A stretch of 64,000 nt of DNA, from assembly GCF_004297185.1 (NCBI RefSeq), contig NZ_PGCL01000003.1, positions 186,001-250,000 of the forward strand, given 5' to 3'. Under the pieces are notes generated by a model. The model did no database searches and was not told the DNA's origin. It saw only the letters and a program-made list of their open reading frames with translations. This document shows positions 1-64,000 of the stretch, one piece after another. The position numbers were made by a program, and so were the translations under genes. Position 1 is the first letter of the stretch. Every line of letters starts with the position of its first letter. Origin of the DNA: Methanofollis fontis (GTDB lineage: Archaea > Halobacteriota > Methanomicrobia > Methanomicrobiales > Methanofollaceae).

Positions 1-1571
1 TGCTCGTGGACGATCCTGCCGGGTATACGATCCTGGAGGAGAGCGACAAGGATGTTACTCTTATTCACCAACGTTCAAGGAAATGCTTTGAGGAGTTCAG
101 GGCCCTTCAGCATGGCATATTGGACGGCCTGGATGATCCCGGCGTCCGTGGATTCCTTGCTTTTCTGGATGGGTGGAATCCGGAAGAGTTCCTGATAAAT
201 CCAACGACCGGACAGTATAAAGATGACCTTCTCGCCGGTGGCAACTGTGTATTTGAATGCAACGGGGATTTTCTCCATCGGAAAGGTGCGGTAAGAAACG
301 CCTGGGAAACTTACTCTCAGAATGAGGCTGGCGATGCATTTGTTGCCCAGTGTCTGGTGACCGGAGAGGTGGAGCCGGTTTCTCGGGTCCATCAAAAAAT
401 AAAGGGTGTTGTCGGGGCTCAGTCGGCAGGGGCTTCTCTTGTCGGCTTCAACAACGATGCATTCCTCTCGTATGGGAAAAAACAAAGTTTTAATTCTCCC
501 ATCAGCGAATCGTCGATGTTCAAGTACACGACTGCCCTGAATCACCTTCTTGCAGGCCAGAGCAACAGGATTCGTATTGCCGATGCGACAGTGGTTTTCT
601 GGGCCGAGACAGGTGAAAAATCCTGTGAAGATCTTGTGAGGTTCTTTTTTGATCCTCAGGAGGCAGAGAAGAATGAAGGTCATGAGGCCGAGGATTCTCG
701 GATACAAGACACAGGGGCGATCAAGCAGATTGGAGATATTCTCACCAAAGTCCGCTCCGGCACAAAAATAAATCAAGAGGACGTCGGGACGGACCCTGAG
801 ACGAATTTCTATATCCTAGGATTGTCTCCGAACAATGCACGGCTTGCCGTCCGCTTCTGGTATGTCGACACAGTTAGGGATCTGATCGCAAAGGTTGCCC
901 GCCACCATCTGGACATGGAGATCGTCCGGGACGATTCTGGTCCGAGATATGTCTCAATCTACCGCCTGTTGAATGAAACTGTCCCTCAGAGTTCTGACAA
1001 AAAAGCGGTTTCACCACTTCTTGGCGGTCTGATTATGCGGTCTATCCTGACTGGGAGCACCTACCCCATGCCGTTGTACAGCGCAATCCTGAGCCGTGTG
1101 AAGGTCGAGGGGTCGATCAACTATGTCCGGGCTGGAATCATCAAAGCCTATCTGCTCAGATTGAGCAGATCAGGATTAACGAATCTCAAAGAGGAAGTGA
1201 TTACCATGAGTCTAAACGAAGAAAGTTCAAACGTGCCGTATCGCCTTGGAAGGTTGTTTGCCGTTCTTGAGAAGGTACAGAGTGATACGAACAGAGAGAT
1301 GAAGAGCACCATTAACAGCAAGTACTTCAGCAGTGCTTCATCGACTCCCGCTGTAGTATTTCCAGTTCTGTTAAAACTTGCACAGCACCACATCGCCAAG
1401 TCTGACTGGGGGTTCAAATCCAGTCAGTCGATTGAACAGATTCTCGCTGGCGTGGATGAGTTTCCCGCGTACCTGAATCTTGAAGATCAGGGCATGTTCA
1501 TGCTTGGCTACTATCATCAGCGGAAGGCGTTTTACAAGAAGAAAGAGGCCGTTTCAAGTGAGGAGGCGTAA
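1..1571 (+). CDS. cas8c: Type I-C Cascade large subunit Cas8c (Csd1), 5'-truncated by window
   Basis: Large subunit of the type I-C interference complex, which helps recognise the PAM and recruit Cas3. The visible 521 residues contain the Csd1 signature stretch: LVTGE, then a PKIKG-like HQKIKG, then GAQSAGASLVGFNNDAF and the YTTALNHLL segment. The frame is open to the left edge. The GTG at position 6 is only the first start-like codon in view, and family members are usually somewhat longer, so the true start lies outside the window. The stop at 1571 is two bases from the cas7 ATG, so the two are translationally linked. In type I-C loci cas3 and cas5c normally precede this gene, and they are expected just left of the window. 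Confidence 0.93.
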   Translation, partial: LVDDPAGYTILEESDKDVTLIHQRSRKCFEEFRALQHGILDGLDDPGVRGFLAFLDGWNPEEFLINPTTGQYKDDLLAGGNCVFECNGDFLHRKGAVRNAWETYSQNEAGDAFVAQCLVTGEVEPVSRVHQKIKGVVGAQSAGASLVGFNNDAFLSYGKKQSFNSPISESSMFKYTTALNHLLAGQSNRIRIADATVVFWAETGEKSCEDLVRFFFDPQEAEKNEGHEAEDSRIQDTGAIKQIGDILTKVRSGTKINQEDVGTDPETNFYILGLSPNNARLAVRFWYVDTVRDLIAKVARHHLDMEIVRDDSGPRYVSIYRLLNETVPQSSDKKAVSPLLGGLIMRSILTGSTYPMPLYSAILSRVKVEGSINYVRAGIIKAYLLRLSRSGLTNLKEEVITMSLNEESSNVPYRLGRLFAVLEKVQSDTNREMKSTINSKYFSSASSTPAVVFPVLLKLAQHHIAKSDWGFKSSQSIEQILAGVDEFPAYLNLEDQGMFMLGYYHQRKAFYKKKEAVSSEEA

Positions 1572-1573
1572 TT

Positions 1574-2425
1574 ATGAGTGAAATTGTCAAGAATAGGTAC
1601 GAATTTGTGTTGTTGTTCGATGTCGAAAACGGAAATCCGAATGGCGATCCCGATATGGGGAATATGCCCAGGGTCGATCCGCAGACCGGTCATGGCATCG
1701 TCACCGATGTTTGCCTCAAGAGAAAGATCAGGGATTATGTTGACCTTGTAAAAGGCGGAGAAGCAGGTTACGATATCTACGTCAAGTCCGGTGTCGTCCT
1801 CAATGATCAGAACAAGAAAGCCTATGATTATCTTGGGATAAAACCAGACTCGAAGAAACCGAAGGATGACGAACTGACGAAGTTCATGTGCCAGAATTTC
1901 TTTGACATCCGGGCCTTCGGTGCTGTGATGACGACGGAGGTCAACTGTGGGCAGGTCAGAGGGCCTGTGCAGTTCGGTTTTGCCCGCAGTGCGGATCCGA
2001 TCTTCCAGCAGGAAGTAACGGTCACCCGTTGTGCCGTCACAAACGAGAGAGACGCTGAAAAAGGCCAGACGATGGGCAAAAAACAGATTGTGCCCTATGG
2101 CCTGTATCGTGCCGAAGGATACATCTCAGCGCATCTGGCGAAAAAGACCACTGGATTTAACGAGGACGATCTGAACCTGCTCTGGGATAGCCTGATCAAT
2201 ATGTTTGAGCACGACCATTCGGCGGCCCGGGGGAAAATGTCAGCACGGAAACTGATCGTGTTCAAGCATGACAGCGAACTCGGCAACTGTCAGTCTCACG
2301 TCCTCTTTGACTGCGTAAAGGTGGAACGCCTATCCCGTGATCTCCCTCCTCGCTCTTTTGCAGATTACACAGTCACCATCTTTGACGACATCCCGAAGGG
2401 CGTTGAGATGATTGAAAAATTATGA
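1574..2425 (+). CDS. cas7: Type I-C Cascade backbone protein Cas7c (Csd2)
   Basis: Backbone subunit that polymerises along the crRNA in the type I-C complex; 283 residues, normal for the family. The N-terminal RAMP strand FVLLFDVENGNPNGDPD, followed by MPRVDPQTGHGIVTDVCLKRKIRDYV, is the hallmark of Cas7c/Csh2-type proteins. A GAGGAGG ribosome-binding site at the end of cas8c (about 1560-1566) sits 7-8 bases before the ATG. The stop codon overlaps the cas4 start by four bases (ATGA), so cas8c, cas7 and cas4 are one transcript. Confidence 0.95.
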   Translation: MSEIVKNRYEFVLLFDVENGNPNGDPDMGNMPRVDPQTGHGIVTDVCLKRKIRDYVDLVKGGEAGYDIYVKSGVVLNDQNKKAYDYLGIKPDSKKPKDDELTKFMCQNFFDIRAFGAVMTTEVNCGQVRGPVQFGFARSADPIFQQEVTVTRCAVTNERDAEKGQTMGKKQIVPYGLYRAEGYISAHLAKKTTGFNEDDLNLLWDSLINMFEHDHSAARGKMSARKLIVFKHDSELGNCQSHVLFDCVKVERLSRDLPPRSFADYTVTIFDDIPKGVEMIEKL

Positions 2426-3108
2426 CCGAAAAAAGATATGCCGAAGACGAGTTGCTCTCGTTGTCCGGCATACAACATTTTCGATTTTGTAAGCGTCAAT
2501 GGGCCTTGATTCATATCGAGCGCCAGTGGGAGGATAATCTTCGGACGACAGAAGGCCATTTTCTTCATGAGCGTGTGGATGATCCGTTCCTGAGAGAAAG
2601 CAGAGGCGATGTTATGATATCGAGAGCTTTTCCGCTGGTATCATATCGTCTTGGCCTGTATGGCGTGGCTGATGTTGTTGAGTACGTCCGTTCGGAGAAC
2701 GGTGTTTCTCTTCCGGGCTGCGACGGTTTATGGAAAATGCATCCTGTAGAATACAAAAGGGGCAAACCGAAGATTGATGAGCGCGATGAAGTGCAGCTCT
2801 GTGCTCAGGTGATGTGCCTTGAAGAGATGTTCGATGTACACATATCCTCCGCCGACTTTTATTATAATGAAATTCGGAGAAGAATTCATCTTAAAATAAC
2901 GGAAGAATTGAGAGATCTTGTGATCTCTTTGGCTGGTGAAATGCATGACCTCTTTAAGAAGGGAATCACCCCTCCGGCTGAAAGATCTCAGAATTGCAGA
3001 TTCTGTTCTCTTGTTGATGTTTGTGTCCCAAAACTGACGAAAAAATCAGTTTCTGCCCGTAAATATGTCACCAAACATGTGAGCGATGCATGTGTAGGTG
3101 ATCTCTAA
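2422..3108 (+). CDS. cas4: CRISPR-associated exonuclease Cas4
   Basis: RecB-family nuclease of the adaptation module that trims prespacers and helps select those with a PAM; 228 residues. Visible motifs are an N-terminal FRFCKRQW with the first Fe-S cysteine, HERVDD, the RecB core GVADVVEY followed by PVEYKRGKP (the E-x-K catalytic motif), a Q-containing helix QLCAQVMCLEEM, and the C-terminal cysteine cluster CRFCSLVDVC. Together these give the four cysteines of a 4Fe-4S cluster. The gene overlaps cas7 by four bases. It is followed by a T6 tract and a separate AT-rich promoter-like stretch before cas1. Confidence 0.94.
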   Translation: MTEKRYAEDELLSLSGIQHFRFCKRQWALIHIERQWEDNLRTTEGHFLHERVDDPFLRESRGDVMISRAFPLVSYRLGLYGVADVVEYVRSENGVSLPGCDGLWKMHPVEYKRGKPKIDERDEVQLCAQVMCLEEMFDVHISSADFYYNEIRRRIHLKITEELRDLVISLAGEMHDLFKKGITPPAERSQNCRFCSLVDVCVPKLTKKSVSARKYVTKHVSDACVGDL

Positions 3109-3116
3109 AATTCTCG

Positions 3117-3122
3117 TTTTTT
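3117..3122 (+). terminator. T6 tract after cas4
   Basis: A run of six T nine bases past the cas4 stop codon. Archaeal RNA polymerase terminates at T-runs without needing a hairpin, so some transcripts of the cas8c-cas7-cas4 unit may end here. It is short and read-through is likely. Confidence 0.4.
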
Positions 3123-3129
3123 CCAGAAG

Positions 3130-3141
3130 AATTTATATTTT
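3130..3141 (+). promoter_or_regulatory. TATA-like element upstream of cas1
   Basis: The sequence AATTTATATTTTTG lies about 40 bases before the cas1 ATG in an otherwise GC-richer operon. This spacing would place a start site around 3160, giving cas1-cas2 a short leader and an independent promoter. Basis: archaeal TATA-box position and composition only. Confidence 0.45.
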
Positions 3142-3176
3142 TGAAGTTGTATTTTTAGTTTAAGGGCTTTCCATCT

Positions 3177-4208
3177 ATGAAAAAATTACTGAACACATTA
3201 TATGTCACAACTCCCGAATCATATCTTCTCCGAGAGGGGGAGAATGTTGTCATTAAAATAAACAATGTTGAAAAATTTCGTATTCCGATACATAATCTTG
3301 AGGGTATAGTCTGTTTTGGCTATATGGGGGCCAGCCCTCAGTTGATGCGACTGTGTACTGACAATAATGTTGGCCTCTCATTTTTGACGCCGCATGGAAA
3401 ATTCCTGGGGCGCGTTCATGGACGAATCCGGGGCAATGTGCTCTTGCGGCGTACTCAGTATCGAAAAGCTGACAATGAAGAGGAGTCACTGGATCTCGCC
3501 AGATGTTTCATCATAGGGAAAATCGTCAACTGCAGGACGGTTCTTGGAAGAAGCATTCGTGACCATGGTGATGTGATTGATCTCGATAAAATTCGTTTCA
3601 TCGACTCTTTACTGATTGAAAATCTCCAGAGCATTGATTCCTGTTTAAATTCGGATTCGCTTCGCGGTATCGAAGGGAATTGTGCAAGATTTTACTTTGG
3701 CGTACTGGACGAGTTGATTCTCAAGCAGAAGGACGATTTTTTCATCACTCAGAGGAATCGGAGACCTCCGCTTGACAACATGAATGCGTTGCTGTCTTTT
3801 TTGTATACGTTGCTCGCCCATGATGTTGAGTCGGCATTAGAAACTGTCGGGCTTGATCCGTATGTTGGATTTTTCCACACCGATCGTCCTGGAAGGCCAA
3901 GCCTTGCACTTGATATGATGGAGGAACTCCGTCCATTCATGGCCGATCGCCTTGCATTGAATATGGTCAACCTCAGGCAGATCTGTGGTAAAGATTTCTT
4001 CCGGAAGGAAAATGGCGGTGTTATCATGACTGATGACGGAAGGAAAGAAATCCTGGCAGCCTGGCAAAAGAGAAAACAGGATAAGATTACTCATCCCTAT
4101 TTAAATGAGAAGATATCAGTTGGATTGCTTCCGTATGTGCAGGCGATGTTGCTGGCGCGGTATCTGCGGGGAGATATTGATGGGTACCCGCCATTTTTTA
4201 TGAATTGA
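3177..4208 (+). CDS. cas1: CRISPR integrase Cas1 (type I-C)
   Basis: Metal-dependent integrase that, with Cas2, inserts new spacers at the leader end of the array; 343 residues, typical of Cas1c. It begins with the family-typical MKKLLNTLYVTTPESYLL and an N-terminal beta domain ending at VGLSFLTPHGKFLGRV. The catalytic residues are visible: the glutamate in SLRGIEGNCARFYF, the histidine in GFFHTDRPGRPSLALD, and the aspartate at the end of that motif. It lies in an adaptation unit with cas2, which follows almost immediately. It is separated from cas4 by 68 bases containing a T-tract and a TATA-like box. Confidence 0.96.
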   Translation: MKKLLNTLYVTTPESYLLREGENVVIKINNVEKFRIPIHNLEGIVCFGYMGASPQLMRLCTDNNVGLSFLTPHGKFLGRVHGRIRGNVLLRRTQYRKADNEEESLDLARCFIIGKIVNCRTVLGRSIRDHGDVIDLDKIRFIDSLLIENLQSIDSCLNSDSLRGIEGNCARFYFGVLDELILKQKDDFFITQRNRRPPLDNMNALLSFLYTLLAHDVESALETVGLDPYVGFFHTDRPGRPSLALDMMEELRPFMADRLALNMVNLRQICGKDFFRKENGGVIMTDDGRKEILAAWQKRKQDKITHPYLNEKISVGLLPYVQAMLLARYLRGDIDGYPPFFMN

Positions 4209-4218
4209 GGTGTTTGAA

Positions 4219-4509
4219 GTGATGGTACTGGTAACGTACGATGTGAGCACGGAATCGGACGGTGGGAAAAGCAGACTGAGAAAGGTGGCGAAAGAATGCG
4301 TGAATTACGGACAGAGGGTGCAGAACTCCGTTTTTGAATGCCTCGTTGATCCGGCTCAGTTTGCGCAACTTAAACATTCTTTATGCAATATGATCGATGA
4401 GGAAAAAGATAGTCTCAGATTTTATTATCTGGGTAAAAACTGGAAAAATCGCGTGGAGCACTTTGGTGCTAAAAAAGGCTACGATCCCGAAGGTTTATTA
4501 GTGATGTAG
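4219..4509 (+). CDS. cas2: CRISPR adaptation protein Cas2 (type I-C)
   Basis: Small ferredoxin-fold protein that bridges two Cas1 dimers in the spacer integration complex. The first strand MVLVTYDVST carries the conserved aspartate, and GQRVQNSVFECLVD is the typical second element. An in-frame GTG at 4210 gives 99 residues. However, a GAGGTG at 4207-4212 is well spaced for the GTG/ATG pair at 4219/4222, and the family usually begins MMVLVTYDVS, so 4219 is preferred (96 residues). It follows cas1 by about ten bases, and the CRISPR leader begins right after its stop. Confidence 0.92.
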   Translation: MMVLVTYDVSTESDGGKSRLRKVAKECVNYGQRVQNSVFECLVDPAQFAQLKHSLCNMIDEEKDSLRFYYLGKNWKNRVEHFGAKKGYDPEGLLVM

Positions 4510-4803
4510 TTTCTGCGAACCTGTAGTGAACATAGTTTCTCTGGGGGGTTCGCAGGGGAAATCAAGATGTCATATTTATAGTTTTGGTGAATTTGTCTTA
4601 GTAGCCTTCAGAATCGAAAACTTCCAAAAAAATCTGTTTTACCTGGAAAGATGGACCAGAGTAATTCGAAGTTTTGGGAATAACCCCATTTATCCGATGA
4701 TATCCGAAAATAATATCTATCATTCGGCAAAATAGATGCCATTTGTCTATGTTCTATGCTGAGTCTTTCAAATAAGTCGAAGCATGATCTGGATGAATTT
4801 GCG
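4510..4803 (+). promoter_or_regulatory. CRISPR leader
   Basis: About 290 bases between cas2 and the first repeat with no credible gene. The stretch is clearly AT-richer than the array (for example TATTTATAG near 4573 and AAAATAATATC near 4708) and runs straight into the first perfect repeat. Its position next to cas1-cas2, and the decay of repeats at the opposite end, mark this as the leader that carries the array promoter and the spacer integration site. A 69-codon ORF at 4526-4735 within it has no recognisable features. Confidence 0.75.
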
Positions 4804-7800
4804 GTCACACCCCACGCGGGTGTGTGGATTGAAATTTGCGCAAAAGACCCTTGCGGGAAAATCTGAGGTCACACCCCACGCGGGTGTGTGGATTGAAATG
4901 CTTCTGCTACGCCGTTCGGCGCGCTCGCTAATGCGGTCACACCCCACGCGGGTGTGTGGATTGAAATACGGTATCTATTTTAGACAGTAACGCTATACGG
5001 TGGTCACACCCCACGCGGGTGTGTGGATTGAAATCCAAACAGGATTAACCACTCCACCTTTTTTTGAGGTCACACCCCACGCGGGTGTGTGGATTGAAAT
5101 TTTCAAAGTAGTGGATGTTTTGCTGTCTCCCGAAAGTCACACCCCACGCGGGTGTGTGGATTGAAATCAGCACCAAGCGGATGGTCGGGCGGAAAATACA
5201 CGTCACACCCCACGCGGGTGTGTGGATTGAAATTTGATCCATCAATAGGAAACGGTTTGTTGCACTGTGTCACACCCCACGCGGGTGTGTGGATTGAAAT
5301 TTTTCCCAATCGGAGCCCAAATACCCCCATTAATTGTCACACCCCACGCGGGTGTGTGGATTGAAATTAACGAATCCCCTATCATGTATTCAATCGAAAC
5401 ACGTCACACCCCACGCGGGTGTGTGGATTGAAATGATTCTGATATGGGTTTTTGGCGATCTGGTATCTGTCACACCCCACGCGGGTGTGTGGATTGAAAT
5501 TGCCATCCACCTTCACACCCAGGGAGCCGCACCGTCACACCCCACGCGGGTGTGTGGATTGAAATAGATCATGTGCGGACCTATGGCTTATTGCAGAGGT
5601 CACACCCCACGCGGGTGTGTGGATTGAAATATAATAATGGTGTTGCGCAACTCATAGGTTGTGCGGTCACACCCCACGCGGGTGTGTGGATTGAAATCCC
5701 TGGGGGCGGTCGTAATGGCGGCCCTCTCCCCGTCACACCCCACGCGGGTGTGTGGATTGAAATGTATTTTCGATGGCCGATGATGTCCAGACCACGGTCA
5801 CACCCCACGCGGGTGTGTGGATTGAAATATGTGATCATGCACGCATGTGCGCACATATACGTCACACCCCACGCGGGTGTGTGGATTGAAATTCCCGTGC
5901 TACTGTGATCTTCATGCCGGGGCGTGGTCACACCCCACGCGGGTGTGTGGATTGAAATCAGATGGTCCAGGGTGGCCCACCCCCCCTCTGAGTCACACCC
6001 CACGCGGGTGTGTGGATTGAAATTCAACCCTTTGTTTATTATGCGGTCGTACTCTTCCTGGTCACACCCCACGCGGGTGTGTGGATTGAAATCCGTGTTG
6101 TCCGGCTACAGCACCCCTGCCTCACCATGTCACACCCCACGCGGGTGTGTGGATTGAAATTTCCACAGAGGACAATCAGCATTCGGGTCGTACCGGTCAC
6201 ACCCCACGCGGGTGTGTGGATTGAAATCACCACGCCAAAAATATGTATCTCGAAATTACGTCACACCCCACGCGGGTGTGTGGATTGAAATCCCGATGTA
6301 TTGCAGGCGCTCAAGGGAGGAGGAAGTCACACCCCACGCGGGTGTGTGGATTGAAATTCGCCGGAGATGTCATCACAACCGATTATGCCAGTCACACCCC
6401 ACGCGGGTGTGTGGATTGAAATTCGTCCAGATTCCCTCTTGCGGCGTCTTTCGATGTCACACCCCACGCGGGTGTGTGGATTGAAATTTCCACAGAGGAC
6501 AATCAGCATTCGGGTCGTACCGTCACACCCCACGCGGGTGTGTGGATTGAAATAGCCTCGGCGATGGCGTGCCAGATGGCCGCAACGGTCACACCCCACG
6601 CGGGTGTGTGGATTGAAATACCAGGGAGGTGATCCGGGAATGCTTGAACGCCGTCACACCCCACGCGGGTGTGTGGATTGAAATTGATATATCTGGGAGA
6701 CCACATCATCAGAAAGAGGTCACACCCCACGCGGGTGTGTGGATTGAAATTGGGAACTCCTCGATCCGGCACATCTGAAAGTCGTCACACCCCACGCGGG
6801 TGTGTGGATTGAAATACGGCGGCGGGCATAATATCAATAGCGTCGGTGGTCACACCCCACGCGGGTGTGTGGATTGAAATGGAACACCGGAGGATGACCG
6901 TGCCGCGGGGAGGTCACACCCCACGCGGGTGTGTGGATTGAAATTCTCAGAGGGGGGGTGGGCCACCCTGGACCATCGTCACACCCCACGCGGGTGTGTG
7001 GATTGAAATGATTCCGGCGATGGTGAGGCAGGGGTGCTGTAGCCGTCACACCCCACGCGGGTGTGTGGATTGAAATCTCCATACTGTTAAGCGCATACCA
7101 AGCAATATCGTCACACCCCACGCGGGTGTGTGGATTGAAATTCCGGTTTCTGGGGGTCCTCGACCCGCGAGAGGTCACACCCCACGCGGGTGTGTGGATT
7201 GAAATATTTATCCATCCCCGAAGAGGCCGCGCAGCTGCGGTCACACCCCACGCGGGTGTGTGGATTGAAATCGGTGGGGGGTCTCCCGCTACGGGGACCG
7301 CACCGCGTCACACCCCACGCGGGTGTGTGGATTGAAATAGAAGACGTTCGACCTCTTGGTGAGGTCGGGGATGTCACACCCCACGCGGGTGTGTGGATTG
7401 AAATTCGTGCCGTCGTCTGCTATCTGTGTGACCTCGACAGTCACACCCCACGCGGGTGTGTGGATTGAAATTCTTCGCCCATGGCAACGGCGCAGGCTGG
7501 CAACGTCACACCCCACGCGGGTGTGTGGATTGAAATACCCTTGATGGGGCTTACGAAGCGGTCTCTGGTAATGTCACACCCCACGCGGGTGTGTGGATTG
7601 AAATTCCTCACCGTGGATGCCGCCAGGGCCGAAACTACGTCACACCCCACGCGGGTGTGTGGATTGAAATTGGCCCCGGCGGCATCCGCCGAGGTCGTCA
7701 CCCTGAGTCACACCCCACGCGGGTGTGTGGATTGAAATAGAGGGGAATACGATGACGACTGTCACATTCGAGTCACACCCCACGCGGGTGTGTGGATTGA

Positions 7801-10800
7801 AATTCAGATAGGATCCTCTCCATCTCAGGATCCAATCGGTCACACCCCACGCGGGTGTGTGGATTGAAATATTGTAATTCATTATTTCTATAAATTTGGC
7901 ACCGTCACACCCCACGCGGGTGTGTGGATTGAAATGAGAGGGGGGCATCTTTCCAGTGACGCTCAGGCTGGGTCACACCCCACGCGGGTGTGTGGATTGA
8001 AATAGAAGTACATCAAGACTCAGAAAGTGATGTGACCGTCACACCCCACGCGGGTGTGTGGATTGAAATCATTCCGGGAGCGGAGCCCATCGACCTCTAT
8101 CCTGTCACACCCCACGCGGGTGTGTGGATTGAAATCTTGCACCTTGTCAGGTTGCTTTCGTCAACCTCGTCACACCCCACGCGGGTGTGTGGATTGAAAT
8201 TACTGGCTGACGGCAGTGTTCGGCCTGCGGTCGAAGTCACACCCCACGCGGGTGTGTGGATTGAAATAGAGAAAGGAGTGCAGGATTTAGGGTTGGGGGA
8301 TGTCACACCCCACGCGGGTGTGTGGATTGAAATACTCCGTATTCGGAGCAAAAGAAACCGAAACGAGGTCACACCCCACGCGGGTGTGTGGATTGAAATG
8401 CTATCAAAATGCTTCTTAAATCCGAAACGGAGGTCACACCCCACGCGGGTGTGTGGATTGAAATGAGAAGCATGATAGGTTCTAACGAATCCCCTATCGT
8501 CACACCCCACGCGGGTGTGTGGATTGAAATTAAAGAGTTTTTGGCGATTGTCGCCAAGAACAATGTCACACCCCACGCGGGTGTGTGGATTGAAATATAG
8601 GCAGGTCGATAAGGTGACTAATGCAGTCTGTCACACCCCACGCGGGTGTGTGGATTGAAATCCAAGCAGGATTAACACTGTCCACCCTTTTTTGAGGTCA
8701 CACCCCACGCGGGTGTGTGGATTGAAATATGCTCTCTTTGGCCACGAAACCGCCAAAGAAGGTCACACCCCACGCGGGTGTGTGGATTGAAATATCCTAC
8801 ACCGTCGGCGAAGGGTTGGTATCGTGGTCACACCCCACGCGGGTGTGTGGATTGAAATCTGGTATCGGCGATCATCGCGGGTGGTGAGTTTGGTCACACC
8901 CCACGCGGGTGTGTGGATTGAAATAAGGCGGCGCTCGACTCCCTCTGGGGCCTGTTCAGTCACACCCCACGCGGGTGTGTGGATTGAAATAGAAGACGTT
9001 CGACCTCTTGGTGAGGTCGGGGATGTCACACCCCACGCGGGTGTGTGGATTGAAATCGGCCAGAGGAAACGGTCATCCTCTGCGCCTCGTCACACCCCAC
9101 GCGGGTGTGTGGATTGAAATAGAGGCGGTCGAGCCGTCTGGATAGGTGCAGGTGGTCACACCCCACGCGGGTGTGTGGATTGAAATAGACCAAACAGAGA
9201 CCGTATGGCCCCATGTTGCCGTCACACCCCACGCGGGTGTGTGGATTGAAATATCGAAAATCGATTGTAGGCAATCCTAGCGTCTGTCACACCCCACGCG
9301 GGTGTGTGGATTGAAATTTCGTTAGTCGGGCTGAAGTCATGGCTGATCTTGTCACACCCCACGCGGGTGTGTGGATTGAAATACATGGGGAGGTTAGTCA
9401 TCGAGGTGACGAAGGGGGTCACACCCCACGCGGGTGTGTGGATTGAAATTGCGCCCGCATGCGCACCGTCGCCGCCGTAGGGGGTCACACCCCACGCGGG
9501 TGTGTGGATTGAAATTTCAAGGGTTTCGGCTACCATTGCATGATGGTCGTCACACCCCACGCGGGTGTGTGGATTGAAATTATCCGAAGTCAAATCAGGC
9601 AATGCCCCGTGGTTGTCACACCCCACGCGGGTGTGTGGATTGAAATTGAAAAGCACGATAATTAACAACCCTATCGAATTAGTCACACCCCACGCGGGTG
9701 TGTGGATTGAAATTCTCTCTGGTTCTCTCGGGTGACTCGATCCTCCGTCACACCCCACGCGGGTGTGTGGATTGAAATTAATATATCCCAAATATTGAAT
9801 TCGCTATCAAAGTCACACCCCACGCGGGTGTGTGGATTGAAATACACCACCTCATCACGGAAAATGGGGTGTGGTGGTCACACCCCACGCGGGTGTGTGG
9901 ATTGAAATCGTACCGCCTCGGTTCTGTTTTCTCGGCGTAGTTGTCACACCCCACGCGGGTGTGTGGATTGAAATACCGTATCCAAAACCGGATATACGGG
10001 GGTCTCCGTCACACCCCACGCGGGTGTGTGGATTGAAATGGATAGAAGTTCATCTATGATTTTTGCCATGTGTCACACCCCACGCGGGTGTGTGGATTGA
10101 AATATTTCCGCATGACTGACGATATGGAGGAATATTATGTCACACCCCACGCGGGTGTGTGGATTGAAATACATCGAACGGTTTCCGGCGCCGGCCAAGC
10201 TGGAGTCACACCCCACGCGGGTGTGTGGATTGAAATCAGATGGTCCAGGGTGGCCCACCCCCCCTCTGAGTCACACCCCACGCGGGTGTGTGGATTGAAA
10301 TGTTTTCAGGTCTATTCAGTGCCTCGCGAACTTTGTCACACCCCACGCGGGTGTGTGGATTGAAATCCATACCGCACCAGGTTTAACGATGACGCCAGGG
10401 GTCACACCCCACGCGGGTGTGTGGATTGAAATGCCTGCAATCGGAGATTTTTCACCGCCTCCAGGAGTCACACCCCACGCGGGTGTGTGGATTGAAATCT
10501 CCGATTTCTTCCCTGACCTTGTGTATGGGGTCACACCCCACGCGGGTGTGTGGATTGAAATAACGATCTCGGGATGGGGGGCTCTCAGGAGGTGCTGTCA
10601 CACCCCACGCGGGTGTGTGGATTGAAATTGGCAGAGGTGCCGGTCCCGGTCCTGGGACTCAGTCACACCCCACGCGGGTGTGTGGATTGAAATTCAATGT
10701 CTTTGTCCTTATGCTCACAACTGTAGTTGTCACACCCCACGCGGGTGTGTGGATTGAAATATAAGTTCCGCAAGACCATTCTTAGTTGTATATTCGTCAC

Positions 10801-11932
10801 ACCCCACGCGGGTGTGTGGATTGAAATCTTAATCACGATAATCCCCGGCGGGAAGTATTCGTCACACCCCACGCGGGTGTGTGGATTGAAATCCCTGGAG
10901 GTACTCGAGGCGGAACCGGCGCAGCCGTCACACCCCACGCGGGTGTGTGGATTGAAATCACCAGCACAATTGCGCTCAACGTCAGTGAGTCGGTCACACC
11001 CCACGCGGGTGTGTGGATTGAAATACCCTATCGAACGGGGGATTGACCGGAAGCGGAGTCACACCCCACGCGGGTGTGTGGATTGAAATCGGCCACAAAC
11101 GACATATACATCCTTTCGGGGACGTCACACCCCACGCGGGTGTGTGGATTGAAATGATAACCCGATAGTATGTTTTTACCCATTCGGATGTCACACCCCA
11201 CGCGGGTGTGTGGATTGAAATAATTACTCCATTATGACGTTAAAATCCTCATCTGTCACACCCCACGCGGGTGTGTGGATTGAAATTGGATCATCTCGAT
11301 GTTCGATGTGCTGCTCATAAAGTCACACCCCACGCGGGTGTGTGGATTGAAATCGTCTTTGTTCGCAGAGAACCGCCTTGCGCCGTAAGTCACACCCCAC
11401 GCGGGTGTGTGGATTGAAATCGCTCCTGCCGGTGAGATCGCCCCGCACCTGGGGCAGTCACACCCCACGCGGGTGTGTGGATTGAAATAATGATCGCCGC
11501 TGTATCCGCTGATCCCTTGGAGGTCACACCCCACGCGGGTGTGTGGATTGAAATGACATCCAGACCGCGCTTGCGAATGGTGTCGTCGATGTCACACCCC
11601 ACGCGGGTGTGTGGATTGAAATTTCCCACTGCCGTAGAGAATCGCCACGATCTGTTGTCACACCCCACGCGGGTGTGTGGATTGAAATTCATGTATTGAA
11701 AAACTACGCTATATACACATCGTCACACCCCACGCGGGTGTGTGGATTGAAATACAGAACCGCGTGAACCTCTACGCCTCGTCCCGTCACACCCCACGCG
11801 GGTGTGTGGATTGAAATATCGATAGCGCTATACGGTGGATAGGTCACATAAGTCGCACCCCACGCGGGTGTGTGGATTGAAATTCCATACCGAGGACCTC
11901 AGAGAGAAACCATTCGTCACACCCCACGCGGG
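4804..11932 (+). CRISPR. Type I-C CRISPR array, 109 repeat copies and 108 spacers
   Basis: The 32-base repeat starts GTCACACCCC and ends GTGTGGATTGAAAT. It contains a 7-bp palindrome (CACACCC/GGGTGTG) around a CACGC loop, as expected for Cas5c-processed type I-C repeats. Counting every copy gives 109 starts from 4804 to 11916, with a mean period of about 66 bases and spacers of about 31-37 bases. Copies 1-107 look identical. Copy 108 (11852) has GTCGC in place of GTCAC, and copy 109 (11916-11932) stops after 17 bases. Orientation follows from the leader next to cas2 and the decay at the far end. Exact duplicate spacers are 6161/6488, 7339/8991 and 5959/10237; other pairs overlap or are reverse complements (see findings). 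Open frames across the array, repeating an HTPAWGVT- or NPHTRVGCD-like peptide, are translation artefacts. Confidence 0.99.
11852..11932 (+). repeat. Degenerate leader-distal CRISPR repeats
   Basis: The last full repeat (11852-11883) differs from consensus by an A-to-G change at its fourth base. The terminal copy (11916-11932) keeps only the first 17 bases, ending at GCGGG, before unrelated sequence ATCGATCC. This is the usual trailer-end decay and fixes the array polarity. Confidence 0.9.
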
Positions 11933-12282
11933 ATCGATCCCATCTCCAGCATGGGAAGATGTCCTCTCTGGGGGTGCACCGCGGGTTGTTACTCTCTCCA
12001 TATCATCCCCGCCCCACCTGAAAGTTAGTATAACCCGAAACTGTACGGGCAGATATATAACTGTCATGACACGAGAATCAGGGATGATTATGGTGAGACA
12101 ATGCCGAAAAAAGTGCACAATGGGCACGAATAAACAACTGCATCAGACGTATGGGACAAGAGATGCATAAAATGCTCTGTAAACGCACAAATCCTCCCTA
12201 TTTATGATTAAACCGCATTAAAGCTCACTAACTGCATAAAACTACAAATAATATCATAAATAGCGAAAAGGAATGTAATTCA
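11933..12282. other. Array trailer region without genes
   Basis: 350 bases beyond the array with no supported gene. There is a TATA-like AGATATATAACTG near 12051-12063 and an AT-rich stretch from 12165 to 12280, but no convincing ORF or array-like repeat. An ORF read through the last repeats into this region (11835-12170) has no family features. Confidence 0.6.
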
Positions 12283-12358
12283 TAAGCCCGCTGAGATTCG
12301 AACTCAGAACCTCCGCCGTGCTGCGGCGGAGGCGATCCAGCTAGACCATTTGGGGATG
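12283..12358 (-). pseudogene. Degenerate tRNA-like sequence
   Basis: On the minus strand the region has a perfect T-arm (CTGAG-TTCGAAT-CTCAG), a strong anticodon-position stem (CCGCC/GGCGG) and a D-loop-like TGGTCTAGCTGG, in the order of a tRNA. Three things argue against a working tRNA. The 3' acceptor strand CGGGCTT has no partner in the 5' flank (GCATCCCCAAA). The D-stem does not pair well. The loop GCAGCAC lacks the conserved U33 and would give an A34 anticodon. It abuts the hit stop codon. I read it as a tRNA remnant or old attachment-site scar; an unusual functional tRNA is less likely. Confidence 0.5.
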
Positions 12359-12362
12359 CCCC

Positions 12363-12731
12363 TCAATACACCCTCTTCTCCGGTATAACTCCCCGCACCC
12401 CGCCCCGCGGGTTCTCGATATCCCCCTCATACCGGGGGATCAGGTGGACGTGCAGGTGCATCACCGTCTGCCCGGCCGCCGCACCGATATTCACGCCGAC
12501 ATTGTAGCCGTCGGGACCGAACTCGCGGTCGAGGTGGCGTTTCGCCTCCCGGACCAGGGCGAGCAATGCCTCCTCCTCCCCGGCGGTGGCCTCGAAAAAG
12601 TCTGCGAAATGCCGGAACGGGATGATCAGCAGGTGGCCCGGGCTCACCGGATAGCGGTCGCAGCGGGCATAGCAGAGGTCGTTTTCAAGCACGACCTCCG
12701 GGGGTTCGGGGTTGCAGAATGGACAGGTCAT
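12363..12731 (-). CDS. HIT family nucleotide hydrolase
   Basis: Histidine-triad protein, a small soluble hydrolase or transferase acting on nucleotide phosphoramidates or dinucleoside polyphosphates. The N-terminal CPFC begins a zinc-binding motif seen in many HIT proteins, followed by SPGHLLIIPFRHF and the catalytic triad HLHVHLIPR. Two in-frame starts exist, at 12740 and 12731. A GAGG on the minus strand is only one base from the first but ten from the second, so the 122-residue form is preferred. It stands alone, divergent from the fasciclin gene. The exact substrate cannot be read from sequence. Confidence 0.88.
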   Translation of the reverse strand: MTCPFCNPEPPEVVLENDLCYARCDRYPVSPGHLLIIPFRHFADFFEATAGEEEALLALVREAKRHLDREFGPDGYNVGVNIGAAAGQTVMHLHVHLIPRYEGDIENPRGGVRGVIPEKRVY

Positions 12732-12927
12732 GGCGCCCATGCCTCATTGCCCCTGATCTCGATTAAGGATGTGCATGCGTCGGCCAGGTGATCGGTTGCC
12801 GGGTCCTTCCAGTCGCTCCACCGGGCACGTGGGAGATCCGGACCTCCTCTTCAAAGCGGCGGGGGCCGCATACGGGGAGGCACAGGAAAAAGAATGCCAG
12901 TTCACACGCCACGTCCCTCCCCGACCA

Positions 12928-12971
12928 CGAACTACTAACGAACTACTAATGTGTGTAAAATTAGTAGTTCG
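12928..12971. promoter_or_regulatory. Operator-like element: 12-bp inverted repeat plus extra half-site
   Basis: CGAACTACTAAT (12939-12950) is followed after nine bases by its exact reverse complement ATTAGTAGTTCG (12960-12971). A further direct copy CGAACTACTAA lies at 12928-12938. Three copies of one half-site in 44 bases suggest a dimeric regulator's operator. A structured RNA is the alternative. Confidence 0.55.
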
Positions 12972-13196
12972 ATCCGATCCCGAAAGAAACGAAGGTGAAA
13001 CGGCGCACTCTTCTGGCCCCCGGGCCATTCCACGACTTCCCCCGGAGCACAAACAACCTGTTCCGGGCATCAGAACCCCTCTCTGCAACGGTGATCGCCC
13101 TCTCCAAAAAATCCCGGAAACCGATCCTTATAAAATCCCACTCCTCGCCCGGATCCAGATCTCCTCAAAATATCATCTAACACAAAAATAATGGAG

Positions 13197-13207
13197 AAAA
13201 TATATTA
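13197..13207 (+). promoter_or_regulatory. TATA-like promoter of the fasciclin gene
   Basis: AAATATATTAA is the most TATA-like stretch upstream of the 13332 start. It would place transcription initiation near 13230 with a leader of about 100 bases. Confidence 0.4.
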
Positions 13208-13331
13208 ATCATGCTGACCCAGTGCGCCCCTGATCCATTCGTGACGGTGTGTCGGGAGACCTGACCGGGAGAGACGGATGGAAATGACGGACCGCACCGT
13301 CCCGGCACACGCCCATGAACGAGGTGAAAAT

Positions 13332-14936
13332 ATGAATGCAATCAAGGTTATGAGCCTGTTCCTTCTTGCCATCCTGGTAATAACGGGCATTGCCGCCGGG
13401 GAGGACACCTACCTCACCGGCATTGAAGGCGGGAACCTCAGCATCTATGATGCGCTGTCCGGCGACAGCAACTTCACGATGCTGGTGACCACCCTCGACC
13501 TGACCGGACTGAACGAGACCCTGAGCGCCGAAGGATCCTACACCCTCTTCGCCCCGACCGACGAGGCGATCAACGAAATCCCCGAGGACGTCCTGGACCT
13601 GCTCATGAACGACACCGTCATGCTGGAGATGGTGCTCTCCTATCATCTCGTCAACGGCACCTACTATGCCGCCGACCTGGAGCAGATGGACACCCTCGGG
13701 ACGATGCTGGGCATGGACGTGAACCTCACGGTCACCGACGACGGGATCATGGTGAATGACGCACTCATCATCCAGAGCGACGTCACCTGCACAAACGGTG
13801 TCATCCATGTCATCGACACCGTGCTCGAACCGCCCGGCACACCGGACTACACCATCTACGAGACACTCGGCATGGCCGACAACTTCACCACACTGGTGAC
13901 GGCCCTGGACGCCACCGGCCTGAACGAGACCCTGAACGGCACCGAGATGTACACCCTCTTTGCCCCGACAGACGACGCCTTCGCCGCCCTCCCCGAGGGG
14001 GTGCTCGACGGCCTGCTCAATGACACACCGGCGCTCACCGACGTCCTCCTCTACCATGTGGTGGACGGCTACATGGACGAAGAGAGCCTCACCATGATGG
14101 GAGAGGTGCAGAGTCTGCAGGGCACAAACCTCACCATCACGGTGACCGAGGAGGGGGTGATGGTCGACAACGCATTGATCATGGTCTCCGACGTCCTCTG
14201 CAGGAACGGGGTTTTCCATGTGATCGATGCGGTGCTCGTCCCGCCGGTCGAGGGGGCCGTTGACTTCTCGGCCGAACCAACCGAAGGAATGGCACCGCTC
14301 GACGTGCAGTTCACGGTGAACACCACCATCGCCAATATCACAAAATACTACTGGGACTTCGGGAACGGCTATATGTCCACCCGCCAGGACCCGCTCTTCA
14401 CCTACCATGAGGCCGGCACCTATAACGTGAGCCTCACCGTCACCGATGAGATGGGCCACACCTACACCGAGATGAAGATGGACTACATCATGGTCGAGGA
14501 GGAGTCCGGAGGGATGAGCATCGCCGAAACCGTCGGAGGGGATGAGAACTTCACCACGCTGGCGGCCGCTCTCGAAATGACCGGGCTTGACATGACCCTG
14601 AACGGCTCTGACGACTACACCCTCTTCGCCCCGACGAACGACGCCTTCGCCGCCCTCCCCGAGGGGGTGCTCGACGGTCTGCTCAACGACACAGAGGCGC
14701 TCACCGACGTCCTGCTCTACCATGCGGCGGCCGACACATACATGGCTGAAGACCTGATGGGTATGGAGAGCCTGATGATGCTCAACGGCATGGAGACGAC
14801 GATCACCTGGGACGAGATGAACGAGAGCCTGATGATCGACGATGCAACGGTGATATCGGCCGACATCGAGTGCACGAACGGCGTGGTCCACGTAATCGAC
14901 ATGGTGCTGCAGCCGGCGGCCGAGGAGACGGCATAG
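13332..14936 (+). CDS. Secreted FAS1-FAS1-PKD-FAS1 cell-surface protein
   Basis: Predicted extracellular adhesion-type protein of 534 residues. A signal peptide (MNAIKVMSLFLLAILVITG) is followed by fasciclin domains at about residues 35-160, 173-305 and 394-530; each carries TLFAPTDEA- or NDAF-like H1 boxes and an NGVIHVIDTVL-type H2 box. A PKD domain (VDFSAEP to YIMVEE, with WDFGNG and HEAGTYNVSLTV) sits at about 309-390. The ORF extends upstream to 13278, but GAGGTG at 13321-13326 five bases before the ATG, together with the signal sequence, fixes 13332. The chain is very acidic. FAS1 domains mediate adhesion in other organisms; the ligand here is unknown. Confidence 0.9.
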   Translation: MNAIKVMSLFLLAILVITGIAAGEDTYLTGIEGGNLSIYDALSGDSNFTMLVTTLDLTGLNETLSAEGSYTLFAPTDEAINEIPEDVLDLLMNDTVMLEMVLSYHLVNGTYYAADLEQMDTLGTMLGMDVNLTVTDDGIMVNDALIIQSDVTCTNGVIHVIDTVLEPPGTPDYTIYETLGMADNFTTLVTALDATGLNETLNGTEMYTLFAPTDDAFAALPEGVLDGLLNDTPALTDVLLYHVVDGYMDEESLTMMGEVQSLQGTNLTITVTEEGVMVDNALIMVSDVLCRNGVFHVIDAVLVPPVEGAVDFSAEPTEGMAPLDVQFTVNTTIANITKYYWDFGNGYMSTRQDPLFTYHEAGTYNVSLTVTDEMGHTYTEMKMDYIMVEEESGGMSIAETVGGDENFTTLAAALEMTGLDMTLNGSDDYTLFAPTNDAFAALPEGVLDGLLNDTEALTDVLLYHAAADTYMAEDLMGMESLMMLNGMETTITWDEMNESLMIDDATVISADIECTNGVVHVIDMVLQPAAEETA

Positions 14937-14956
14937 AGGGGCCGATGTTCATCCCC

Positions 14957-14976
14957 TTTTTTTCCGGATCGTTTTT
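14957..14976 (+). terminator. T-tract terminator after the fasciclin gene
   Basis: T7 at 14957-14963 and T5 at 14972-14976 begin about 20 bases after the stop, the usual archaeal termination pattern. Confidence 0.6.
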
Positions 14977-15006
14977 CTCCTCCCCTCCCCTTGATCTCCC
15001 TGTCCC

Positions 15007-16479
15007 ATGTTCGAGCAGTATGACCTGACCAAACAGGTGAGCGACGAGGACTATAAAGCGATCTTCCCGGATCTTGCAGCCCACCTCAGTCGTCTCCAGA
15101 GGGAGGCGCGGGATCTCGACCTCCCGGTGATCATCACCGCCGACGGCTGGAACCTCTCCGGCATCTCGACAATGCTCCACCAGTTCGTCCTCGCCCTCGA
15201 CCCCCGCCTCTACTCCTACCATGCCGCATCGACGCCGACACGAGAAGAGGCGGACCGCCCGTTTCTCTGGCGGTTCTGGCTGCGGACCCCGACGACCGGC
15301 AGGATGGCCATCTTCGACCGTTCATGGTATTCCCGCCTGACCGCAGAGCGTATCCACCCCGGGGATGGGGGGGCACCCGAGCGGTCGTTGCGGGAGATCA
15401 CCCGTTTCGAGCGGCACCTCACCGACGCCGGGGCGGTGATCATCAAGCTCTTTCTCCACATCAGCAGAGACGAGCAGGCAGAACGGATCGAGCGGATCAA
15501 ACAGGAACCGGCGGCGGCAGTGCTGATCGACGGGCATGAAACGGTCAGGCTGGAGCACTACGAACTCTATCTCCCGGTGTTTGAGGGGATGATCGCCGCC
15601 ACCGATACCCCGAATGCACCCTGGACGGTGGTCGAGGCGCACGACCGGAACTTCACGGTGATCAAGGGGATGAGCACGGTGGTGCACGCCCTCGAACGCG
15701 CCATCGAGGAGCGGCGGTCGACGGTGGTGCCGCGCTATCCGGCACCCCTGCAGCCACCCTCGAACAAACTCCTCGACCTGCCCGACCCCTCGAAACACGC
15801 CCTTTCAAAGAAAGAATACCATGAGGCGATCAACCAATACGGCGAGCAGATCACCGCACTGCAATATTCCCTCTACCGGGAGCGCCTCCCCCTCATCGTG
15901 GTGTATGAGGGATGGGACGCCGCAGGAAAGGGGGGGGCGATCATGCGCCTCACCCGCCGCCTCAACCCCCGCATCTGTCAGGTCGAACCGATCGGGCCGC
16001 CGAACGAGGCGGAGTCCCGGCACCACTATCTCTGGCGGTTCTGGCGCGACCTCCCGAAAAAGGGGCATATCGCCGTCTTCGACCGGAGCTGGTACGGGCG
16101 GGTGCTCGTCGAACGGGTGGAAGGACTTTCCTCCCCCTCTGAGGTGGAACGGGCCTACAATGAGATCAACGAGTTCGAGGAGGCGCTCACCGACTGGGGC
16201 GCCCTTCTCGTGAAGTTCTGGCTGCACATCGACAGGAACGAGCAGCTCCACCGCTTCATCGACCGGGAGGAGGACCCGGAGAAGCAGTGGAAGATCACCC
16301 CCGACGACTGGCGCAACCGCAGTCGCTGGGACATCTATGCCGCTTCGGTCGCCGAGATGCTGGAGCGGACCGACACGAAGACCGCCCCCTGGACCGTGAT
16401 CTCCACAAACGACAAGCGCTACGCCCGGGTCAAATGCCTGCGGACGGTGGCGGAAACGGTGGAGCAGGCACTGAAGTAG
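15007..16479 (+). CDS. Tandem-domain polyphosphate kinase 2 (PPK2/PAP family)
   Basis: Cytosolic enzyme of the PPK2 superfamily, which transfers phosphate between polyphosphate and nucleotides. At 490 residues it has the two-domain layout of polyphosphate:AMP phosphotransferases. The C-terminal domain (from about residue 255) is complete: VVYEGWDAAGKGGAI is the Walker A, then a lid with RHHYLWRFWRDLPKKG and Walker B IAVFDRSWYGRVLVERV. The N-terminal domain keeps the FDRSWYSR element, but its P-loop is degenerate (ITADGWNLSGIST lacks the lysine), as known for the non-catalytic half of PAP enzymes. The choice between AMP and ADP as substrate is inferred from the two-domain form. It stands alone between T-tracts. 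Confidence 0.9.
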   Translation: MFEQYDLTKQVSDEDYKAIFPDLAAHLSRLQREARDLDLPVIITADGWNLSGISTMLHQFVLALDPRLYSYHAASTPTREEADRPFLWRFWLRTPTTGRMAIFDRSWYSRLTAERIHPGDGGAPERSLREITRFERHLTDAGAVIIKLFLHISRDEQAERIERIKQEPAAAVLIDGHETVRLEHYELYLPVFEGMIAATDTPNAPWTVVEAHDRNFTVIKGMSTVVHALERAIEERRSTVVPRYPAPLQPPSNKLLDLPDPSKHALSKKEYHEAINQYGEQITALQYSLYRERLPLIVVYEGWDAAGKGGAIMRLTRRLNPRICQVEPIGPPNEAESRHHYLWRFWRDLPKKGHIAVFDRSWYGRVLVERVEGLSSPSEVERAYNEINEFEEALTDWGALLVKFWLHIDRNEQLHRFIDREEDPEKQWKITPDDWRNRSRWDIYAASVAEMLERTDTKTAPWTVISTNDKRYARVKCLRTVAETVEQALK

Positions 16480-16520
16480 CCCATCATCTTTTTGTCTGCC
16501 ACCGTCCATGTAGTAGGAGA

Positions 16521-16605
16521 GCGAGGGTAGATAAGCCTGGCCAAAATCGATGGACTTAAGATCCATTCTCTCAGGAGTTCGTGGGTTCGAATCCCTCCCC
16601 TCGCA
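16521..16605 (+). tRNA. tRNA-Leu (anticodon UAA)
   Basis: 85 bases with a perfect 7-bp acceptor stem (GCGAGGG/CCCTCGC) and discriminator A. The anticodon stem ATGGA/TCCAT encloses loop CTTAAGA, giving anticodon TAA. A long variable arm and the T-loop GGGTTCGAATCCC follow. The class II shape and the anticodon both indicate leucine. No CCA is encoded. Confidence 0.95.
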
Positions 16606-17050
16606 CTGATCTTTCGGGTTTTAGTTAGTCGTGAAAAACGCCACTTTTGAATTTCACTCATTCCTGGTAGAAATATTTCATCAAATGATTGGCACCTTAG
16701 AGTCGGTTACGGTATTGTAGTCGCAGGCATTGAAATCAGACTGCTTTGTATCAACCTCCGGGATGACATGCGAACGATTACATCCCGGCCCTGCTCCCTG
16801 AGCAGGACATCAATCTTTTGTTTCCGCGTCTGATGTTCATTGAGATCCATGTGTTACTCCGTTGTGGACACATATTGAATGAAAAATTAATTCAAGTCAA
16901 TAATTGACTCGTTTGGCACCATACATCAATTTTATATAATCTGTTTGATATTGCTCAATAATCCTCCTGAATTCTCCATGGGTTAATTTCGTCTCACGTA
17001 TCCAATGATGCTCTCTATTTTTCGCAATTCTGAAGAAATGGGCAATCATT
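16606..17050. other. Intergenic region with FKBP promoter
   Basis: About 445 bases with no recognisable gene between tRNA-Leu and the FKBP gene. A TATA-like TTTATATAAT at 16931-16940 is the only clear signal. Confidence 0.55.
16931..16940 (+). promoter_or_regulatory. TATA box upstream of the FKBP gene
   Basis: TTTATATAAT closely matches the archaeal TATA consensus and would start transcription near 16965, upstream of the 17051 start codon. Confidence 0.5.
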
Positions 17051-17677
17051 ATGAGGTTTTACGTGAGTTATTACTCTATGAAAAATGGAATTCGGTCCTC
17101 ACGGTTGGTTTTTCTTTCACTGGTAATTATTGCCTTAGTGCTGTCGACAGCGATAGTTGTAGGATTGTCGCTTGCCGGAAGCTATGCAATGGATGAAGAT
17201 GCGCCTGCAAAATCCGGAGATCAGGTATGCGTATATTATTCGCTCTCTTTTCCCGGAGGTGCTGTATTTGAATCGAATATAAACGGAACAGCCCTGAATT
17301 TCACACTCGGAAGCGGAGCCATGATCTCCGGATTCGACAAGGCAATACATGGAATGGTTCCGGGTGAGACCAAAACGGTCATCTTAACACCAGATGAGGC
17401 CTATGGGGAGAGAAATGAGACCCTTGTAAAAACAATTCCATTGAATGAAGCAATTGATCTGATAAACAGCATGGATAAGGAAAATATCACAATATCGTTT
17501 ATTCCCGGTTATCCCTGTCCGATGATCGAATATCTGCCTCCGGAAGGGAAATACGTGAGATATCTGTTTACGAACATAACTGAAGATTCGGTGACTGTTG
17601 ATATGAACAAGCCGCTCGTGGGAAAAGATCTCCAGTTTACAATTACTCTTGATTCTATTATCAAAAAGACGGAATGA
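17051..17677 (+). CDS. Membrane-anchored FKBP-type peptidyl-prolyl isomerase
   Basis: Peptidyl-prolyl cis-trans isomerase of the SlyD-like FKBP group, probably a chaperone acting outside the cytoplasm. A single hydrophobic segment (VFLSLVIIALVLSTAIVVGLS) near the N-terminus anchors it. The FKBP core follows: GDQVCVYYSLSFPGGAVFES, FTLGSGAMISGFDKAIHGMVPGE and the LTPDEAYGER strand, with an inserted flap rich in Ile and Pro and a final FTITLDSI strand. The start is uncertain: ATG 17051 gives 208 residues, and ATG 17078 (MKNGIRSSR) gives 199 and looks like a better signal-anchor start. A T6 run at 17692-17697 follows. Confidence 0.85.
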   Translation: MRFYVSYYSMKNGIRSSRLVFLSLVIIALVLSTAIVVGLSLAGSYAMDEDAPAKSGDQVCVYYSLSFPGGAVFESNINGTALNFTLGSGAMISGFDKAIHGMVPGETKTVILTPDEAYGERNETLVKTIPLNEAIDLINSMDKENITISFIPGYPCPMIEYLPPEGKYVRYLFTNITEDSVTVDMNKPLVGKDLQFTITLDSIIKKTE

Positions 17678-17691
17678 ATATTATTCTCTCC

Positions 17692-17697
17692 TTTTTT
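17692..17697 (+). terminator. T6 tract after the FKBP gene
   Basis: A run of six T, 15 bases past the stop codon, in a pyrimidine-rich stretch; a plausible archaeal terminator. Confidence 0.45.
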
Positions 17698-18266
17698 GGC
17701 AGTTCAGTAATGTATTTTGAAATGTCCGGTTAATTGGTCACCGGATCGTTCTATCAATCATATTGCTTCTATCGTCTCAGTACTTCGTTCATCCACGCAC
17801 TGATTTTTCTCCTATGAATATTGGCGTTTGTCTTCGCCCATGCTCCTTTCAGACCAACGCCCCCTGAGGCCTCCTCTGCAATACTCTTCCACGAGTTCAC
17901 GCTCTGGAGCGGGGCGGGCGGACTTCCTGGGGGGAAGATGGTCGCTCTTCCGGGCTCTTAAACGTCTATTTCTCCAGAATGATCCCTTATTGGAATTTCT
18001 TCAATGAATGATAATGGGAACACGCGGCATGAAAAACACAATATTTATACTCGATTGTTGAGCACTGATCGAATACGATCGGATGCTGCCCGGCACCCTC
18101 ATTACCTGCCCCCCCCTGACGAGATGTAATTCACCGACTGCCACCCACACACCGGCACGAACCTGAAGAACGGTTCAGGCGTTCTGATACGGAACACGCT
18201 CATATTCCCCCCTCGTTTTTTCCGCAGGCGGAGTTCCGACAGCGGCGAGACATCCTTCTGGTGGTT
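17698..18266. other. Intergenic region before the giant surface protein
   Basis: About 570 bases without a recognisable gene. The minus-strand ORF reaching into it (18102-18923) is antisense to the surface-protein gene and has no family features. ATATTTATAC at 18041-18050 is TATA-like and would give a leader of roughly 190 bases. Confidence 0.5.
18041..18050 (+). promoter_or_regulatory. TATA-like promoter of the surface-protease gene
   Basis: ATATTTATAC in an AT-rich patch within GC-rich sequence, predicting a transcript start near 18075 and a long untranslated leader before the 18267 ATG. Confidence 0.4.
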
Positions 18267-21200
18267 ATGGTGAAACAGATACTCTCTCTTGTGGTGCTTT
18301 GTGTCGTGGCGGCGATGATCGCCCCGGCAGCGGCAGGGGCATCGTATGCCTACGATCCCTCGATCCTCGACAGTCCCTCGATCAGGATGGACGCCGATCC
18401 CGACCAGGTGGCGGTGGCGGCACCGGAATATCAGAACATATCGGAGATCTCCGCAGAAGAGACCCTGGAAGGGGTCTACGTCTACGACGTGGGATCGCAC
18501 ACCGCCGTGCGCGAACCCGCAGTGGTGATGGACGATCAGACGACCGGTCTCATCCCCGGCAGCACGGGCATCCTCTCCCTCCCTTCCAGTTCGATCCAAT
18601 CTGTATGGGGCGAAGATACCCGTTTCAGAGTCGCCGACACCACGCAGTATCCCTGGAGGACGATTTGCAATCTCCTGATGACCTATCCAGGGTCTGAAAA
18701 GACCTATATCGGATCTGGCGCCATTATCGATGATTTTCATGTGCTCACCGCCGGGCATAACGTCTATGACCGGGAAGACAAACTGGGATGGGCAGAATCG
18801 ATAGAGGTGATACCGGGCCAGACCACCGATGAGGCCGGGCGGATCCTCATGCCCTTCGGACAGGCGAAGGCAACCCTGATGACTACCGTTGAGAAATGGA
18901 TGGAAGAGGGGGATAGTCGTCACGACTGGGCGGTGATCACGCTGGACCGGAGTATCGGCAGGTACACGGGCTGGATGGGGATGACCAACGATTACTACTG
19001 GAGTGACATCTACGCCGGCGAACTCTCCGTGGCCGGGTATCCGGGGGACCTGGACCGGGGGTATGTGATGTACCAGGACGACAACCTCGGCAGCGAAGCC
19101 TCATATTACAACCACTGGTACTATATGGACACCTACGGGGGCATGAGCGGTTCTCCCGTCTGGTACATGCAGGACGGCGATCCCTACATCCTCTCGGTTC
19201 ACACGGCACCCGACATTGATGGAACTGAAAGGAATATGGGAACCCGCCTGTGCGATCTCAGACTTGAGAGTGTGGCGGAATGGACCGCCCGCGACGACGC
19301 CCCCCAGGATAAGCCCGACCTGATCGACAACGGTGAGACACAGGCAGGATTTGCACCGATAATCGCCATACGGGACGAGACGGACTTTGAGATCCACTGC
19401 AACGTCGGCAATATCGGAACCGCACAATCGCCCGTTTGCTCGGTAGCCTTCTATGCCTCGCCCGACCTGACAATCGACGCAACCGACCATCTCATTGCCA
19501 CGGGTTCCCTCTCGCCGATAGAGCCGTTCCAGTCCGGGACGTGTACCTGGTCAGGGACGTTTCCGGAGAGCGTACCCGCCGGCACCTACTTTGCAGGGTG
19601 GATCATCGACCCGGACGATCAGGTGAATGAATTCGACGAGACCAACAACCGGGAGGTGTATTGCGAGCATTATCTCTATGTCAATGATGCCGCCGTCGAG
19701 AACAATCCGCCTGACCCACCGCAGCCCAACTACCCGTCCGACGGGGAGACCGACGTGGTCTGCTTTACTACCCTGAGCTGGACGTGCACGGACCAGGACG
19801 GGGACAGCCTCACCTATGATGTCTACATCGGGCTCTCCGCCTCGGCGCTGGAGTGCATCGATGAGGACCGGGAACTCACCTATATCCTCTGGCAGGACCT
19901 CAGTCCCGATACGCAATACTTCTGGAAGGTGGTGGCCGACGACGGACAGGACAGGACGGAGAGTCAGGTCTGGACCTTCACCACCCGGACAGAAGATCCC
20001 GCGCCGATTGCCGACTTCACGGCTGATGGTACTTCCGGCACCGCCCCCCTGACGGTGCAGTTCACCGACACCTCTTCTGGCGCCCCGACCTCCTGGGAGT
20101 GGTCTTTCGGCGACGGGAACACCTCCACCGATCAACACCCGACCCACACCTATACGGCGGCAGGCACGTACACGGTGAGCCTGACGGTGGACAATGCGAA
20201 TTGGCAGGATACTACAACAAAGACCGATTTCATCTCAGTAACCGAGCCGGACGGGTCGGCCATTGTCTGGCAGCGGTGCCTCGGGGGGTCATCCCGGGAC
20301 TATGCATACAGTATCCAGCAGACCTCAGACGGCGGGTATGTCGTCGCCGGGGTGACCGAATCAACCGACGGCGATGTCAGCGGAAACCATGGCAACGAAG
20401 ATGCCTGGGTGGTGAAACTGGACGCTGCCGGCAACCGGGTCTGGCAGCGGTGTCTTGGGGGTTCATCCGGAGATTATGCAGAGAGTATCCGGCAGACCTC
20501 AGACGGCGGGTATATCGTCGCCGGGTTTACCTACTCAACCGACGGCGACGTCAGCGGAAACCATGGCGGCGCTGATATCTGGGTGGTGAAACTGGACGCT
20601 GCCGGCAACCGGGTCTGGCAGCGGTGTCTCGGAGGGGCATCTGACGACCGTGCATTCAATATATTACAGACAGCAGACGGCGGCTACATCGTCGCCAGCT
20701 ATACCTACTCAACCGACGGCGATGTCAGCGGAAACCATGGCAGCTATGATGCCTGGGTGGTGAAACTGGACGCTGCCGGCAACCGGATCTGGCAGCGGGG
20801 TCTCGGAGGGGCATCTGACGACCGTGCGCTCAGTATCCAGCAAATGGCAGACGGGGGGTATGTCGTCGCCGGGGTGACCTGGTCAACCGACGGCGATGTC
20901 AGCGGAAACCATGGCGACAGTGATGCCTGGGTGGTGAAGCTGGATGCTGCCGGCAGCATGGTCTGGCAGCGGTGCCTCGGGGGGTCATCCCGGGACTATG
21001 CATACAGTATCCGGCAGACCTCAGACGGCGGGTATATCGTCGCCGGGGAGACCGGTTCAATCGACGGTGATGTCAGCGGAAACCATGGCGACAGTGATGC
21101 CTGGGTGGTGAAACTGGACGCTGCCGGCAACCAGGTCTGGCAGCGGTGTTTCGGGGGGTCATCCAGAGACTTTGCATACAGTATCCAGCAGACGTCGGAC

Positions 21201-23150
21201 GGCGGATATGTCGTCGCCGGCGGGACCTGGTCAACCGACGGCGATGTCAGCGGAAACCATGGCGACTCTGATGGCTGGATGGTGAAACTGGACGTTGCCG
21301 GCAGCATGGTGTGTCAGCGGTGTTTCGGAGGGACATCCTCTGATCTTGCATTTAGCATCCAGCAGATCTCTGACGGCGGGTATGTGGTCGCCAGCTATAC
21401 CTGTTCAAACGACGGCGATGTCAGCGGAAACCATGGCGACTCTGATGGTTGGGTGGTGAAACTGGAGGGCAGTGGTTCGGTTGCCGTACCGGTTGCCCAT
21501 GCCTACTTCATCCTGAACCAGAACTCCCTGAGATGGGTGGACGGCGACCGGATCGAGGGCGGGACCTGTTCCTGTCTGCAGGATTATTTCATGACCGCAG
21601 TCAACTGGGCCGAGGATCCCGCCTGCACCATGACGAACATCACCTTCGTCCTGGACACAGAGGGGGTGTCTGATGTCGAACCCCCCGAGTATGCAATAGT
21701 TCAGGATACCCGCGTCACCTGGACATTCCCGCCCTCCCGCACCGTTCCGCCAGGGGCAGAGATCTCGGCGGGAGCCAGCACATCGCGGACCGAGAACCGG
21801 ACCTCGGGTCTGACGATGGAGCGCTCCTGCAACAGGAGCACTTTCACTGCGGCGGGAGGTCAGCGGGTGACCCTCACCCTCACCTGCGACCCCGTCCCCG
21901 CAGTCAACCTCTGGGGGCGGATCGTGGGCACCGATACCGCCGAGGTCCGGGCGATACCGATCCTCTCGACCTTCCAGACAGACGCACCGCTGCAATCGGT
22001 GATGCAGAAAGGAAACACGGTGCAGTTCTCCCTCGACCAGAGCCAGATCGAGGCGGGGCGCACCTACCAGATCTCCTGTGACCTGGCGGTCACCCCGAAC
22101 GGGATGTTCTCCTATGCCCCGAAATGCTGCATCTGGGAGGTGCTGAACCAGACGAGCGCCGGTGCATCCGAGGGCTCCACGCTCACCCTCCCGGACGGAT
22201 GCCTGCCCACGGGGGTGAACGCCGTTTCATTCGGATCAGATCTGACATGTTCCTGGCACACCGCACTGAACGACCAGATCATCTCGACGATCTGCCAGCG
22301 CCTCATCACCGTCGAACACGGAACCGTCACCGTCAATGCATCCGGAGATGGAAACGCCACCATAGGTGACGAAATCACGCTCTCAGGAACGAACACCGAC
22401 AGTGCGATGACCTATCTCTTCCTCACCGGTCCGGGGCTGCCGGCATCCGGGGTCAACCTCATGAACCTCTCGGCAGCGGTGGAGAGCGACGATCCGTCGA
22501 CCTTCACCATTGTCGCCGTAAAGATCGACGAGACCTGGGACTACCGCTGGGACACCGCCTCCGTGTGGGGAGGGGCGCTCCAGGAGGGCACCTATACCCT
22601 CTACGCCGCCCCGCAGCCGAAGGCGCTCGCAGACCTTGACGGCGTCCCGTATGCACAGGCGGCGATCGGGTTCACTGCCCCTGTCCTGCCGTGCAACGTC
22701 TCCTTTGTCGCCGATCAGACCTCGGGCGTGGCGCCCCTGACGGTGCAGTTCACCGACACCTCAGACGGCGCCCCGACCTCCTGGTCCTGGTCCTTCGGGG
22801 ACGGCGCCGCCTCCACCGATCAAAACCCCATCCACACCTACACCGCCGCCGGCGACTTCACCGTCTCCCTCTCGGTGAACGGGGGCGTGGACACCTGCAC
22901 ACACACCGCATACATCACCGTCACGCCGGTGCTCTATGGCGATGCAAACGGTGACGAAACGGTGAACCAGGCCGACACCCTGCGGGTGCTGCGGCAGGTG
23001 GTCGGTCTCGCCGCGAAGCCCGCGGCAGAATCAGACGCATTTACCAGGGCCGACGTCCACGCAAACGGCGTGATCGAGGTGGGCGACGCCCTGTTCATCG
23101 CCCAGTATAATGTGGGGCTGCGAGATGCCTGTTTTGCGTTGAAGGGATAA
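18267..23150 (+). CDS. Secreted multidomain V8-like serine protease with seven-repeat propeller, PKD and dockerin-like domains
   Basis: A 1627-residue secreted protein starting MVKQILSLVVLCVVAAMIAPAAAG (signal peptide). The domains are, in order: a glutamyl-endopeptidase (V8)-like protease at about 120-335, with His in LTAGHNVY (~161), Asp in RHDWAVI (~218) and Ser in GGMSGSPV (~294); a CARDB-like domain (~345-470); an Fn3-like domain (~478-574); PKD 1 (~578-663, WSFGDGNTSTDQ); seven 58-residue VWQRCLGG...DGGYVVAG repeats (~665-1071); a long unassigned region ending in a DUF3821-like segment (~1350-1474); PKD 2 (~1474-1554); and a C-terminal dockerin-like pair of calcium loops (GDANGDETVNQADTLRVLRQ, then ADVHANGVIEVGDALFI). 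An in-frame GTG at 18261 is less likely. The complete catalytic triad suggests an active protease. The substrate and any cohesin partner are unknown. Confidence 0.88.
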   Translation: MVKQILSLVVLCVVAAMIAPAAAGASYAYDPSILDSPSIRMDADPDQVAVAAPEYQNISEISAEETLEGVYVYDVGSHTAVREPAVVMDDQTTGLIPGSTGILSLPSSSIQSVWGEDTRFRVADTTQYPWRTICNLLMTYPGSEKTYIGSGAIIDDFHVLTAGHNVYDREDKLGWAESIEVIPGQTTDEAGRILMPFGQAKATLMTTVEKWMEEGDSRHDWAVITLDRSIGRYTGWMGMTNDYYWSDIYAGELSVAGYPGDLDRGYVMYQDDNLGSEASYYNHWYYMDTYGGMSGSPVWYMQDGDPYILSVHTAPDIDGTERNMGTRLCDLRLESVAEWTARDDAPQDKPDLIDNGETQAGFAPIIAIRDETDFEIHCNVGNIGTAQSPVCSVAFYASPDLTIDATDHLIATGSLSPIEPFQSGTCTWSGTFPESVPAGTYFAGWIIDPDDQVNEFDETNNREVYCEHYLYVNDAAVENNPPDPPQPNYPSDGETDVVCFTTLSWTCTDQDGDSLTYDVYIGLSASALECIDEDRELTYILWQDLSPDTQYFWKVVADDGQDRTESQVWTFTTRTEDPAPIADFTADGTSGTAPLTVQFTDTSSGAPTSWEWSFGDGNTSTDQHPTHTYTAAGTYTVSLTVDNANWQDTTTKTDFISVTEPDGSAIVWQRCLGGSSRDYAYSIQQTSDGGYVVAGVTESTDGDVSGNHGNEDAWVVKLDAAGNRVWQRCLGGSSGDYAESIRQTSDGGYIVAGFTYSTDGDVSGNHGGADIWVVKLDAAGNRVWQRCLGGASDDRAFNILQTADGGYIVASYTYSTDGDVSGNHGSYDAWVVKLDAAGNRIWQRGLGGASDDRALSIQQMADGGYVVAGVTWSTDGDVSGNHGDSDAWVVKLDAAGSMVWQRCLGGSSRDYAYSIRQTSDGGYIVAGETGSIDGDVSGNHGDSDAWVVKLDAAGNQVWQRCFGGSSRDFAYSIQQTSDGGYVVAGGTWSTDGDVSGNHGDSDGWMVKLDVAGSMVCQRCFGGTSSDLAFSIQQISDGGYVVASYTCSNDGDVSGNHGDSDGWVVKLEGSGSVAVPVAHAYFILNQNSLRWVDGDRIEGGTCSCLQDYFMTAVNWAEDPACTMTNITFVLDTEGVSDVEPPEYAIVQDTRVTWTFPPSRTVPPGAEISAGASTSRTENRTSGLTMERSCNRSTFTAAGGQRVTLTLTCDPVPAVNLWGRIVGTDTAEVRAIPILSTFQTDAPLQSVMQKGNTVQFSLDQSQIEAGRTYQISCDLAVTPNGMFSYAPKCCIWEVLNQTSAGASEGSTLTLPDGCLPTGVNAVSFGSDLTCSWHTALNDQIISTICQRLITVEHGTVTVNASGDGNATIGDEITLSGTNTDSAMTYLFLTGPGLPASGVNLMNLSAAVESDDPSTFTIVAVKIDETWDYRWDTASVWGGALQEGTYTLYAAPQPKALADLDGVPYAQAAIGFTAPVLPCNVSFVADQTSGVAPLTVQFTDTSDGAPTSWSWSFGDGAASTDQNPIHTYTAAGDFTVSLSVNGGVDTCTHTAYITVTPVLYGDANGDETVNQADTLRVLRQVVGLAAKPAAESDAFTRADVHANGVIEVGDALFIAQYNVGLRDACFALKG
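20262..21479 (+). repeat. Seven 174-bp in-frame tandem repeats
   Basis: Seven consecutive 174-base units encode 58-residue repeats of the form (V/I)WQRCLGG...STDGDVSGNHG...WVVKLDAAGN. Blocks such as GATGTCAGCGGAAACCATGG recur nearly identically in every unit, while bases around GGVT(E/W)ST vary. Seven four-stranded units would fit a seven-bladed beta-propeller. Confidence 0.85.
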
Positions 23151-23170
23151 TTTATTCTCTTTTTGTTTTG
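23151..23170 (+). terminator. T-rich terminator after the surface protein
   Basis: TTTATTCTCTTTTTGTTTT directly follows the stop codon, a strong archaeal-type T-tract. Confidence 0.6.
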
Positions 23171-23209
23171 CGATCCTGAACGAACCCGCTGAAAAGATGA
23201 GTAAGGTGA

Positions 23210-23692
23210 TCATCGCGTTCCAGTCATAGATTCAGGTATGCGGGAGAGGGCCTCCTTCACCGCCTCCTCGCTCCCGCTTTCGAGAGCGGACCTGAGGTCG
23301 GCGACGTCGCAGCCTCTGGTCTCGAGGTCCGCGATCTGCCGCATGATACTGGCCCGGATCTGGCGAACGCCCTCGCCGTGGTCTGCACTCCTGTTGTCCT
23401 CCACGTAACGAACGAAATGCTGCTCCCTGATCTCTCCGGGGTCCGGGAGGGACACCGCAGATTCTACGTGTGCGCCACTACCCGGGGTGCCGTTCCACGC
23501 CGCCGAATTGTCCGTGCTCACGGTCGTCCGGTCACCCCCATACAGATTTGCTTCGGCGGCGGTGGCCGTGGACACCGTCAGCAGCAGAATGCAGAAGATA
23601 ATGGGGGCGACCTGGATGTGCCGCCGCACCCTCGTCTTCCTGTCCCGTCTGGAAGGAGGGCCGGTCTGCATATTTGTCCGGTTTTCTGACAT
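23210..23692 (-). CDS. Small secreted or anchored protein of unknown function
   Basis: 160 residues with a basic N-terminus (RRDRKTRVRRH) followed by a hydrophobic segment (VAPIIFCILLLTVSTATAAEA) ending in a signal-peptidase-like TAAEA, so it is probably exported or membrane-anchored. The mature part is hydrophilic and ends with a helical, acidic segment (SIMRQIADLETRGCDVADLRSALESG). I do not recognise a family. An AT-rich AATAAAAGTT on the minus strand near 23721-23730 could be its promoter. It is convergent with the surface-protein gene. Confidence 0.6.
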   Translation of the reverse strand: MSENRTNMQTGPPSRRDRKTRVRRHIQVAPIIFCILLLTVSTATAAEANLYGGDRTTVSTDNSAAWNGTPGSGAHVESAVSLPDPGEIREQHFVRYVEDNRSADHGEGVRQIRASIMRQIADLETRGCDVADLRSALESGSEEAVKEALSRIPESMTGTR

Positions 23693-23827
23693 GCCATAGC
23701 GTTTTACCCGGTCATATGAACTTTTATTGAACCGGGAGGTTCATCCGGCAAACCCGATGGGCGTCACCATGCGGAGGGACCTTTATATCGGCCGGCGAGA
23801 TTCTGATACCGCTCCCCGCACGCACCC

Positions 23828-26503
23828 ATGACGAGCGATTTCGAACCCGACACCGGCATACCCTGGCACGCCCTGCCGCTCGACGAGGTCTACGAGAAGC
23901 TCAGCTCCGGCCCGGAAGGACTCGGCGACGACGAGGCCGCACACCGTCTGCAGCACTACGGCCCGAACACCCTCCCCGCCCGGAAGCCGCCTGGAATCGT
24001 CGCCATCTTTCTGCACCAGTTCGGCAGCCCGCTCATCTTCATCCTCCTCGCCGCCGCCCTCATCTCCTTTGCCCTCCAGGACGTCAGGGACGGGATCTTC
24101 ATCCTGGCCGTCGTGCTCCTGAACGCCGCCATCGGGCTGGTGCAGGAGTGGCGGGCCGAACAGAGCGCCGGCCTGCTCAGGCGCCTGCTCACCAGGACGG
24201 CGCACCTCAGGCGGGAGGGGCGGCACATCACCGCCGACTCCGCCGTCATCGTCCCCGGCGACATCGTCCTCCTCGAATCGGGCGGCCGCGTCCCGGCAGA
24301 TCTCCGCCTGGTCCATGCCGCCGGGTGTCGGATCGACGAGTCCGCCCTCACCGGGGAGACGCTCGCCGCGGAAAAGGACCTGGCGCCGGTCCGGTTGGAT
24401 GCCGCCGTCGGGGACCGCACGAACATGGCCTTCGCCGGCACCACCGTCGTCAGCGGACGGGCCGTCGGGGTGGTGACCGCAACCGGGCTGAAGAGCGAGG
24501 TTGGGCGGATCGCCGAGGCGGTGGCGGCCACCGGTGCCTCAAAACCCCCCCTCCTGATCAGGATGGAGCGCTTCTCCCGCACCATCGGCATCCTGGTCCT
24601 CGGCGCCTCGGCGCTGATGGCCGCCGTCGCCCTGGGCAGGGGGACGCCCTTCACCGAGGTCTTCTTCCTCGCCGTCGCCCTGGCCGTCTCGGCGATCCCG
24701 GAGGGTCTGCCGGTAGCAATCACCGTCGCCCTCTCCATCGGTTCGTCGAAGATGGCCCGGCGCAATGTCATCGTCCGGCGCCTTGCCGCCGTCGAGAGCC
24801 TGGGGAGCTGCACGATGATCGCCACCGATAAGACCGGCACCCTCACCCTCAACCGCCAGAGCGTCCGCCGGGTCATCCTCCCGGACGGAACAGGGTATGC
24901 GGTGGCGGACGGCGCCGTTCCGGATCCCGCCTCCCTCCCCCGCCTGCACGCCCTCGCCCGCACCGCCGTGATCTGCAACGAGGGGGAGATCGTCATGGAG
25001 GAGGGGGAATGGGTGCATCACGGGGACGCCATGGACGTGGCCCTCCTCTCGTTTGCCCGGGACCTGGGGATCGATGCGGGAGCGGTGCGGGAGGCGGTCA
25101 GGATCATCGGGAGCGTGGCCTTCGAGCCGGAACTGAGGTACTCTGCGGCCTATTACCGGGACGAGGACGGCAGGATCATGGTGGCGGCAAAGGGCGCCCT
25201 TGAAACGCTCCTCCCCTACTGCCTGACCATGGAGACCGGGGAGGGACGGGTGCCCCTCGAGCGTTCTCGGATCGAGGCGGCCCTCGCCGACCTCGCCTCC
25301 CACGGCTACCGGGTGCTCGCCGTCGCCGAAGGGGAGATCGGGGCCGTTCCGGCAACCCATCTGGGCCTGGAGGAGGGCCGGCCCCCCCTGAACCTGCTGG
25401 GGCTTGCGGGCTTCATCGACCCCGTCCGCCCGGACGTTCCCGAGGCCCTGGAGCGCTGCAGGGAAGCGGGGATCGAGGTCGCCATGATCACCGGCGACCA
25501 CCCGGAGACGGCCCTGGCCATCGGGAGGCAGATCGGGCTTGCCTCAGAGAGAGGGGAGGTGGTGACCGGTCCCGACCTCGAGGCCATCGGTTCCCCGGAC
25601 CTCCCGGAATTCTTCGACCGGGTGCGGTCCGGGCGAATCTTCGCCCGCGTGAGCCCGCTCCAGAAGCTCGAGATCGTCGACGCCATGGTCAGGGACGGGC
25701 ACTTCGTGGCCGTGACCGGGGACGGTGCGAACGACGCCCCGGCGCTCAGGCGGGCGAATATCGGGGTGGCGATGGGCTCGGGGACCGACCTGGCAAAGGA
25801 CACCGCCTCGATGATCATCACCGACGACGACTTCTCCTCGATCGTGGCCGGGATCGAGGAGGGGCGCTACGCCTACGACAACATCAGGAAGGTGACCTAT
25901 CTGCTCATCTCCACCGGGTTCGCCGAGATCGTGCTCTTCACCGTCGCCCTGGCCGCCGGTCTCCCCCTCCCCCTGCTCGCGGTGCAGCTCCTCTGGCTCA
26001 ACCTGGTCACGAACGGCATCCAGGACGTCGCCCTCGCCTTCGAGAGCGGGGAGGCGGGGACGATGCGGCGTCCCCCCCGCCGCCCAAATGAGGGGATCTT
26101 CAACCGTCTCATGATCCGGGAGACCATGCTTTCCGGGTTTCTGATGGGGGCGATCGCCTCGGCCACCTATGTCTGGCTCATCGCCGGAGGGGCGGACGAG
26201 TCCGCCACACGGAGCACGCTCATGCTCCTGATGGTGCTGCTCGAGAACCTCCACGCCCTGAACTGCCGCTCCGAATACCGATCGCTCTTCCGGGTGCCGC
26301 TGAGGGACAACTACTACCTGATCGCCGGCATCCTGGTGGCCCAGGGGGTCCATATCGCTGCCATGACAAACCCGCTCATGCAGGACCTGCTCAGGATCGG
26401 GCCGGTCGGTCCGGCGACCTGGGGCGTGCTCCTGGCCCTGGCCTCCGGGGTGGTGATCGGGATGGAGGCCTTCAAGTGGGCGATGACACGGGGGCGCACC
26501 TGA
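23828..26503 (+). CDS. P-type (type II) cation-transporting ATPase
   Basis: Ion pump of the P-type II family, 891 residues. The cation ATPase N-terminal domain is PWHALPLDEVYEKL to NTLP. The actuator loop reads DESALTGET (~175), the M4 motif AIPEGLPVAIT, the phosphorylation site ATDKTGTLTLN (~334) and the hinge GDGANDAPALRRANIGVAMG. About ten membrane segments are visible in the usual positions. The M6 ion-site segment reads NLVTNGIQDVALAFE, with N where calcium pumps have D (NLVTDG), so the transported ion cannot be assigned as calcium; TGET replaces the common TGES. It has its own short promoter region, and the UbiA gene follows on the same strand. Confidence 0.93.
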   Translation: MTSDFEPDTGIPWHALPLDEVYEKLSSGPEGLGDDEAAHRLQHYGPNTLPARKPPGIVAIFLHQFGSPLIFILLAAALISFALQDVRDGIFILAVVLLNAAIGLVQEWRAEQSAGLLRRLLTRTAHLRREGRHITADSAVIVPGDIVLLESGGRVPADLRLVHAAGCRIDESALTGETLAAEKDLAPVRLDAAVGDRTNMAFAGTTVVSGRAVGVVTATGLKSEVGRIAEAVAATGASKPPLLIRMERFSRTIGILVLGASALMAAVALGRGTPFTEVFFLAVALAVSAIPEGLPVAITVALSIGSSKMARRNVIVRRLAAVESLGSCTMIATDKTGTLTLNRQSVRRVILPDGTGYAVADGAVPDPASLPRLHALARTAVICNEGEIVMEEGEWVHHGDAMDVALLSFARDLGIDAGAVREAVRIIGSVAFEPELRYSAAYYRDEDGRIMVAAKGALETLLPYCLTMETGEGRVPLERSRIEAALADLASHGYRVLAVAEGEIGAVPATHLGLEEGRPPLNLLGLAGFIDPVRPDVPEALERCREAGIEVAMITGDHPETALAIGRQIGLASERGEVVTGPDLEAIGSPDLPEFFDRVRSGRIFARVSPLQKLEIVDAMVRDGHFVAVTGDGANDAPALRRANIGVAMGSGTDLAKDTASMIITDDDFSSIVAGIEEGRYAYDNIRKVTYLLISTGFAEIVLFTVALAAGLPLPLLAVQLLWLNLVTNGIQDVALAFESGEAGTMRRPPRRPNEGIFNRLMIRETMLSGFLMGAIASATYVWLIAGGADESATRSTLMLLMVLLENLHALNCRSEYRSLFRVPLRDNYYLIAGILVAQGVHIAAMTNPLMQDLLRIGPVGPATWGVLLALASGVVIGMEAFKWAMTRGRT

Positions 26504-26597
26504 ACACAGGCCCCCCGTACACCCCGGGCGACTAGAGAACTGCATGCCGTCCACCGGTGAGTATTTCAGCACACACTCCGGACCACTCATCGGCATC

Positions 26598-27455
26598 ATG
26601 ACGTCGACCATCGCCACCAGACTCCGGGCATCTGCCGAACTCATCCGTCTGGACCTTGCACTGGGAGCCGGATTTTTCTTTGTTGCCGGTGAAATTCTCG
26701 CATACGGCGGTCTGCCCCCGGTGCATCTGGTGGTTCCGGGATTCCTGGCATTGTTCTTCATCTCCGGGTCGGCGAACATCTCCAACGACTACTTTGATCG
26801 GGAGGTCGACCGGATCAACCTGCCGTCACGGCCCCTTCCCTCGGGCCGGATCTCCGTCGCCGGACTCTGGGTCCTGTTCTCTCTGTTCACTGCGGCCGGT
26901 ATGATCTGCGCTGCACTCCTCGGGCCGCTCGTACTGGCGCTGGTGATCCTCTTCTGGTGCATCGCCCTTGCCTACAACATCACTCTCAAGGATGCGGGAT
27001 TTACCGGCAATCTCATCGTGGCGGGTTGTATCGGGATGACCATCATCCTCGGGGGGATCACGGTCGGCAGGCTGAACGGTGTGGTGCTGACCTTTGCGGC
27101 GCTGGCGTTCTTCTTTGACCTCGGTGTGGAGATCGCTGCCGATACCATGGATGCGGAAGGTGACCGGCAGCGTTCAGGGAGAAGCCTCGCCCAGACACGG
27201 GGAAGGGCCCATGCGCTGCGGATCTCCGGCATATGGCTGGCGGTCTTTTTTCTTCTGACGCCGCTGCCCTTCCTGATGGGCTGGCTCGGCCATGACTATC
27301 TGATCCTCGTTGCCGTCCTCGATCTCTGGATGATCCATTGCAGCATGCGCCTGATGAGAAGCCGGACGATCGCGGAAGGCCGGACCCAGATCCGCCGCCT
27401 CTACCTCTCGTGGGGGCTGTTCGTGATCGTGTTCACCCTCACGCGGCTGTTGTGA
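26598..27455 (+). CDS. UbiA-family prenyltransferase
   Basis: Integral membrane prenyltransferase of about 285 residues. Both polyprenyl-diphosphate/Mg motifs are visible: NISNDYFDREVDRIN (NxxxDxxxD) and EIAADTMDAEGDRQRSGRSL. About eight hydrophobic helices follow. In archaea this family includes digeranylgeranylglyceryl-phosphate synthase of ether-lipid synthesis, and that is a reasonable but unproven assignment. The ORF opens at 26544, but the extra 18 residues look unlike the family and ATG 26598 starts the conserved part. Neither start has a clear Shine-Dalgarno sequence. It lies 94 bases after the ATPase gene. Confidence 0.85.
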   Translation: MTSTIATRLRASAELIRLDLALGAGFFFVAGEILAYGGLPPVHLVVPGFLALFFISGSANISNDYFDREVDRINLPSRPLPSGRISVAGLWVLFSLFTAAGMICAALLGPLVLALVILFWCIALAYNITLKDAGFTGNLIVAGCIGMTIILGGITVGRLNGVVLTFAALAFFFDLGVEIAADTMDAEGDRQRSGRSLAQTRGRAHALRISGIWLAVFFLLTPLPFLMGWLGHDYLILVAVLDLWMIHCSMRLMRSRTIAEGRTQIRRLYLSWGLFVIVFTLTRLL

Positions 27456-27539
27456 AGAGGCAGTTTGAGCGCGTGCAATCGTTTTATAGCGAATATTTTC
27501 AACAAGAACAAAAAAAGATCTTCAGGGAGACTCTTCCGG

Positions 27540-27995
27540 TCAGTATCCCTTCCCTGTCCTGTAGCCATCATATATTGCGAATGCCCAGGCACCGAAACCT
27601 ATCAGAAGCCCGACATCGGCGAGAAGAAATATGTGTGTGACGTTGAGAAGAAGCCCAAATATCCAGATTGAATACAGACCGATCCCCCTGGTTACATCGC
27701 CGAGGTAAAATTGCCCGAGACCAGGAACAAAAATTGATAATAACGCCTTTCGTAAGGGAGAAAAATGACGATCATACATCATATCAGATAGCGCAATAAA
27801 TCCAAATCCGATGTAACTTATGAGTGCACCGGGCAGAACAGAGAGAAAAAATCCACTGAATGTCGGTGTCTCCCATATGAGCAGCATAAAAGGTATCAGC
27901 ACCAGAAAAAGAAATCCAAACATGAATACAAAAAATGATATGAATCCCGGAAACCCTTCTACATGAGATTCGAGCAGATTTTTTTCGTGGCTCAT
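27540..27995 (-). CDS. Small TM2-like multi-pass membrane protein
   Basis: 151 residues with about four hydrophobic segments. The second half, ALLSIFVPGLGQFYLGDVTRGIGLYSIW followed by a final aspartate-containing AIYDGYRTGK, is the TM2/DUF5683-type pattern in which a GLGQFYLG loop precedes paired helices. No biochemical function is known for such proteins. An AAATATAAA TATA-like element on the minus strand at about 28020-28028 lies some 25 bases before the ATG, which suggests a leaderless transcript. Confidence 0.75.
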   Translation of the reverse strand: MSHEKNLLESHVEGFPGFISFFVFMFGFLFLVLIPFMLLIWETPTFSGFFLSVLPGALISYIGFGFIALSDMMYDRHFSPLRKALLSIFVPGLGQFYLGDVTRGIGLYSIWIFGLLLNVTHIFLLADVGLLIGFGAWAFAIYDGYRTGKGY

Positions 27996-28018
27996 GGGCT
28001 AACAAACACCATTCCATC

Positions 28019-28029
28019 ATTTATATTTA
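28019..28029 (-). promoter_or_regulatory. TATA-like element of the TM2-like gene
   Basis: On the minus strand the sequence reads TTAAATATAAA and sits about 25 bases before the 27995 start codon. The mRNA would therefore begin at or next to the ATG. Confidence 0.45.
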
Positions 28030-28228
28030 ACGGATTATATGTAGCGTGGCGCTTGTCGCATTGGCAATATGGAATGCCAGGATGGTCCGGAATAGCGCCC
28101 GACGGAAAAATGAGATGCCGACTCTGTCAGGGTAACTGTCGCCGTCGCACGTGAACGTCCCGCACATCTCAGGCTGTCCATTCGGTCGGCCCCCAACCCT
28201 TATCCCCGGGACGGCAGAGGAGGGAGCG

Positions 28229-28750
28229 ATGCAACCTGCCGACATCATCAGGGACCTCGCCTTCCTGGCGGTCGAAAAGGACCTTGCCGCACGTTTCGAA
28301 CTCCCCTCCGAAATCCTCCTCCCCCTCGTCTTCTCCCTCAGGTTCGGGGGCGACTGGAGCTATGCGCTCGGGGACCGGAGGAGCATATCGGTGATGAAGA
28401 AGACCTCGGTCTATGACGAGGAGACGAAGATGGGCGCCTCTGTGGAGGAGATCTATCTGCTGGTGAACCCGCAGATCATCGAGAGCGAGGGGAGTGTCCG
28501 CAGGCTCGAAAAATGCGGGGATCAGCCCGCCCGCCTTATCGTGGAGCGCCCCTACCGGGTCAGGGCCCGGGCGGATCGGATCCTGAAGATGACGGTCGAC
28601 CCCCTCGCCGGCGAGATCAGGGTCGGGGATGTGGGCATAACAGAGATCCGCTTCGAGGGCTCCCCGGCGTACGGCCTCGCCCACGAACTCGAGCACCTGG
28701 AGAAGAGGGAGATCGGGGGAAAGAGGCTGAGCGAACTCCGGTTTGTCTGA
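28229..28750 (+). CDS. Peptide deformylase-like metalloprotein
   Basis: 173 residues starting MQPADIIRDLAF. GAGGAGGGAG just before the ATG at 28229 decides the start (the ORF opens at 28151). The middle resembles peptide deformylase: YLLVNPQIIESEGSVRRLEKCGDQPARLIVERPYRVRVRA-like spacing, with a cysteine where the EGCLS motif would be. Near the C-terminus AHELEHLEKREIGG supplies the HExxH zinc motif. The first motif (GLAAPQVG) is absent and the EGCLS glutamate-glycine pair is replaced by EKCGD. It keeps all three zinc ligands but may have another substrate. It is probably a soluble enzyme. Confidence 0.62.
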   Translation: MQPADIIRDLAFLAVEKDLAARFELPSEILLPLVFSLRFGGDWSYALGDRRSISVMKKTSVYDEETKMGASVEEIYLLVNPQIIESEGSVRRLEKCGDQPARLIVERPYRVRARADRILKMTVDPLAGEIRVGDVGITEIRFEGSPAYGLAHELEHLEKREIGGKRLSELRFV

Positions 28751-28786
28751 TCCCCGTCATCCACCGACATGGTTTCATGATCCAGT

Positions 28787-29140
28787 TCATTCTTCACACT
28801 GGAACTCGATGTCGTCCCCCATGTGTTCATACCCCCAATCACAGAGCTGATCGAGAATCGGAATCAGAGAATATCCTTTTTCCGTGAGCGAATACTCCAC
28901 TTTCGGCGGAACCTGGGCGTACACCTTTCTGTTGACGAGACCGTCTTTCTCAAGTTCGCGAAGCTCTTTTGTAAGCATCCTCTGGGTGATCCTGGGCTGT
29001 ACCCGAGCCATGATCTGGCTGAAACGCAACGTTCCGTCCTTGAGTTGATATATGACCAGTGGTTTCCATTTGCCCCCGATCACATCCAGAGTCGCTTCGA
29101 TTCCCCAGCTGTACTTGTATTTTTGCGGCGTCTCACCCAT
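28787..29140 (-). CDS. HxlR-family winged-helix regulator
   Basis: DNA-binding regulator of the HxlR (MarR-like) family, about 117 residues when started at [12 protein letters not shown]; a longer frame opens at 29206. The HxlR core is clear: [22 protein letters not shown], then [32 protein letters not shown] (helix-turn-helix) and the wing [16 protein letters not shown]. HxlR proteins usually answer redox or aldehyde signals. It is divergent from the flavodoxin/aldo-keto reductase pair. A 42-bp element 20 bases before its start has a second copy before the flavodoxin gene, which suggests it controls both. Confidence 0.88.
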
Positions 29141-29160
29141 TAGTATCAATCCTGTATGTA

Positions 29161-29202
29161 TGTAACATATTTGTTTGTACGTCATATATGTGTCATACGT
29201 CA
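29161..29202. promoter_or_regulatory. Copy 1 of a 42-bp repeated operator-like element
   Basis: Begins TGTAACAT, contains TTTGTTTGTACG and ends CATACGTCA. It is identical to copy 2 (29553-29594) at 36 of 42 positions by direct alignment. It lies 20 bases upstream of the HxlR start codon, overlapping where its promoter must be, which fits autoregulation. TACGTCA occurs twice inside the element, 15 bases apart. Confidence 0.65.
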
Positions 29203-29552
29203 ACAATTTCTATTGGAATCATTCAAGTTAGTGGATAATCGGCGTTCATCTCTATGGGTGCGGCAGAGAAACAATCCCTCTACCAGCAGAATGGCTGCAG
29301 AGCGGGACGAGCATTTATGATTGTCGGGTCGGCGACAGAGATCACCTATCTCGGGGTTATTAAGATCGTCCCTGGCGCAGAAGAGCTTCGCGATTCTACC
29401 TTCTGCGTCTTTTCCATGGCAACAGGACTTATGATCAACCTCTTCCTGTGAGGGATTCACATGAGCGCAACCAGCCGTACGGATCGGGTCCAGACCTGTA
29501 CCCGGAATCCGTCCTGGAGGAGCGTCCCCTCACAGTATCAATAATGTCAGTA

Positions 29553-29594
29553 TGTAACATGTTTGTTTGTACGCCACATTTATGCCATACGTCA
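29553..29594. promoter_or_regulatory. Copy 2 of a 42-bp repeated operator-like element
   Basis: Same orientation on the plus strand as copy 1, with six substitutions, mostly transitions. It lies about 55 bases before the flavodoxin start codon, in promoter position. Conservation of both ends and the centre suggests binding by the neighbouring HxlR regulator. Confidence 0.65.
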
Positions 29595-29649
29595 CCTATA
29601 TGTCCTGCAATCGATCCGCGGCTTGAGATTCCCATGGAGGAAAGCATCC

Positions 29650-30207
29650 ATGACCGTGAGGAACATGAAAATAAATGATGAAAAATGCCTGATCGCATAT
29701 TATTCGCGCCCCGGCAGCAACTATGTCAGTGGAGCCATCGTGGACCTCCCGGTCGGCAACACGGAAGTCATAGCAAAGATGATCCACGAGATGACTGCAG
29801 GCGATCTGTTTCACATCGAACCGGTGCATGCGTATCCCGAAGATTATACAGAAACCACCGAGGTGGCACAGCAGGAACTGCGCACTAATGCCAGGCCGGA
29901 ACTTGCCAGCCACCTGCAAAACATTGCTTCCTTTGAGGTGATCTTCCTCGGCTACCCCAACTGGTGGGGAACGATGCCGATGCTGGTGTTTACCTTCCTT
30001 GAGGGATCTGATCTCTCCGGAAAAACGATCGTTCCGTTCTGCACGCACGAGGGGAGCGGTCTCGGGCGAAGTGTTTCGGATATCAGAAAAATGTGCCCGA
30101 AGTCGACCGTCCTGGAGGGCCTTGCCATCCGGGGCGGAGACGTGAGGAATGCGCAGAACGCGGTATCCGGGTGGCTGCAGAGACTCGGGATGAAAAAAGA
30201 GCAGTAA
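29650..30207 (+). CDS. Flavodoxin family protein
   Basis: FMN-binding electron carrier or quinone-reductase-like protein, 185 residues from ATG 29650. GGAGG nine bases upstream supports this start (the frame is open from 29563). The phosphate-binding loop is YYSRPGSNYVSG...GNTEVIAKMI, which has an insert between the two halves as in the Flavodoxin_4 group. FLGYPNWWGTMPM and FCTHEGSGLG are the FMN-ring contact loops. It is followed 62 bases later by the aldo-keto reductase gene on the same strand, so the two are likely co-transcribed and form a redox module controlled by HxlR. Confidence 0.88.
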   Translation: MTVRNMKINDEKCLIAYYSRPGSNYVSGAIVDLPVGNTEVIAKMIHEMTAGDLFHIEPVHAYPEDYTETTEVAQQELRTNARPELASHLQNIASFEVIFLGYPNWWGTMPMLVFTFLEGSDLSGKTIVPFCTHEGSGLGRSVSDIRKMCPKSTVLEGLAIRGGDVRNAQNAVSGWLQRLGMKKEQ

Positions 30208-30269
30208 ATCTCCGGCCATCCTGGAAAAGCACTGCTGAATATCAAAATCGTAAAAAAAGGGGAATAGAG

Positions 30270-31469
30270 ATGTTATACAGAAAAGTTCCAAAAAACGGAG
30301 ACGAACTTTCCATCCTCGGATTCGGATGCATGCGTCTTCCGGTGAAAGAAGATGGTTCGATAGATGAAGAGAAGGCCACAAAGCAGGTACGCTATGCAAT
30401 TGATCATGGTGTGAATTATGTTGATACGGCATGGCCCTATCATATGGGAGAGAGCGAGCCTTTCCTGGGCCGTGCCCTTGCCGATGGATACCGCGAGAGG
30501 GTAAAAATCGCAACAAAACTTCCTTCCTGGCTTATCGAGAGCCGGGAGGATATGGATACGTTCCTGAATGCCCAGCTGGAGAAACTCAAAACAGACCACA
30601 TCGACTACTATCTGGTCCACGCTCTCGTTGGTGACCTGTGGGATAAGGTTGAGAAGTTGGGCTTGGCTGATTTCCTTGACAGGGCCAAAGCCGACGGTCG
30701 CATCGGGAATGCAGGTTTCTCCTTCCACGGCGCAAACGAGGATTTCAACCGGATCGTGGACGCCTATGACTGGGACATCTGCCTGATCCAGTACAACCTC
30801 CTGGACGAAAAGAACCAGGCAGGGACCGCGGGCCTTGAATACGCCGCCTCAAAAGGTCTTGGCGTCGTCATCATGGAGCCTCTCCGCGGAGGGAACCTGA
30901 CAAAAACCGTGCCTCAGGCCGTTAAGGAGATCTGGGACGAAGCCCCGGTACAGAGGTCTCCTGCGGAATGGGCGCTCCGCTGGGTATGGAACCACCCGGA
31001 AGTCACGGTCGTCCTATCCGGCATGAACGAGGAGGCGCACATCCAGGAGAACCTCAGGATTGCCGATCAGGCATACCCGGACTCGCTGACAGAAGCAGAA
31101 CTGCAGCTGGTAAAACGGGTGGAGAGCAGGTATCGCGAGCTGTTGAAAGTGGCCTGTACCGGCTGCCAGTACTGCATGCCCTGCCCGGCCGGGGTGAACA
31201 TTCCCCTCTGCTTCGAGGAATACAACAACCTGTACCTGGTCGATAATCCCGATGAGGAAAAATTCATGTATGCTGCACGGCTTGGCGGCGCCGTCGCCCT
31301 CGGGAAACCCGAGTATGCATCCCTGTGTGTCCAATGCGGCGAGTGCGTTGAAAAATGCCCCCAGCACATTGACATTCCGGTAGTGCTCGAATCTGTCGTG
31401 GAAGAACTGGAAGGGCCAGGGTTTGAAGAGAGAGTGGCCATGGCACGGGCAATGTTCAAGAAGACGTGA
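30270..31469 (+). CDS. Aldo/keto reductase with C-terminal ferredoxin domain
   Basis: Oxidoreductase of 399 residues. The aldo-keto reductase barrel (LGFGCMRLPVKEDGSID, NYVDTAWPYHMGESE with the catalytic Asp and Tyr, IDYYLVHALVGDLW, WALRWVWNHPEVTVVLSGM) is followed by a two-cluster ferredoxin segment: CTGCQYCMPCPAGVNIPLC and CVQCGECVEKCPQHIDIP. This fused form is common in anaerobes and suggests electrons pass between the barrel and ferredoxin or flavodoxin. A frame opens at 30093, but the homologous part starts MLYRKVPKNG at 30270. It sits directly downstream of the flavodoxin, a plausible partner. The substrate is unknown. Confidence 0.92.
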   Translation: MLYRKVPKNGDELSILGFGCMRLPVKEDGSIDEEKATKQVRYAIDHGVNYVDTAWPYHMGESEPFLGRALADGYRERVKIATKLPSWLIESREDMDTFLNAQLEKLKTDHIDYYLVHALVGDLWDKVEKLGLADFLDRAKADGRIGNAGFSFHGANEDFNRIVDAYDWDICLIQYNLLDEKNQAGTAGLEYAASKGLGVVIMEPLRGGNLTKTVPQAVKEIWDEAPVQRSPAEWALRWVWNHPEVTVVLSGMNEEAHIQENLRIADQAYPDSLTEAELQLVKRVESRYRELLKVACTGCQYCMPCPAGVNIPLCFEEYNNLYLVDNPDEEKFMYAARLGGAVALGKPEYASLCVQCGECVEKCPQHIDIPVVLESVVEELEGPGFEERVAMARAMFKKT

Positions 31470-31723
31470 GCGATTAAGGTCACCTCCTTCCGTTCAGGTC
31501 ATTCACCCGATCGTTCTATAGGAGGGAAGATTACCAAACAATCGCCGCCTGGCCGACCTGTGCCGGTTCATGATCTGCACATCGAGCGCCGCGCCTTCGT
31601 TTCCGGTGTGCTGCGGAATGTGGTGGATCAGCCGCAACGGGTAGCATCACAGACACCAGCATCGGTCAGGCCCCACCCAATCGTGCCAGTCTGAACGGTA
31701 TCGGCAAGAGGTAATATGGACCT
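31470..31723. other. Gene-free stretch at the left edge of the defence island
   Basis: About 250 bases with no recognisable gene or repeat. GC-rich fragments of open frame exist on both strands but match nothing I know; they may be decayed coding sequence. Confidence 0.4.
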
Positions 31724-32136
31724 TCACAACCGGCAGGTCCGGGTAATATCAGGGCTTACCAATGTATTCGCTGTGTTCGAACAGCCCTCCGCCTTTCCCT
31801 CGATCCGCCCCCGCCACTCAGGGGGATCCCCTCCTCCCCGGAGTGCGGCCTCAAGGCAGGAGACGACATCGCTGCTCCCCCGGATAACCGGCGGCGACGG
31901 CATCCACCTGAGGGCAGAGGGGTGGGGTCGTCCCGGTAACCGGACAGCGGACAATAACGCTCGGCCAGGAGGTCCTCCTTTGATGCGCCCTGCACCGCCC
32001 CGACGAGGAGGCCGCCTACCATATCGGTGATCGGATCAAATGTCCCGGGCAGCCTGAACTCCAGTGTTGCACCGGGGGCATCACCGACGGCAAGACCGAG
32101 GAGAGAACTGCGGTAGCGGTATTTCAGGTCTATCAT
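31724..32136 (-). pseudogene. ADP-ribosylglycohydrolase remnant
   Basis: The start on the minus strand, MIDLKYRYRSSLLGLAVGDAPGATLEFR with PGTFDPITDMVGG, is the N-terminus of an ADP-ribosylglycohydrolase (DraG family). It then jumps directly to LLVGAVQGASKEDLLAERYCPLSGY, which belongs far later in such proteins; this implies an internal deletion of roughly a hundred residues, including the Asp-Asp metal motifs. Afterwards the reading continues in another frame (31724-31954: PPVIRGSSDVVSCLEAALRG), showing a frameshift. It overlapped the upstream ATPase gene by four bases (ATGA), so it was once translationally coupled. Now inactive. Confidence 0.75.
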
Positions 32137-33500
32137 TCCCCCTTCACGAAACCCTCGATGTCGGCCAGATCGTACACCAAATAGCCCTCGTTACGCAGAT
32201 CTTCCTTCCCTTCCACAATGCCCGCGACGAGGAGATAGCGCTCTTTTGGGTATCGATCGTGCCTGACCATCTCCGTCTTCGCCTCCAGGCGGGTGAGTAC
32301 CCCTCTTGCTCCACGCCGATCCAGAGCGCCCCATTTGCATTCCCCGAAGACGATACTGCCCTCCTGATCGTCGACAGCGACGACGTCAATCTCCTCACCC
32401 TTCCACCACCATCGGCCAACCCGGCTTCCCGGCAGGATCCGGAGCACAAACTCCCGGCGTACAAAATTCTCAAACCGTTTGCCGAAGTAACGGTCCATAG
32501 CGGGAGCAGAAGGGCGGAAAGCGTTGGTCTCAATCGCCTCCCTGTTCGGGAATACAAAGGAGTACCAGAAGTCAAAGACGGTATCTTTGATCTGGTAGAC
32601 GCCATGTCTGGTGTCCACCAGGATCGGCAGCTCGCGCTCCACGATGCCAAGGCGGGTCATGCCCCCAAGATAGGGATAGATGCGGCGTGCGTCCATGCTG
32701 CAAAACTGTGCGATGGCACCCGGTGCGGTGTTTCCTTCCGCGATGGCATTGAGAATCGACTGATAGGTCTTGAGTTCCCGAAACTCCTGCGAGAGGATGA
32801 AGTAGGGCTCACGGTAGAAGTAGCCAAAGCGTGAGAAGAACTCCCTCTCGACAAATTCAGAAAATGAGACGTAGTCCGCCGCCTTGAGCAGGTACTCGGG
32901 GATGCCCCCGATGGTGAGGTAAGTCCGCAGGGCATCGGGGAAGGGCTGGTCGAGGAATTTTTTCGCATGGACAAAGGGCAGGCCCTCAAGGAGCATGTCC
33001 CTTGTCCGCCGACCATAGAGTGGTGAGGTGGCCGAGAGGGCGAGGTCGCTCATGAGGCCAAGCATCGAACCGCAGAGGAGGATGCACCAGTTCGAGCTGG
33101 AAAGGGCAGTGTCCCAGGCCTTCTGAAGGGCGGAGAGTATGGAGGGATCGTTTTTGATCAGGTACGTAAACTCATCGATGACCAGATAGGCCCGCTTCTG
33201 GAGAGGCTTTCGGGCGAGGTAGGTGAAGATCTGGTCCCAGGTCTCAATCCTGAGGGAAGCGAGGAGATCGTCATCGAAGAAGGCTGCACATTCTGTCTGG
33301 AACTGTTTGATCTGAATTGAGGAAGCGACATCTTCAGAAAAGGAGAGAATGCCCTGTTTTCCCTGTATGAACTCGGTGAGGAGCCTGGTCTTCCCGATAC
33401 GGCGCCGACCGTACAGGATGATCATCTGTCCGCCCGCTTTCTGCCACTCCTCATCGAGGATCCGCCGCTCCTCCTCCCTGTCGACGAATGCCCTAATCAT
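32133..33500 (-). CDS. Archaeal ATPase with DUF234-type nuclease-like domain
   Basis: 455-residue protein of the archaeal AAA/STAND-like ATPase family. The N-terminus has FVDREEERRILDEEW, a Walker A in ILYGRRRIGKTRLL and Walker B in AYLVIDEFTYLI. A winged-helix region is followed by a C-terminal PD-(D/E)XK-like fold: FENFVRREFVLRIL, then GEEIDVVAVDDQEGSIVFGECKWG with the D...E-x-K pattern. Such proteins are common in archaea, often in mobile or defence regions, and their role is unclear. The adjacent ADP-ribosylglycohydrolase remnant overlaps its stop. An AT-rich ACTAATATGGATTAGT palindromic patch lies before its start (near 33507-33522). Confidence 0.85.
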   Translation of the reverse strand: MIRAFVDREEERRILDEEWQKAGGQMIILYGRRRIGKTRLLTEFIQGKQGILSFSEDVASSIQIKQFQTECAAFFDDDLLASLRIETWDQIFTYLARKPLQKRAYLVIDEFTYLIKNDPSILSALQKAWDTALSSSNWCILLCGSMLGLMSDLALSATSPLYGRRTRDMLLEGLPFVHAKKFLDQPFPDALRTYLTIGGIPEYLLKAADYVSFSEFVEREFFSRFGYFYREPYFILSQEFRELKTYQSILNAIAEGNTAPGAIAQFCSMDARRIYPYLGGMTRLGIVERELPILVDTRHGVYQIKDTVFDFWYSFVFPNREAIETNAFRPSAPAMDRYFGKRFENFVRREFVLRILPGSRVGRWWWKGEEIDVVAVDDQEGSIVFGECKWGALDRRGARGVLTRLEAKTEMVRHDRYPKERYLLVAGIVEGKEDLRNEGYLVYDLADIEGFVKGE

Positions 33501-33625
33501 GATTAGTACTAATATGGATTAGTAATAAGGATTGTGCCGCGCCATGGTTCTCACCTGCCAGAAAAATTATTGAATCTTGAAATTTTTCGTCAGAATGGTC
33601 CGAGTTCTATCCAATGATACCATGA

Positions 33626-36600
33626 TCAGGTCCGGTCCCCCTCCATCCCATCACACAGCATCCGATAATCGCAATGTTTGCACCCGTAGCCGGTCACGGC
33701 CGGGAACTCGCCGGCACGGATCCGCTGGATATAGCCGGACACCCGCTCCCTGAACGCAGCGACCGTCTCCTCTGTGGGGGCATAACTCAACTCCTTTTTG
33801 TCCTTTACAAAGAAGAAGGTCGCCCGCTCCGGGAGTTCGCCGAAGAGTTCCTGCACCGCCAGGGAGTAGAGGTTGAGCTGGATGTTCTCGGGGAGGGCCT
33901 TCTTCGTGAACGCTCTTGAATTGCCGGTCTTGTAATCGACCACCACGTACCGCCCCTCCGGTGTCCGCTCCAGGCGGTCGATGGAGCCGACGAACCGCAC
34001 GCCGTCGATGCTGAACTCAAACCACCGCTCGACGTCCACCACCTCGTTCCTGTTCGCCTCCTCCCATGCCGCATAGGTCGCCACCATCTCGCTGGCCTTC
34101 TCCCGGTCTTCCTCCTCCTTCTTCCTGGAGGGATAACCGACCGGGGACCAGACCTGCTCCAGGGCCAGGAGGGCGTCGTCCAGGCCGACGCTCCCCCCCT
34201 CCATCTTCCGGCGGGCCATCGCCTCGCAGACGGCGTGCACCGCCGTCCCCAGGGAGAAGTAGGTCTTTGGCCGGGTCGGCACCCGTAGCACCGTCCCGAA
34301 CTTGAAGCGCAGCGGGCAGTCATCGTAGGTGGAGAGGGCAGAGGCCGAGAGGCGGATGTCGTCGGTCAGACCGGGTTCGGACCGCACGCCGGCCCTGACC
34401 TCCAGGTCGAAGGGCGGGGCCGCCACCGAGAGGAAGGCATTGCGGTCAAAGGAGGCCGGATCGTCCCCGGCCGCCAGGAGCCGGCAGCGTTCCAGGTCCA
34501 TCAAGCGTTGCAGGGCCGTGGAGAGGCGCATCTCGGCCACCGCCCGGATCGCCTCCCCCTGGAGCCGCTGCTGCGCCTGTTCGAGGTCAGAGAGCATCAC
34601 GCCGTCTGCCACCGTCTCCGGGGCCGGCACACGGACGAGCCTGATGAGGGGGTGCTCGGTATAGTGCAGGGCATTCAGGAAGGGCGAGGGCTTTGCCTCG
34701 GTCTTTCGCCCGTCGTACATCACCGCCCTCGTCAGGTAGAGGCGCTCCTCGGCCCTGGTCATCGCCACATAGCAGAGGCGGCGCTCCTCCTGCCTGAAGA
34801 GTTCGCGCTCGTCTTCATCAGGGAGGAGGCTCCTGGCCAGGTCTCCGGGCACTGAAAAGGGCTTTGCGCGGTAGCGGACCGGGAACCGCCCTTCAGAGAG
34901 ATCGACAAGGAAGACGACCGGGAACTCCTTGCCCTTGCTCTGGTGGATCGTCATGATCTGCACTGCATCCTCGCCGGACTCCCCTTTTGTATCCACGGCG
35001 ATCTCCTGCACCTGGTCGAGGTAGAGCAGGAAGTCGGCGATTGTGGGTTCACGGCTGAGGGCGGCGTACTCGGTGGCGAGGCGGTAGAACCGGTCCAGCA
35101 CCCGCCGCTCCCGTTCGTTGCCCTCCCTGAGGACGGCGGCATAGAGACCACCGCTCTCCATCATCAGGCTATGGATGAAATCCGGGAAGGAGAGGGCTGT
35201 CTTCTGCTCGATGGCGCGGCCGATCCGGCTGGCGACCTCCTGCACCGCCGCATCGCCGTTATGCTGGAGAAGAACCTCATAAACACCGTCGGTGTCCTCT
35301 CCGGTGTCGGCGTGCTTTCTGGCCGCCCGGTTGATCCCCTGCACCGTCACCTCAGAGACACCGGCCCGGCGGAGCAGGCGGTTGATCGGGATCCCGGCGT
35401 TCAGGGGATCGTCTGCCGCCTGTAGCACGGCGATCAGGTCACGCACCGCCGGGAAACGGAGGAAGTCCTCCTCGCCCACAAACTCGCAGGGGATGCCGTC
35501 GTTGAAGAGCTGCCGGTAGAATTTCTTCCCCTGGGCCCGCTGCCGGCAGAGGATGGCGATGTCGCCGCAGCGGAACCGTCGCGGTCCTTCCTCCTTTCTG
35601 GGGGTGAACTCGCTCTGCAGCAGGGCCCGGATCTCGTCGGCCACATACACCGCCTCGGCCGCCTCGTTCTCGCACTCCGCAACCACCACCGGTTCGCCGT
35701 CGGGGTTGTCGGTGCGGAGGTCCTTTGGGGTGCGGTCGGGCGCCTGTTCGATGAACTCCCGGGCGAGGGCAAGGATGGTGGCCGAGTTGCGGTAGTTCTG
35801 GTTCAGGACCGTGAGGGAGTGGTCGGGATAGGTGGCGGCGAAGTCGTTGACGTTCCCGAAATAGGCGCCCCTGAACCGGTATATTGACTGGTCGTCGTCG
35901 CCGACGACGCAGAGGTGGCCGCCTGCCATAGCCTTGACCAGGGCGAGCTGGGCATAGTTGGTATCCTGGAACTCGTCCACCAGGATATGGGGATACTGCC
36001 GCACCAGACTCTCCCGCACCGGGGGGCGGCGCTCCAGCAGGGTGACCGCCTCATGGATCATGTCGTCGAAGTCGATCCGCCGTTCGTCCCGCTTATAGCG
36101 TTCATAGGCCCGGTAGACCGAGAGGAGGTCGGCGAGGCGGAGGGCCTCGATGTCGTCCTCCGGGTCGTCGGCATCCATGAAGCGTTCGGCAAGGTACCGC
36201 TCGAGGTCGTCGGCGGTGATCAGTTCGTCCCTGAAACTGCTGATCCCGTCCATGATCGACTCGATCACGCCAGCGGCATTGTTCCCGACCTCGATGTACT
36301 CGAAATCGAAGTCGTCGATGTGCCGCTGCCCCCAGACGATCTGGTTCGTGCGGCTGATGAGGCCGTTTGTGAGGTTCAGCCCGCTCTCGAGGGGATGGTC
36401 GCGAAGCAGGGAGTGGCAGAAGGAGTGGAAGGTCTGGACGGTGCATCCGGCGGCACAATCGCCGGCCCGGTCGATCCGCTCCTGCATCTCCCGTGCGGCC
36501 CGGTCAGAGAAGGTGAGGGCCAGGATCTCTTCGGGATCTGCCTGTCCACTCTCGATGAGGTGGAGGACCTTCTCGGTGATCACCCGGGTCTTTCCCGAAC

Positions 36601-36670
36601 CCGGGCCGGCGAGGACGAGCTGCCTGCCGGAACTGGTCACCGCCTCCATCTGGCGGGGGTTCAAAGGCAT
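33626..36670 (-). CDS. UvrD/RecB-like helicase fused to an AddB-type Fe-S nuclease
   Basis: Superfamily 1 DNA helicase-nuclease of 1014 residues. Motor motifs: LVLAGPGSGKTRVITEKV (Walker A), ILALTFSDRAAREM, VDEFQDTNYAQL (Walker B), VGDDDQSIYRFRGA, and IMTIHQSKGKEFPVVFLVDL. The C-terminal third is a RecB-family nuclease (VGSIDRL..., VVDYKTGNSRAF). It carries the cysteines of an AddB/Cas4-like iron-sulphur cluster: DDCPLRFKF before the core and GCKHCDYRMLC at the end. The frame is open to 36829, but the homologous start is MPLNPRQMEAV at 36670, and an AAAAAATTAATATT promoter-like patch lies about 110 bases further upstream. The likely role is double-strand-break end processing; its neighbours make a defence role possible. 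Confidence 0.9.
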   Translation of the reverse strand: MPLNPRQMEAVTSSGRQLVLAGPGSGKTRVITEKVLHLIESGQADPEEILALTFSDRAAREMQERIDRAGDCAAGCTVQTFHSFCHSLLRDHPLESGLNLTNGLISRTNQIVWGQRHIDDFDFEYIEVGNNAAGVIESIMDGISSFRDELITADDLERYLAERFMDADDPEDDIEALRLADLLSVYRAYERYKRDERRIDFDDMIHEAVTLLERRPPVRESLVRQYPHILVDEFQDTNYAQLALVKAMAGGHLCVVGDDDQSIYRFRGAYFGNVNDFAATYPDHSLTVLNQNYRNSATILALAREFIEQAPDRTPKDLRTDNPDGEPVVVAECENEAAEAVYVADEIRALLQSEFTPRKEEGPRRFRCGDIAILCRQRAQGKKFYRQLFNDGIPCEFVGEEDFLRFPAVRDLIAVLQAADDPLNAGIPINRLLRRAGVSEVTVQGINRAARKHADTGEDTDGVYEVLLQHNGDAAVQEVASRIGRAIEQKTALSFPDFIHSLMMESGGLYAAVLREGNERERRVLDRFYRLATEYAALSREPTIADFLLYLDQVQEIAVDTKGESGEDAVQIMTIHQSKGKEFPVVFLVDLSEGRFPVRYRAKPFSVPGDLARSLLPDEDERELFRQEERRLCYVAMTRAEERLYLTRAVMYDGRKTEAKPSPFLNALHYTEHPLIRLVRVPAPETVADGVMLSDLEQAQQRLQGEAIRAVAEMRLSTALQRLMDLERCRLLAAGDDPASFDRNAFLSVAAPPFDLEVRAGVRSEPGLTDDIRLSASALSTYDDCPLRFKFGTVLRVPTRPKTYFSLGTAVHAVCEAMARRKMEGGSVGLDDALLALEQVWSPVGYPSRKKEEEDREKASEMVATYAAWEEANRNEVVDVERWFEFSIDGVRFVGSIDRLERTPEGRYVVVDYKTGNSRAFTKKALPENIQLNLYSLAVQELFGELPERATFFFVKDKKELSYAPTEETVAAFRERVSGYIQRIRAGEFPAVTGYGCKHCDYRMLCDGMEGDRT

Positions 36671-36835
36671 GGTGCGGCTCCGATGGTCTTTTGGGGGTGC
36701 ATCAGATGTGGGTGTTTCGCGGGGGGGAGGATAAGGGTTGGGTTTTTGGTTTGGATCTGGTGTGCCCAGGGGAAAGAATATTAATTTTTTCTGGATAGAA
36801 TGAGAAATGTTGGAGAAGACGAATTCCAATATCTT

Positions 36836-39800
36836 TTATTCTTTTGGAGTCACAAGTGCGGCAAAATAAATCATATGAAGAGGACTTAGAACTAAATTTC
36901 GAGATTCTCCATTCATTTCAATATCTATGAGGTAATATTCGCCGTGAAACTTTGAAACTTCAACAGGGAATAGGTTTCCTTTTTCATATTCTTCAGCAGC
37001 ATCAAAAATGGCCCTCATATCACATCCACCTTCTTTAGCAATGGCGTGGCAATTCGGGCACATACAGAGTATATTGAATGGTTGATTATTCCACCAGATT
37101 GCACCGTCTCGATTTTCTTGAATGTGGTAAGTAACACTATAGAAACGACCCGTCTGCAGTTTTATCTGTAGCCCACAGATCTGACATCTTTCCTGATATT
37201 CATTGGAGAAGAATGACTTTGAATCTATACCATGGGGATCTATTATTTTTTGACCATCACTAATTGCTTTAACTCTCGATCTTTTAATGTGATTTCGAAC
37301 TCTCTTATTATACTGTTCAGGGCCCTGTGCAATATTGTTTTTCACTCGATTCCTGATATTGTCATGTAATTTGATCTCCAAGAATGGATCTGGTCCACAT
37401 TTCCACTCTAAAACAGTATCTTCCGAATGGACTGGCTTTCGATCACGCTTTAAACATTCAGCAATATTAGTTCGAATGGATTCTACATCTACCCCGTCAA
37501 GATCAGATATTCGATCATCTTTGGCATTGTCATAAATCACGCCACTTGATGATTTTTGATACCGATCTTCAATATCTCTCATTATTTGAATCAAATCTTC
37601 AAAATTACCATAATCTGAGATTTCTAAAAGATAACACAATATTTCACTTATATTCATATTCTGATCTACATACATGGCTTTACTTTGATGATCAAAGTGA
37701 GGAAGGGGGGTAAGTAATCTATTGATCTCAGGTCCAATAATCTGATAAATTGTTTTTACACGGAAGATAATAGCCATCTTGATATCAATTATCCCCAACG
37801 ATCTTAATTTTCCTTGCAATTTTGAACGAGTTCTTGGCAATAGACTTTTTTTATAGAGATCAAATATAACAGCAAGATGTTCTGTTTCCTCATTATTCAA
37901 AGAGGATTCATCTTCTATTATGAGTTTTCCAACATCTTGTGGAAGTGCAAAGCCAATTGACTGGGCCGCTTCTTGCATATTAAAAAGATCTTCTTCAGTG
38001 GCTTCAAGAAGAACAACCCATATTTTTGAATCGTAGAGACTCTGGAAGGTGGTATCATCATTGAAAACCAAAACAGCCTGATTTTTATGGAATTTTTCAA
38101 TTGCTGTATTAAAGTCATCTATGATGCGTCTTTGGTCAATAAAAGTCCAGGAATGATAATGCTTTAGAAGATCTCCCAGTAACTGTGTATTTTTCTTTGA
38201 TACACGTCGAGAATGAAAGATTACTTCAAATAACCCTGAATAAACACTCGGGCTGTTTCCCTCTTTTAACCCAATTATTTCTCCGACTTGTTTTCCAATT
38301 TTCCCATACTGCTCTTCAATTAAAGGAGTATCGTCAGGCACTTTGAAACCAAGGCAAAAATCTTTTGCTGCCCTTAATTTTCTGGAAGATCGATCATAAA
38401 TCTTAAGCTGAGATATATCTGCTCCAATAGCATGGTACTCGAGTGCAATCTCTAAAATATCATTATAATTATCAGGATTTATCATCTCCCAGAGGGCATT
38501 GACCTGATGAATGCTGTAATTATTAACCTGAAGTGCTTCAAGGTACTCAGGGTGGTATCCATTGCCTTTTTGGATATCTGTGGTAGCCTGAACAAAGTGA
38601 AGATATTTTTTTGCCTTCTTTAAATGCAAAATACTGGATGAATAAACCTTTATACAGTTTCTGGAACGAGCAACATTGCCATTTATATCTTGTAAAGGAA
38701 TGAGATCTCTTGGAATACCGCCCCATGTTATGTCTTGCAAACATTTCTCTCTCAAAGTATGCCGGAAATATCTGACATAATAATTGCCAATTATGAGTTT
38801 ATTATTCCAGATATCATATGCTTCAAGATCAAAACCATTCTTATTTTTCAGCCACGACTGATACAAAGGAAGGGCAAATTTACCGACATCATTTGATTCA
38901 TTCCTTATTATCCCCTGCGTCAAAGGATCAAGATCAACTACCAGGACATCAACAGGGTTGCTGGACGTATAATCATTATTTATACTATTGACCCATTTTT
39001 CAAATCGAAGATGATCACACCCACTAAAATCCGAAACATCACTGTATTTGACATTATATAATCTAAACTGGGGTTCATTCCGAATTTTACACAATATAAG
39101 AAATTTTCGCCATTCCTCTTTCCACCTCCTGGTTCTTTCAACACTCTTTTTGTTGTTATCATCGTCATTTTTTGTGTTTGGAGGAGTCCAATATTTTTTT
39201 GGGAAATATAAAGTAGGCAATCCTATATCTTCAAACAAGTGATCCTCAGGATATAGCCTCAAAACTCGTGGAAGAAGTAAATCGGAAATTTTAACTGGAT
39301 CTCCTGATGTCGATAGGAATTCTACATCTGACAGACCAGAAAGTGTTTCAATGAATTCATCATATTTGGACTCATTTTTTGTACGTTTTCCCCTATATTT
39401 TTGAAATATTGAGAAGAGGACATTATATCGAATATACTCTGTTTTTTTTGTAGGTAGGGTCTCGATAAGATAGGGTATCTGTAACTCCCGCAATATATTC
39501 TCATCATTTAATTCGGGTACTTCCAGAGATTTTAGCAAATCACGGACTGCACTGTTTCTTCTTACTTTCTGCTCAAAATTTTCTTTTTCTAGATTATTGT
39601 CGCCGCTGCTTTTTGGGTGATATGTATATTCGGTACTGACAATCGTATAATCAACACTATTTTCAAGACCAGTCTCTCTTGTGGATCGTGATGAAACCCA
39701 GAATATCTTACCCTCTCTTTTTTGGCCAATTAATGGTCCAAATCCTTTTTTTGGAAGAGGGAAGATCGGAGCGTTTAGCAATATGGAGCGATATTGATAA

Positions 39801-41356
39801 TAGGTGGATTTATAAGAATTTGAATGTCTATATTTGATGCAAGGACATTCTTCTATGTTAGAATAAAGAAAAATAAGATTATCAGTATTTTTTAGCCATC
39901 GATGTGGGATTGAGATGGACGATACTAATCTGATAAATGTATCCTCATCAATTTGACTAACACCATAGTCACATAATTTAGTCTTCCATTCGGTTTTCAC
40001 CAGCCAATCTGGATGGACAAATTTTTTACTCAAATATTTTTCTGCTCGATGCCGGAATGCAGGTTCAGCAGTAATCAGGGATTCTAAAAATTCTGATGGA
40101 ATGATAGCATCTTCTGGTTTTACCCATTGATCTTTTCCTGATGAATATGTACGGACCCAGCACTCTTCCTTGAGCAAACTCATCAATTGAGCAAATTGGG
40201 GCGCGAGTTGTTGATCCCCGGCGGTGGCAGGAAGGTAATCTAGCAGACGCTTGGCGGTGATAGATATTTTTTTTAGTGATATGACCGCTTCAACAAGAAT
40301 TTCTGGCAGTGCTGAAAGAAGGTGTTTATTCCAAGCATTTTGTTCGGGATCATGTAATTTTTCTCGATCGGCTGTTGTTTGTCCATCTAACTGAAGAAAC
40401 AGAGGCGAGGGCAGAGTTACAAGGGTTGGGAGGTAGCAGAACAATCTACCATCAGGGAGTATACTTTGTTCAATCGGAAGAGGAAACGCGGCAATAACCC
40501 TTCTTTTCAGCGACTTTCCTTTAATGTCTACGTTATCCCATCTTTTCTGGACAAGTTCCCGGGTAAATTCCACGTCTTTCGAGTATAAATAATACCTTCG
40601 CGTTACTCTGCTGTGCGAAGATAAAATCTCTATCTGGTCAGATCCTCTATCTACTGGTCTTACAGTTAACGAGTAAATGATATCGGGCTTTCTACGATGA
40701 TCCTCAACGACCAATTCAGATAATTGTTGCAAGAAAAGAAATGACTCTAACTCACCACTGACAATCTTTACAAGTTCATCTGCAATAATGTCAATGCTTT
40801 CAGATTCTGTAAAGGTAATTTTAAGTCGGGTACCTTTTCCATCTTGAGTCAATGAAGAGCCATTCAAGGGATGTGGGACAATACACTCGTCTTTGTTCAA
40901 AATGAAGTGCCAGGGAGGACTGTCAATCTCAACAGAGGATGCCAGAGCAAACACCGATTTAAATCCGATTCCCTTTTCTCCAATAAATCCATGAGAAAAT
41001 CTGTTTGCTTGAATTTTTGTAGATGATCCCGTATCGGTAATAGCAATAATATCTTCAACAGAAAAACCATCTTCGTTATATTGAATTGTTATTCCAGAGG
41101 TTTCGATAATAAAACGTATTTTTGGATTTTTTTCGGCATATTGCGCATCATCTGCATTTTGTATCAGTTCGAGTAAGAAGTGTTTTCTATCCTGGTACGC
41201 AGTGTCACTGAGAATATTTAGACTATTTCTGTAACCCGGAATTTCCCAATCGTAATGTTTCCTTAAATAACGAAGTTTTTCCTGTGCCTTGGAAGGAGGC
41301 AGAGTTCGTATCTGTTGTAGCAATTCATTCCTTTCCTGTTTGATATTCGTCGCCAT
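36836..41356 (-). CDS. Sacsin/GHKL-type ATPase with C-terminal HNH nuclease domain
   Basis: Very large protein, 1506 residues. The N-terminus has a GHKL (Hsp90/sacsin-like) ATPase: LLELIQNADDAQY (N67), NEDGFSVEDI, and the glycine-rich lid GFIGEKGIGFKSVF. The long middle is unassigned. Near residues 1390-1440 the pattern CQICG, then TYHIQENRDG, then LCMCPNCHAIAKEGG is that of an HNH endonuclease, with zinc cysteines and candidate catalytic His. Sacsin-like ATPases with effector domains are known in prokaryotic defence and the eukaryotic NO VEIN family; this exact pairing I cannot name. AAGGAG eight bases before the ATG supports the start. It follows the SNF2 gene by 13 bases in one operon. Codon use is strongly AT-rich, unlike the flanking genes, indicating recent transfer. 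Confidence 0.85.
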   Translation of the reverse strand: MATNIKQERNELLQQIRTLPPSKAQEKLRYLRKHYDWEIPGYRNSLNILSDTAYQDRKHFLLELIQNADDAQYAEKNPKIRFIIETSGITIQYNEDGFSVEDIIAITDTGSSTKIQANRFSHGFIGEKGIGFKSVFALASSVEIDSPPWHFILNKDECIVPHPLNGSSLTQDGKGTRLKITFTESESIDIIADELVKIVSGELESFLFLQQLSELVVEDHRRKPDIIYSLTVRPVDRGSDQIEILSSHSRVTRRYYLYSKDVEFTRELVQKRWDNVDIKGKSLKRRVIAAFPLPIEQSILPDGRLFCYLPTLVTLPSPLFLQLDGQTTADREKLHDPEQNAWNKHLLSALPEILVEAVISLKKISITAKRLLDYLPATAGDQQLAPQFAQLMSLLKEECWVRTYSSGKDQWVKPEDAIIPSEFLESLITAEPAFRHRAEKYLSKKFVHPDWLVKTEWKTKLCDYGVSQIDEDTFIRLVSSISIPHRWLKNTDNLIFLYSNIEECPCIKYRHSNSYKSTYYQYRSILLNAPIFPLPKKGFGPLIGQKREGKIFWVSSRSTRETGLENSVDYTIVSTEYTYHPKSSGDNNLEKENFEQKVRRNSAVRDLLKSLEVPELNDENILRELQIPYLIETLPTKKTEYIRYNVLFSIFQKYRGKRTKNESKYDEFIETLSGLSDVEFLSTSGDPVKISDLLLPRVLRLYPEDHLFEDIGLPTLYFPKKYWTPPNTKNDDDNNKKSVERTRRWKEEWRKFLILCKIRNEPQFRLYNVKYSDVSDFSGCDHLRFEKWVNSINNDYTSSNPVDVLVVDLDPLTQGIIRNESNDVGKFALPLYQSWLKNKNGFDLEAYDIWNNKLIIGNYYVRYFRHTLREKCLQDITWGGIPRDLIPLQDINGNVARSRNCIKVYSSSILHLKKAKKYLHFVQATTDIQKGNGYHPEYLEALQVNNYSIHQVNALWEMINPDNYNDILEIALEYHAIGADISQLKIYDRSSRKLRAAKDFCLGFKVPDDTPLIEEQYGKIGKQVGEIIGLKEGNSPSVYSGLFEVIFHSRRVSKKNTQLLGDLLKHYHSWTFIDQRRIIDDFNTAIEKFHKNQAVLVFNDDTTFQSLYDSKIWVVLLEATEEDLFNMQEAAQSIGFALPQDVGKLIIEDESSLNNEETEHLAVIFDLYKKSLLPRTRSKLQGKLRSLGIIDIKMAIIFRVKTIYQIIGPEINRLLTPLPHFDHQSKAMYVDQNMNISEILCYLLEISDYGNFEDLIQIMRDIEDRYQKSSSGVIYDNAKDDRISDLDGVDVESIRTNIAECLKRDRKPVHSEDTVLEWKCGPDPFLEIKLHDNIRNRVKNNIAQGPEQYNKRVRNHIKRSRVKAISDGQKIIDPHGIDSKSFFSNEYQERCQICGLQIKLQTGRFYSVTYHIQENRDGAIWWNNQPFNILCMCPNCHAIAKEGGCDMRAIFDAAEEYEKGNLFPVEVSKFHGEYYLIDIEMNGESRNLVLSPLHMIYFAALVTPKE

Positions 41357-41369
41357 TTGTAGACTCCTT

Positions 41370-44300
41370 TTATTGATTAACCCTTAGTGAAGCAATGGCA
41401 ACCAGCCTCAAGGTCATTACCAGATCGTCCTGATTTCGAATTTTTTGTATAAATTCTTCCCTTTTTTTTCTTACATTCTCCTTTTGCGACTCAATCAAAC
41501 GAATAAATTTTGAACTTGGCTCTTTCCCATCGCTAATGACCTTTTTATAATGCTCATGAATTCGGCTGTTGAGTTGGATTATACGTGATTCGGTTGTTTT
41601 ATCGATTGAATTTATACGTGATTGAATTCTATAGGCATTCCTGTCTTTCAACTCTCTCATTTCTATTTCAATCTGTGATTCAAGATCAATTTGTGCAGTC
41701 TCGATTGCCTCTCTTGGATTGATTGATGTTACTCGATGGTCCGAAGGAAGTACATTTTTCGCTAATAATCTTGAAAATGTTCGATAGTCACATTTAACAC
41801 AAGTTCTGTTATTGACATCTACCGGTACAGCCGAGAGAGTGATTTCTGTTGTAAAACCTTCTAGCATTACTTCAAAAAAAGGAACAAAGTAATCTCCAGG
41901 ACTCAATCCAATATTGTTAGATTCTCCAGAGATCGAAAAGACTCTGGGGATTTTTTCACTTTTTTCCAATTCCTGCAGCAAAAATTTGATCCAGAATCCA
42001 CATGGTGGAAGAAAAACGGCCTGGTTTCTTTGAATAGCAACTGTACCATTGAATACAACCTCAATTGGATAATTCAGTTCCATTATTCGAGATAATTCCA
42101 CAAAACTCCCTTCAGAACCAGGTTTTCGGCAATATTGCTCCAGTTGTGTGACAACCTGTTTGGATAGAGTGATATAGCCAGAACTTTCATCAATTTCGTT
42201 GAAATCACACTTATCCCATGAATGTAGACATTTTTTTGTCAGCCAAAGTGCATCTATTGGTTGAATGAACTCTGTGCCCGAATCAAGATTCTGAATTATC
42301 TGAGCAAATTTGTCTTCTCCCATCAATTCGATCCGATTCTGCTCAAATTTTTCCATCTCAAGTTTTGCATGCTCGACTGCAATTTCAATCTCTTGAATCC
42401 GTCGCTGTAACTGTTCTTCTGAAAGCGCTCCATTAATAATTTCATTCTGAAGATCTGCAAGTTTTGTTCCCAATATGGGTTCTAAAGCGCCGACGCTCTC
42501 TTCAACTAAATTTATTCGTTCATAGAGTGCTGAATATATGTTTTCATCAATGCTATCCTGAATATACATGCTAGCGACGAAGATCTTGTCCCCTTTTTGT
42601 CCAAAACGATCGATTCTTCCTATTCTTTGTTCAATTCTCATTGGATTATAGGGAAGATCATAATTGATGATTGTCTGACAGAACTGGAAGTCCAGACCTT
42701 CTCCACCTACTTCGCTGGATAAAAGGATCTCAAACTCCTCTTTTTCGAAGGACTCCATTATTTGATAACGTGTCTGGTTATTGCCATCTGGATAACTCGG
42801 AGTATCTCCATAAATTAATCCAACACTATAACCGTCCTCTGCAAGCCTTTTTTGGAGATACTTCAATGTTCTTACAAAAAAGGAGAAAACAATTATTTGA
42901 GGATTTACATGTGTTTGTTGAATTTTTTCGATGAGCTTACGAAATTCATCATATTTTGTATCAATGCCTTCAATTCTTTCTGCTTCAGAACGTAATTGGA
43001 TTAAGCAATTCCTTAAATCTGGTGTAAGAGATGTTTCATTCAATCCTTGATCATCATCAGGGTCGTCCTCACTCGCAGAATTATCAATAAGCATTGAATT
43101 ATTTACAATACACCAATTCAGGTACTCTTTCATTGCTGGGATGCAGCTGCTTGCCATTCTGCGTGGAATATTGGTAATAAAACCTAGAGCCGCTGGGTCC
43201 CCTCCTCTTTCGAGATACATCTTTTTGGATAATTCGATAACTCCATTGTGAAATTTCGTTTCTTCAGGAGTCAATTTAATTGGAATATTTATCGGTTCTC
43301 GGATAACACGGTGGTTGAGTGCCTCTCGTTTCAATGTCCGAGTGAATGAATTATCTAAAGGACTTAAATTACCCAAAATTCTATCAAAATTGGCAATTTC
43401 CTCTGAATTTAGTAATCCTCCATTTAATAGCCTTTTTTCAAATTTTTTAACCCCAGGATGATTGGAAATTGCTTCTCCAAGGATTCCAGATTTCATTTCC
43501 AGGATTTCTTTCAATATTTTTGAATTTACACTCGCCGATCGTTCAACCAGAAGTCGACGACAGCGATTAATCGATTTTACAGGGGATAAAATAGCATTAA
43601 AGGTTTGAAAATCCGGGAACAGCGATGGATTCAGAATATTCAATTGATTAAAGAGATCCTCATCTCTTAGGTTGAGTGGCGTTGCAGAGAGCATTACCAT
43701 CATTTCAGTCAAATTACTCAGCATACAGCCAATTTGATAACTCAATGTAGATGCGTTTCTTAGATGATGGGATTCGTCAATGATAACCATAGACCACAAT
43801 GGCGTCTCTCTTGAAGTGTTTAACACTTGGAGATTCTTGAAATGAGTTTCATTGCGCAACAATGGTAGACTGACAATTGACCAGAACATACCATCCGGGA
43901 TTATACCATCTTTCGCGTATTCAAAAAAGTTTCGAAGCGACTTGCTATCATGGAGATGAAATTGCAAATTAAAACGTTGTTTCATCTCTTTAACCCATTT
44001 TGGTCCTAAAGAGTGAGGGCACACGATTAGAATTGGAGATTTTCGATCGATTCGATTGCGGGATAAGAGTTCAATCAGGATAATACCGGTTTCTATTGTT
44101 TTACCAACACCAACTTCATCAGCGATGAATAATCGTCCATCTGAACCAGGGGCTACAAATTTGATCAGGGGTTTAAATTGGTACGGGTTGAATATTGTCT
44201 TGCTTGCAAGATAGCTATAATAATTGCCTTCTATAGGTTTTTTTAGACGGAACCAAGTCTGAAAAAGATGAAAATCATCACCATCTCCGATATCATCTGA

Positions 44301-44510
44301 ATAGAATGATTGAATAATTTCATGCTCTTCATCAATAATTTTGGAAAGGAATTTTTCTTGAATCGCTTTTGTAGTTCCATCAAAAGTCACACGGTACCCA
44401 ACAGAATTGTTCCGAATAATTACTTCGTTTACAGTACCAATTTTTTCGCTATTACCAATTTTAACGTTATCTCCTACTTTAAAAAGGGGTTTTATCATAT
44501 TAGTTCCCAT
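41370..44510 (-). CDS. SNF2/RapA-type helicase (DrmD/DpdE-like group)
   Basis: Superfamily 2 ATPase of 1046 residues. A short SH3-like N-terminus (KVGDNVKIGNSEKIGTVNEV) precedes the motor: IADEVGVGKTIETG (Walker A, ~131-138), ILIVCPHSLGPKW, VIIDESHHLRN (DESH box), MLSATPLNLRDEDLF. The second lobe has IIVFSFFVRTLKYLQ, GEGLDFQFCQTIINYDLPYNPMRIEQRIGRIDRFGQ. A coiled-coil and unassigned C-terminal part follow. RapA-like SNF2 proteins of this size occur in DISARM (DrmD) and Dpd modification systems; membership is inferred. It is the first gene of a two-gene AT-rich operon with the GHKL-HNH protein. Alternative start: ATG 44498 (MIKPLFKVGD). Confidence 0.87.
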   Translation of the reverse strand: MGTNMIKPLFKVGDNVKIGNSEKIGTVNEVIIRNNSVGYRVTFDGTTKAIQEKFLSKIIDEEHEIIQSFYSDDIGDGDDFHLFQTWFRLKKPIEGNYYSYLASKTIFNPYQFKPLIKFVAPGSDGRLFIADEVGVGKTIETGIILIELLSRNRIDRKSPILIVCPHSLGPKWVKEMKQRFNLQFHLHDSKSLRNFFEYAKDGIIPDGMFWSIVSLPLLRNETHFKNLQVLNTSRETPLWSMVIIDESHHLRNASTLSYQIGCMLSNLTEMMVMLSATPLNLRDEDLFNQLNILNPSLFPDFQTFNAILSPVKSINRCRRLLVERSASVNSKILKEILEMKSGILGEAISNHPGVKKFEKRLLNGGLLNSEEIANFDRILGNLSPLDNSFTRTLKREALNHRVIREPINIPIKLTPEETKFHNGVIELSKKMYLERGGDPAALGFITNIPRRMASSCIPAMKEYLNWCIVNNSMLIDNSASEDDPDDDQGLNETSLTPDLRNCLIQLRSEAERIEGIDTKYDEFRKLIEKIQQTHVNPQIIVFSFFVRTLKYLQKRLAEDGYSVGLIYGDTPSYPDGNNQTRYQIMESFEKEEFEILLSSEVGGEGLDFQFCQTIINYDLPYNPMRIEQRIGRIDRFGQKGDKIFVASMYIQDSIDENIYSALYERINLVEESVGALEPILGTKLADLQNEIINGALSEEQLQRRIQEIEIAVEHAKLEMEKFEQNRIELMGEDKFAQIIQNLDSGTEFIQPIDALWLTKKCLHSWDKCDFNEIDESSGYITLSKQVVTQLEQYCRKPGSEGSFVELSRIMELNYPIEVVFNGTVAIQRNQAVFLPPCGFWIKFLLQELEKSEKIPRVFSISGESNNIGLSPGDYFVPFFEVMLEGFTTEITLSAVPVDVNNRTCVKCDYRTFSRLLAKNVLPSDHRVTSINPREAIETAQIDLESQIEIEMRELKDRNAYRIQSRINSIDKTTESRIIQLNSRIHEHYKKVISDGKEPSSKFIRLIESQKENVRKKREEFIQKIRNQDDLVMTLRLVAIASLRVNQ

Positions 44511-44688
44511 CTACGCTACGTAATTATCTTTTCCCAAATAAATATGCCGTTTTAATCAATTAAACAAAATAATATTCGAGAATAATAAAATTTTGGGGAC
44601 GTCTTGAAAACGTCTCTATGATAAAGACGATATATTCACCTCAGTCTTTCAGAAAATTTCAATTTCACGAAAGAAGGAAAACATTCCT

Positions 44689-47600
44689 TTATCCTATTTT
44701 ACCTAGGTCAATAATCCGAACATCAGGCCGCGCCTCAGTGAGGAGGGCGACCGTCTCCGGGTGACAGGTGAAGTACAGAACCTGCGTCTTACCAGCCAGG
44801 TCAGCGATCGCCTGACATCCCCTCCTCTTCCTCACCGGGTCGAAGTTCACCAGCACGTCATCGAAGACGACAGGGAGGACGGCATCGTGTTTGCTGAACT
44901 CAGTGATATAGCCGAACCGCAACGCAAGGTAGAGTTGTTGCGCCGTCCCAAGACTCAGGTCGGAGATTTCCTTCCTTTTTCCATTCCTCTCTTCAACGAC
45001 GACGGCCTCGGCATCGATCGGCCGGTAAATCTTCTGGTAGCGCCCACCGGTGATCCCGCTGAAATATCTGGTCGCCTCCAAGATGACCGCTGGCTGGCGT
45101 TCCTTCTCGTACTTCTCGATCGCCTGATTGAGGAGGTGGTCCGCGATCACCCTTACCGCCCATGCACGGGAGACCTCAGTAATGTCTTCGTGGAGACACC
45201 GCAATTTTGCTTCTTCGGCGGCCGTATGGTTGTCCTCTTCGAGTTCCTCGATCTCTTTCAGGAGGCGGCCGCGTCTTTCTCTTTTCTTCTCCCCTTCAGG
45301 TGTGATTTCATCCAGGCGCTGCCTGCACTCTTTGACCGTCTCTGCAAGGTCGGTGCGTTCGGTGTTCTGCAGGAGTGTAACAAAGGCCGGGAAAGCCCGT
45401 TCTCCGCCTGCCGCCTTCTTCAGGCGGAGTTCGGCATCTGCCTCCTCTTTCGCGAGCCTGATTCTCTCCCCCTGGATCCGGGTATGGTTCAGGAACGATT
45501 CTTCGTCTGTTACTGATGCCCCAGAAAAGAGGTCGGCCCGTTTCCTGGCCACATCCTCCATTTTTTCAATGATTGACTTCTCGTCCTTCTGTATCCTGGC
45601 ATAGTCTCTTACCAGAGTATCATGCTGCCTCTTGCGCTCAATCTGCTCTTTGAGTGATGCCACCGCGTTCTGCACCTGCACCTCGACCGAGGGGGCAGGG
45701 TCTGCCCCGATTGCGACAGCGACCTCCCCCGCCGCCGTATCATACGCTACAATCGTCTCCTTCAGGTCGGCACACCTGATCCCAGCCGCATCCCGAGCCC
45801 TGATCCTGTCCTGTGCCTTCTCAATTGTGGGAATGATATCAAGGACGACTTCAGGTGTGAGCGAGGTGTCGAGGGAGACAGCCTCCAGCCATGCCTGCCA
45901 CTCCTTCAGGGTTTCCTTTTTCTCCTCTGCATTTGCATCAATGTCGGCCTGTACGCGCTCAAGATCTGCGACATGATCGGCATACGTCTTGCGAGAAACC
46001 TGCAGGGCCTTCTCCAGTCTCTCCCTCTCCTGGAGGGTGTGCACCTCGCCGTCCAGCTTGGATCGCATGGTATTGATCGCTGAGAGATCGGGAATGGTAG
46101 AGAATCCGCACTCTTTTGCCTTATTCCTGAGAGTCACCTCCCGTTCGGCAAGATCCGTCTCCTTTCCCTGCCGTACTCTGGCCATGTCCAGAACGTCATC
46201 GCCTGCTGGAATGTCGACAGGTGTTTCTCGTGTGACACCCCGAAGATAAATCCCGGCAATCACCAGCATCAGGAGGAAGAGGCCGCCACCGACGATGATT
46301 GAGTCCATCATTACGCCACCGACAAGAGCGACCACACCTGCCGCCACGATCATCAGGGCCGGCCAGCGGGGAAGAGAGACCCCGCGGGCTGCCGCGTCCT
46401 GTTTTAGCCGCGTCCCGATCTCGGCCTCCTTCTCAATGAGACGGTCGAGTTCGTCCTTTGCCTTCGACCATGCCGGGACCTCGACACTCAGGTCGTCGAG
46501 GGCCGCTCTTTTCTTCTGTACCCCATCCATGGTCCCGGTGACGGAGAGGGCGGAGAGAGTCGCCTCGTCTGTCTGTATCTTTGCCTGCACCCCCCTCTTC
46601 TCCCCGTCAAGGCGATCTCCCTCAGACGTCTGGGTTCTGGCCTCCTCGTTGAGGTCGGAGAAATGGGTCCGGAAATCTTCGACCTGCTGGCGGGTTCGGG
46701 CAGAAACATCGAAAAAAGCGAGGGCCTCACCCTGCAGGCCGACCTGCCTGGCGAGGGCGTCAACCTCCTGCGTGAGTTTTTCTGTCTCCCGGACGGCCTC
46801 GTCATAGGCGCCAAGATCGGCGAGATACTTCTTCAGGCCGTTCTCCAGTTCATGGATCGCGTCGGCATGGACACAGACCACTTCATCGACAGTGCATCCT
46901 TCGAGGTCCTGAGCGTCCTGCTGGAGATTGCGGCGGCACGCCTTCAGTTCCTCCTCCAGTTCTTCTGCCTTCTCGTCGAAGCCCCTGAGGATCTGGACAC
47001 CCCCCTCGGGAATGGGAGCAACCGTCGGAAGATCAGACAGACGTCTCTTCGTCTCGGTATAGCCGACCCAGTCCTCCCAGACCGAGAGCAGGTTCTCGGC
47101 GTCCTGCATCTTCTGCCTGAGCCTTTTCTCCTCTTTTTTCAGGTCGGCAAGAGTGCTCTCTAATTCTTTCAGTTCGATCTGGAGACAGTCGTACTCCTCC
47201 TGCGTCCCTCTGCACTGGCGCAGGGTCTTCTCCAGGCCAGTAATCTCTGAGAAGATCTCCTTGATCCTGATATCTTTCCAGGCCCTTCCAGGTTTGAAGA
47301 GTGCATCACGGTCCTTATGAACCTGCGCCCGGACATCAGCGATTGAGCCTCTGGTGATCCCGATCCCGGCACTCATCACCCTGCTCTGTATCGATCCAGC
47401 AGAGAGACTCTTGATGTCGTTCAGTTCGCCTATGCCAAAGGCATAGACATTCTCGAAGAACTGCCGGTCTGCTGTGCCGATGAGGTCGGGCAGGGTACAG
47501 CCAGCAGGACTTCCGTCGACAGAGACGAGCGAGGGTTCGGCACGCTTATCAGAGCGTTCAAGGAGCACGGTCCCCTCTTCGGGTGTGGTCAGTCGCAGCC

Positions 47601-47814
47601 ACCCTCCCATATCCCCACCGTTCAGAGGTGGGTAAGAGTTTTGGCCCTGTTTCCTGGAGGGGAACCCAAATAACATCCGGCGGATGAACTCAAGTAGGGT
47701 CGACTTTCCCGCCTCGTTCGGTCCAGTGATGACGGTGAGATGAGGGGACAATACATCCAACTTTGTGTTATGAAAGTGGCCGAAGCCGTCGACGTAGATC
47801 TCCTCGATCTTCAT
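44689..47814 (-). CDS. YhaN-like SMC/SbcC-type AAA ATPase
   Basis: DNA-repair ATPase of 1041 residues with the YhaN/SbcC layout. It starts MKIEEIYVDGFGHFHN with a Walker A in ITGPNEAGKSTLLEFIRRMLFG, followed by an AAA_27-type N-domain (FFENVYAFGIGELNDIKSLS) and long coiled coils. A transmembrane-like hydrophobic segment sits in the middle (PALMIVAAGVVALVGGVMMDSIIVGGGLFLLMLVIAGIYL, two short helices), typical of YhaN. The C-terminal signature is LSLGTAQQLYLALRFG with Walker B PVVFDDVLVNFD. It overlaps the upstream nuclease gene by four bases, so the two form an Mre11/Rad50-like pair, possibly membrane-associated. Confidence 0.9.
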   Translation of the reverse strand: MKIEEIYVDGFGHFHNTKLDVLSPHLTVITGPNEAGKSTLLEFIRRMLFGFPSRKQGQNSYPPLNGGDMGGWLRLTTPEEGTVLLERSDKRAEPSLVSVDGSPAGCTLPDLIGTADRQFFENVYAFGIGELNDIKSLSAGSIQSRVMSAGIGITRGSIADVRAQVHKDRDALFKPGRAWKDIRIKEIFSEITGLEKTLRQCRGTQEEYDCLQIELKELESTLADLKKEEKRLRQKMQDAENLLSVWEDWVGYTETKRRLSDLPTVAPIPEGGVQILRGFDEKAEELEEELKACRRNLQQDAQDLEGCTVDEVVCVHADAIHELENGLKKYLADLGAYDEAVRETEKLTQEVDALARQVGLQGEALAFFDVSARTRQQVEDFRTHFSDLNEEARTQTSEGDRLDGEKRGVQAKIQTDEATLSALSVTGTMDGVQKKRAALDDLSVEVPAWSKAKDELDRLIEKEAEIGTRLKQDAAARGVSLPRWPALMIVAAGVVALVGGVMMDSIIVGGGLFLLMLVIAGIYLRGVTRETPVDIPAGDDVLDMARVRQGKETDLAEREVTLRNKAKECGFSTIPDLSAINTMRSKLDGEVHTLQERERLEKALQVSRKTYADHVADLERVQADIDANAEEKKETLKEWQAWLEAVSLDTSLTPEVVLDIIPTIEKAQDRIRARDAAGIRCADLKETIVAYDTAAGEVAVAIGADPAPSVEVQVQNAVASLKEQIERKRQHDTLVRDYARIQKDEKSIIEKMEDVARKRADLFSGASVTDEESFLNHTRIQGERIRLAKEEADAELRLKKAAGGERAFPAFVTLLQNTERTDLAETVKECRQRLDEITPEGEKKRERRGRLLKEIEELEEDNHTAAEEAKLRCLHEDITEVSRAWAVRVIADHLLNQAIEKYEKERQPAVILEATRYFSGITGGRYQKIYRPIDAEAVVVEERNGKRKEISDLSLGTAQQLYLALRFGYITEFSKHDAVLPVVFDDVLVNFDPVRKRRGCQAIADLAGKTQVLYFTCHPETVALLTEARPDVRIIDLGKIG

Positions 47815-49127
47815 GCTTTCTCCTCCTCCGGGTTCAGGAGGTCGAGGAGATAGGTTTCGGCCTCTCTGAACAGGTCGGGGATCTCTTCAGGACTGACGGG
47901 ATCACACTTTTTTCCTCTCTTATCAGTGAACAGATCCTGAAAAAGGGGTTTGAGAGTCTCTGCAGCATGTGGGTTCTGCTGGAGGCCGTCAGAGATCCGC
48001 AGGATATCCCCGACGAGGTCCTCCCGCTGGACGAGCGTCTCGCGGTCGATGGGCAGGGCCGTGTTGTCGGTGATCCGGTCGATATAAACCTCTGGCTCGA
48101 CTTCCCTGAGATGGTCGGCAAGGCCTTCGGCCGCTTTCTTCTCCCTGAGAGGGCGGTGGACCTCTCCCCGGCCGGTGAGGGTGAGGCGACAGCAGACCTG
48201 ACGGCCGCCCCTCTCCTCCCGTATCTCGTCGAGAGCCTCCAGGATGGCGGAGTCGAGTTCGTCGAGCGTTTCGATGCCTTCAATAGAGAGGATGGTATCC
48301 TCCCAGCAGATCTCTGCAGTCTCCACAAAGGTGGGCTCGATGGTGCCATCTGGTCTGACCACAACATAGTAGCACCCCCGTGGACCAGACTCCCCAATGT
48401 CACGCCCCTGTGGGATGCCAGGGTAGACGATTGTTGGGTAGGTCTGGTGGACTACCGCAGGTTTGTGGATGTGACCGAGGGCCCAATAGTCATAGCCCCT
48501 CGCGGCCAGATCTTCCTCTGAGCAGGGGGCATAGGAGACGTGTTCGCCAGTACTGCTGCCGAGCGTGCCGTGTAGGAGACCGATGGTGAAGGGCCAGTCG
48601 TCTTCTTTCTCCGGGAACGTCGCAGCGAGGTTCTCCCAGACCGAAGACCTAGGATAACTCACCCCCACAATGGCCGCCTTCCTTTCTCCATCTTTTTCGA
48701 AGAAAACAACCTCGGGACCATCCTCTGCCATAATATGAACATTTTTGGGCCACTTGAGAGACCGGGACCAGGCGCTATGTGGATCATGGTTGCCGCAGGC
48801 GATGTAGACCAGGATACCGTGACTATCAAGCCTCTCAAGGGCGTGGAGGAGTTTGAGTTGCTCATAGATCTGCTGCCTCTTACTGTCATACAGATCGCCT
48901 GCGATCAGGACGAAATCGACCTCGTCCCTGATCGCCAGGTCAACGATCCGGTCTAAGGCACGGTATGATGCCTGGGTAAGTTTTTCGGCCATATTCTCAT
49001 CCATAGCCCTGATGCCAGTGAGTGGACTGCCGAGGTGGAGGTCTGCGGTGTGGATGAAGGTAAGTGTGTCTGGAGATATTTTTCGAGTTTTTTTCGGGGG
49101 TTGTGTCATGCTATGCCTCAAATTCAT
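47811..49127 (-). CDS. YhaO-like DNA-repair exonuclease (Mre11/SbcD family)
   Basis: Calcineurin-like phosphoesterase nuclease of 438 residues. Metal-binding motifs of the Mre11/SbcD fold are visible in order: FIHTADLHLGSPL (D-x-H), VDFVLIAGDLYDS (GDxxD), VYIACGNHDPHS (GNHD), then IGLLHGT and YWALGHIHKPAV (GHxH). It ends in a helical segment that in this family contacts the ATPase. The 438-residue length and pairing with the YhaN-like ATPase match the YhaO-YhaN (SbcDC-like) class. Alternative start at M7 (MTQPPKKTRK). Confidence 0.91.
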   Translation of the reverse strand: MNLRHSMTQPPKKTRKISPDTLTFIHTADLHLGSPLTGIRAMDENMAEKLTQASYRALDRIVDLAIRDEVDFVLIAGDLYDSKRQQIYEQLKLLHALERLDSHGILVYIACGNHDPHSAWSRSLKWPKNVHIMAEDGPEVVFFEKDGERKAAIVGVSYPRSSVWENLAATFPEKEDDWPFTIGLLHGTLGSSTGEHVSYAPCSEEDLAARGYDYWALGHIHKPAVVHQTYPTIVYPGIPQGRDIGESGPRGCYYVVVRPDGTIEPTFVETAEICWEDTILSIEGIETLDELDSAILEALDEIREERGGRQVCCRLTLTGRGEVHRPLREKKAAEGLADHLREVEPEVYIDRITDNTALPIDRETLVQREDLVGDILRISDGLQQNPHAAETLKPLFQDLFTDKRGKKCDPVSPEEIPDLFREAETYLLDLLNPEEEKA

Positions 49128-49471
49128 TGTTCGTAGATGGATGCTTGGCGTAAGGCACGAAAAACATTATTATTTCAATAGCCAGTGAAAAATGGTGATA
49201 ATATCCTTCCTGAGGGGAATGGACTCATTACTAACTTGCCCTTCATCAGGGGAGGGTTAATGATCCCTCCAGTCTGGGGGTTCTGGTCGGGGGACATGGA
49301 ACAGCCCTATTGTGTCCAGAATGGATCTGCCTGACTGGATGATTTTCGATTTTTCGGGAACCTACAATTAAAAATATTTCTGGTCTGGTCCAGAACATTC
49401 CGGGTATGCCAAAAAATTGCCGATAAAACAGAAACGGTAATATACCCCTAGAGTTATCCCCTAATCTGAAA
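49128..49471. other. Divergent intergenic region
   Basis: About 340 bases between the YhaO-like gene and the plus-strand pseudogene. No gene recognised. ATTAAAAATATTT around 49367-49379 is promoter-like for the plus strand. Confidence 0.5.
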
Positions 49472-50274
49472 ATGGAGTTGTCCAATTGGTTAGAAAACAA
49501 TTTTCCCTGTGATTTTTATAATGAAAAAATTGCACAGAAGGCACTTCGTCATATGAATTATCATGAAAAATGGAACCTATTTTCTGAAGACTATGTAATA
49601 AAACGGGCTTCTGAAGGGCGTTGGTACGAATTTCTCGTGTATGAGGTTATGCTTGATCTCTCTTTGCAGACCGACTAAATACAGCACATCGTCAAAAAAG
49701 GAGATGATACTCCCGCCCCCTATATCAGGATGCAACCCGGTCAGAACGGATTTATTACTCTGAAAAAGGCAACCTGACCATCAGGGGAAATGGTCAGACC
49801 ATCGCTGAGATGGACCTCCTGTTTGTAGACAAACACGGGGACATGGGCTTTGTCGAGGTGATCACCTCAGCAATGGACCTGAAGACCTTTCACGAGGAGA
49901 TCTGCTATAAAAAAAGGTTGATCGGTTCCTTACTCGGACAAAAGACTGTCCCCTTTGTCCTGGTCTCTTCGGTTGATGTCTCCCGGTATGCCAGCATTCT
50001 CAAAATTGCACAAGAACCTGATTGTCTCATTCTGATCACAAACCCGGCCGAAGAGATGAGAGACCTGATCTATGAGGGGTCATTACGAAAAAAACCGGAA
50101 AAACCAGGTTTCCATCCAAAATTAATTGATATTACTAACTTTTTCTCCAGAGATACTTATGACTACAAGGAGATCCATGACTGCAACAGGGATACTGTCA
50201 TCAGAATTATGCTCTCCTGCAAAAATGGTGGGATTGCTGCGATCTCATCGGTTCTCAATCCTCTGTCAAAATAA
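49472..50274 (+). pseudogene. Frameshifted nuclease-like gene
   Basis: Two ORFs (49472-49678 and 49810-50274) belong to one broken gene. After the TAA at 49676 the same frame continues IQHIVKKGDDTPAPYIRMQPG. The next frame then takes over with SERIYYSEKGNLTIRGNG and runs into QTIAEMDLLFVDKHGDMGFVEVITS. This last stretch resembles a PD-(D/E)XK core (E-M-D...F-V-E-V), although the usual lysine is replaced. One stop plus one frameshift near 49735 inactivate it. The start at 49472 (MELSNWLENNF) looks genuine. The stop is TAA, so pyrrolysine read-through is not an explanation. The family is not identified. Confidence 0.65.
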
Positions 50275-50485
50275 ATTATGCTGGGAACACTGAATAAATC
50301 AGGAGTAGAGGCGATGTTGCACGATAGAGGGGTCAAGATAAAAGATGATTTACTCAATGCTTCAGGCGGGAAGGATGGGGTGGAGGGTGAGGAGCATGGT
50401 CTTTTCAGGAGGGGATGGGGGTGGAGGGGTGATGAAGGTTGTTGTTTTCGATACGTTCTGGAAAACACGGCTGTGTCCACGGCAT

Positions 50486-52663
50486 TTAGTCCCGGGGACG
50501 AAAAGGAGCAACATTTTCTGGCGCAACAATGTCGGTATTGATATATCCTGCAGCAAAACCTTCTGCCAGAAGATCCTCAGGCAGGTAGCGGTCATACTTC
50601 TCCTGGACCAGATCAGGATATTGTTGTACAATATCAGTTTTTGAGGGACAATGAGTGAGAATATCGGTATAAAAATCCATGACCTCATCTGCAGTTGCCC
50701 CATGAAAGAAAAGCGCAATATCTCTGTCACGAACATCAAAGTCCCCCCAGCATGACCCAAGGATCGTGAGCGTGCGCAGGGCAGCCGACCCTGCCCAGGG
50801 AAACCAGAATGTGCCGTCTGAAAGGGGTATCAGATCAAACTCCAGGACGCCGGTTGACCTGGCAACGGATCTGGCAGAGGTGAGGAGAGATTTCCCGACG
50901 GTGTCAAGATATGTCGGAACCCTGTTTGAGAGGAGCATGGCATGCATCTTCTGGTGGACCATCGGATGAATGTCCGTTGCACCTTTCCCTGGAAAATATG
51001 GCACTTTGCCGCCTTTTGACGGTTGAACTGACATCTCTTTGCGGTCCAGGTCCACCATGAGCACCTCCCATCGGCGGCCTGCAAGGATCAGATATTCTTG
51101 ATTCTCTATACCAAAGGTCGGTGCAATGCTTCCTATCTGCTTACTTTTCCATTTCACCTTTATTTCCTGTTCTGTCGGGAAACAGGCATAAAAATCTAAA
51201 CGACGTACTATCCGCTCCCCTTGAAGGCCCAGAATAAGTAATCCTTCAGATGCCTGCTCAATCAGATCCGCTTTCGCTATACTTCGGAGAATACGGGTGA
51301 ATGCTGACGGCGTCACCCAGGCAAACGCCCCCTGCCCCACGAGTACATCATAGATTGTGGCCGCGTGAGCACCGCCCCGCTCGGTGATGACGCTCAGAAC
51401 CTGCTGGACAAGAGTGGAGTAATGAGGGAGACCAACCCTTGGAGGTTCACACCACCCTTCAAGCATGAGTTCGAAGAGGGATGTGGCACGGAGAAGCGAG
51501 GGATAGAGCTGGTCCACAAGGTCTCCCTCACCCCCGTGCGATTCAGGGATGAACATGATCATGACAGATGGGTTTCCCTCCCGCCGACCGCTTCGACCAA
51601 GACGCTGGCGAAGAGAGTGCACAGACCACGGGGCCCCGATCTGCCCGACTCGTGAAACATCCCCGACATCAATGCCAAGTTCAAGCGTGCTCGAACAGAA
51701 TGTTGCGGTCGGATGGCTGGATTTCAGGGCCATCTCAGTCTCTTCACGCTCAACTCTGGAGAGAGAACCATGGTGAACCCTGAAGGGATTGAGCAACCCC
51801 GCCCCAGTGAGAGACCGGTTCACCTGATCGGTATAGAGTTCCAGGTTTGAGCGACTGTTGATGTAGATCAGACTGTTTTTTCCATAAAAATGATTGATAA
51901 TATCTTCAGAGAGTTTTATCAGGGCTGGATCCTCATTCTCATCATCTCCTGACGTGTCAAAGAGATACCCTTTGATCAGAAAAGAAATATCCTGCCCTCC
52001 TCCTTCGTCTGAAACGATCCGCACCCCTTCTGGTTCTCGGGGCGACAACCACCTCTGCGTTGCAGAATAATCACCCAGAGTCGCCGAGAGACCGATGACG
52101 CGGGGTTGTACTGCACTGATCTGCGCGATCCTTGAAAGAAGACTTTTCAGGTGCATACCCCTTTCTGTGCCGATAAAGGCATGGATCTCATCGATGACAA
52201 CATAGGGGAGAGATTGGAAGAGGGATGGCAACCAAGAGGAACGATTGATAAAGAGCGACTCGATCGACTCGGGAGTGATGAGAAGTACACCTGAAGGTCT
52301 GGAAAGAAATCGTTTTTTTCTTGCACTCCCGACGTCTCCGTGCCACTTAAAGACCGGGGTATCCATCGCCTTGCAGAGAATCTCAAGCCGCCTGAACTGG
52401 TCATTAATGAGAGCCTTGAGTGGTCCTACATAGAGGGCACTGACACCATTGCTTCTTTTCTGTACTACATCCGAGAGTATTGGAAGAAATGCTGCTTCAG
52501 TCTTGCCCGCTGCAGTCGCCGCAGAGATGATCAAATCTTCTGGCCCTTCATTGAACGCAGCGATGGTATTGACCTGGATCGAACGCAGCTCAGTCCAGTG
52601 CATATTGTACAGTTCTTTCTGGACCAGAGGGTGAAGGAGAGAAAAGGCGCCAGCCACCACCAC
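50486..52663 (-). CDS. Lhr/BrxHI-like DEAD/DEAH-box helicase
   Basis: Superfamily 2 helicase of 725 residues, Lhr-core type. Motifs: Q-motif region LRSIQVNTIAAF, Walker A SAATAAGKTEAAF, GPLKALINDQF, TPESIESLF, DEIH in YVVIDEIHAFIGTERG, SATLGD, then SLIYINSRSNLEL, FCSSTLELGIDVGDV and RQRLGRSGRREG. The C-terminal part has the Lhr winged-helix and unassigned regions. In type 2 BREX the equivalent protein is BrxHI, and the gene next to it encodes a BrxD-like ATPase, as here. It is the last gene of the terB-brxD-helicase operon, eight bases after the previous stop. Confidence 0.87.
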   Translation of the reverse strand: MVVAGAFSLLHPLVQKELYNMHWTELRSIQVNTIAAFNEGPEDLIISAATAAGKTEAAFLPILSDVVQKRSNGVSALYVGPLKALINDQFRRLEILCKAMDTPVFKWHGDVGSARKKRFLSRPSGVLLITPESIESLFINRSSWLPSLFQSLPYVVIDEIHAFIGTERGMHLKSLLSRIAQISAVQPRVIGLSATLGDYSATQRWLSPREPEGVRIVSDEGGGQDISFLIKGYLFDTSGDDENEDPALIKLSEDIINHFYGKNSLIYINSRSNLELYTDQVNRSLTGAGLLNPFRVHHGSLSRVEREETEMALKSSHPTATFCSSTLELGIDVGDVSRVGQIGAPWSVHSLRQRLGRSGRREGNPSVMIMFIPESHGGEGDLVDQLYPSLLRATSLFELMLEGWCEPPRVGLPHYSTLVQQVLSVITERGGAHAATIYDVLVGQGAFAWVTPSAFTRILRSIAKADLIEQASEGLLILGLQGERIVRRLDFYACFPTEQEIKVKWKSKQIGSIAPTFGIENQEYLILAGRRWEVLMVDLDRKEMSVQPSKGGKVPYFPGKGATDIHPMVHQKMHAMLLSNRVPTYLDTVGKSLLTSARSVARSTGVLEFDLIPLSDGTFWFPWAGSAALRTLTILGSCWGDFDVRDRDIALFFHGATADEVMDFYTDILTHCPSKTDIVQQYPDLVQEKYDRYLPEDLLAEGFAAGYINTDIVAPENVAPFRPRD

Positions 52664-52671
52664 TTCCCCCC

Positions 52672-53991
52672 TTATAGCCTGAAGGCCCGGAGTTCGTCAT
52701 CGCCGGTTACAGTCTGTCCCTCCTCCTCTCCCCTGCTGGAAGGAGTTGCAGACGGCCTGGAGATCAGTTCCTCCCATCGGGCTTCCGGATTCTGTTCGAG
52801 CACAGAGAGGAGTCCGACAAACCGTTTCACGGCATCACGAGGTGTCTGGTAAAACTCTGCCCCCAGTATCCCGGAACAGTACTCCATAAACTGCGTGACC
52901 CCCTCATCAGGTATGAGATATGCCGATGCATCCCCCATGGCAAAGACCTTTCTGATATTATGGAAGAGGACAAAGAGATCCTCGGCGGTGAGGTTTTCCA
53001 GCCTTATAACTGGCCTTGAGAAGTCTTTCAGCCCATGGATCGCAAACTCGTTCTCGCGGAGTCGTGATGCCAGAGCTTCGTAACTCGCGATCCCCCGGCG
53101 AGGATCTGAAAAAAATTCATCTGTGCCGGCAAAGATGAACCCGATACCAGAAACATTTCCCTGCAGGCAATCGTTGACAATACGCAGGATCATCTCATAG
53201 TTTGTGTTTCGTGCCTGTGTATTGCTGAGACGGTGAGATAAGACACCCATTTCGTCGAGGTTGACAAGGAGTCCTGAATACCCTGCCATTCTGACAAATG
53301 AAGCCCAGACCTTGAAGTAATCATAGATGTCACTGTCGCCGATGATCATCCGGACACCAAGATCCATGCGGGCCTCAGTCTTGGTCTCATACCCGCCAGA
53401 CAACCACCTGAGGGCCGATGACATGAGGGGCTCGTCGCCATGCTGAAAACCTTCATAATACCGGCCGATCACGGTTGCAAAGTCATATCCATGTACCAGA
53501 TCCTGGAGGGACCGCAGCTCCTGGGTGATGGCGCGGACGATTTCATCATCTCCTTTTCCATCCTGCCTGAGACGGTAATCAAGATCTGAAACCCAGCGCT
53601 CAACAACGCTGGCAAGAGCTCCACCCTCAGGTTTTGCTCGAGTGGCCATGTTGTGCATCAGTTCAGCATACAACGCTCTGGCCTGCCCTCCTGTGGCATA
53701 GAGGCGTCGGTCAGGGGTGATGTCGGCCTGAACCACCACAAAGCGTTTTTCCAGTGCAACCTGCCTGGATAAATTCAGAAAGAAACTCTTCCCTGATCCA
53801 TACTGACCAATAATGAAACGGACTGTTGCTCCATTGTCTTTGATCTGTCCGAGGTCATCCAGGATGGCATTGATCTCATCCTTTCTTCCGACCTGGATAT
53901 GCTGAAGGCCAATTCTCGGAACGACCCCCGCGCGCAAAGATTGAAAAATCGCATTTCTTTCACGTTTTTTTATTTGAGCCATCATAATCAT
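52672..53991 (-). CDS. BrxD-like ATP-binding protein (DUF2791)
   Basis: P-loop ATPase of 439 residues. After the conserved opening KRERNAIFQSLRAGVVPRIGLQHIQVGR comes Walker A in FIIGQYGSGKSFFLNLSRQVALE. Then follows a DITPDRRLYATGGQARALYAEL segment and Walker B in GLLVNLDEMGVLSHRL. This arrangement is the BREX BrxD (DUF2791) family. AAAGG immediately precedes the first ATG, so initiation at the third or fourth codon (MMAQIKK) is better spaced. It lies three bases after terB and eight before the helicase gene. The partners PglX, PglZ and PglW are absent from the window. Confidence 0.87.
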   Translation of the reverse strand: MIMMAQIKKRERNAIFQSLRAGVVPRIGLQHIQVGRKDEINAILDDLGQIKDNGATVRFIIGQYGSGKSFFLNLSRQVALEKRFVVVQADITPDRRLYATGGQARALYAELMHNMATRAKPEGGALASVVERWVSDLDYRLRQDGKGDDEIVRAITQELRSLQDLVHGYDFATVIGRYYEGFQHGDEPLMSSALRWLSGGYETKTEARMDLGVRMIIGDSDIYDYFKVWASFVRMAGYSGLLVNLDEMGVLSHRLSNTQARNTNYEMILRIVNDCLQGNVSGIGFIFAGTDEFFSDPRRGIASYEALASRLRENEFAIHGLKDFSRPVIRLENLTAEDLFVLFHNIRKVFAMGDASAYLIPDEGVTQFMEYCSGILGAEFYQTPRDAVKRFVGLLSVLEQNPEARWEELISRPSATPSSRGEEEGQTVTGDDELRAFRL

Positions 53992-53994
53992 CCT

Positions 53995-56403
53995 TTAAAG
54001 CGGGATCATGCTCTGGTCCACGATCACCGAGCCCTCATCATCCTCCAGAATAAAATCACCCAAGTGTTCTTCTGACCAGACATTGATCGCCTCGATCGTC
54101 GCCTGGGGCATGCAATGATGGCACTGAACCAGGCGGATAAACTCATCCCGCGTCCATACTTCAGTGGTGAGAAGTTCTTCAAGGATCGGCACATAACGGG
54201 ACTGAAGACCTTCAATGCCATCATGGTCAGAACGTGGCGTTTCCTTCGCTGTGATCTCCTCCGTGCTCTCCTCTCCCTCGAATACAAAGACCCCAAGCTC
54301 GGTCTCCTCCCTTTTAAAAACCTCACCGAGGATCTCTGAGACGTCTCTGGTCTCATCCATGATCCTGGAAACCGCTCCTTTATCGATGGTTAATACAGGG
54401 GGAGTTTCTACAGCAGGCAGCGAAGGAGGCTCCACAACAGGTGATGGAGCGGTTTCTACAACAGGTGGCGGGAGATTCTCTCCTTGTGTGAACATTACTC
54501 CACTGTGAACGGCGACAGGGACATCAGCAGCATCCACATTTTCCGCATGAGATAGAAGCCAGTGCAGGTATCCCTCTTCGATATCCATCGCCTTGAAGAT
54601 CCGGTTGAGGTTCTTTTTTTCTTTCGGGTCAACGGTTCCATCAGCGGTGGCCATATCAACAAGGAACTGAGCAACCAGAAGACGGGCGTCAGGATCGAGC
54701 CCCTCATTCAGTCTTTTGCCAAGTCGTGTCAGTGAAGGGGGCGTCTGAATATAGAGATCTTCAAGTGCATCAAGACACTGATACTCAAAAGGAGAGAGTG
54801 AAAAGGTCTCCTTGAAAAATGTGTGTAGATGTTCACGTTCTTCAGGATCGACGTGACCGTCAGAGGCAGCAATGCCGATCCCCAATTCCAGCATAAGGGC
54901 ATAAGACGCAAAAGAAGGGCTCAGGGCATTCTGATCATCGACGGGAAGAATCATAAGATCCTCATCCCACTGATATCCGTTCCCTGCATGTTGTATGTGG
55001 GGGAGGAGCACATATCCCCCGTCATGCACCGTCCTGGAGAGATTCCGACTCTGCACAGGGGTGAGTCGATGACGCCTTTCGATCCCGATCACTTCGGCAA
55101 GGGAGGAGACCGGGACACGTGCCCAAGGGTTATCCTTTCTGTGCTCCCTGAAGAGGTGGTCCCATGCGTCCTGATCCGGGTGGGAGGTTACGGCCCTCAG
55201 TTCTTCTGGCATGCAGCCATAGGCTTTCCAGGTGATGGTCCCTCCACTTTTTGAGAACTGATTTATAAACGGCCTGATGTCATGTATACAACCCTCCCAG
55301 AGGGAAAAGAGGCCATTGAATTGTTTTTTCCGCCTGAGGGGATGAGGTATGAAGCAGGGTACAGGAGCGGCACTGGAAGATGATGAGAGAAGGCTTGGGC
55401 TGGCCGGACGATATTCTAGTTTATATGGATTTTTTGCCGGGACGACCCTGAGACCATTATCAAACATGGAGAGATAGCGCTTCTGAAATAATGTTTTAAA
55501 GTATGAATTCTCTTTTTTTATTGCAGACGGAACAGAGGCACCAGAATAGTGACGTGCGACACTGTATGCAAGTTTCCAAGGGATCGGTTCTCCTTTCAGA
55601 GCAAACCAAGCAAGTGCAACCAAGGTAGTTGTTTCATTCAGTTCAGTCAGGTCCGGGAAGTAGAGCGTGAGGTCTTCCTGGGTCATGGTGTCCAGGTGCA
55701 TTGCCACAATGTAGCCAAGAAAACCCTCCAGATAGGTAGTGAATGAATGTGAGGTCTGGTATCTGTCGAGAAGACGTCGCACTTCGTGTACGACCAGATC
55801 GATGTCCTTTTTTTCGATGAGTGCCCGCCTTTCAAGCCCATAGAAGTAGATAAAGGCATAGCCGATCTCACCAAGATCTTTGTCTTTGCCTGTCGAGAGC
55901 CATGAAAGGTAATTTGCCCTCTGATCAGGGGTGAGCTGAGAGTAGCATGGCCAGTAAGGGAGAGAAGGAGTATTTGAATCGCTCGACTGACCTGTTGGGA
56001 GAGTTATGTCCAGACAGGAAGCCTCATCAGGCGATACTGTGCCGTGGGACCAGTAGGTGAGGGGATCTTCGATTGTGTAACCCTGTACAGTGATTGACGT
56101 TTGTTTCCCGGCCCAGAGAAGGACATTTTTCTGTGAAGTTTCTGCAATTTCTGTACGTGCTTCTTCTTTTGTCTGGCCAACACCTGATCTTGTTCTGGTT
56201 CCAGACGAAAAAACGGGATCATCTGTTCGATCATCTGCTGTAAGAGGAGGTGTTTTGGTTCCCCAGTCTTTTTGGGTTTTTTCAGGGTTTTCTGGATTCT
56301 GAGATGTTTTCCTGGCCCGAGTCTGCAAAGCACGAAAGAAAATGAAGAGGAATAGCCCAAATAAAATCAGTACAATCAATACAATAATTAATATTTCAAG
56401 CAT
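53995..56403 (-). CDS. Membrane-anchored TerB_N-TerB-TerB_C protein
   Basis: 802-residue protein with an N-terminal transmembrane helix (ILIIVLIVLILFGLFLFIFF). A polar linker leads to a TerB_N domain (from about YWPCYSQLTPDQRANYLSWLSTG through LYFPDLTELNETTTL). A TerB helical domain follows (LELGIGIAASDGHVDPEEREHL and MATADGTVDPKEKKNLNRIF, acidic metal-binding loops). The chain ends in TerB_C (RYVPILEELLTTEVWTRDEFI to QSMIPL). TerB domains bind divalent metals and are linked to stress and defence at membranes. As first gene of the operon it would tether the BrxD-like ATPase and helicase to the membrane; that role is inference from the anchor and gene order. Confidence 0.87.
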   Translation of the reverse strand: MLEILIIVLIVLILFGLFLFIFFRALQTRARKTSQNPENPEKTQKDWGTKTPPLTADDRTDDPVFSSGTRTRSGVGQTKEEARTEIAETSQKNVLLWAGKQTSITVQGYTIEDPLTYWSHGTVSPDEASCLDITLPTGQSSDSNTPSLPYWPCYSQLTPDQRANYLSWLSTGKDKDLGEIGYAFIYFYGLERRALIEKKDIDLVVHEVRRLLDRYQTSHSFTTYLEGFLGYIVAMHLDTMTQEDLTLYFPDLTELNETTTLVALAWFALKGEPIPWKLAYSVARHYSGASVPSAIKKENSYFKTLFQKRYLSMFDNGLRVVPAKNPYKLEYRPASPSLLSSSSSAAPVPCFIPHPLRRKKQFNGLFSLWEGCIHDIRPFINQFSKSGGTITWKAYGCMPEELRAVTSHPDQDAWDHLFREHRKDNPWARVPVSSLAEVIGIERRHRLTPVQSRNLSRTVHDGGYVLLPHIQHAGNGYQWDEDLMILPVDDQNALSPSFASYALMLELGIGIAASDGHVDPEEREHLHTFFKETFSLSPFEYQCLDALEDLYIQTPPSLTRLGKRLNEGLDPDARLLVAQFLVDMATADGTVDPKEKKNLNRIFKAMDIEEGYLHWLLSHAENVDAADVPVAVHSGVMFTQGENLPPPVVETAPSPVVEPPSLPAVETPPVLTIDKGAVSRIMDETRDVSEILGEVFKREETELGVFVFEGEESTEEITAKETPRSDHDGIEGLQSRYVPILEELLTTEVWTRDEFIRLVQCHHCMPQATIEAINVWSEEHLGDFILEDDEGSVIVDQSMIPL

Positions 56404-56532
56404 AGTTCAACAAACAAAATAATGTCATTCCCCATATAGATGTTTTTTCATTTTTTCTCAGGTATGATAGGCAGAAAAATATGAATGTCGCCTTTTTGAG
56501 CCCGGCCTCCCGGCGAAATTAGGCGCATCATG

Positions 56533-56750
56533 TCATGTTCCTCCGAGAACCTCCACCTCGTTCTCCAACCCCTTGATCTCCTTTTCAATATAATCCCGCT
56601 CTCGATAGGGAAATATTGGGGGAGGAAAAGATGATCACCAGGGTTCCTGAGCAGGTCCGGGAGATAACGGAGAAACTTGAACTCAACATATTCCCTAAAT
56701 GATGAAAAGTTTGGGGTAGAGATTGGCAGCAGCAGTCGTTCTATCTCCAC
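56533..56750 (-). pseudogene. Short C-terminal gene fragment, frameshifted
   Basis: A minus-strand ORF from 56750 reads IERLLLPISTPNFSSFREYVEFKFLRYL and PDLLRNPGDHLFLPQYFP. A -1 shift near TTTCCC at about 56610 then gives a natural-looking continuation, YRERDYIEKEIKGLENEVEVLGG, ending at a stop at 56533. The pattern of a basic/hydrophobic strand followed by a helix resembles the tail of Eco57I-type methylases or similar modification enzymes, but it is too short to name. It sits directly upstream of the TerB operon. It may be the relic of a partner gene. Confidence 0.35.
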
Positions 56751-57339
56751 GGGATTTTTTTAATATTATATGCAATAATATCCCTTTATTTTTAAATTAT
56801 ACTTTTTGGAAGACTATTTTTTTCAAAATATGATCAATATGGATTTTCACATCAGCAGGGGAGGTGGCGGGCATACATGGTGAGAAGGGGCAAGAGGATG
56901 AAGACCGCCATAACAGGTATTACAGCGGCATTCGCGAAACACCCTTGCACAACGGTGGATCTGGATGCCGCCACTGAGGTTCCCTGCCCGCAGACAACCA
57001 CTGCATGGGAGATCTGCGGATGTCCGCACAACAGAGCAAAAACCAGTTTTTCCAAACCACTCAGAGATTGTACGGTTCTGATACCACAGGAGAAGAAGGT
57101 CCGGGAAAGGTTTTATTCAAGCCATCGATAAAAGAACAATTACGATAAATCGGCAATTTCTGTCTTCAGATCCTTCAGAGTCCTGTCCCCGGCAGGGTTT
57201 CAAACAATCCCCTCTATGTACAATTATCACCCTGCAACCACCCCCCTCAGGCGATCCAATTCGCACTCCTGAAGATGTTACCGTGCTTGGGTATAATGAA
57301 ACAGAGACGTAGGCGTCTCACCATTGAAAACACAAAAGA
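56751..57339. other. AT-rich intergenic region between defence island and biotin cluster
   Basis: About 590 bases without a recognised gene. The left part is very AT-rich (56760-56840: TTAATATTATATGC, TTTTTAAATTATAC) and promoter-like. Overlapping 67-84 codon ORFs at 56852-57131 on both strands match nothing I know. Confidence 0.45.
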
Positions 57340-57450
57340 TGCTGCGAGGGGGATCCGAACCCCCGACCTCCAGATATCTCAGATCTGGGCGCTTCGTTGT
57401 TGCTCAAAACCCTATGAGTCTGGCGCCCTAACCAGCTAGGCCACCGCAGC
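57340..57450 (-). tRNA. Elongator tRNA-Met (anticodon CAU) with a 37-nt intron
   Basis: On the minus strand, acceptor GCTGCGG pairs with TCGCAGC (one G-U) and discriminator A. The D-arm TGGCCTAGCTGGTTAGGGC and T-arm GGGGG-TTCGGAT-CCCCC are intact. The anticodon stem CCAGA/TCTGG encloses CTCATA, followed by 37 extra bases (GGGTTTTGAG to CTGAGAT), which is an intron at the canonical site after position 37. Removing it gives loop CTCATAA and anticodon CAT. Archaeal elongator tRNA-Met commonly has an intron here. The sequence can also form the splicing helix, but I did not fold it computationally. A CAT anticodon could in principle be tRNA-Ile2. Confidence 0.88.
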
Positions 57451-57522
57451 GCAGGTGTTTGCACCTAAGTGCAGTATAACAATGATGGATTCACTAATAA
57501 AGGTTGTTGTGGCCGGAGATGC

Positions 57523-58998
57523 TCAGCGGTTCCGGCTTTTAATATAGACATTGACCGCGGCGGAAATGGCCGCCATCTCCTTCCCCTGCCGCAGGGAATC
57601 GGCCAGTGTACCCATCCTCGCCTCCTCCTCGCGCAGGGCGCGCCGGAGGCTCTGGGCAATATGCTCCTCCATGAGGAAATGGGTGTGGGTGTTGCCCTGC
57701 ACGAACTCGCGGTTGTGCATCAGGGCATGGTGGAGGGGAAGGGTGGTCTTCACCCCCAGGATCACGTACTCAAAGATCGCCCGGCGCATCCGCTCGATCG
57801 ATTCCATGCGCGTCTGGCCCCAGGCGCAGAGCTTGGAGATCATCGAGTCATAGGTCGGCGGGATCGTATAGCCCATGTGGATGCCGGAGTCCACCCGGAT
57901 CCCGGGCCCGCCCGGCGAACGGTACCTGACGATCTTGCCCGGATCGGCCATGAAATTGTTCGTGGGGTCCTCGGCGTTGATCCGGCACTCGATCGCATGC
58001 CCGCGGATGGAGACGTCCTCCTGCCCGAAGGAGAGGTCCTGCCCGGCGGCGATGGCGAGCTGCTGCTTGACGAGATCGATCCCGGTGATCATCTCGGTGA
58101 TCGTGTGCTCCACCTGCAGGCGGGTGTTCATCTCCATGAAATAATACTCCCCGCCCGAGTAGAGGAACTCCACCGTCCCGGCATTGCGGTATCCCGAGGT
58201 CTTCGCCACCGTCACCGCCGAATCGGCCATCTGCTCACGCAGTTCCGGGGTCATGATCGGGCAGGGCGCCTCCTCGACCAGCTTCTGGTGCCGACGCTGG
58301 ATCGAGCATTCGCGGTCATAGAGGTGGAGCGTCGTCCCGTAGTTGTCGGCGAGCACCTGGAACTCGATATGGCGGGGCTTCACCAGGTACTTCTCGATGA
58401 ACACCGTGGCGTCCCCGAAGGCCGACTCGGCAATCTTCATGCTGCCGGTGATCGCCGCCTCCAGTTCCTCCGGGGTGTTGACGATATGCATCCCGATACC
58501 GCCGCCGCCCGCACTCGCCTTCACGATCACCGGGTAGCCGATCTCCTCGGCCACCCGGGCCGCCTCATCGATGCTCGAGATCCCGCCCGGCGTGCCGGGC
58601 AGCACCGGGACGCCCGCATCCCGCATCGTCCGCTTGCTCTCGATCTTCGACCCCATCATCTCGATGGTCCGCCAGGAGGGCCCGATGAAGGTGAACCCCT
58701 CCTCCTCGACGCGGCGGGCAAAACCTGCATTCTCCGCCAGAAAACCGTAGCCCGGGTGGATCGCCTCCGCCCCGGACTTCCTGGCGATCTCGATGATCCG
58801 GTCCACATTGAGGTAACTCTTCTGCGGCGGGGCCTCGCCCACAAAAAAGGCCTCGTCGGCATATTTCACGTGGAGGGCGTTTTTGTCCGGGGTGGAATAG
58901 AGGGCGACCGTCTCAATGCCCAGTTCCCGGCACCCCCGCATCACCCGTATGGCGATCTCGCCCCTGTTGGCGATGAGCACCTTCTCAAAATATCTCAT
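57523..58998 (-). CDS. pycA: Pyruvate carboxylase subunit A (biotin carboxylase)
   Basis: ATP-dependent biotin carboxylase, 491 residues, the archaeal stand-alone subunit. It begins [25 protein letters not shown]. The ATP-grasp part has [17 protein letters not shown], the [22 protein letters not shown] strand, [12 protein letters not shown]-like [18 protein letters not shown], and [21 protein letters not shown]. It carboxylates the biotin carried by PycB and in methanogens feeds oxaloacetate into the incomplete TCA cycle. It is encoded 16 bases after pycB on the same strand, and the intron-bearing tRNA-Met follows. Acetyl-CoA carboxylase would be an alternative for the subunit alone, but the neighbouring PycB settles it. 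Confidence 0.95.
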
Positions 58999-59014
58999 AG
59001 GACCCCCACACGCC

Positions 59015-60760
59015 TTATTCGACCACCATCAGCACGTCCCCGTTCTGGACGACGTCCCCGGCATCGACAAAGATCTCCGAGACCCTGCCGTCGCGCTGGG
59101 CATAGATGGGGTTCTCCATCTTCATCGCCTCGAGCACCAGCAGCACATCGCCCTTCTTCACCTCGGCACCGGCGCCCACCTTCACCTCGAGCACCATGCC
59201 CTGCATATTGGACTTGATCCCGCCGGTGATCTCGCCGCGCGGGATCTCGCGTGCGCCGCCCGAGGACGCCGACTCGACAGCGCTCCCCTCGACCGATACA
59301 ATCCGCACCGAGAAGATCTCGCCGTCGACCTCCACCTCCATGAACGAGGGGATGTCGGCCGGGGATGCAGGTGCGGAGGCCCGCCGCTCCGGGATCAGTT
59401 CGGGCTTTCTCTCGCCCTTCAGGAACGACGGTGCGATGGCCGGATAGAGGATGTAGGTGAGCACATCCTCCTCTTTCCTGACGAGCCCCTCCTTCTCCGC
59501 CTGCTCGCGCATCTTCTGATAGGCGGGCTCCAGGAGATCGGCGGGCCTGACCGTGATCACCTCCTCGTCCCCGATGATCAGGTGCCTGATCTCGTCGGTG
59601 ATCGGGGCCGGCGATCGGCCGTAGAGGCCGCGGACATAGTCCTTCACCTCTTTGGTGACATTGGAATAGCGGTCGCCGCCCATCAGCACATTCAGCACGG
59701 CCTGCGTCCCCACGATCTGCGAGGTCGGGGTGACCAGCGGCGGGTATCCCAGGTTCGCCCGCACCCGCGGGATCTCCTCGAGCACCTCCTCGAGGCGGTT
59801 GAGGGCGTCCTGCTCCTTGAGCTGCGAGACCAGGTTGGAGATCATCCCGCCCGGCAGCTGGTAGACGAGCACATCCGAATCGACCCGTTCTGAGATCGGG
59901 TCGAGCAGACCGCCGTACTTCTCCCTGAGCCTGAGGCAGAGGTCACGCACCCGCCTGAGGGCATGGAGGTCGATGCCGGTGTCCTGCGGCGTGCCCGCGA
60001 GCGCGGCCACCACACTCTCGGTCGGCGGCTGCGAGGTGCCGAGGGCAAACGGCGACATCGCCGTGTCCAGGATATCGACGCCCGCCTCGATCGCCGCCTG
60101 ATAACTCATCGGTGCGATGCCGCTCGTGGAATGCGAATGGAGACACACCGGCAGGTCGATGCGCTCCTTTATACCGGAGATCAGGTCCCGAGTGGCGTCC
60201 GGCATGATCAGCCCGGCCATATCCTTGATGCAGATGGAGTCGCACCCCCGCGCCGAGAGTTCTTCTGCCATCTCGACGAACTTTGCGGTCGTATGCACCG
60301 GGCTCGTTGTATAGGAGATCGTTCCCTGAATATGTGCACCGGCGGCCTTCACGCTTGAAAAGGCCTTTTCCATATTCCTGATATCATTGAGGGCATCAAA
60401 GACCCGGAATATATCGACGCCGTTTTTATAGGCGGCGTCCACAAAACGTTCGACCACATCGTCGGGATAATGGCGGTAACCCACCAGGTTCTGCCCCCGC
60501 AGCAGCATCTGGATCGGTGTCCGCGAGAGTTCGGCCTTCAGATCCCTGAGGCGCTCCCACGGGTCGTCGTTGAGAAACCGGATACAACTGTCAAAGGTTG
60601 CACCCCCCCATGCTTCCAGAGAGAAGAAGCCCACATCATCCATCTTACGGGCCAGAGGAATCATGTCCTCTGTCCTCATTCTGGTGGCGATGAGCGACTG
60701 ATGGGCATCCCTGAGCGTTGTATCGGTAATATGAACTCGTTTAGGATTGGCAGCACTCAT
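59015..60760 (-). CDS. pycB: Pyruvate carboxylase subunit B (carboxyltransferase, biotin carrier)
   Basis: 581-residue subunit holding the carboxyltransferase and biotin carrier. It starts [25 protein letters not shown] (HMGL-like TIM barrel). The barrel includes [26 protein letters not shown] and [11 protein letters not shown] with metal-site residues, then a conserved carboxylase domain. The C-terminal biotinyl domain ends with [17 protein letters not shown], where the lysine is biotinylated. With PycA it makes oxaloacetate from pyruvate and bicarbonate; the oxaloacetate-decarboxylase alpha subunit is a close relative, but no membrane decarboxylase partners are nearby. The biotin importer genes lie 54 bases upstream. 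Confidence 0.95.
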
Positions 60761-60814
60761 CTGAATACCTCGGGGCTTAGAAATATTGACAAGCCTCTCA
60801 AATTTTCATTCTGA

Positions 60815-61456
60815 TCATATAAATACATCACCAAGGGGTACAAACGAGAGAATTACGATGAATACGGCCAATATTGCCGCCATTGCCCCTCCTTTCCCAT
60901 CTTCCCGGTCCGGGCATGCCGTCCCCCCTCCGAGATATCCCCGGATGGCAAGCAGAGCCGCACGCTCATCTGAATGACGAATATGCGCGTGTATCACCGA
61001 GATACCGAATCCAGCAATCGTTCCCGGCCCCAGCCTCTTCCCCTTCAGGCGAAGCGCGGCCCGGATCTGGGCGATATCGTCCCGCAATGAATCGAGCGCC
61101 TCCATCCCCATCTCACCGGCAAGGCCGAGATCAAAGCCTGCCCGTCGCCCGAAAACGGAGACGCCGAACCGGATCAGTTCGCCGGGCACCCGTTCGCCGT
61201 ACGCCCAGAAGGCGATCAGGAATACCGCCGTCATCCTGACGAGATATGACGCCCCCCCTCCGGTGGTGAGTTCTGCTGCCAGTGCGGCGACGATGAGCAG
61301 CAGGAACACACTCGCCACGGCCTTTAGAGACGGGAGGGAACGGAGACGACGGGAGAACACCCCCCACCAGAGCATGACCATCACGGCCCCGGCGACCGAG
61401 TGGAAGGCAGCAACCGAGAGTGCACAGATAGAGAGGACCCTGAGGCGGATCTCCAT
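60815..61456 (-). CDS. ECF transporter T component (biotin uptake)
   Basis: Integral membrane coupling subunit of an energy-coupling-factor importer, 213 residues from MEIRLRVLSICALSV; a longer frame opens at 61492. Four or five hydrophobic helices are visible. The EcfT/CbiQ signature of small-residue-plus-Arg-Gly coupling helices is present as IRAALRLKGKR and ALLAIRGYLGGG. The ATG at 61456 overlaps the previous ATPase stop by one base (TGATG), which supports this start. It is grouped with two ATPases and BioY, so the substrate is biotin. Confidence 0.82.
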   Translation of the reverse strand: MEIRLRVLSICALSVAAFHSVAGAVMVMLWWGVFSRRLRSLPSLKAVASVFLLLIVAALAAELTTGGGASYLVRMTAVFLIAFWAYGERVPGELIRFGVSVFGRRAGFDLGLAGEMGMEALDSLRDDIAQIRAALRLKGKRLGPGTIAGFGISVIHAHIRHSDERAALLAIRGYLGGGTACPDREDGKGGAMAAILAVFIVILSFVPLGDVFI

Positions 61457-62049
61457 CAGCGGGTCCTCCCTGTTTCGTCCGTGCCGATGCACGACACCTC
61501 GCCGTCTGCGACCTCCCAGAGGTAATCGGCGTGCGGCAGGAAACGCCGCTCGTGGGTGAAGATGATCGTGACGCCGGAACGGCGGTTCAACAGTTCCCGG
61601 CAGAGCCAGCGTTTTCTGATGCAGTCCAGGGAGGAAAAGGGTTCGTCCAGGACCAGGAGGTCATAGGTGCCGGCCATGAGGCAGGCAAGATGGAGCCGTT
61701 TCAGCTCACCCCGGGAGAGGGCAAAGGGGTCGGCCTCCATCCTCTCCGAAAGTCCGCACGACCGGGCGACGTCAGCCGGATCGACACCATAGGAGGCGAT
61801 CTCCCTGCCCACCGTCGGTTCGGTGACATGGTACTCCGGGTTCTGGAGGGAGAGGGAATGCGATCCGATCCCCTCCTTCCGGATGGTGCCGGCAACGGGC
61901 GTGAGGAGGCCCGCAAGCAGCAGGGCGAGGGTGGACTTGCCGCTCCCCACCCTGCCGGTGCAGAGGTGGACCCCCTCTCCGAAGGTGCCGGTGCACCGGA
62001 GACTGAACCGCCCCCGCCTGGCGCACACCCCCTCAAGCCTGACCTGCAC
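61456..62049 (-). CDS. ECF transporter ATPase, second copy (BioM-like)
   Basis: ABC ATPase of 197 residues, shorter than the usual 220-280. Walker A is CTGRVGSGKSTLALLLAGL, the Q-loop reads LQNPEYHVTEPTVGREIA as in ECF ATPases, the signature is LSRGELKRLHLACLMAG (LSRGE replaces LSGGE), and Walker B is LLVLDEPFSSLD. A His in IIFTHERRFL follows. It pairs with the ATPase encoded three bases upstream to power biotin import. The shortened C-terminus is notable. Confidence 0.85.
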   Translation of the reverse strand: MQVRLEGVCARRGRFSLRCTGTFGEGVHLCTGRVGSGKSTLALLLAGLLTPVAGTIRKEGIGSHSLSLQNPEYHVTEPTVGREIASYGVDPADVARSCGLSERMEADPFALSRGELKRLHLACLMAGTYDLLVLDEPFSSLDCIRKRWLCRELLNRRSGVTIIFTHERRFLPHADYLWEVADGEVSCIGTDETGRTR

Positions 62050-62052
62050 CCC

Positions 62053-62718
62053 TCAGCCCCCCCATGATTCAGGATAAAAACAGGTCCCCTGCAGGGCGGA
62101 AAACACCTCTTTCGGGCTGCCTGCATGGACGATTACCCCCTTCTCAAAATAGAGCAGCGTATCTGCCAGCGCCGCCGTCTCCATATCCTGCGTGCACCGG
62201 ATCAGGTAACGGCACGGGCATCGTTCGAGGGCCTCCGCCACGATCTCCGCCGTCTCCCGGTCGAGATGCGAATCGAATTCATCGAGGACGAGCAGGTGCG
62301 GATGGCGGGAGAGGGCGGTCGCAACCCCGACCAGCGCGCGTTCGCCGCCAGAGAGGGACCGGACCGTCCGGTCCAGGAGATCGACGATCCCGAGGCGGCG
62401 TGCGGCATCATCGACCAGACGCCGGGTCTCATCGCACGGTGCCCCGGCAAACAGGGAGGGTCCGGCGATCTCGTCATAGACACGGCTGAACAGCAGGTTC
62501 TGGTCAGGGAACTCCCCCACCCACCCCACCTCCGTCTCCCTCGGCGTCCGCCCGTCGATCCCGACCGACCCGGATTCAGGGAGGGCGAGGCCGGCACACA
62601 GGCGGAGAAACGTGGATTTCCCGCTCCCGTTGGGGCCGGTGATCACCGTTGTCCCCGGAGCGAGGGAGAGGGACGGGATACGGACGATTGCCTGTGATAC
62701 GCCTGAGAAGTCGATCAT
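62053..62718 (-). CDS. ECF transporter ATPase, first copy (BioM-like)
   Basis: ABC ATPase of 221 residues. Walker A is VITGPNGSGKSTFLRLCAG, the Q-loop GEFPDQNLLFSRVYDEIAGP, the signature SLSGGERALVGVATALSRHP, and Walker B LLVLDEFDSHLD; RCTQDMETA sits where the switch histidine is usually found. Its start overlaps the bioY stop by four bases (62715-62718) and it precedes the second ATPase by three bases, so all four importer genes are translationally coupled. Confidence 0.88.
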   Translation of the reverse strand: MIDFSGVSQAIVRIPSLSLAPGTTVITGPNGSGKSTFLRLCAGLALPESGSVGIDGRTPRETEVGWVGEFPDQNLLFSRVYDEIAGPSLFAGAPCDETRRLVDDAARRLGIVDLLDRTVRSLSGGERALVGVATALSRHPHLLVLDEFDSHLDRETAEIVAEALERCPCRYLIRCTQDMETAALADTLLYFEKGVIVHAGSPKEVFSALQGTCFYPESWGG

Positions 62719-63239
62719 GGTAGCCGTCTGCCGATCATATATACGGCCGCCGTTTTGATGATGTCGCCCGGGAGAAAGGGGAGCATGCCGATCGTCGCCG
62801 CCGGCACAAGGCCCATCGGGTGCGAGAAGTCGGGCGTGGATATGGCCAGCCAGCCCACACCGAAGAGATAGATCAATAGCGTGGCCACCGCCAGACCGGC
62901 GATCCGCCCCACCTCGGAGCGCTGTTCATAGACGATGCCTGCCGCCAGGGCCGCAGGGATGAAGCCAAGGATGAACCCGCCGGTCGGACCGAGCAGCACA
63001 CCCGGTCCGGCGGTGCCATTGTGAAACACCGGAAGACCGATCGCCCCGAGCACCAGATAGAGCACGGCCGGCACAACTGCTCGGCGCTTCATCACGACCC
63101 CTGAAAGCAGCACAAAAAAGGTCTGGAGGGTGAAGGGGATTGGCACAAAGGGGATGGACACCCAGGCACCGGCGGCGATCAGGGCGAGAAAGCCGGCGGA
63201 CTCTGCAATCAGCCGGGAGCGCCGCTCGTCACCATACAT
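62715..63239 (-). CDS. bioY: Biotin transporter substrate-binding component BioY
   Basis: S-component of the biotin ECF importer, 174 residues, six predicted membrane helices. Family features are ESAGFLALIAAGAWVSIPF, IPFTLQTFFVLLSGVV, and the signature GPTGGFILGFIPAALAAGIVYE. It binds biotin at the cell surface. It is encoded eight bases after the biotin-protein ligase and overlaps the ATPase gene. Confidence 0.93.
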   Translation of the reverse strand: MYGDERRSRLIAESAGFLALIAAGAWVSIPFVPIPFTLQTFFVLLSGVVMKRRAVVPAVLYLVLGAIGLPVFHNGTAGPGVLLGPTGGFILGFIPAALAAGIVYEQRSEVGRIAGLAVATLLIYLFGVGWLAISTPDFSHPMGLVPAATIGMLPFLPGDIIKTAAVYMIGRRLP

Positions 63240-63247
63240 GCCGGTTC

Positions 63248-64000
63248 CTAGAGATGGGCGCAGTCGCCTGCGACAACCTTCTCAATCCGTCCGTTGTCTT
63301 TTCTGATGATCAGGGCGCCATGCTGGTCGATATCGATCGCCGTGCCCTCGAATGACCGCCGCACCGTCCGGATCGAGACGCGGTTGTCGAGGGTGAGGGA
63401 GAGACTCTTCCACTCCCTGAGGATCGGTTCGTACTCCCCGCTCTCCAGGATCATATATCTGCTCTCAAATTCCCTGAGGACCGAGGCGAGGAGGGAGGCA
63501 CGGTCGATCTCGTGCCCGAGTTCGGTCCGGATCGAGGTGACCTTCCTCTGGAGGTCGGGCGAGAGTTGTGAGACGTCGACATTTGCGTCGATCCCGATCC
63601 CGAGGAGGCAGTAATGGATATCGTCGCCGTCTGCCGAGAGTTCGAGCAGCAGCCCCGCCGCCTTCCGGTCACCGATATAGACGTCATTGGGCCATTTTAT
63701 CAGGGCGCCAAGATCATATTTCCGGCGGATTGCCCGGGCAACGGCAATAGAGGCGGCCATCATCAGCATGAAGAGCGAGTCCACCGGCAGTTTTGGCGTC
63801 AGGATCACGCTCGCCCAGATCCCGCCCTGCGGCGACGCCCAGGCCCGCCCGAGCCGACCGAATCCGCCGGTCTGCTCCTCGGCGACCACCACGGTACCGT
63901 TGAGCGATTGCGGGTCCCCTTCAAGGCAGAGTTTTTTGGCCGCCCAGTTCGTCGAACCGACACTCTCATAGTACCTGATGTCAGTTCCGATGAAGGTCGT
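63248..64000 (-). CDS. birA: Biotin-protein ligase (BirA catalytic domain), 5' end beyond window
   Basis: Enzyme that attaches biotin to the PycB lysine via biotinyl-5'-AMP. The frame is open to the right edge. The last 36 codons in view read TDIRYYESVGSTNWAAKKL and then NGTVVVAEEQTGGFGRLGRAW, so the GTG at 63892 is not the true start. Visible motifs: STN near the start, GRLGRAW (biotin/ATP loop), IKWPNDVYIGDRKAAGLLLE, GIGIDANVDV, and a C-terminal SH3-like domain SLSLTLDNRVSIRT...GTAIDIDQHGALII. A DNA-binding N-terminal domain might lie outside the window. It is the first gene in view of the biotin operon. Confidence 0.93.
   Translation of the reverse strand, partial: TTFIGTDIRYYESVGSTNWAAKKLCLEGDPQSLNGTVVVAEEQTGGFGRLGRAWASPQGGIWASVILTPKLPVDSLFMLMMAASIAVARAIRRKYDLGALIKWPNDVYIGDRKAAGLLLELSADGDDIHYCLLGIGIDANVDVSQLSPDLQRKVTSIRTELGHEIDRASLLASVLREFESRYMILESGEYEPILREWKSLSLTLDNRVSIRTVRRSFEGTAIDIDQHGALIIRKDNGRIEKVVAGDCAHL

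What the first reader, a model, noticed from the sequence alone, without database searches (positions are those of the whole stretch)
50486..56403. TerB-BrxD-BrxHI operon without BREX methylase or phosphatase genes
Three co-directional genes spaced by 3 and 8 bases encode a membrane-anchored TerB protein, a DUF2791 ATPase and an Lhr-type helicase. BrxD and BrxHI are known from type 2 BREX, but PglX, PglZ, PglW and PglY are absent here. The three could act alone as a membrane-linked DNA-surveillance system, with the metal-binding TerB protein as sensor or anchor.
Basis: partly seen in the sequence, partly recalled or inferred. Interest (0 to 1): 0.65.

Follow-up and report, generated by a model that had tools for sequence, protein, structure and literature searches.

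The report
Ordinary Shango antiviral operon, in archaeon

Summary
In detail: three co-directional genes on the minus strand, spaced by 3 and 8 bases, encode a membrane-anchored TerB protein, a DUF2791 AAA+ ATPase and an Lhr-like SF2 helicase. The genome shows no PglZ, no type 2 PglX and no BrxC/PglY.

The triad is already characterised. It is Shango (SngA, SngB, SngC; Millman 2022, Johnson 2023). PADLOC's Sng models beat its BREX models by wide margins: SngB 542 against BrxD 172 bits, SngC 745 against BrxHI 411. A Sulfitobacter plasmid locus published as Shango has the same three genes in the same order, and the window's SngB and SngC fall inside a well-supported clade with it.

The triad recurs without pgl genes in bacteria, plasmids, viral contigs and other archaea (8 of 393 genomes of the phylum). 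The N-terminal anchor is shared by most SngA proteins. In this genus the genes lie in a low-GC hotspot beside a conserved intron-containing tRNA-Met gene.

The molecular mechanism of Shango remains unsolved. I favour loading of the SngC helicase by SngB on invading DNA, tethered at the membrane by SngA (inference).

The parts
53995..56403 (-). SngA: N-terminal transmembrane anchor (about residues 2-26), TerB_N (101-283), TerB (507-610), TerB_C (673-797)
   Evidence: Pfam, PADLOC SngA E 5e-55, hydropathy, AF2; acidic TerB residues D515, D588 and E595 invariant in 14 aligned SngA proteins
52672..53991 (-). SngB: DUF2791 / ORC-Cdc6-type AAA+ ATPase
   Evidence: PADLOC SngB E 4e-163 vs BrxD 5e-51; NCBIfam BrxD 170 bits, below its 350-bit cut-off; invariant Walker A G.GK and Walker B DE
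50486..52663 (-). SngC: Lhr/Ski2-like SF2 helicase
   Evidence: PADLOC SngC E 2e-224 vs BrxHI 2e-123; motifs GKTEA, DE.H, SAT, QR.GR.GR invariant in 17 of 17 homologues; Lhr is the nearest solved structure
57342..57450 (-). Intron-containing tRNA-Met(CAT) that bounds the variable island; ends approximate
   Evidence: aragorn with introns allowed; the scan without introns missed it; present at the same place in 8 of 8 genus members examined

Best explanation
The three genes are an archaeal copy of the Shango anti-phage system (SngA-SngB-SngC). Shown: gene order, protein families, conserved catalytic motifs, membrane anchor, location in a variable defence island. Inferred mechanism: SngA sits at the membrane and tethers and gates the complex through its metal-binding-type TerB domains. 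SngB, an ORC/Cdc6-type AAA+ ATPase, assembles on incoming or replicating viral DNA and loads SngC, an Lhr-like translocase/helicase. SngC then unwinds or remodels the viral DNA or its replication intermediates and so blocks replication. No nuclease domain was found in the three proteins, so destruction of the DNA, if any, would use other nucleases. I put identity as Shango at about 0.96 and this mechanism at about 0.35; the score below is for identity and defence role.
For: PADLOC assigns all three to SngA/B/C with large margins over BREX. A published Shango locus (Sulfitobacter faviae SCSIO W_1865 plasmid; PMC10221251 gives SngA 1-2544, SngB 2522-3829, SngC 3835-6012) is exactly the locus retrieved as L038. 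The window's SngB and SngC group with that and 15 other triad loci, separated by long branches with 100/100 support from BrxD-like ATPases and from a BrxD/BrxHI-like dyad. Shango inhibits phages in P. aeruginosa PAO1, with earlier E. coli data (PMC10250203). All 8 phylum genomes with a true SngB (460-617 bits) have TerB protein, SngB and SngC in that order. ATPase and helicase motifs are invariant. The region has 36-58% GC against about 64% outside and carries other defence genes. Loader-helicase idea: the BREX survey PMC12839542 proposes that BrxD may load BrxHI and that the two are a tight dyad.
Against: No activity was shown for this locus or, in the papers found, for any archaeal Shango. 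The mechanism steps are not demonstrated for any Shango in the papers found. The AF2 model of SngA is only moderate (pLDDT 65.5, five sequences), and the fold search gave no significant whole-protein match.
Confidence: 0.93

Rival explanations
1. A reduced type 2 BREX (Pgl) system: BrxD and BrxHI kept after loss of the pgl genes, with a TerB protein acquired.
For: SngB and SngC are genuinely related to BrxD and BrxHI; SngC, BrxHI, DruE and DpdJ form one helicase clade in PMC12278908.
Against: Sng models win by about 370 and 330 bits. No PglZ, PglX or BrxC in the genome. The same triad recurs in eight bacterial plasmid lineages examined without pgl genes beside it. Type 2 BREX was found in 1309 taxa but in no archaea (PMC12839542).
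Confidence: 0.03
2. The functional unit is larger: Shango works with the neighbouring Mre11-like nuclease and Rad50/YhaN-like ATPase (44689-49127) as effector.
For: The pair lies beside Shango in 3 of 8 phylum genomes with Shango (window, G140, G340), while only about 35 of 393 genomes carry a close homologue of the nuclease. Shango has no nuclease domain of its own.
Against: Order and orientation differ: downstream in the window, upstream in G140, divergent in G340. In the window 1.36 kb separates it from sngC. Most Shango loci lack it. In G074 the same hotspot holds Mre11/Rad50 pairs without Shango. Shared residence in a defence hotspot explains this.
Confidence: 0.05
3. A metal or tellurite stress-response operon rather than antiviral defence.
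For: TerB domains are named for tellurite resistance.
Against: Homologous triads give phage defence; defence-island setting and mobile distribution on plasmids and viral contigs; the partner proteins are a DNA helicase and an AAA+ ATPase.
Confidence: 0.02

Closest known systems
Shango (SngABC)
   Same: Same three families in the same order with overlapping or near-abutting genes; all three PADLOC models match; an N-terminal anchor is common to most SngA proteins, including Klebsiella and Salmonella.
   Different: Host is a methanogenic archaeon; SngA is divergent (23% identical to the Klebsiella, Salmonella and Sulfitobacter proteins), as SngA generally is.
Type 2 BREX (Pgl) BrxD-BrxHI dyad
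   Same: Related ATPase and helicase as adjacent genes.
   Different: No PglX, PglZ or BrxC/PglY; much lower scores to BrxD/BrxHI than to SngB/SngC; TerB protein instead.
Other TerB-containing defence systems (Bunzi; 'Dionysus')
   Same: Use a TerB domain.
   Different: The papers read link them to Shango only through the TerB domain; their other genes were not compared here.

Membership tests
Shango | Three-gene operon: TerB protein, ATPase, DEAD/DEAH helicase, in that order | tested here: met
   definition in PMC10250203
Shango | SngA, SngB and SngC profile matches, better than to BREX models | tested here: met
   SngA 186, SngB 542 (BrxD 172), SngC 745 (BrxHI 411) bits
Shango | Groups phylogenetically with a published Shango locus | tested here: met
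   with L038 = published Shango
Shango | Intact ATPase and helicase motifs | tested here: met
Shango | Anti-virus activity | not testable with these tools
   Shown for the P. aeruginosa relative, not for this locus
Type 2 BREX | PglZ present | tested here: not met
   genome 98.5% complete
Type 2 BREX | PglX present | tested here: not met
Type 2 BREX | BrxC/PglY ATPase present | tested here: not met
   only SngB and one other BrxD-sized ATPase match PF10923
Type 2 BREX | PglW present | not tested
   No separate search; none adjacent to the operon
Type 2 BREX | BrxD above the family cut-off | tested here: not met
   170 bits against a cut-off of 350

The most novel reading that the evidence does not exclude
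In archaea, Shango has acquired a dedicated effector: the adjacent Mre11-like nuclease and Rad50/YhaN-like ATPase degrade DNA that SngC opens, making a five-gene system that differs from bacterial Shango.
Probability: 0.05. Interest if true: 0.45.

Novelty: already known. Interest (0 to 1): 0.15.

Why it matters
It helps mechanism work a little: comparing archaeal and bacterial copies shows which residues matter (59 invariant in SngB and 78 in SngC over 17 loci).

Tried and rejected
Literature searches for TerB + BrxD/BrxHI or DUF2791 found nothing because the system is named Shango. Hidden BREX genes elsewhere in the genome: rejected. The second DUF2791 gene as part of BREX: rejected, no BREX genes adjoin it and it is a widespread chromosomal gene paired with a TPR protein. 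PF20473 (MmeI-type methylase) gave only one weak sub-threshold match. Solved structures: none for SngA or SngB; the one SngA hit at E 0.008 (a latex-like protein) looks like chance. AF2 + Foldseek of SngA: no significant whole-length match; only a small protein, 2h5n, aligned over about 116 residues with high probability, probably on the TerB domain. Promoter/terminator scan: counts near the shuffled expectation, and a bacterial promoter model does not suit an archaeon. One search used a made-up 20-residue query by mistake and is ignored. Searches were tool errors. The foundational papers (Millman 2022; Anantharaman 2012 on Ter systems) are not in the library, so what rests on them comes from memory or from the citing papers.

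Full report
Observation. Pfam gives TerB_N, TerB and TerB_C in the first, BrxC_BrxD (E 1e-145) in the second, DEAD plus Helicase_C in the third. The first protein starts with a strongly hydrophobic helix.

Identity. PADLOC matches the three to SngA (E 5e-55), SngB (4e-163) and SngC (2e-224). BrxD and BrxHI are clearly worse (5e-51 and 2e-123), and the NCBIfam BrxD model is far under its cut-off (170 of 350 bits). Shango is a published anti-phage system of a TerB protein, an ATPase and a DEAD/DEAH helicase; in P. aeruginosa it gave 10-100-fold protection against many phages, and an E. coli Shango had been reported shortly before (PMC10250203).

Direct benchmark. A Sulfitobacter faviae plasmid locus published as Shango with coordinates 1-2544, 2522-3829 and 3835-6012 (PMC10221251) is the same record I retrieved by homology (L038). 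In maximum-likelihood trees of 17 triad loci, the window's SngB and SngC lie with this locus and the others, nearest to two other genomes of the same order (G140, G159). They are separated with 100/100 support from orphan BrxD-type ATPases (SngB tree) and from an archaeal BrxD/helicase dyad (both trees).

Host. The genome lies in the same order as G382, whose 53,001-base contig and SngB equal those of Methanospirillum stamsii, and the flanking pycA/pycB genes are of the split type common in methanogens. The host is therefore most likely a methanogen of the order Methanomicrobiales (inference).

BREX test. The genome is 98.5% complete. It has no PglZ and no type 2 PglX, and PF10923 finds only SngB and one other ATPase of BrxD size. 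PglW was not searched separately. A 2026 BREX survey found type 2 BREX in 1309 taxa but in no archaea (PMC12839542).

Recurrence without pgl. In 393 genomes of the phylum, 8 have a true SngB (460-617 bits) and all 8 have TerB protein, SngB and SngC in order. Among plasmids, 693 records have a SngB homologue. Eight loci read from the annotation or by ORF search (Azospirillum, Cetobacterium, Sulfitobacter, Klebsiella, Salmonella, Burkholderia, Moraxella, Paenibacillus) all have the triad and no pgl genes beside it; in Moraxella the first gene is annotated only as hypothetical. Seven viral-collection contigs carry SngB, six of them with recognisable SngC and six with recognisable SngA, some cut or broken. 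Shango is also reported in Asgard archaea (PMC11291487).

Anchor. An N-terminal hydrophobic segment is present in most SngA proteins, among them Klebsiella, Salmonella, Sulfitobacter, Cetobacterium, Burkholderia and most archaeal copies. It is not evident in Moraxella or Paenibacillus, and G353 is cut by a contig end. The anchor is therefore a feature of the family, not of this locus.

Setting. Read in the direction of pyc, the order is pycB, pycA, tRNA-Met, sngA, sngB, sngC, Mre11-like, Rad50/YhaN-like, DrmD-like SNF2 helicase, Tiamat-like TmtA, UvrD-PDDEXK helicase-nuclease. GC falls from about 64% to 45-58% over Shango and the Mre11/Rad50 pair and to 36-40% over the DrmD-like and TmtA-like genes. 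The tRNA-Met has an intron and was missed by the standard scan. It lies at the same place in all eight genus members examined. In G387 only about 2.1 kb with one 366-aa ORF separates pycA from the UvrD gene; G140 has Shango at this same site, but after the Mre11/Rad50 pair; G074 has Mre11/Rad50 pairs without Shango. So this is a tRNA-linked defence hotspot with exchangeable cargo. No further copy of the tRNA 3' end was found in the window.

Mechanism. Shown: intact Walker A/B in SngB and SF2 motifs in SngC, invariant over 17 loci; conserved acidic TerB residues and anchor in SngA. Inferred: SngB loads SngC on DNA, as proposed for BrxD and BrxHI (PMC12839542), and SngA tethers or gates at the membrane. 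There is no recognised nuclease domain, so blocking of viral replication is favoured over direct cleavage. I rate this mechanism at about 0.35. The nearest solved relative of SngC is Lhr.

Verdict. Real, correctly described, and already known as Shango. Interest is low for the target itself. The more unusual side observations, a widespread BrxD-TPR pair in this archaeal order and a BrxD/helicase dyad with an unknown third protein, are listed under noticed in passing.

Noticed in passing
G000:C2:76675-77871 (L003 8613-9884, -): A second DUF2791 ATPase, closer to BrxD (430 bits) than SngB (151), lies directly downstream of a ~600-aa TPR protein. The same pair was found in all 10 further loci inspected, and the ATPase class occurs in all 8 sampled genomes of the genus and about 47 genomes of two other families of the order. 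It looks like a core, non-BREX gene pair of unknown function.
   Followed up: partly
window 44689-49127 (-): Mre11/SbcD-like and Rad50/YhaN-like genes overlapping by 4 bases; the pair also lies beside Shango in G140 and G340 and without Shango in the G074 hotspot.
   Followed up: partly
window 36836-44510 (-): A 36-40% GC two-gene block: a Tiamat (TmtA)-like protein of 1506 aa and a DrmD-like SNF2 helicase 13 bases away, with no DISARM partners seen nearby. Possibly a two-gene Tiamat-helicase module.
   Followed up: no
L047 113-4281 and L048 349-4517 (G045, G037; also L046): An operon in another archaeal family of a 258-aa protein without Pfam match, a BrxD-like ATPase and a SngC/BrxHI-like helicase: the same dyad with a different third gene, outside the Shango clade.
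   Followed up: partly
window 57342-57450 (-): Intron-containing tRNA-Met(CAT), missed by the standard tRNA scan, bounding the defence hotspot after pycA in all eight genus members examined.
   Followed up: yes
L038 6015-11826: A PD-(D/E)XK nuclease gene and a UvrD helicase gene (AddAB-like) follow sngC directly in the Sulfitobacter plasmid; large UvrD-related genes also follow Shango in G140 (L076).
   Followed up: no
L067 4075-5991: In one viral-collection contig the sngA reading frame begins with a resolvase-like sequence, suggesting an insertion that truncated sngA.
   Followed up: no
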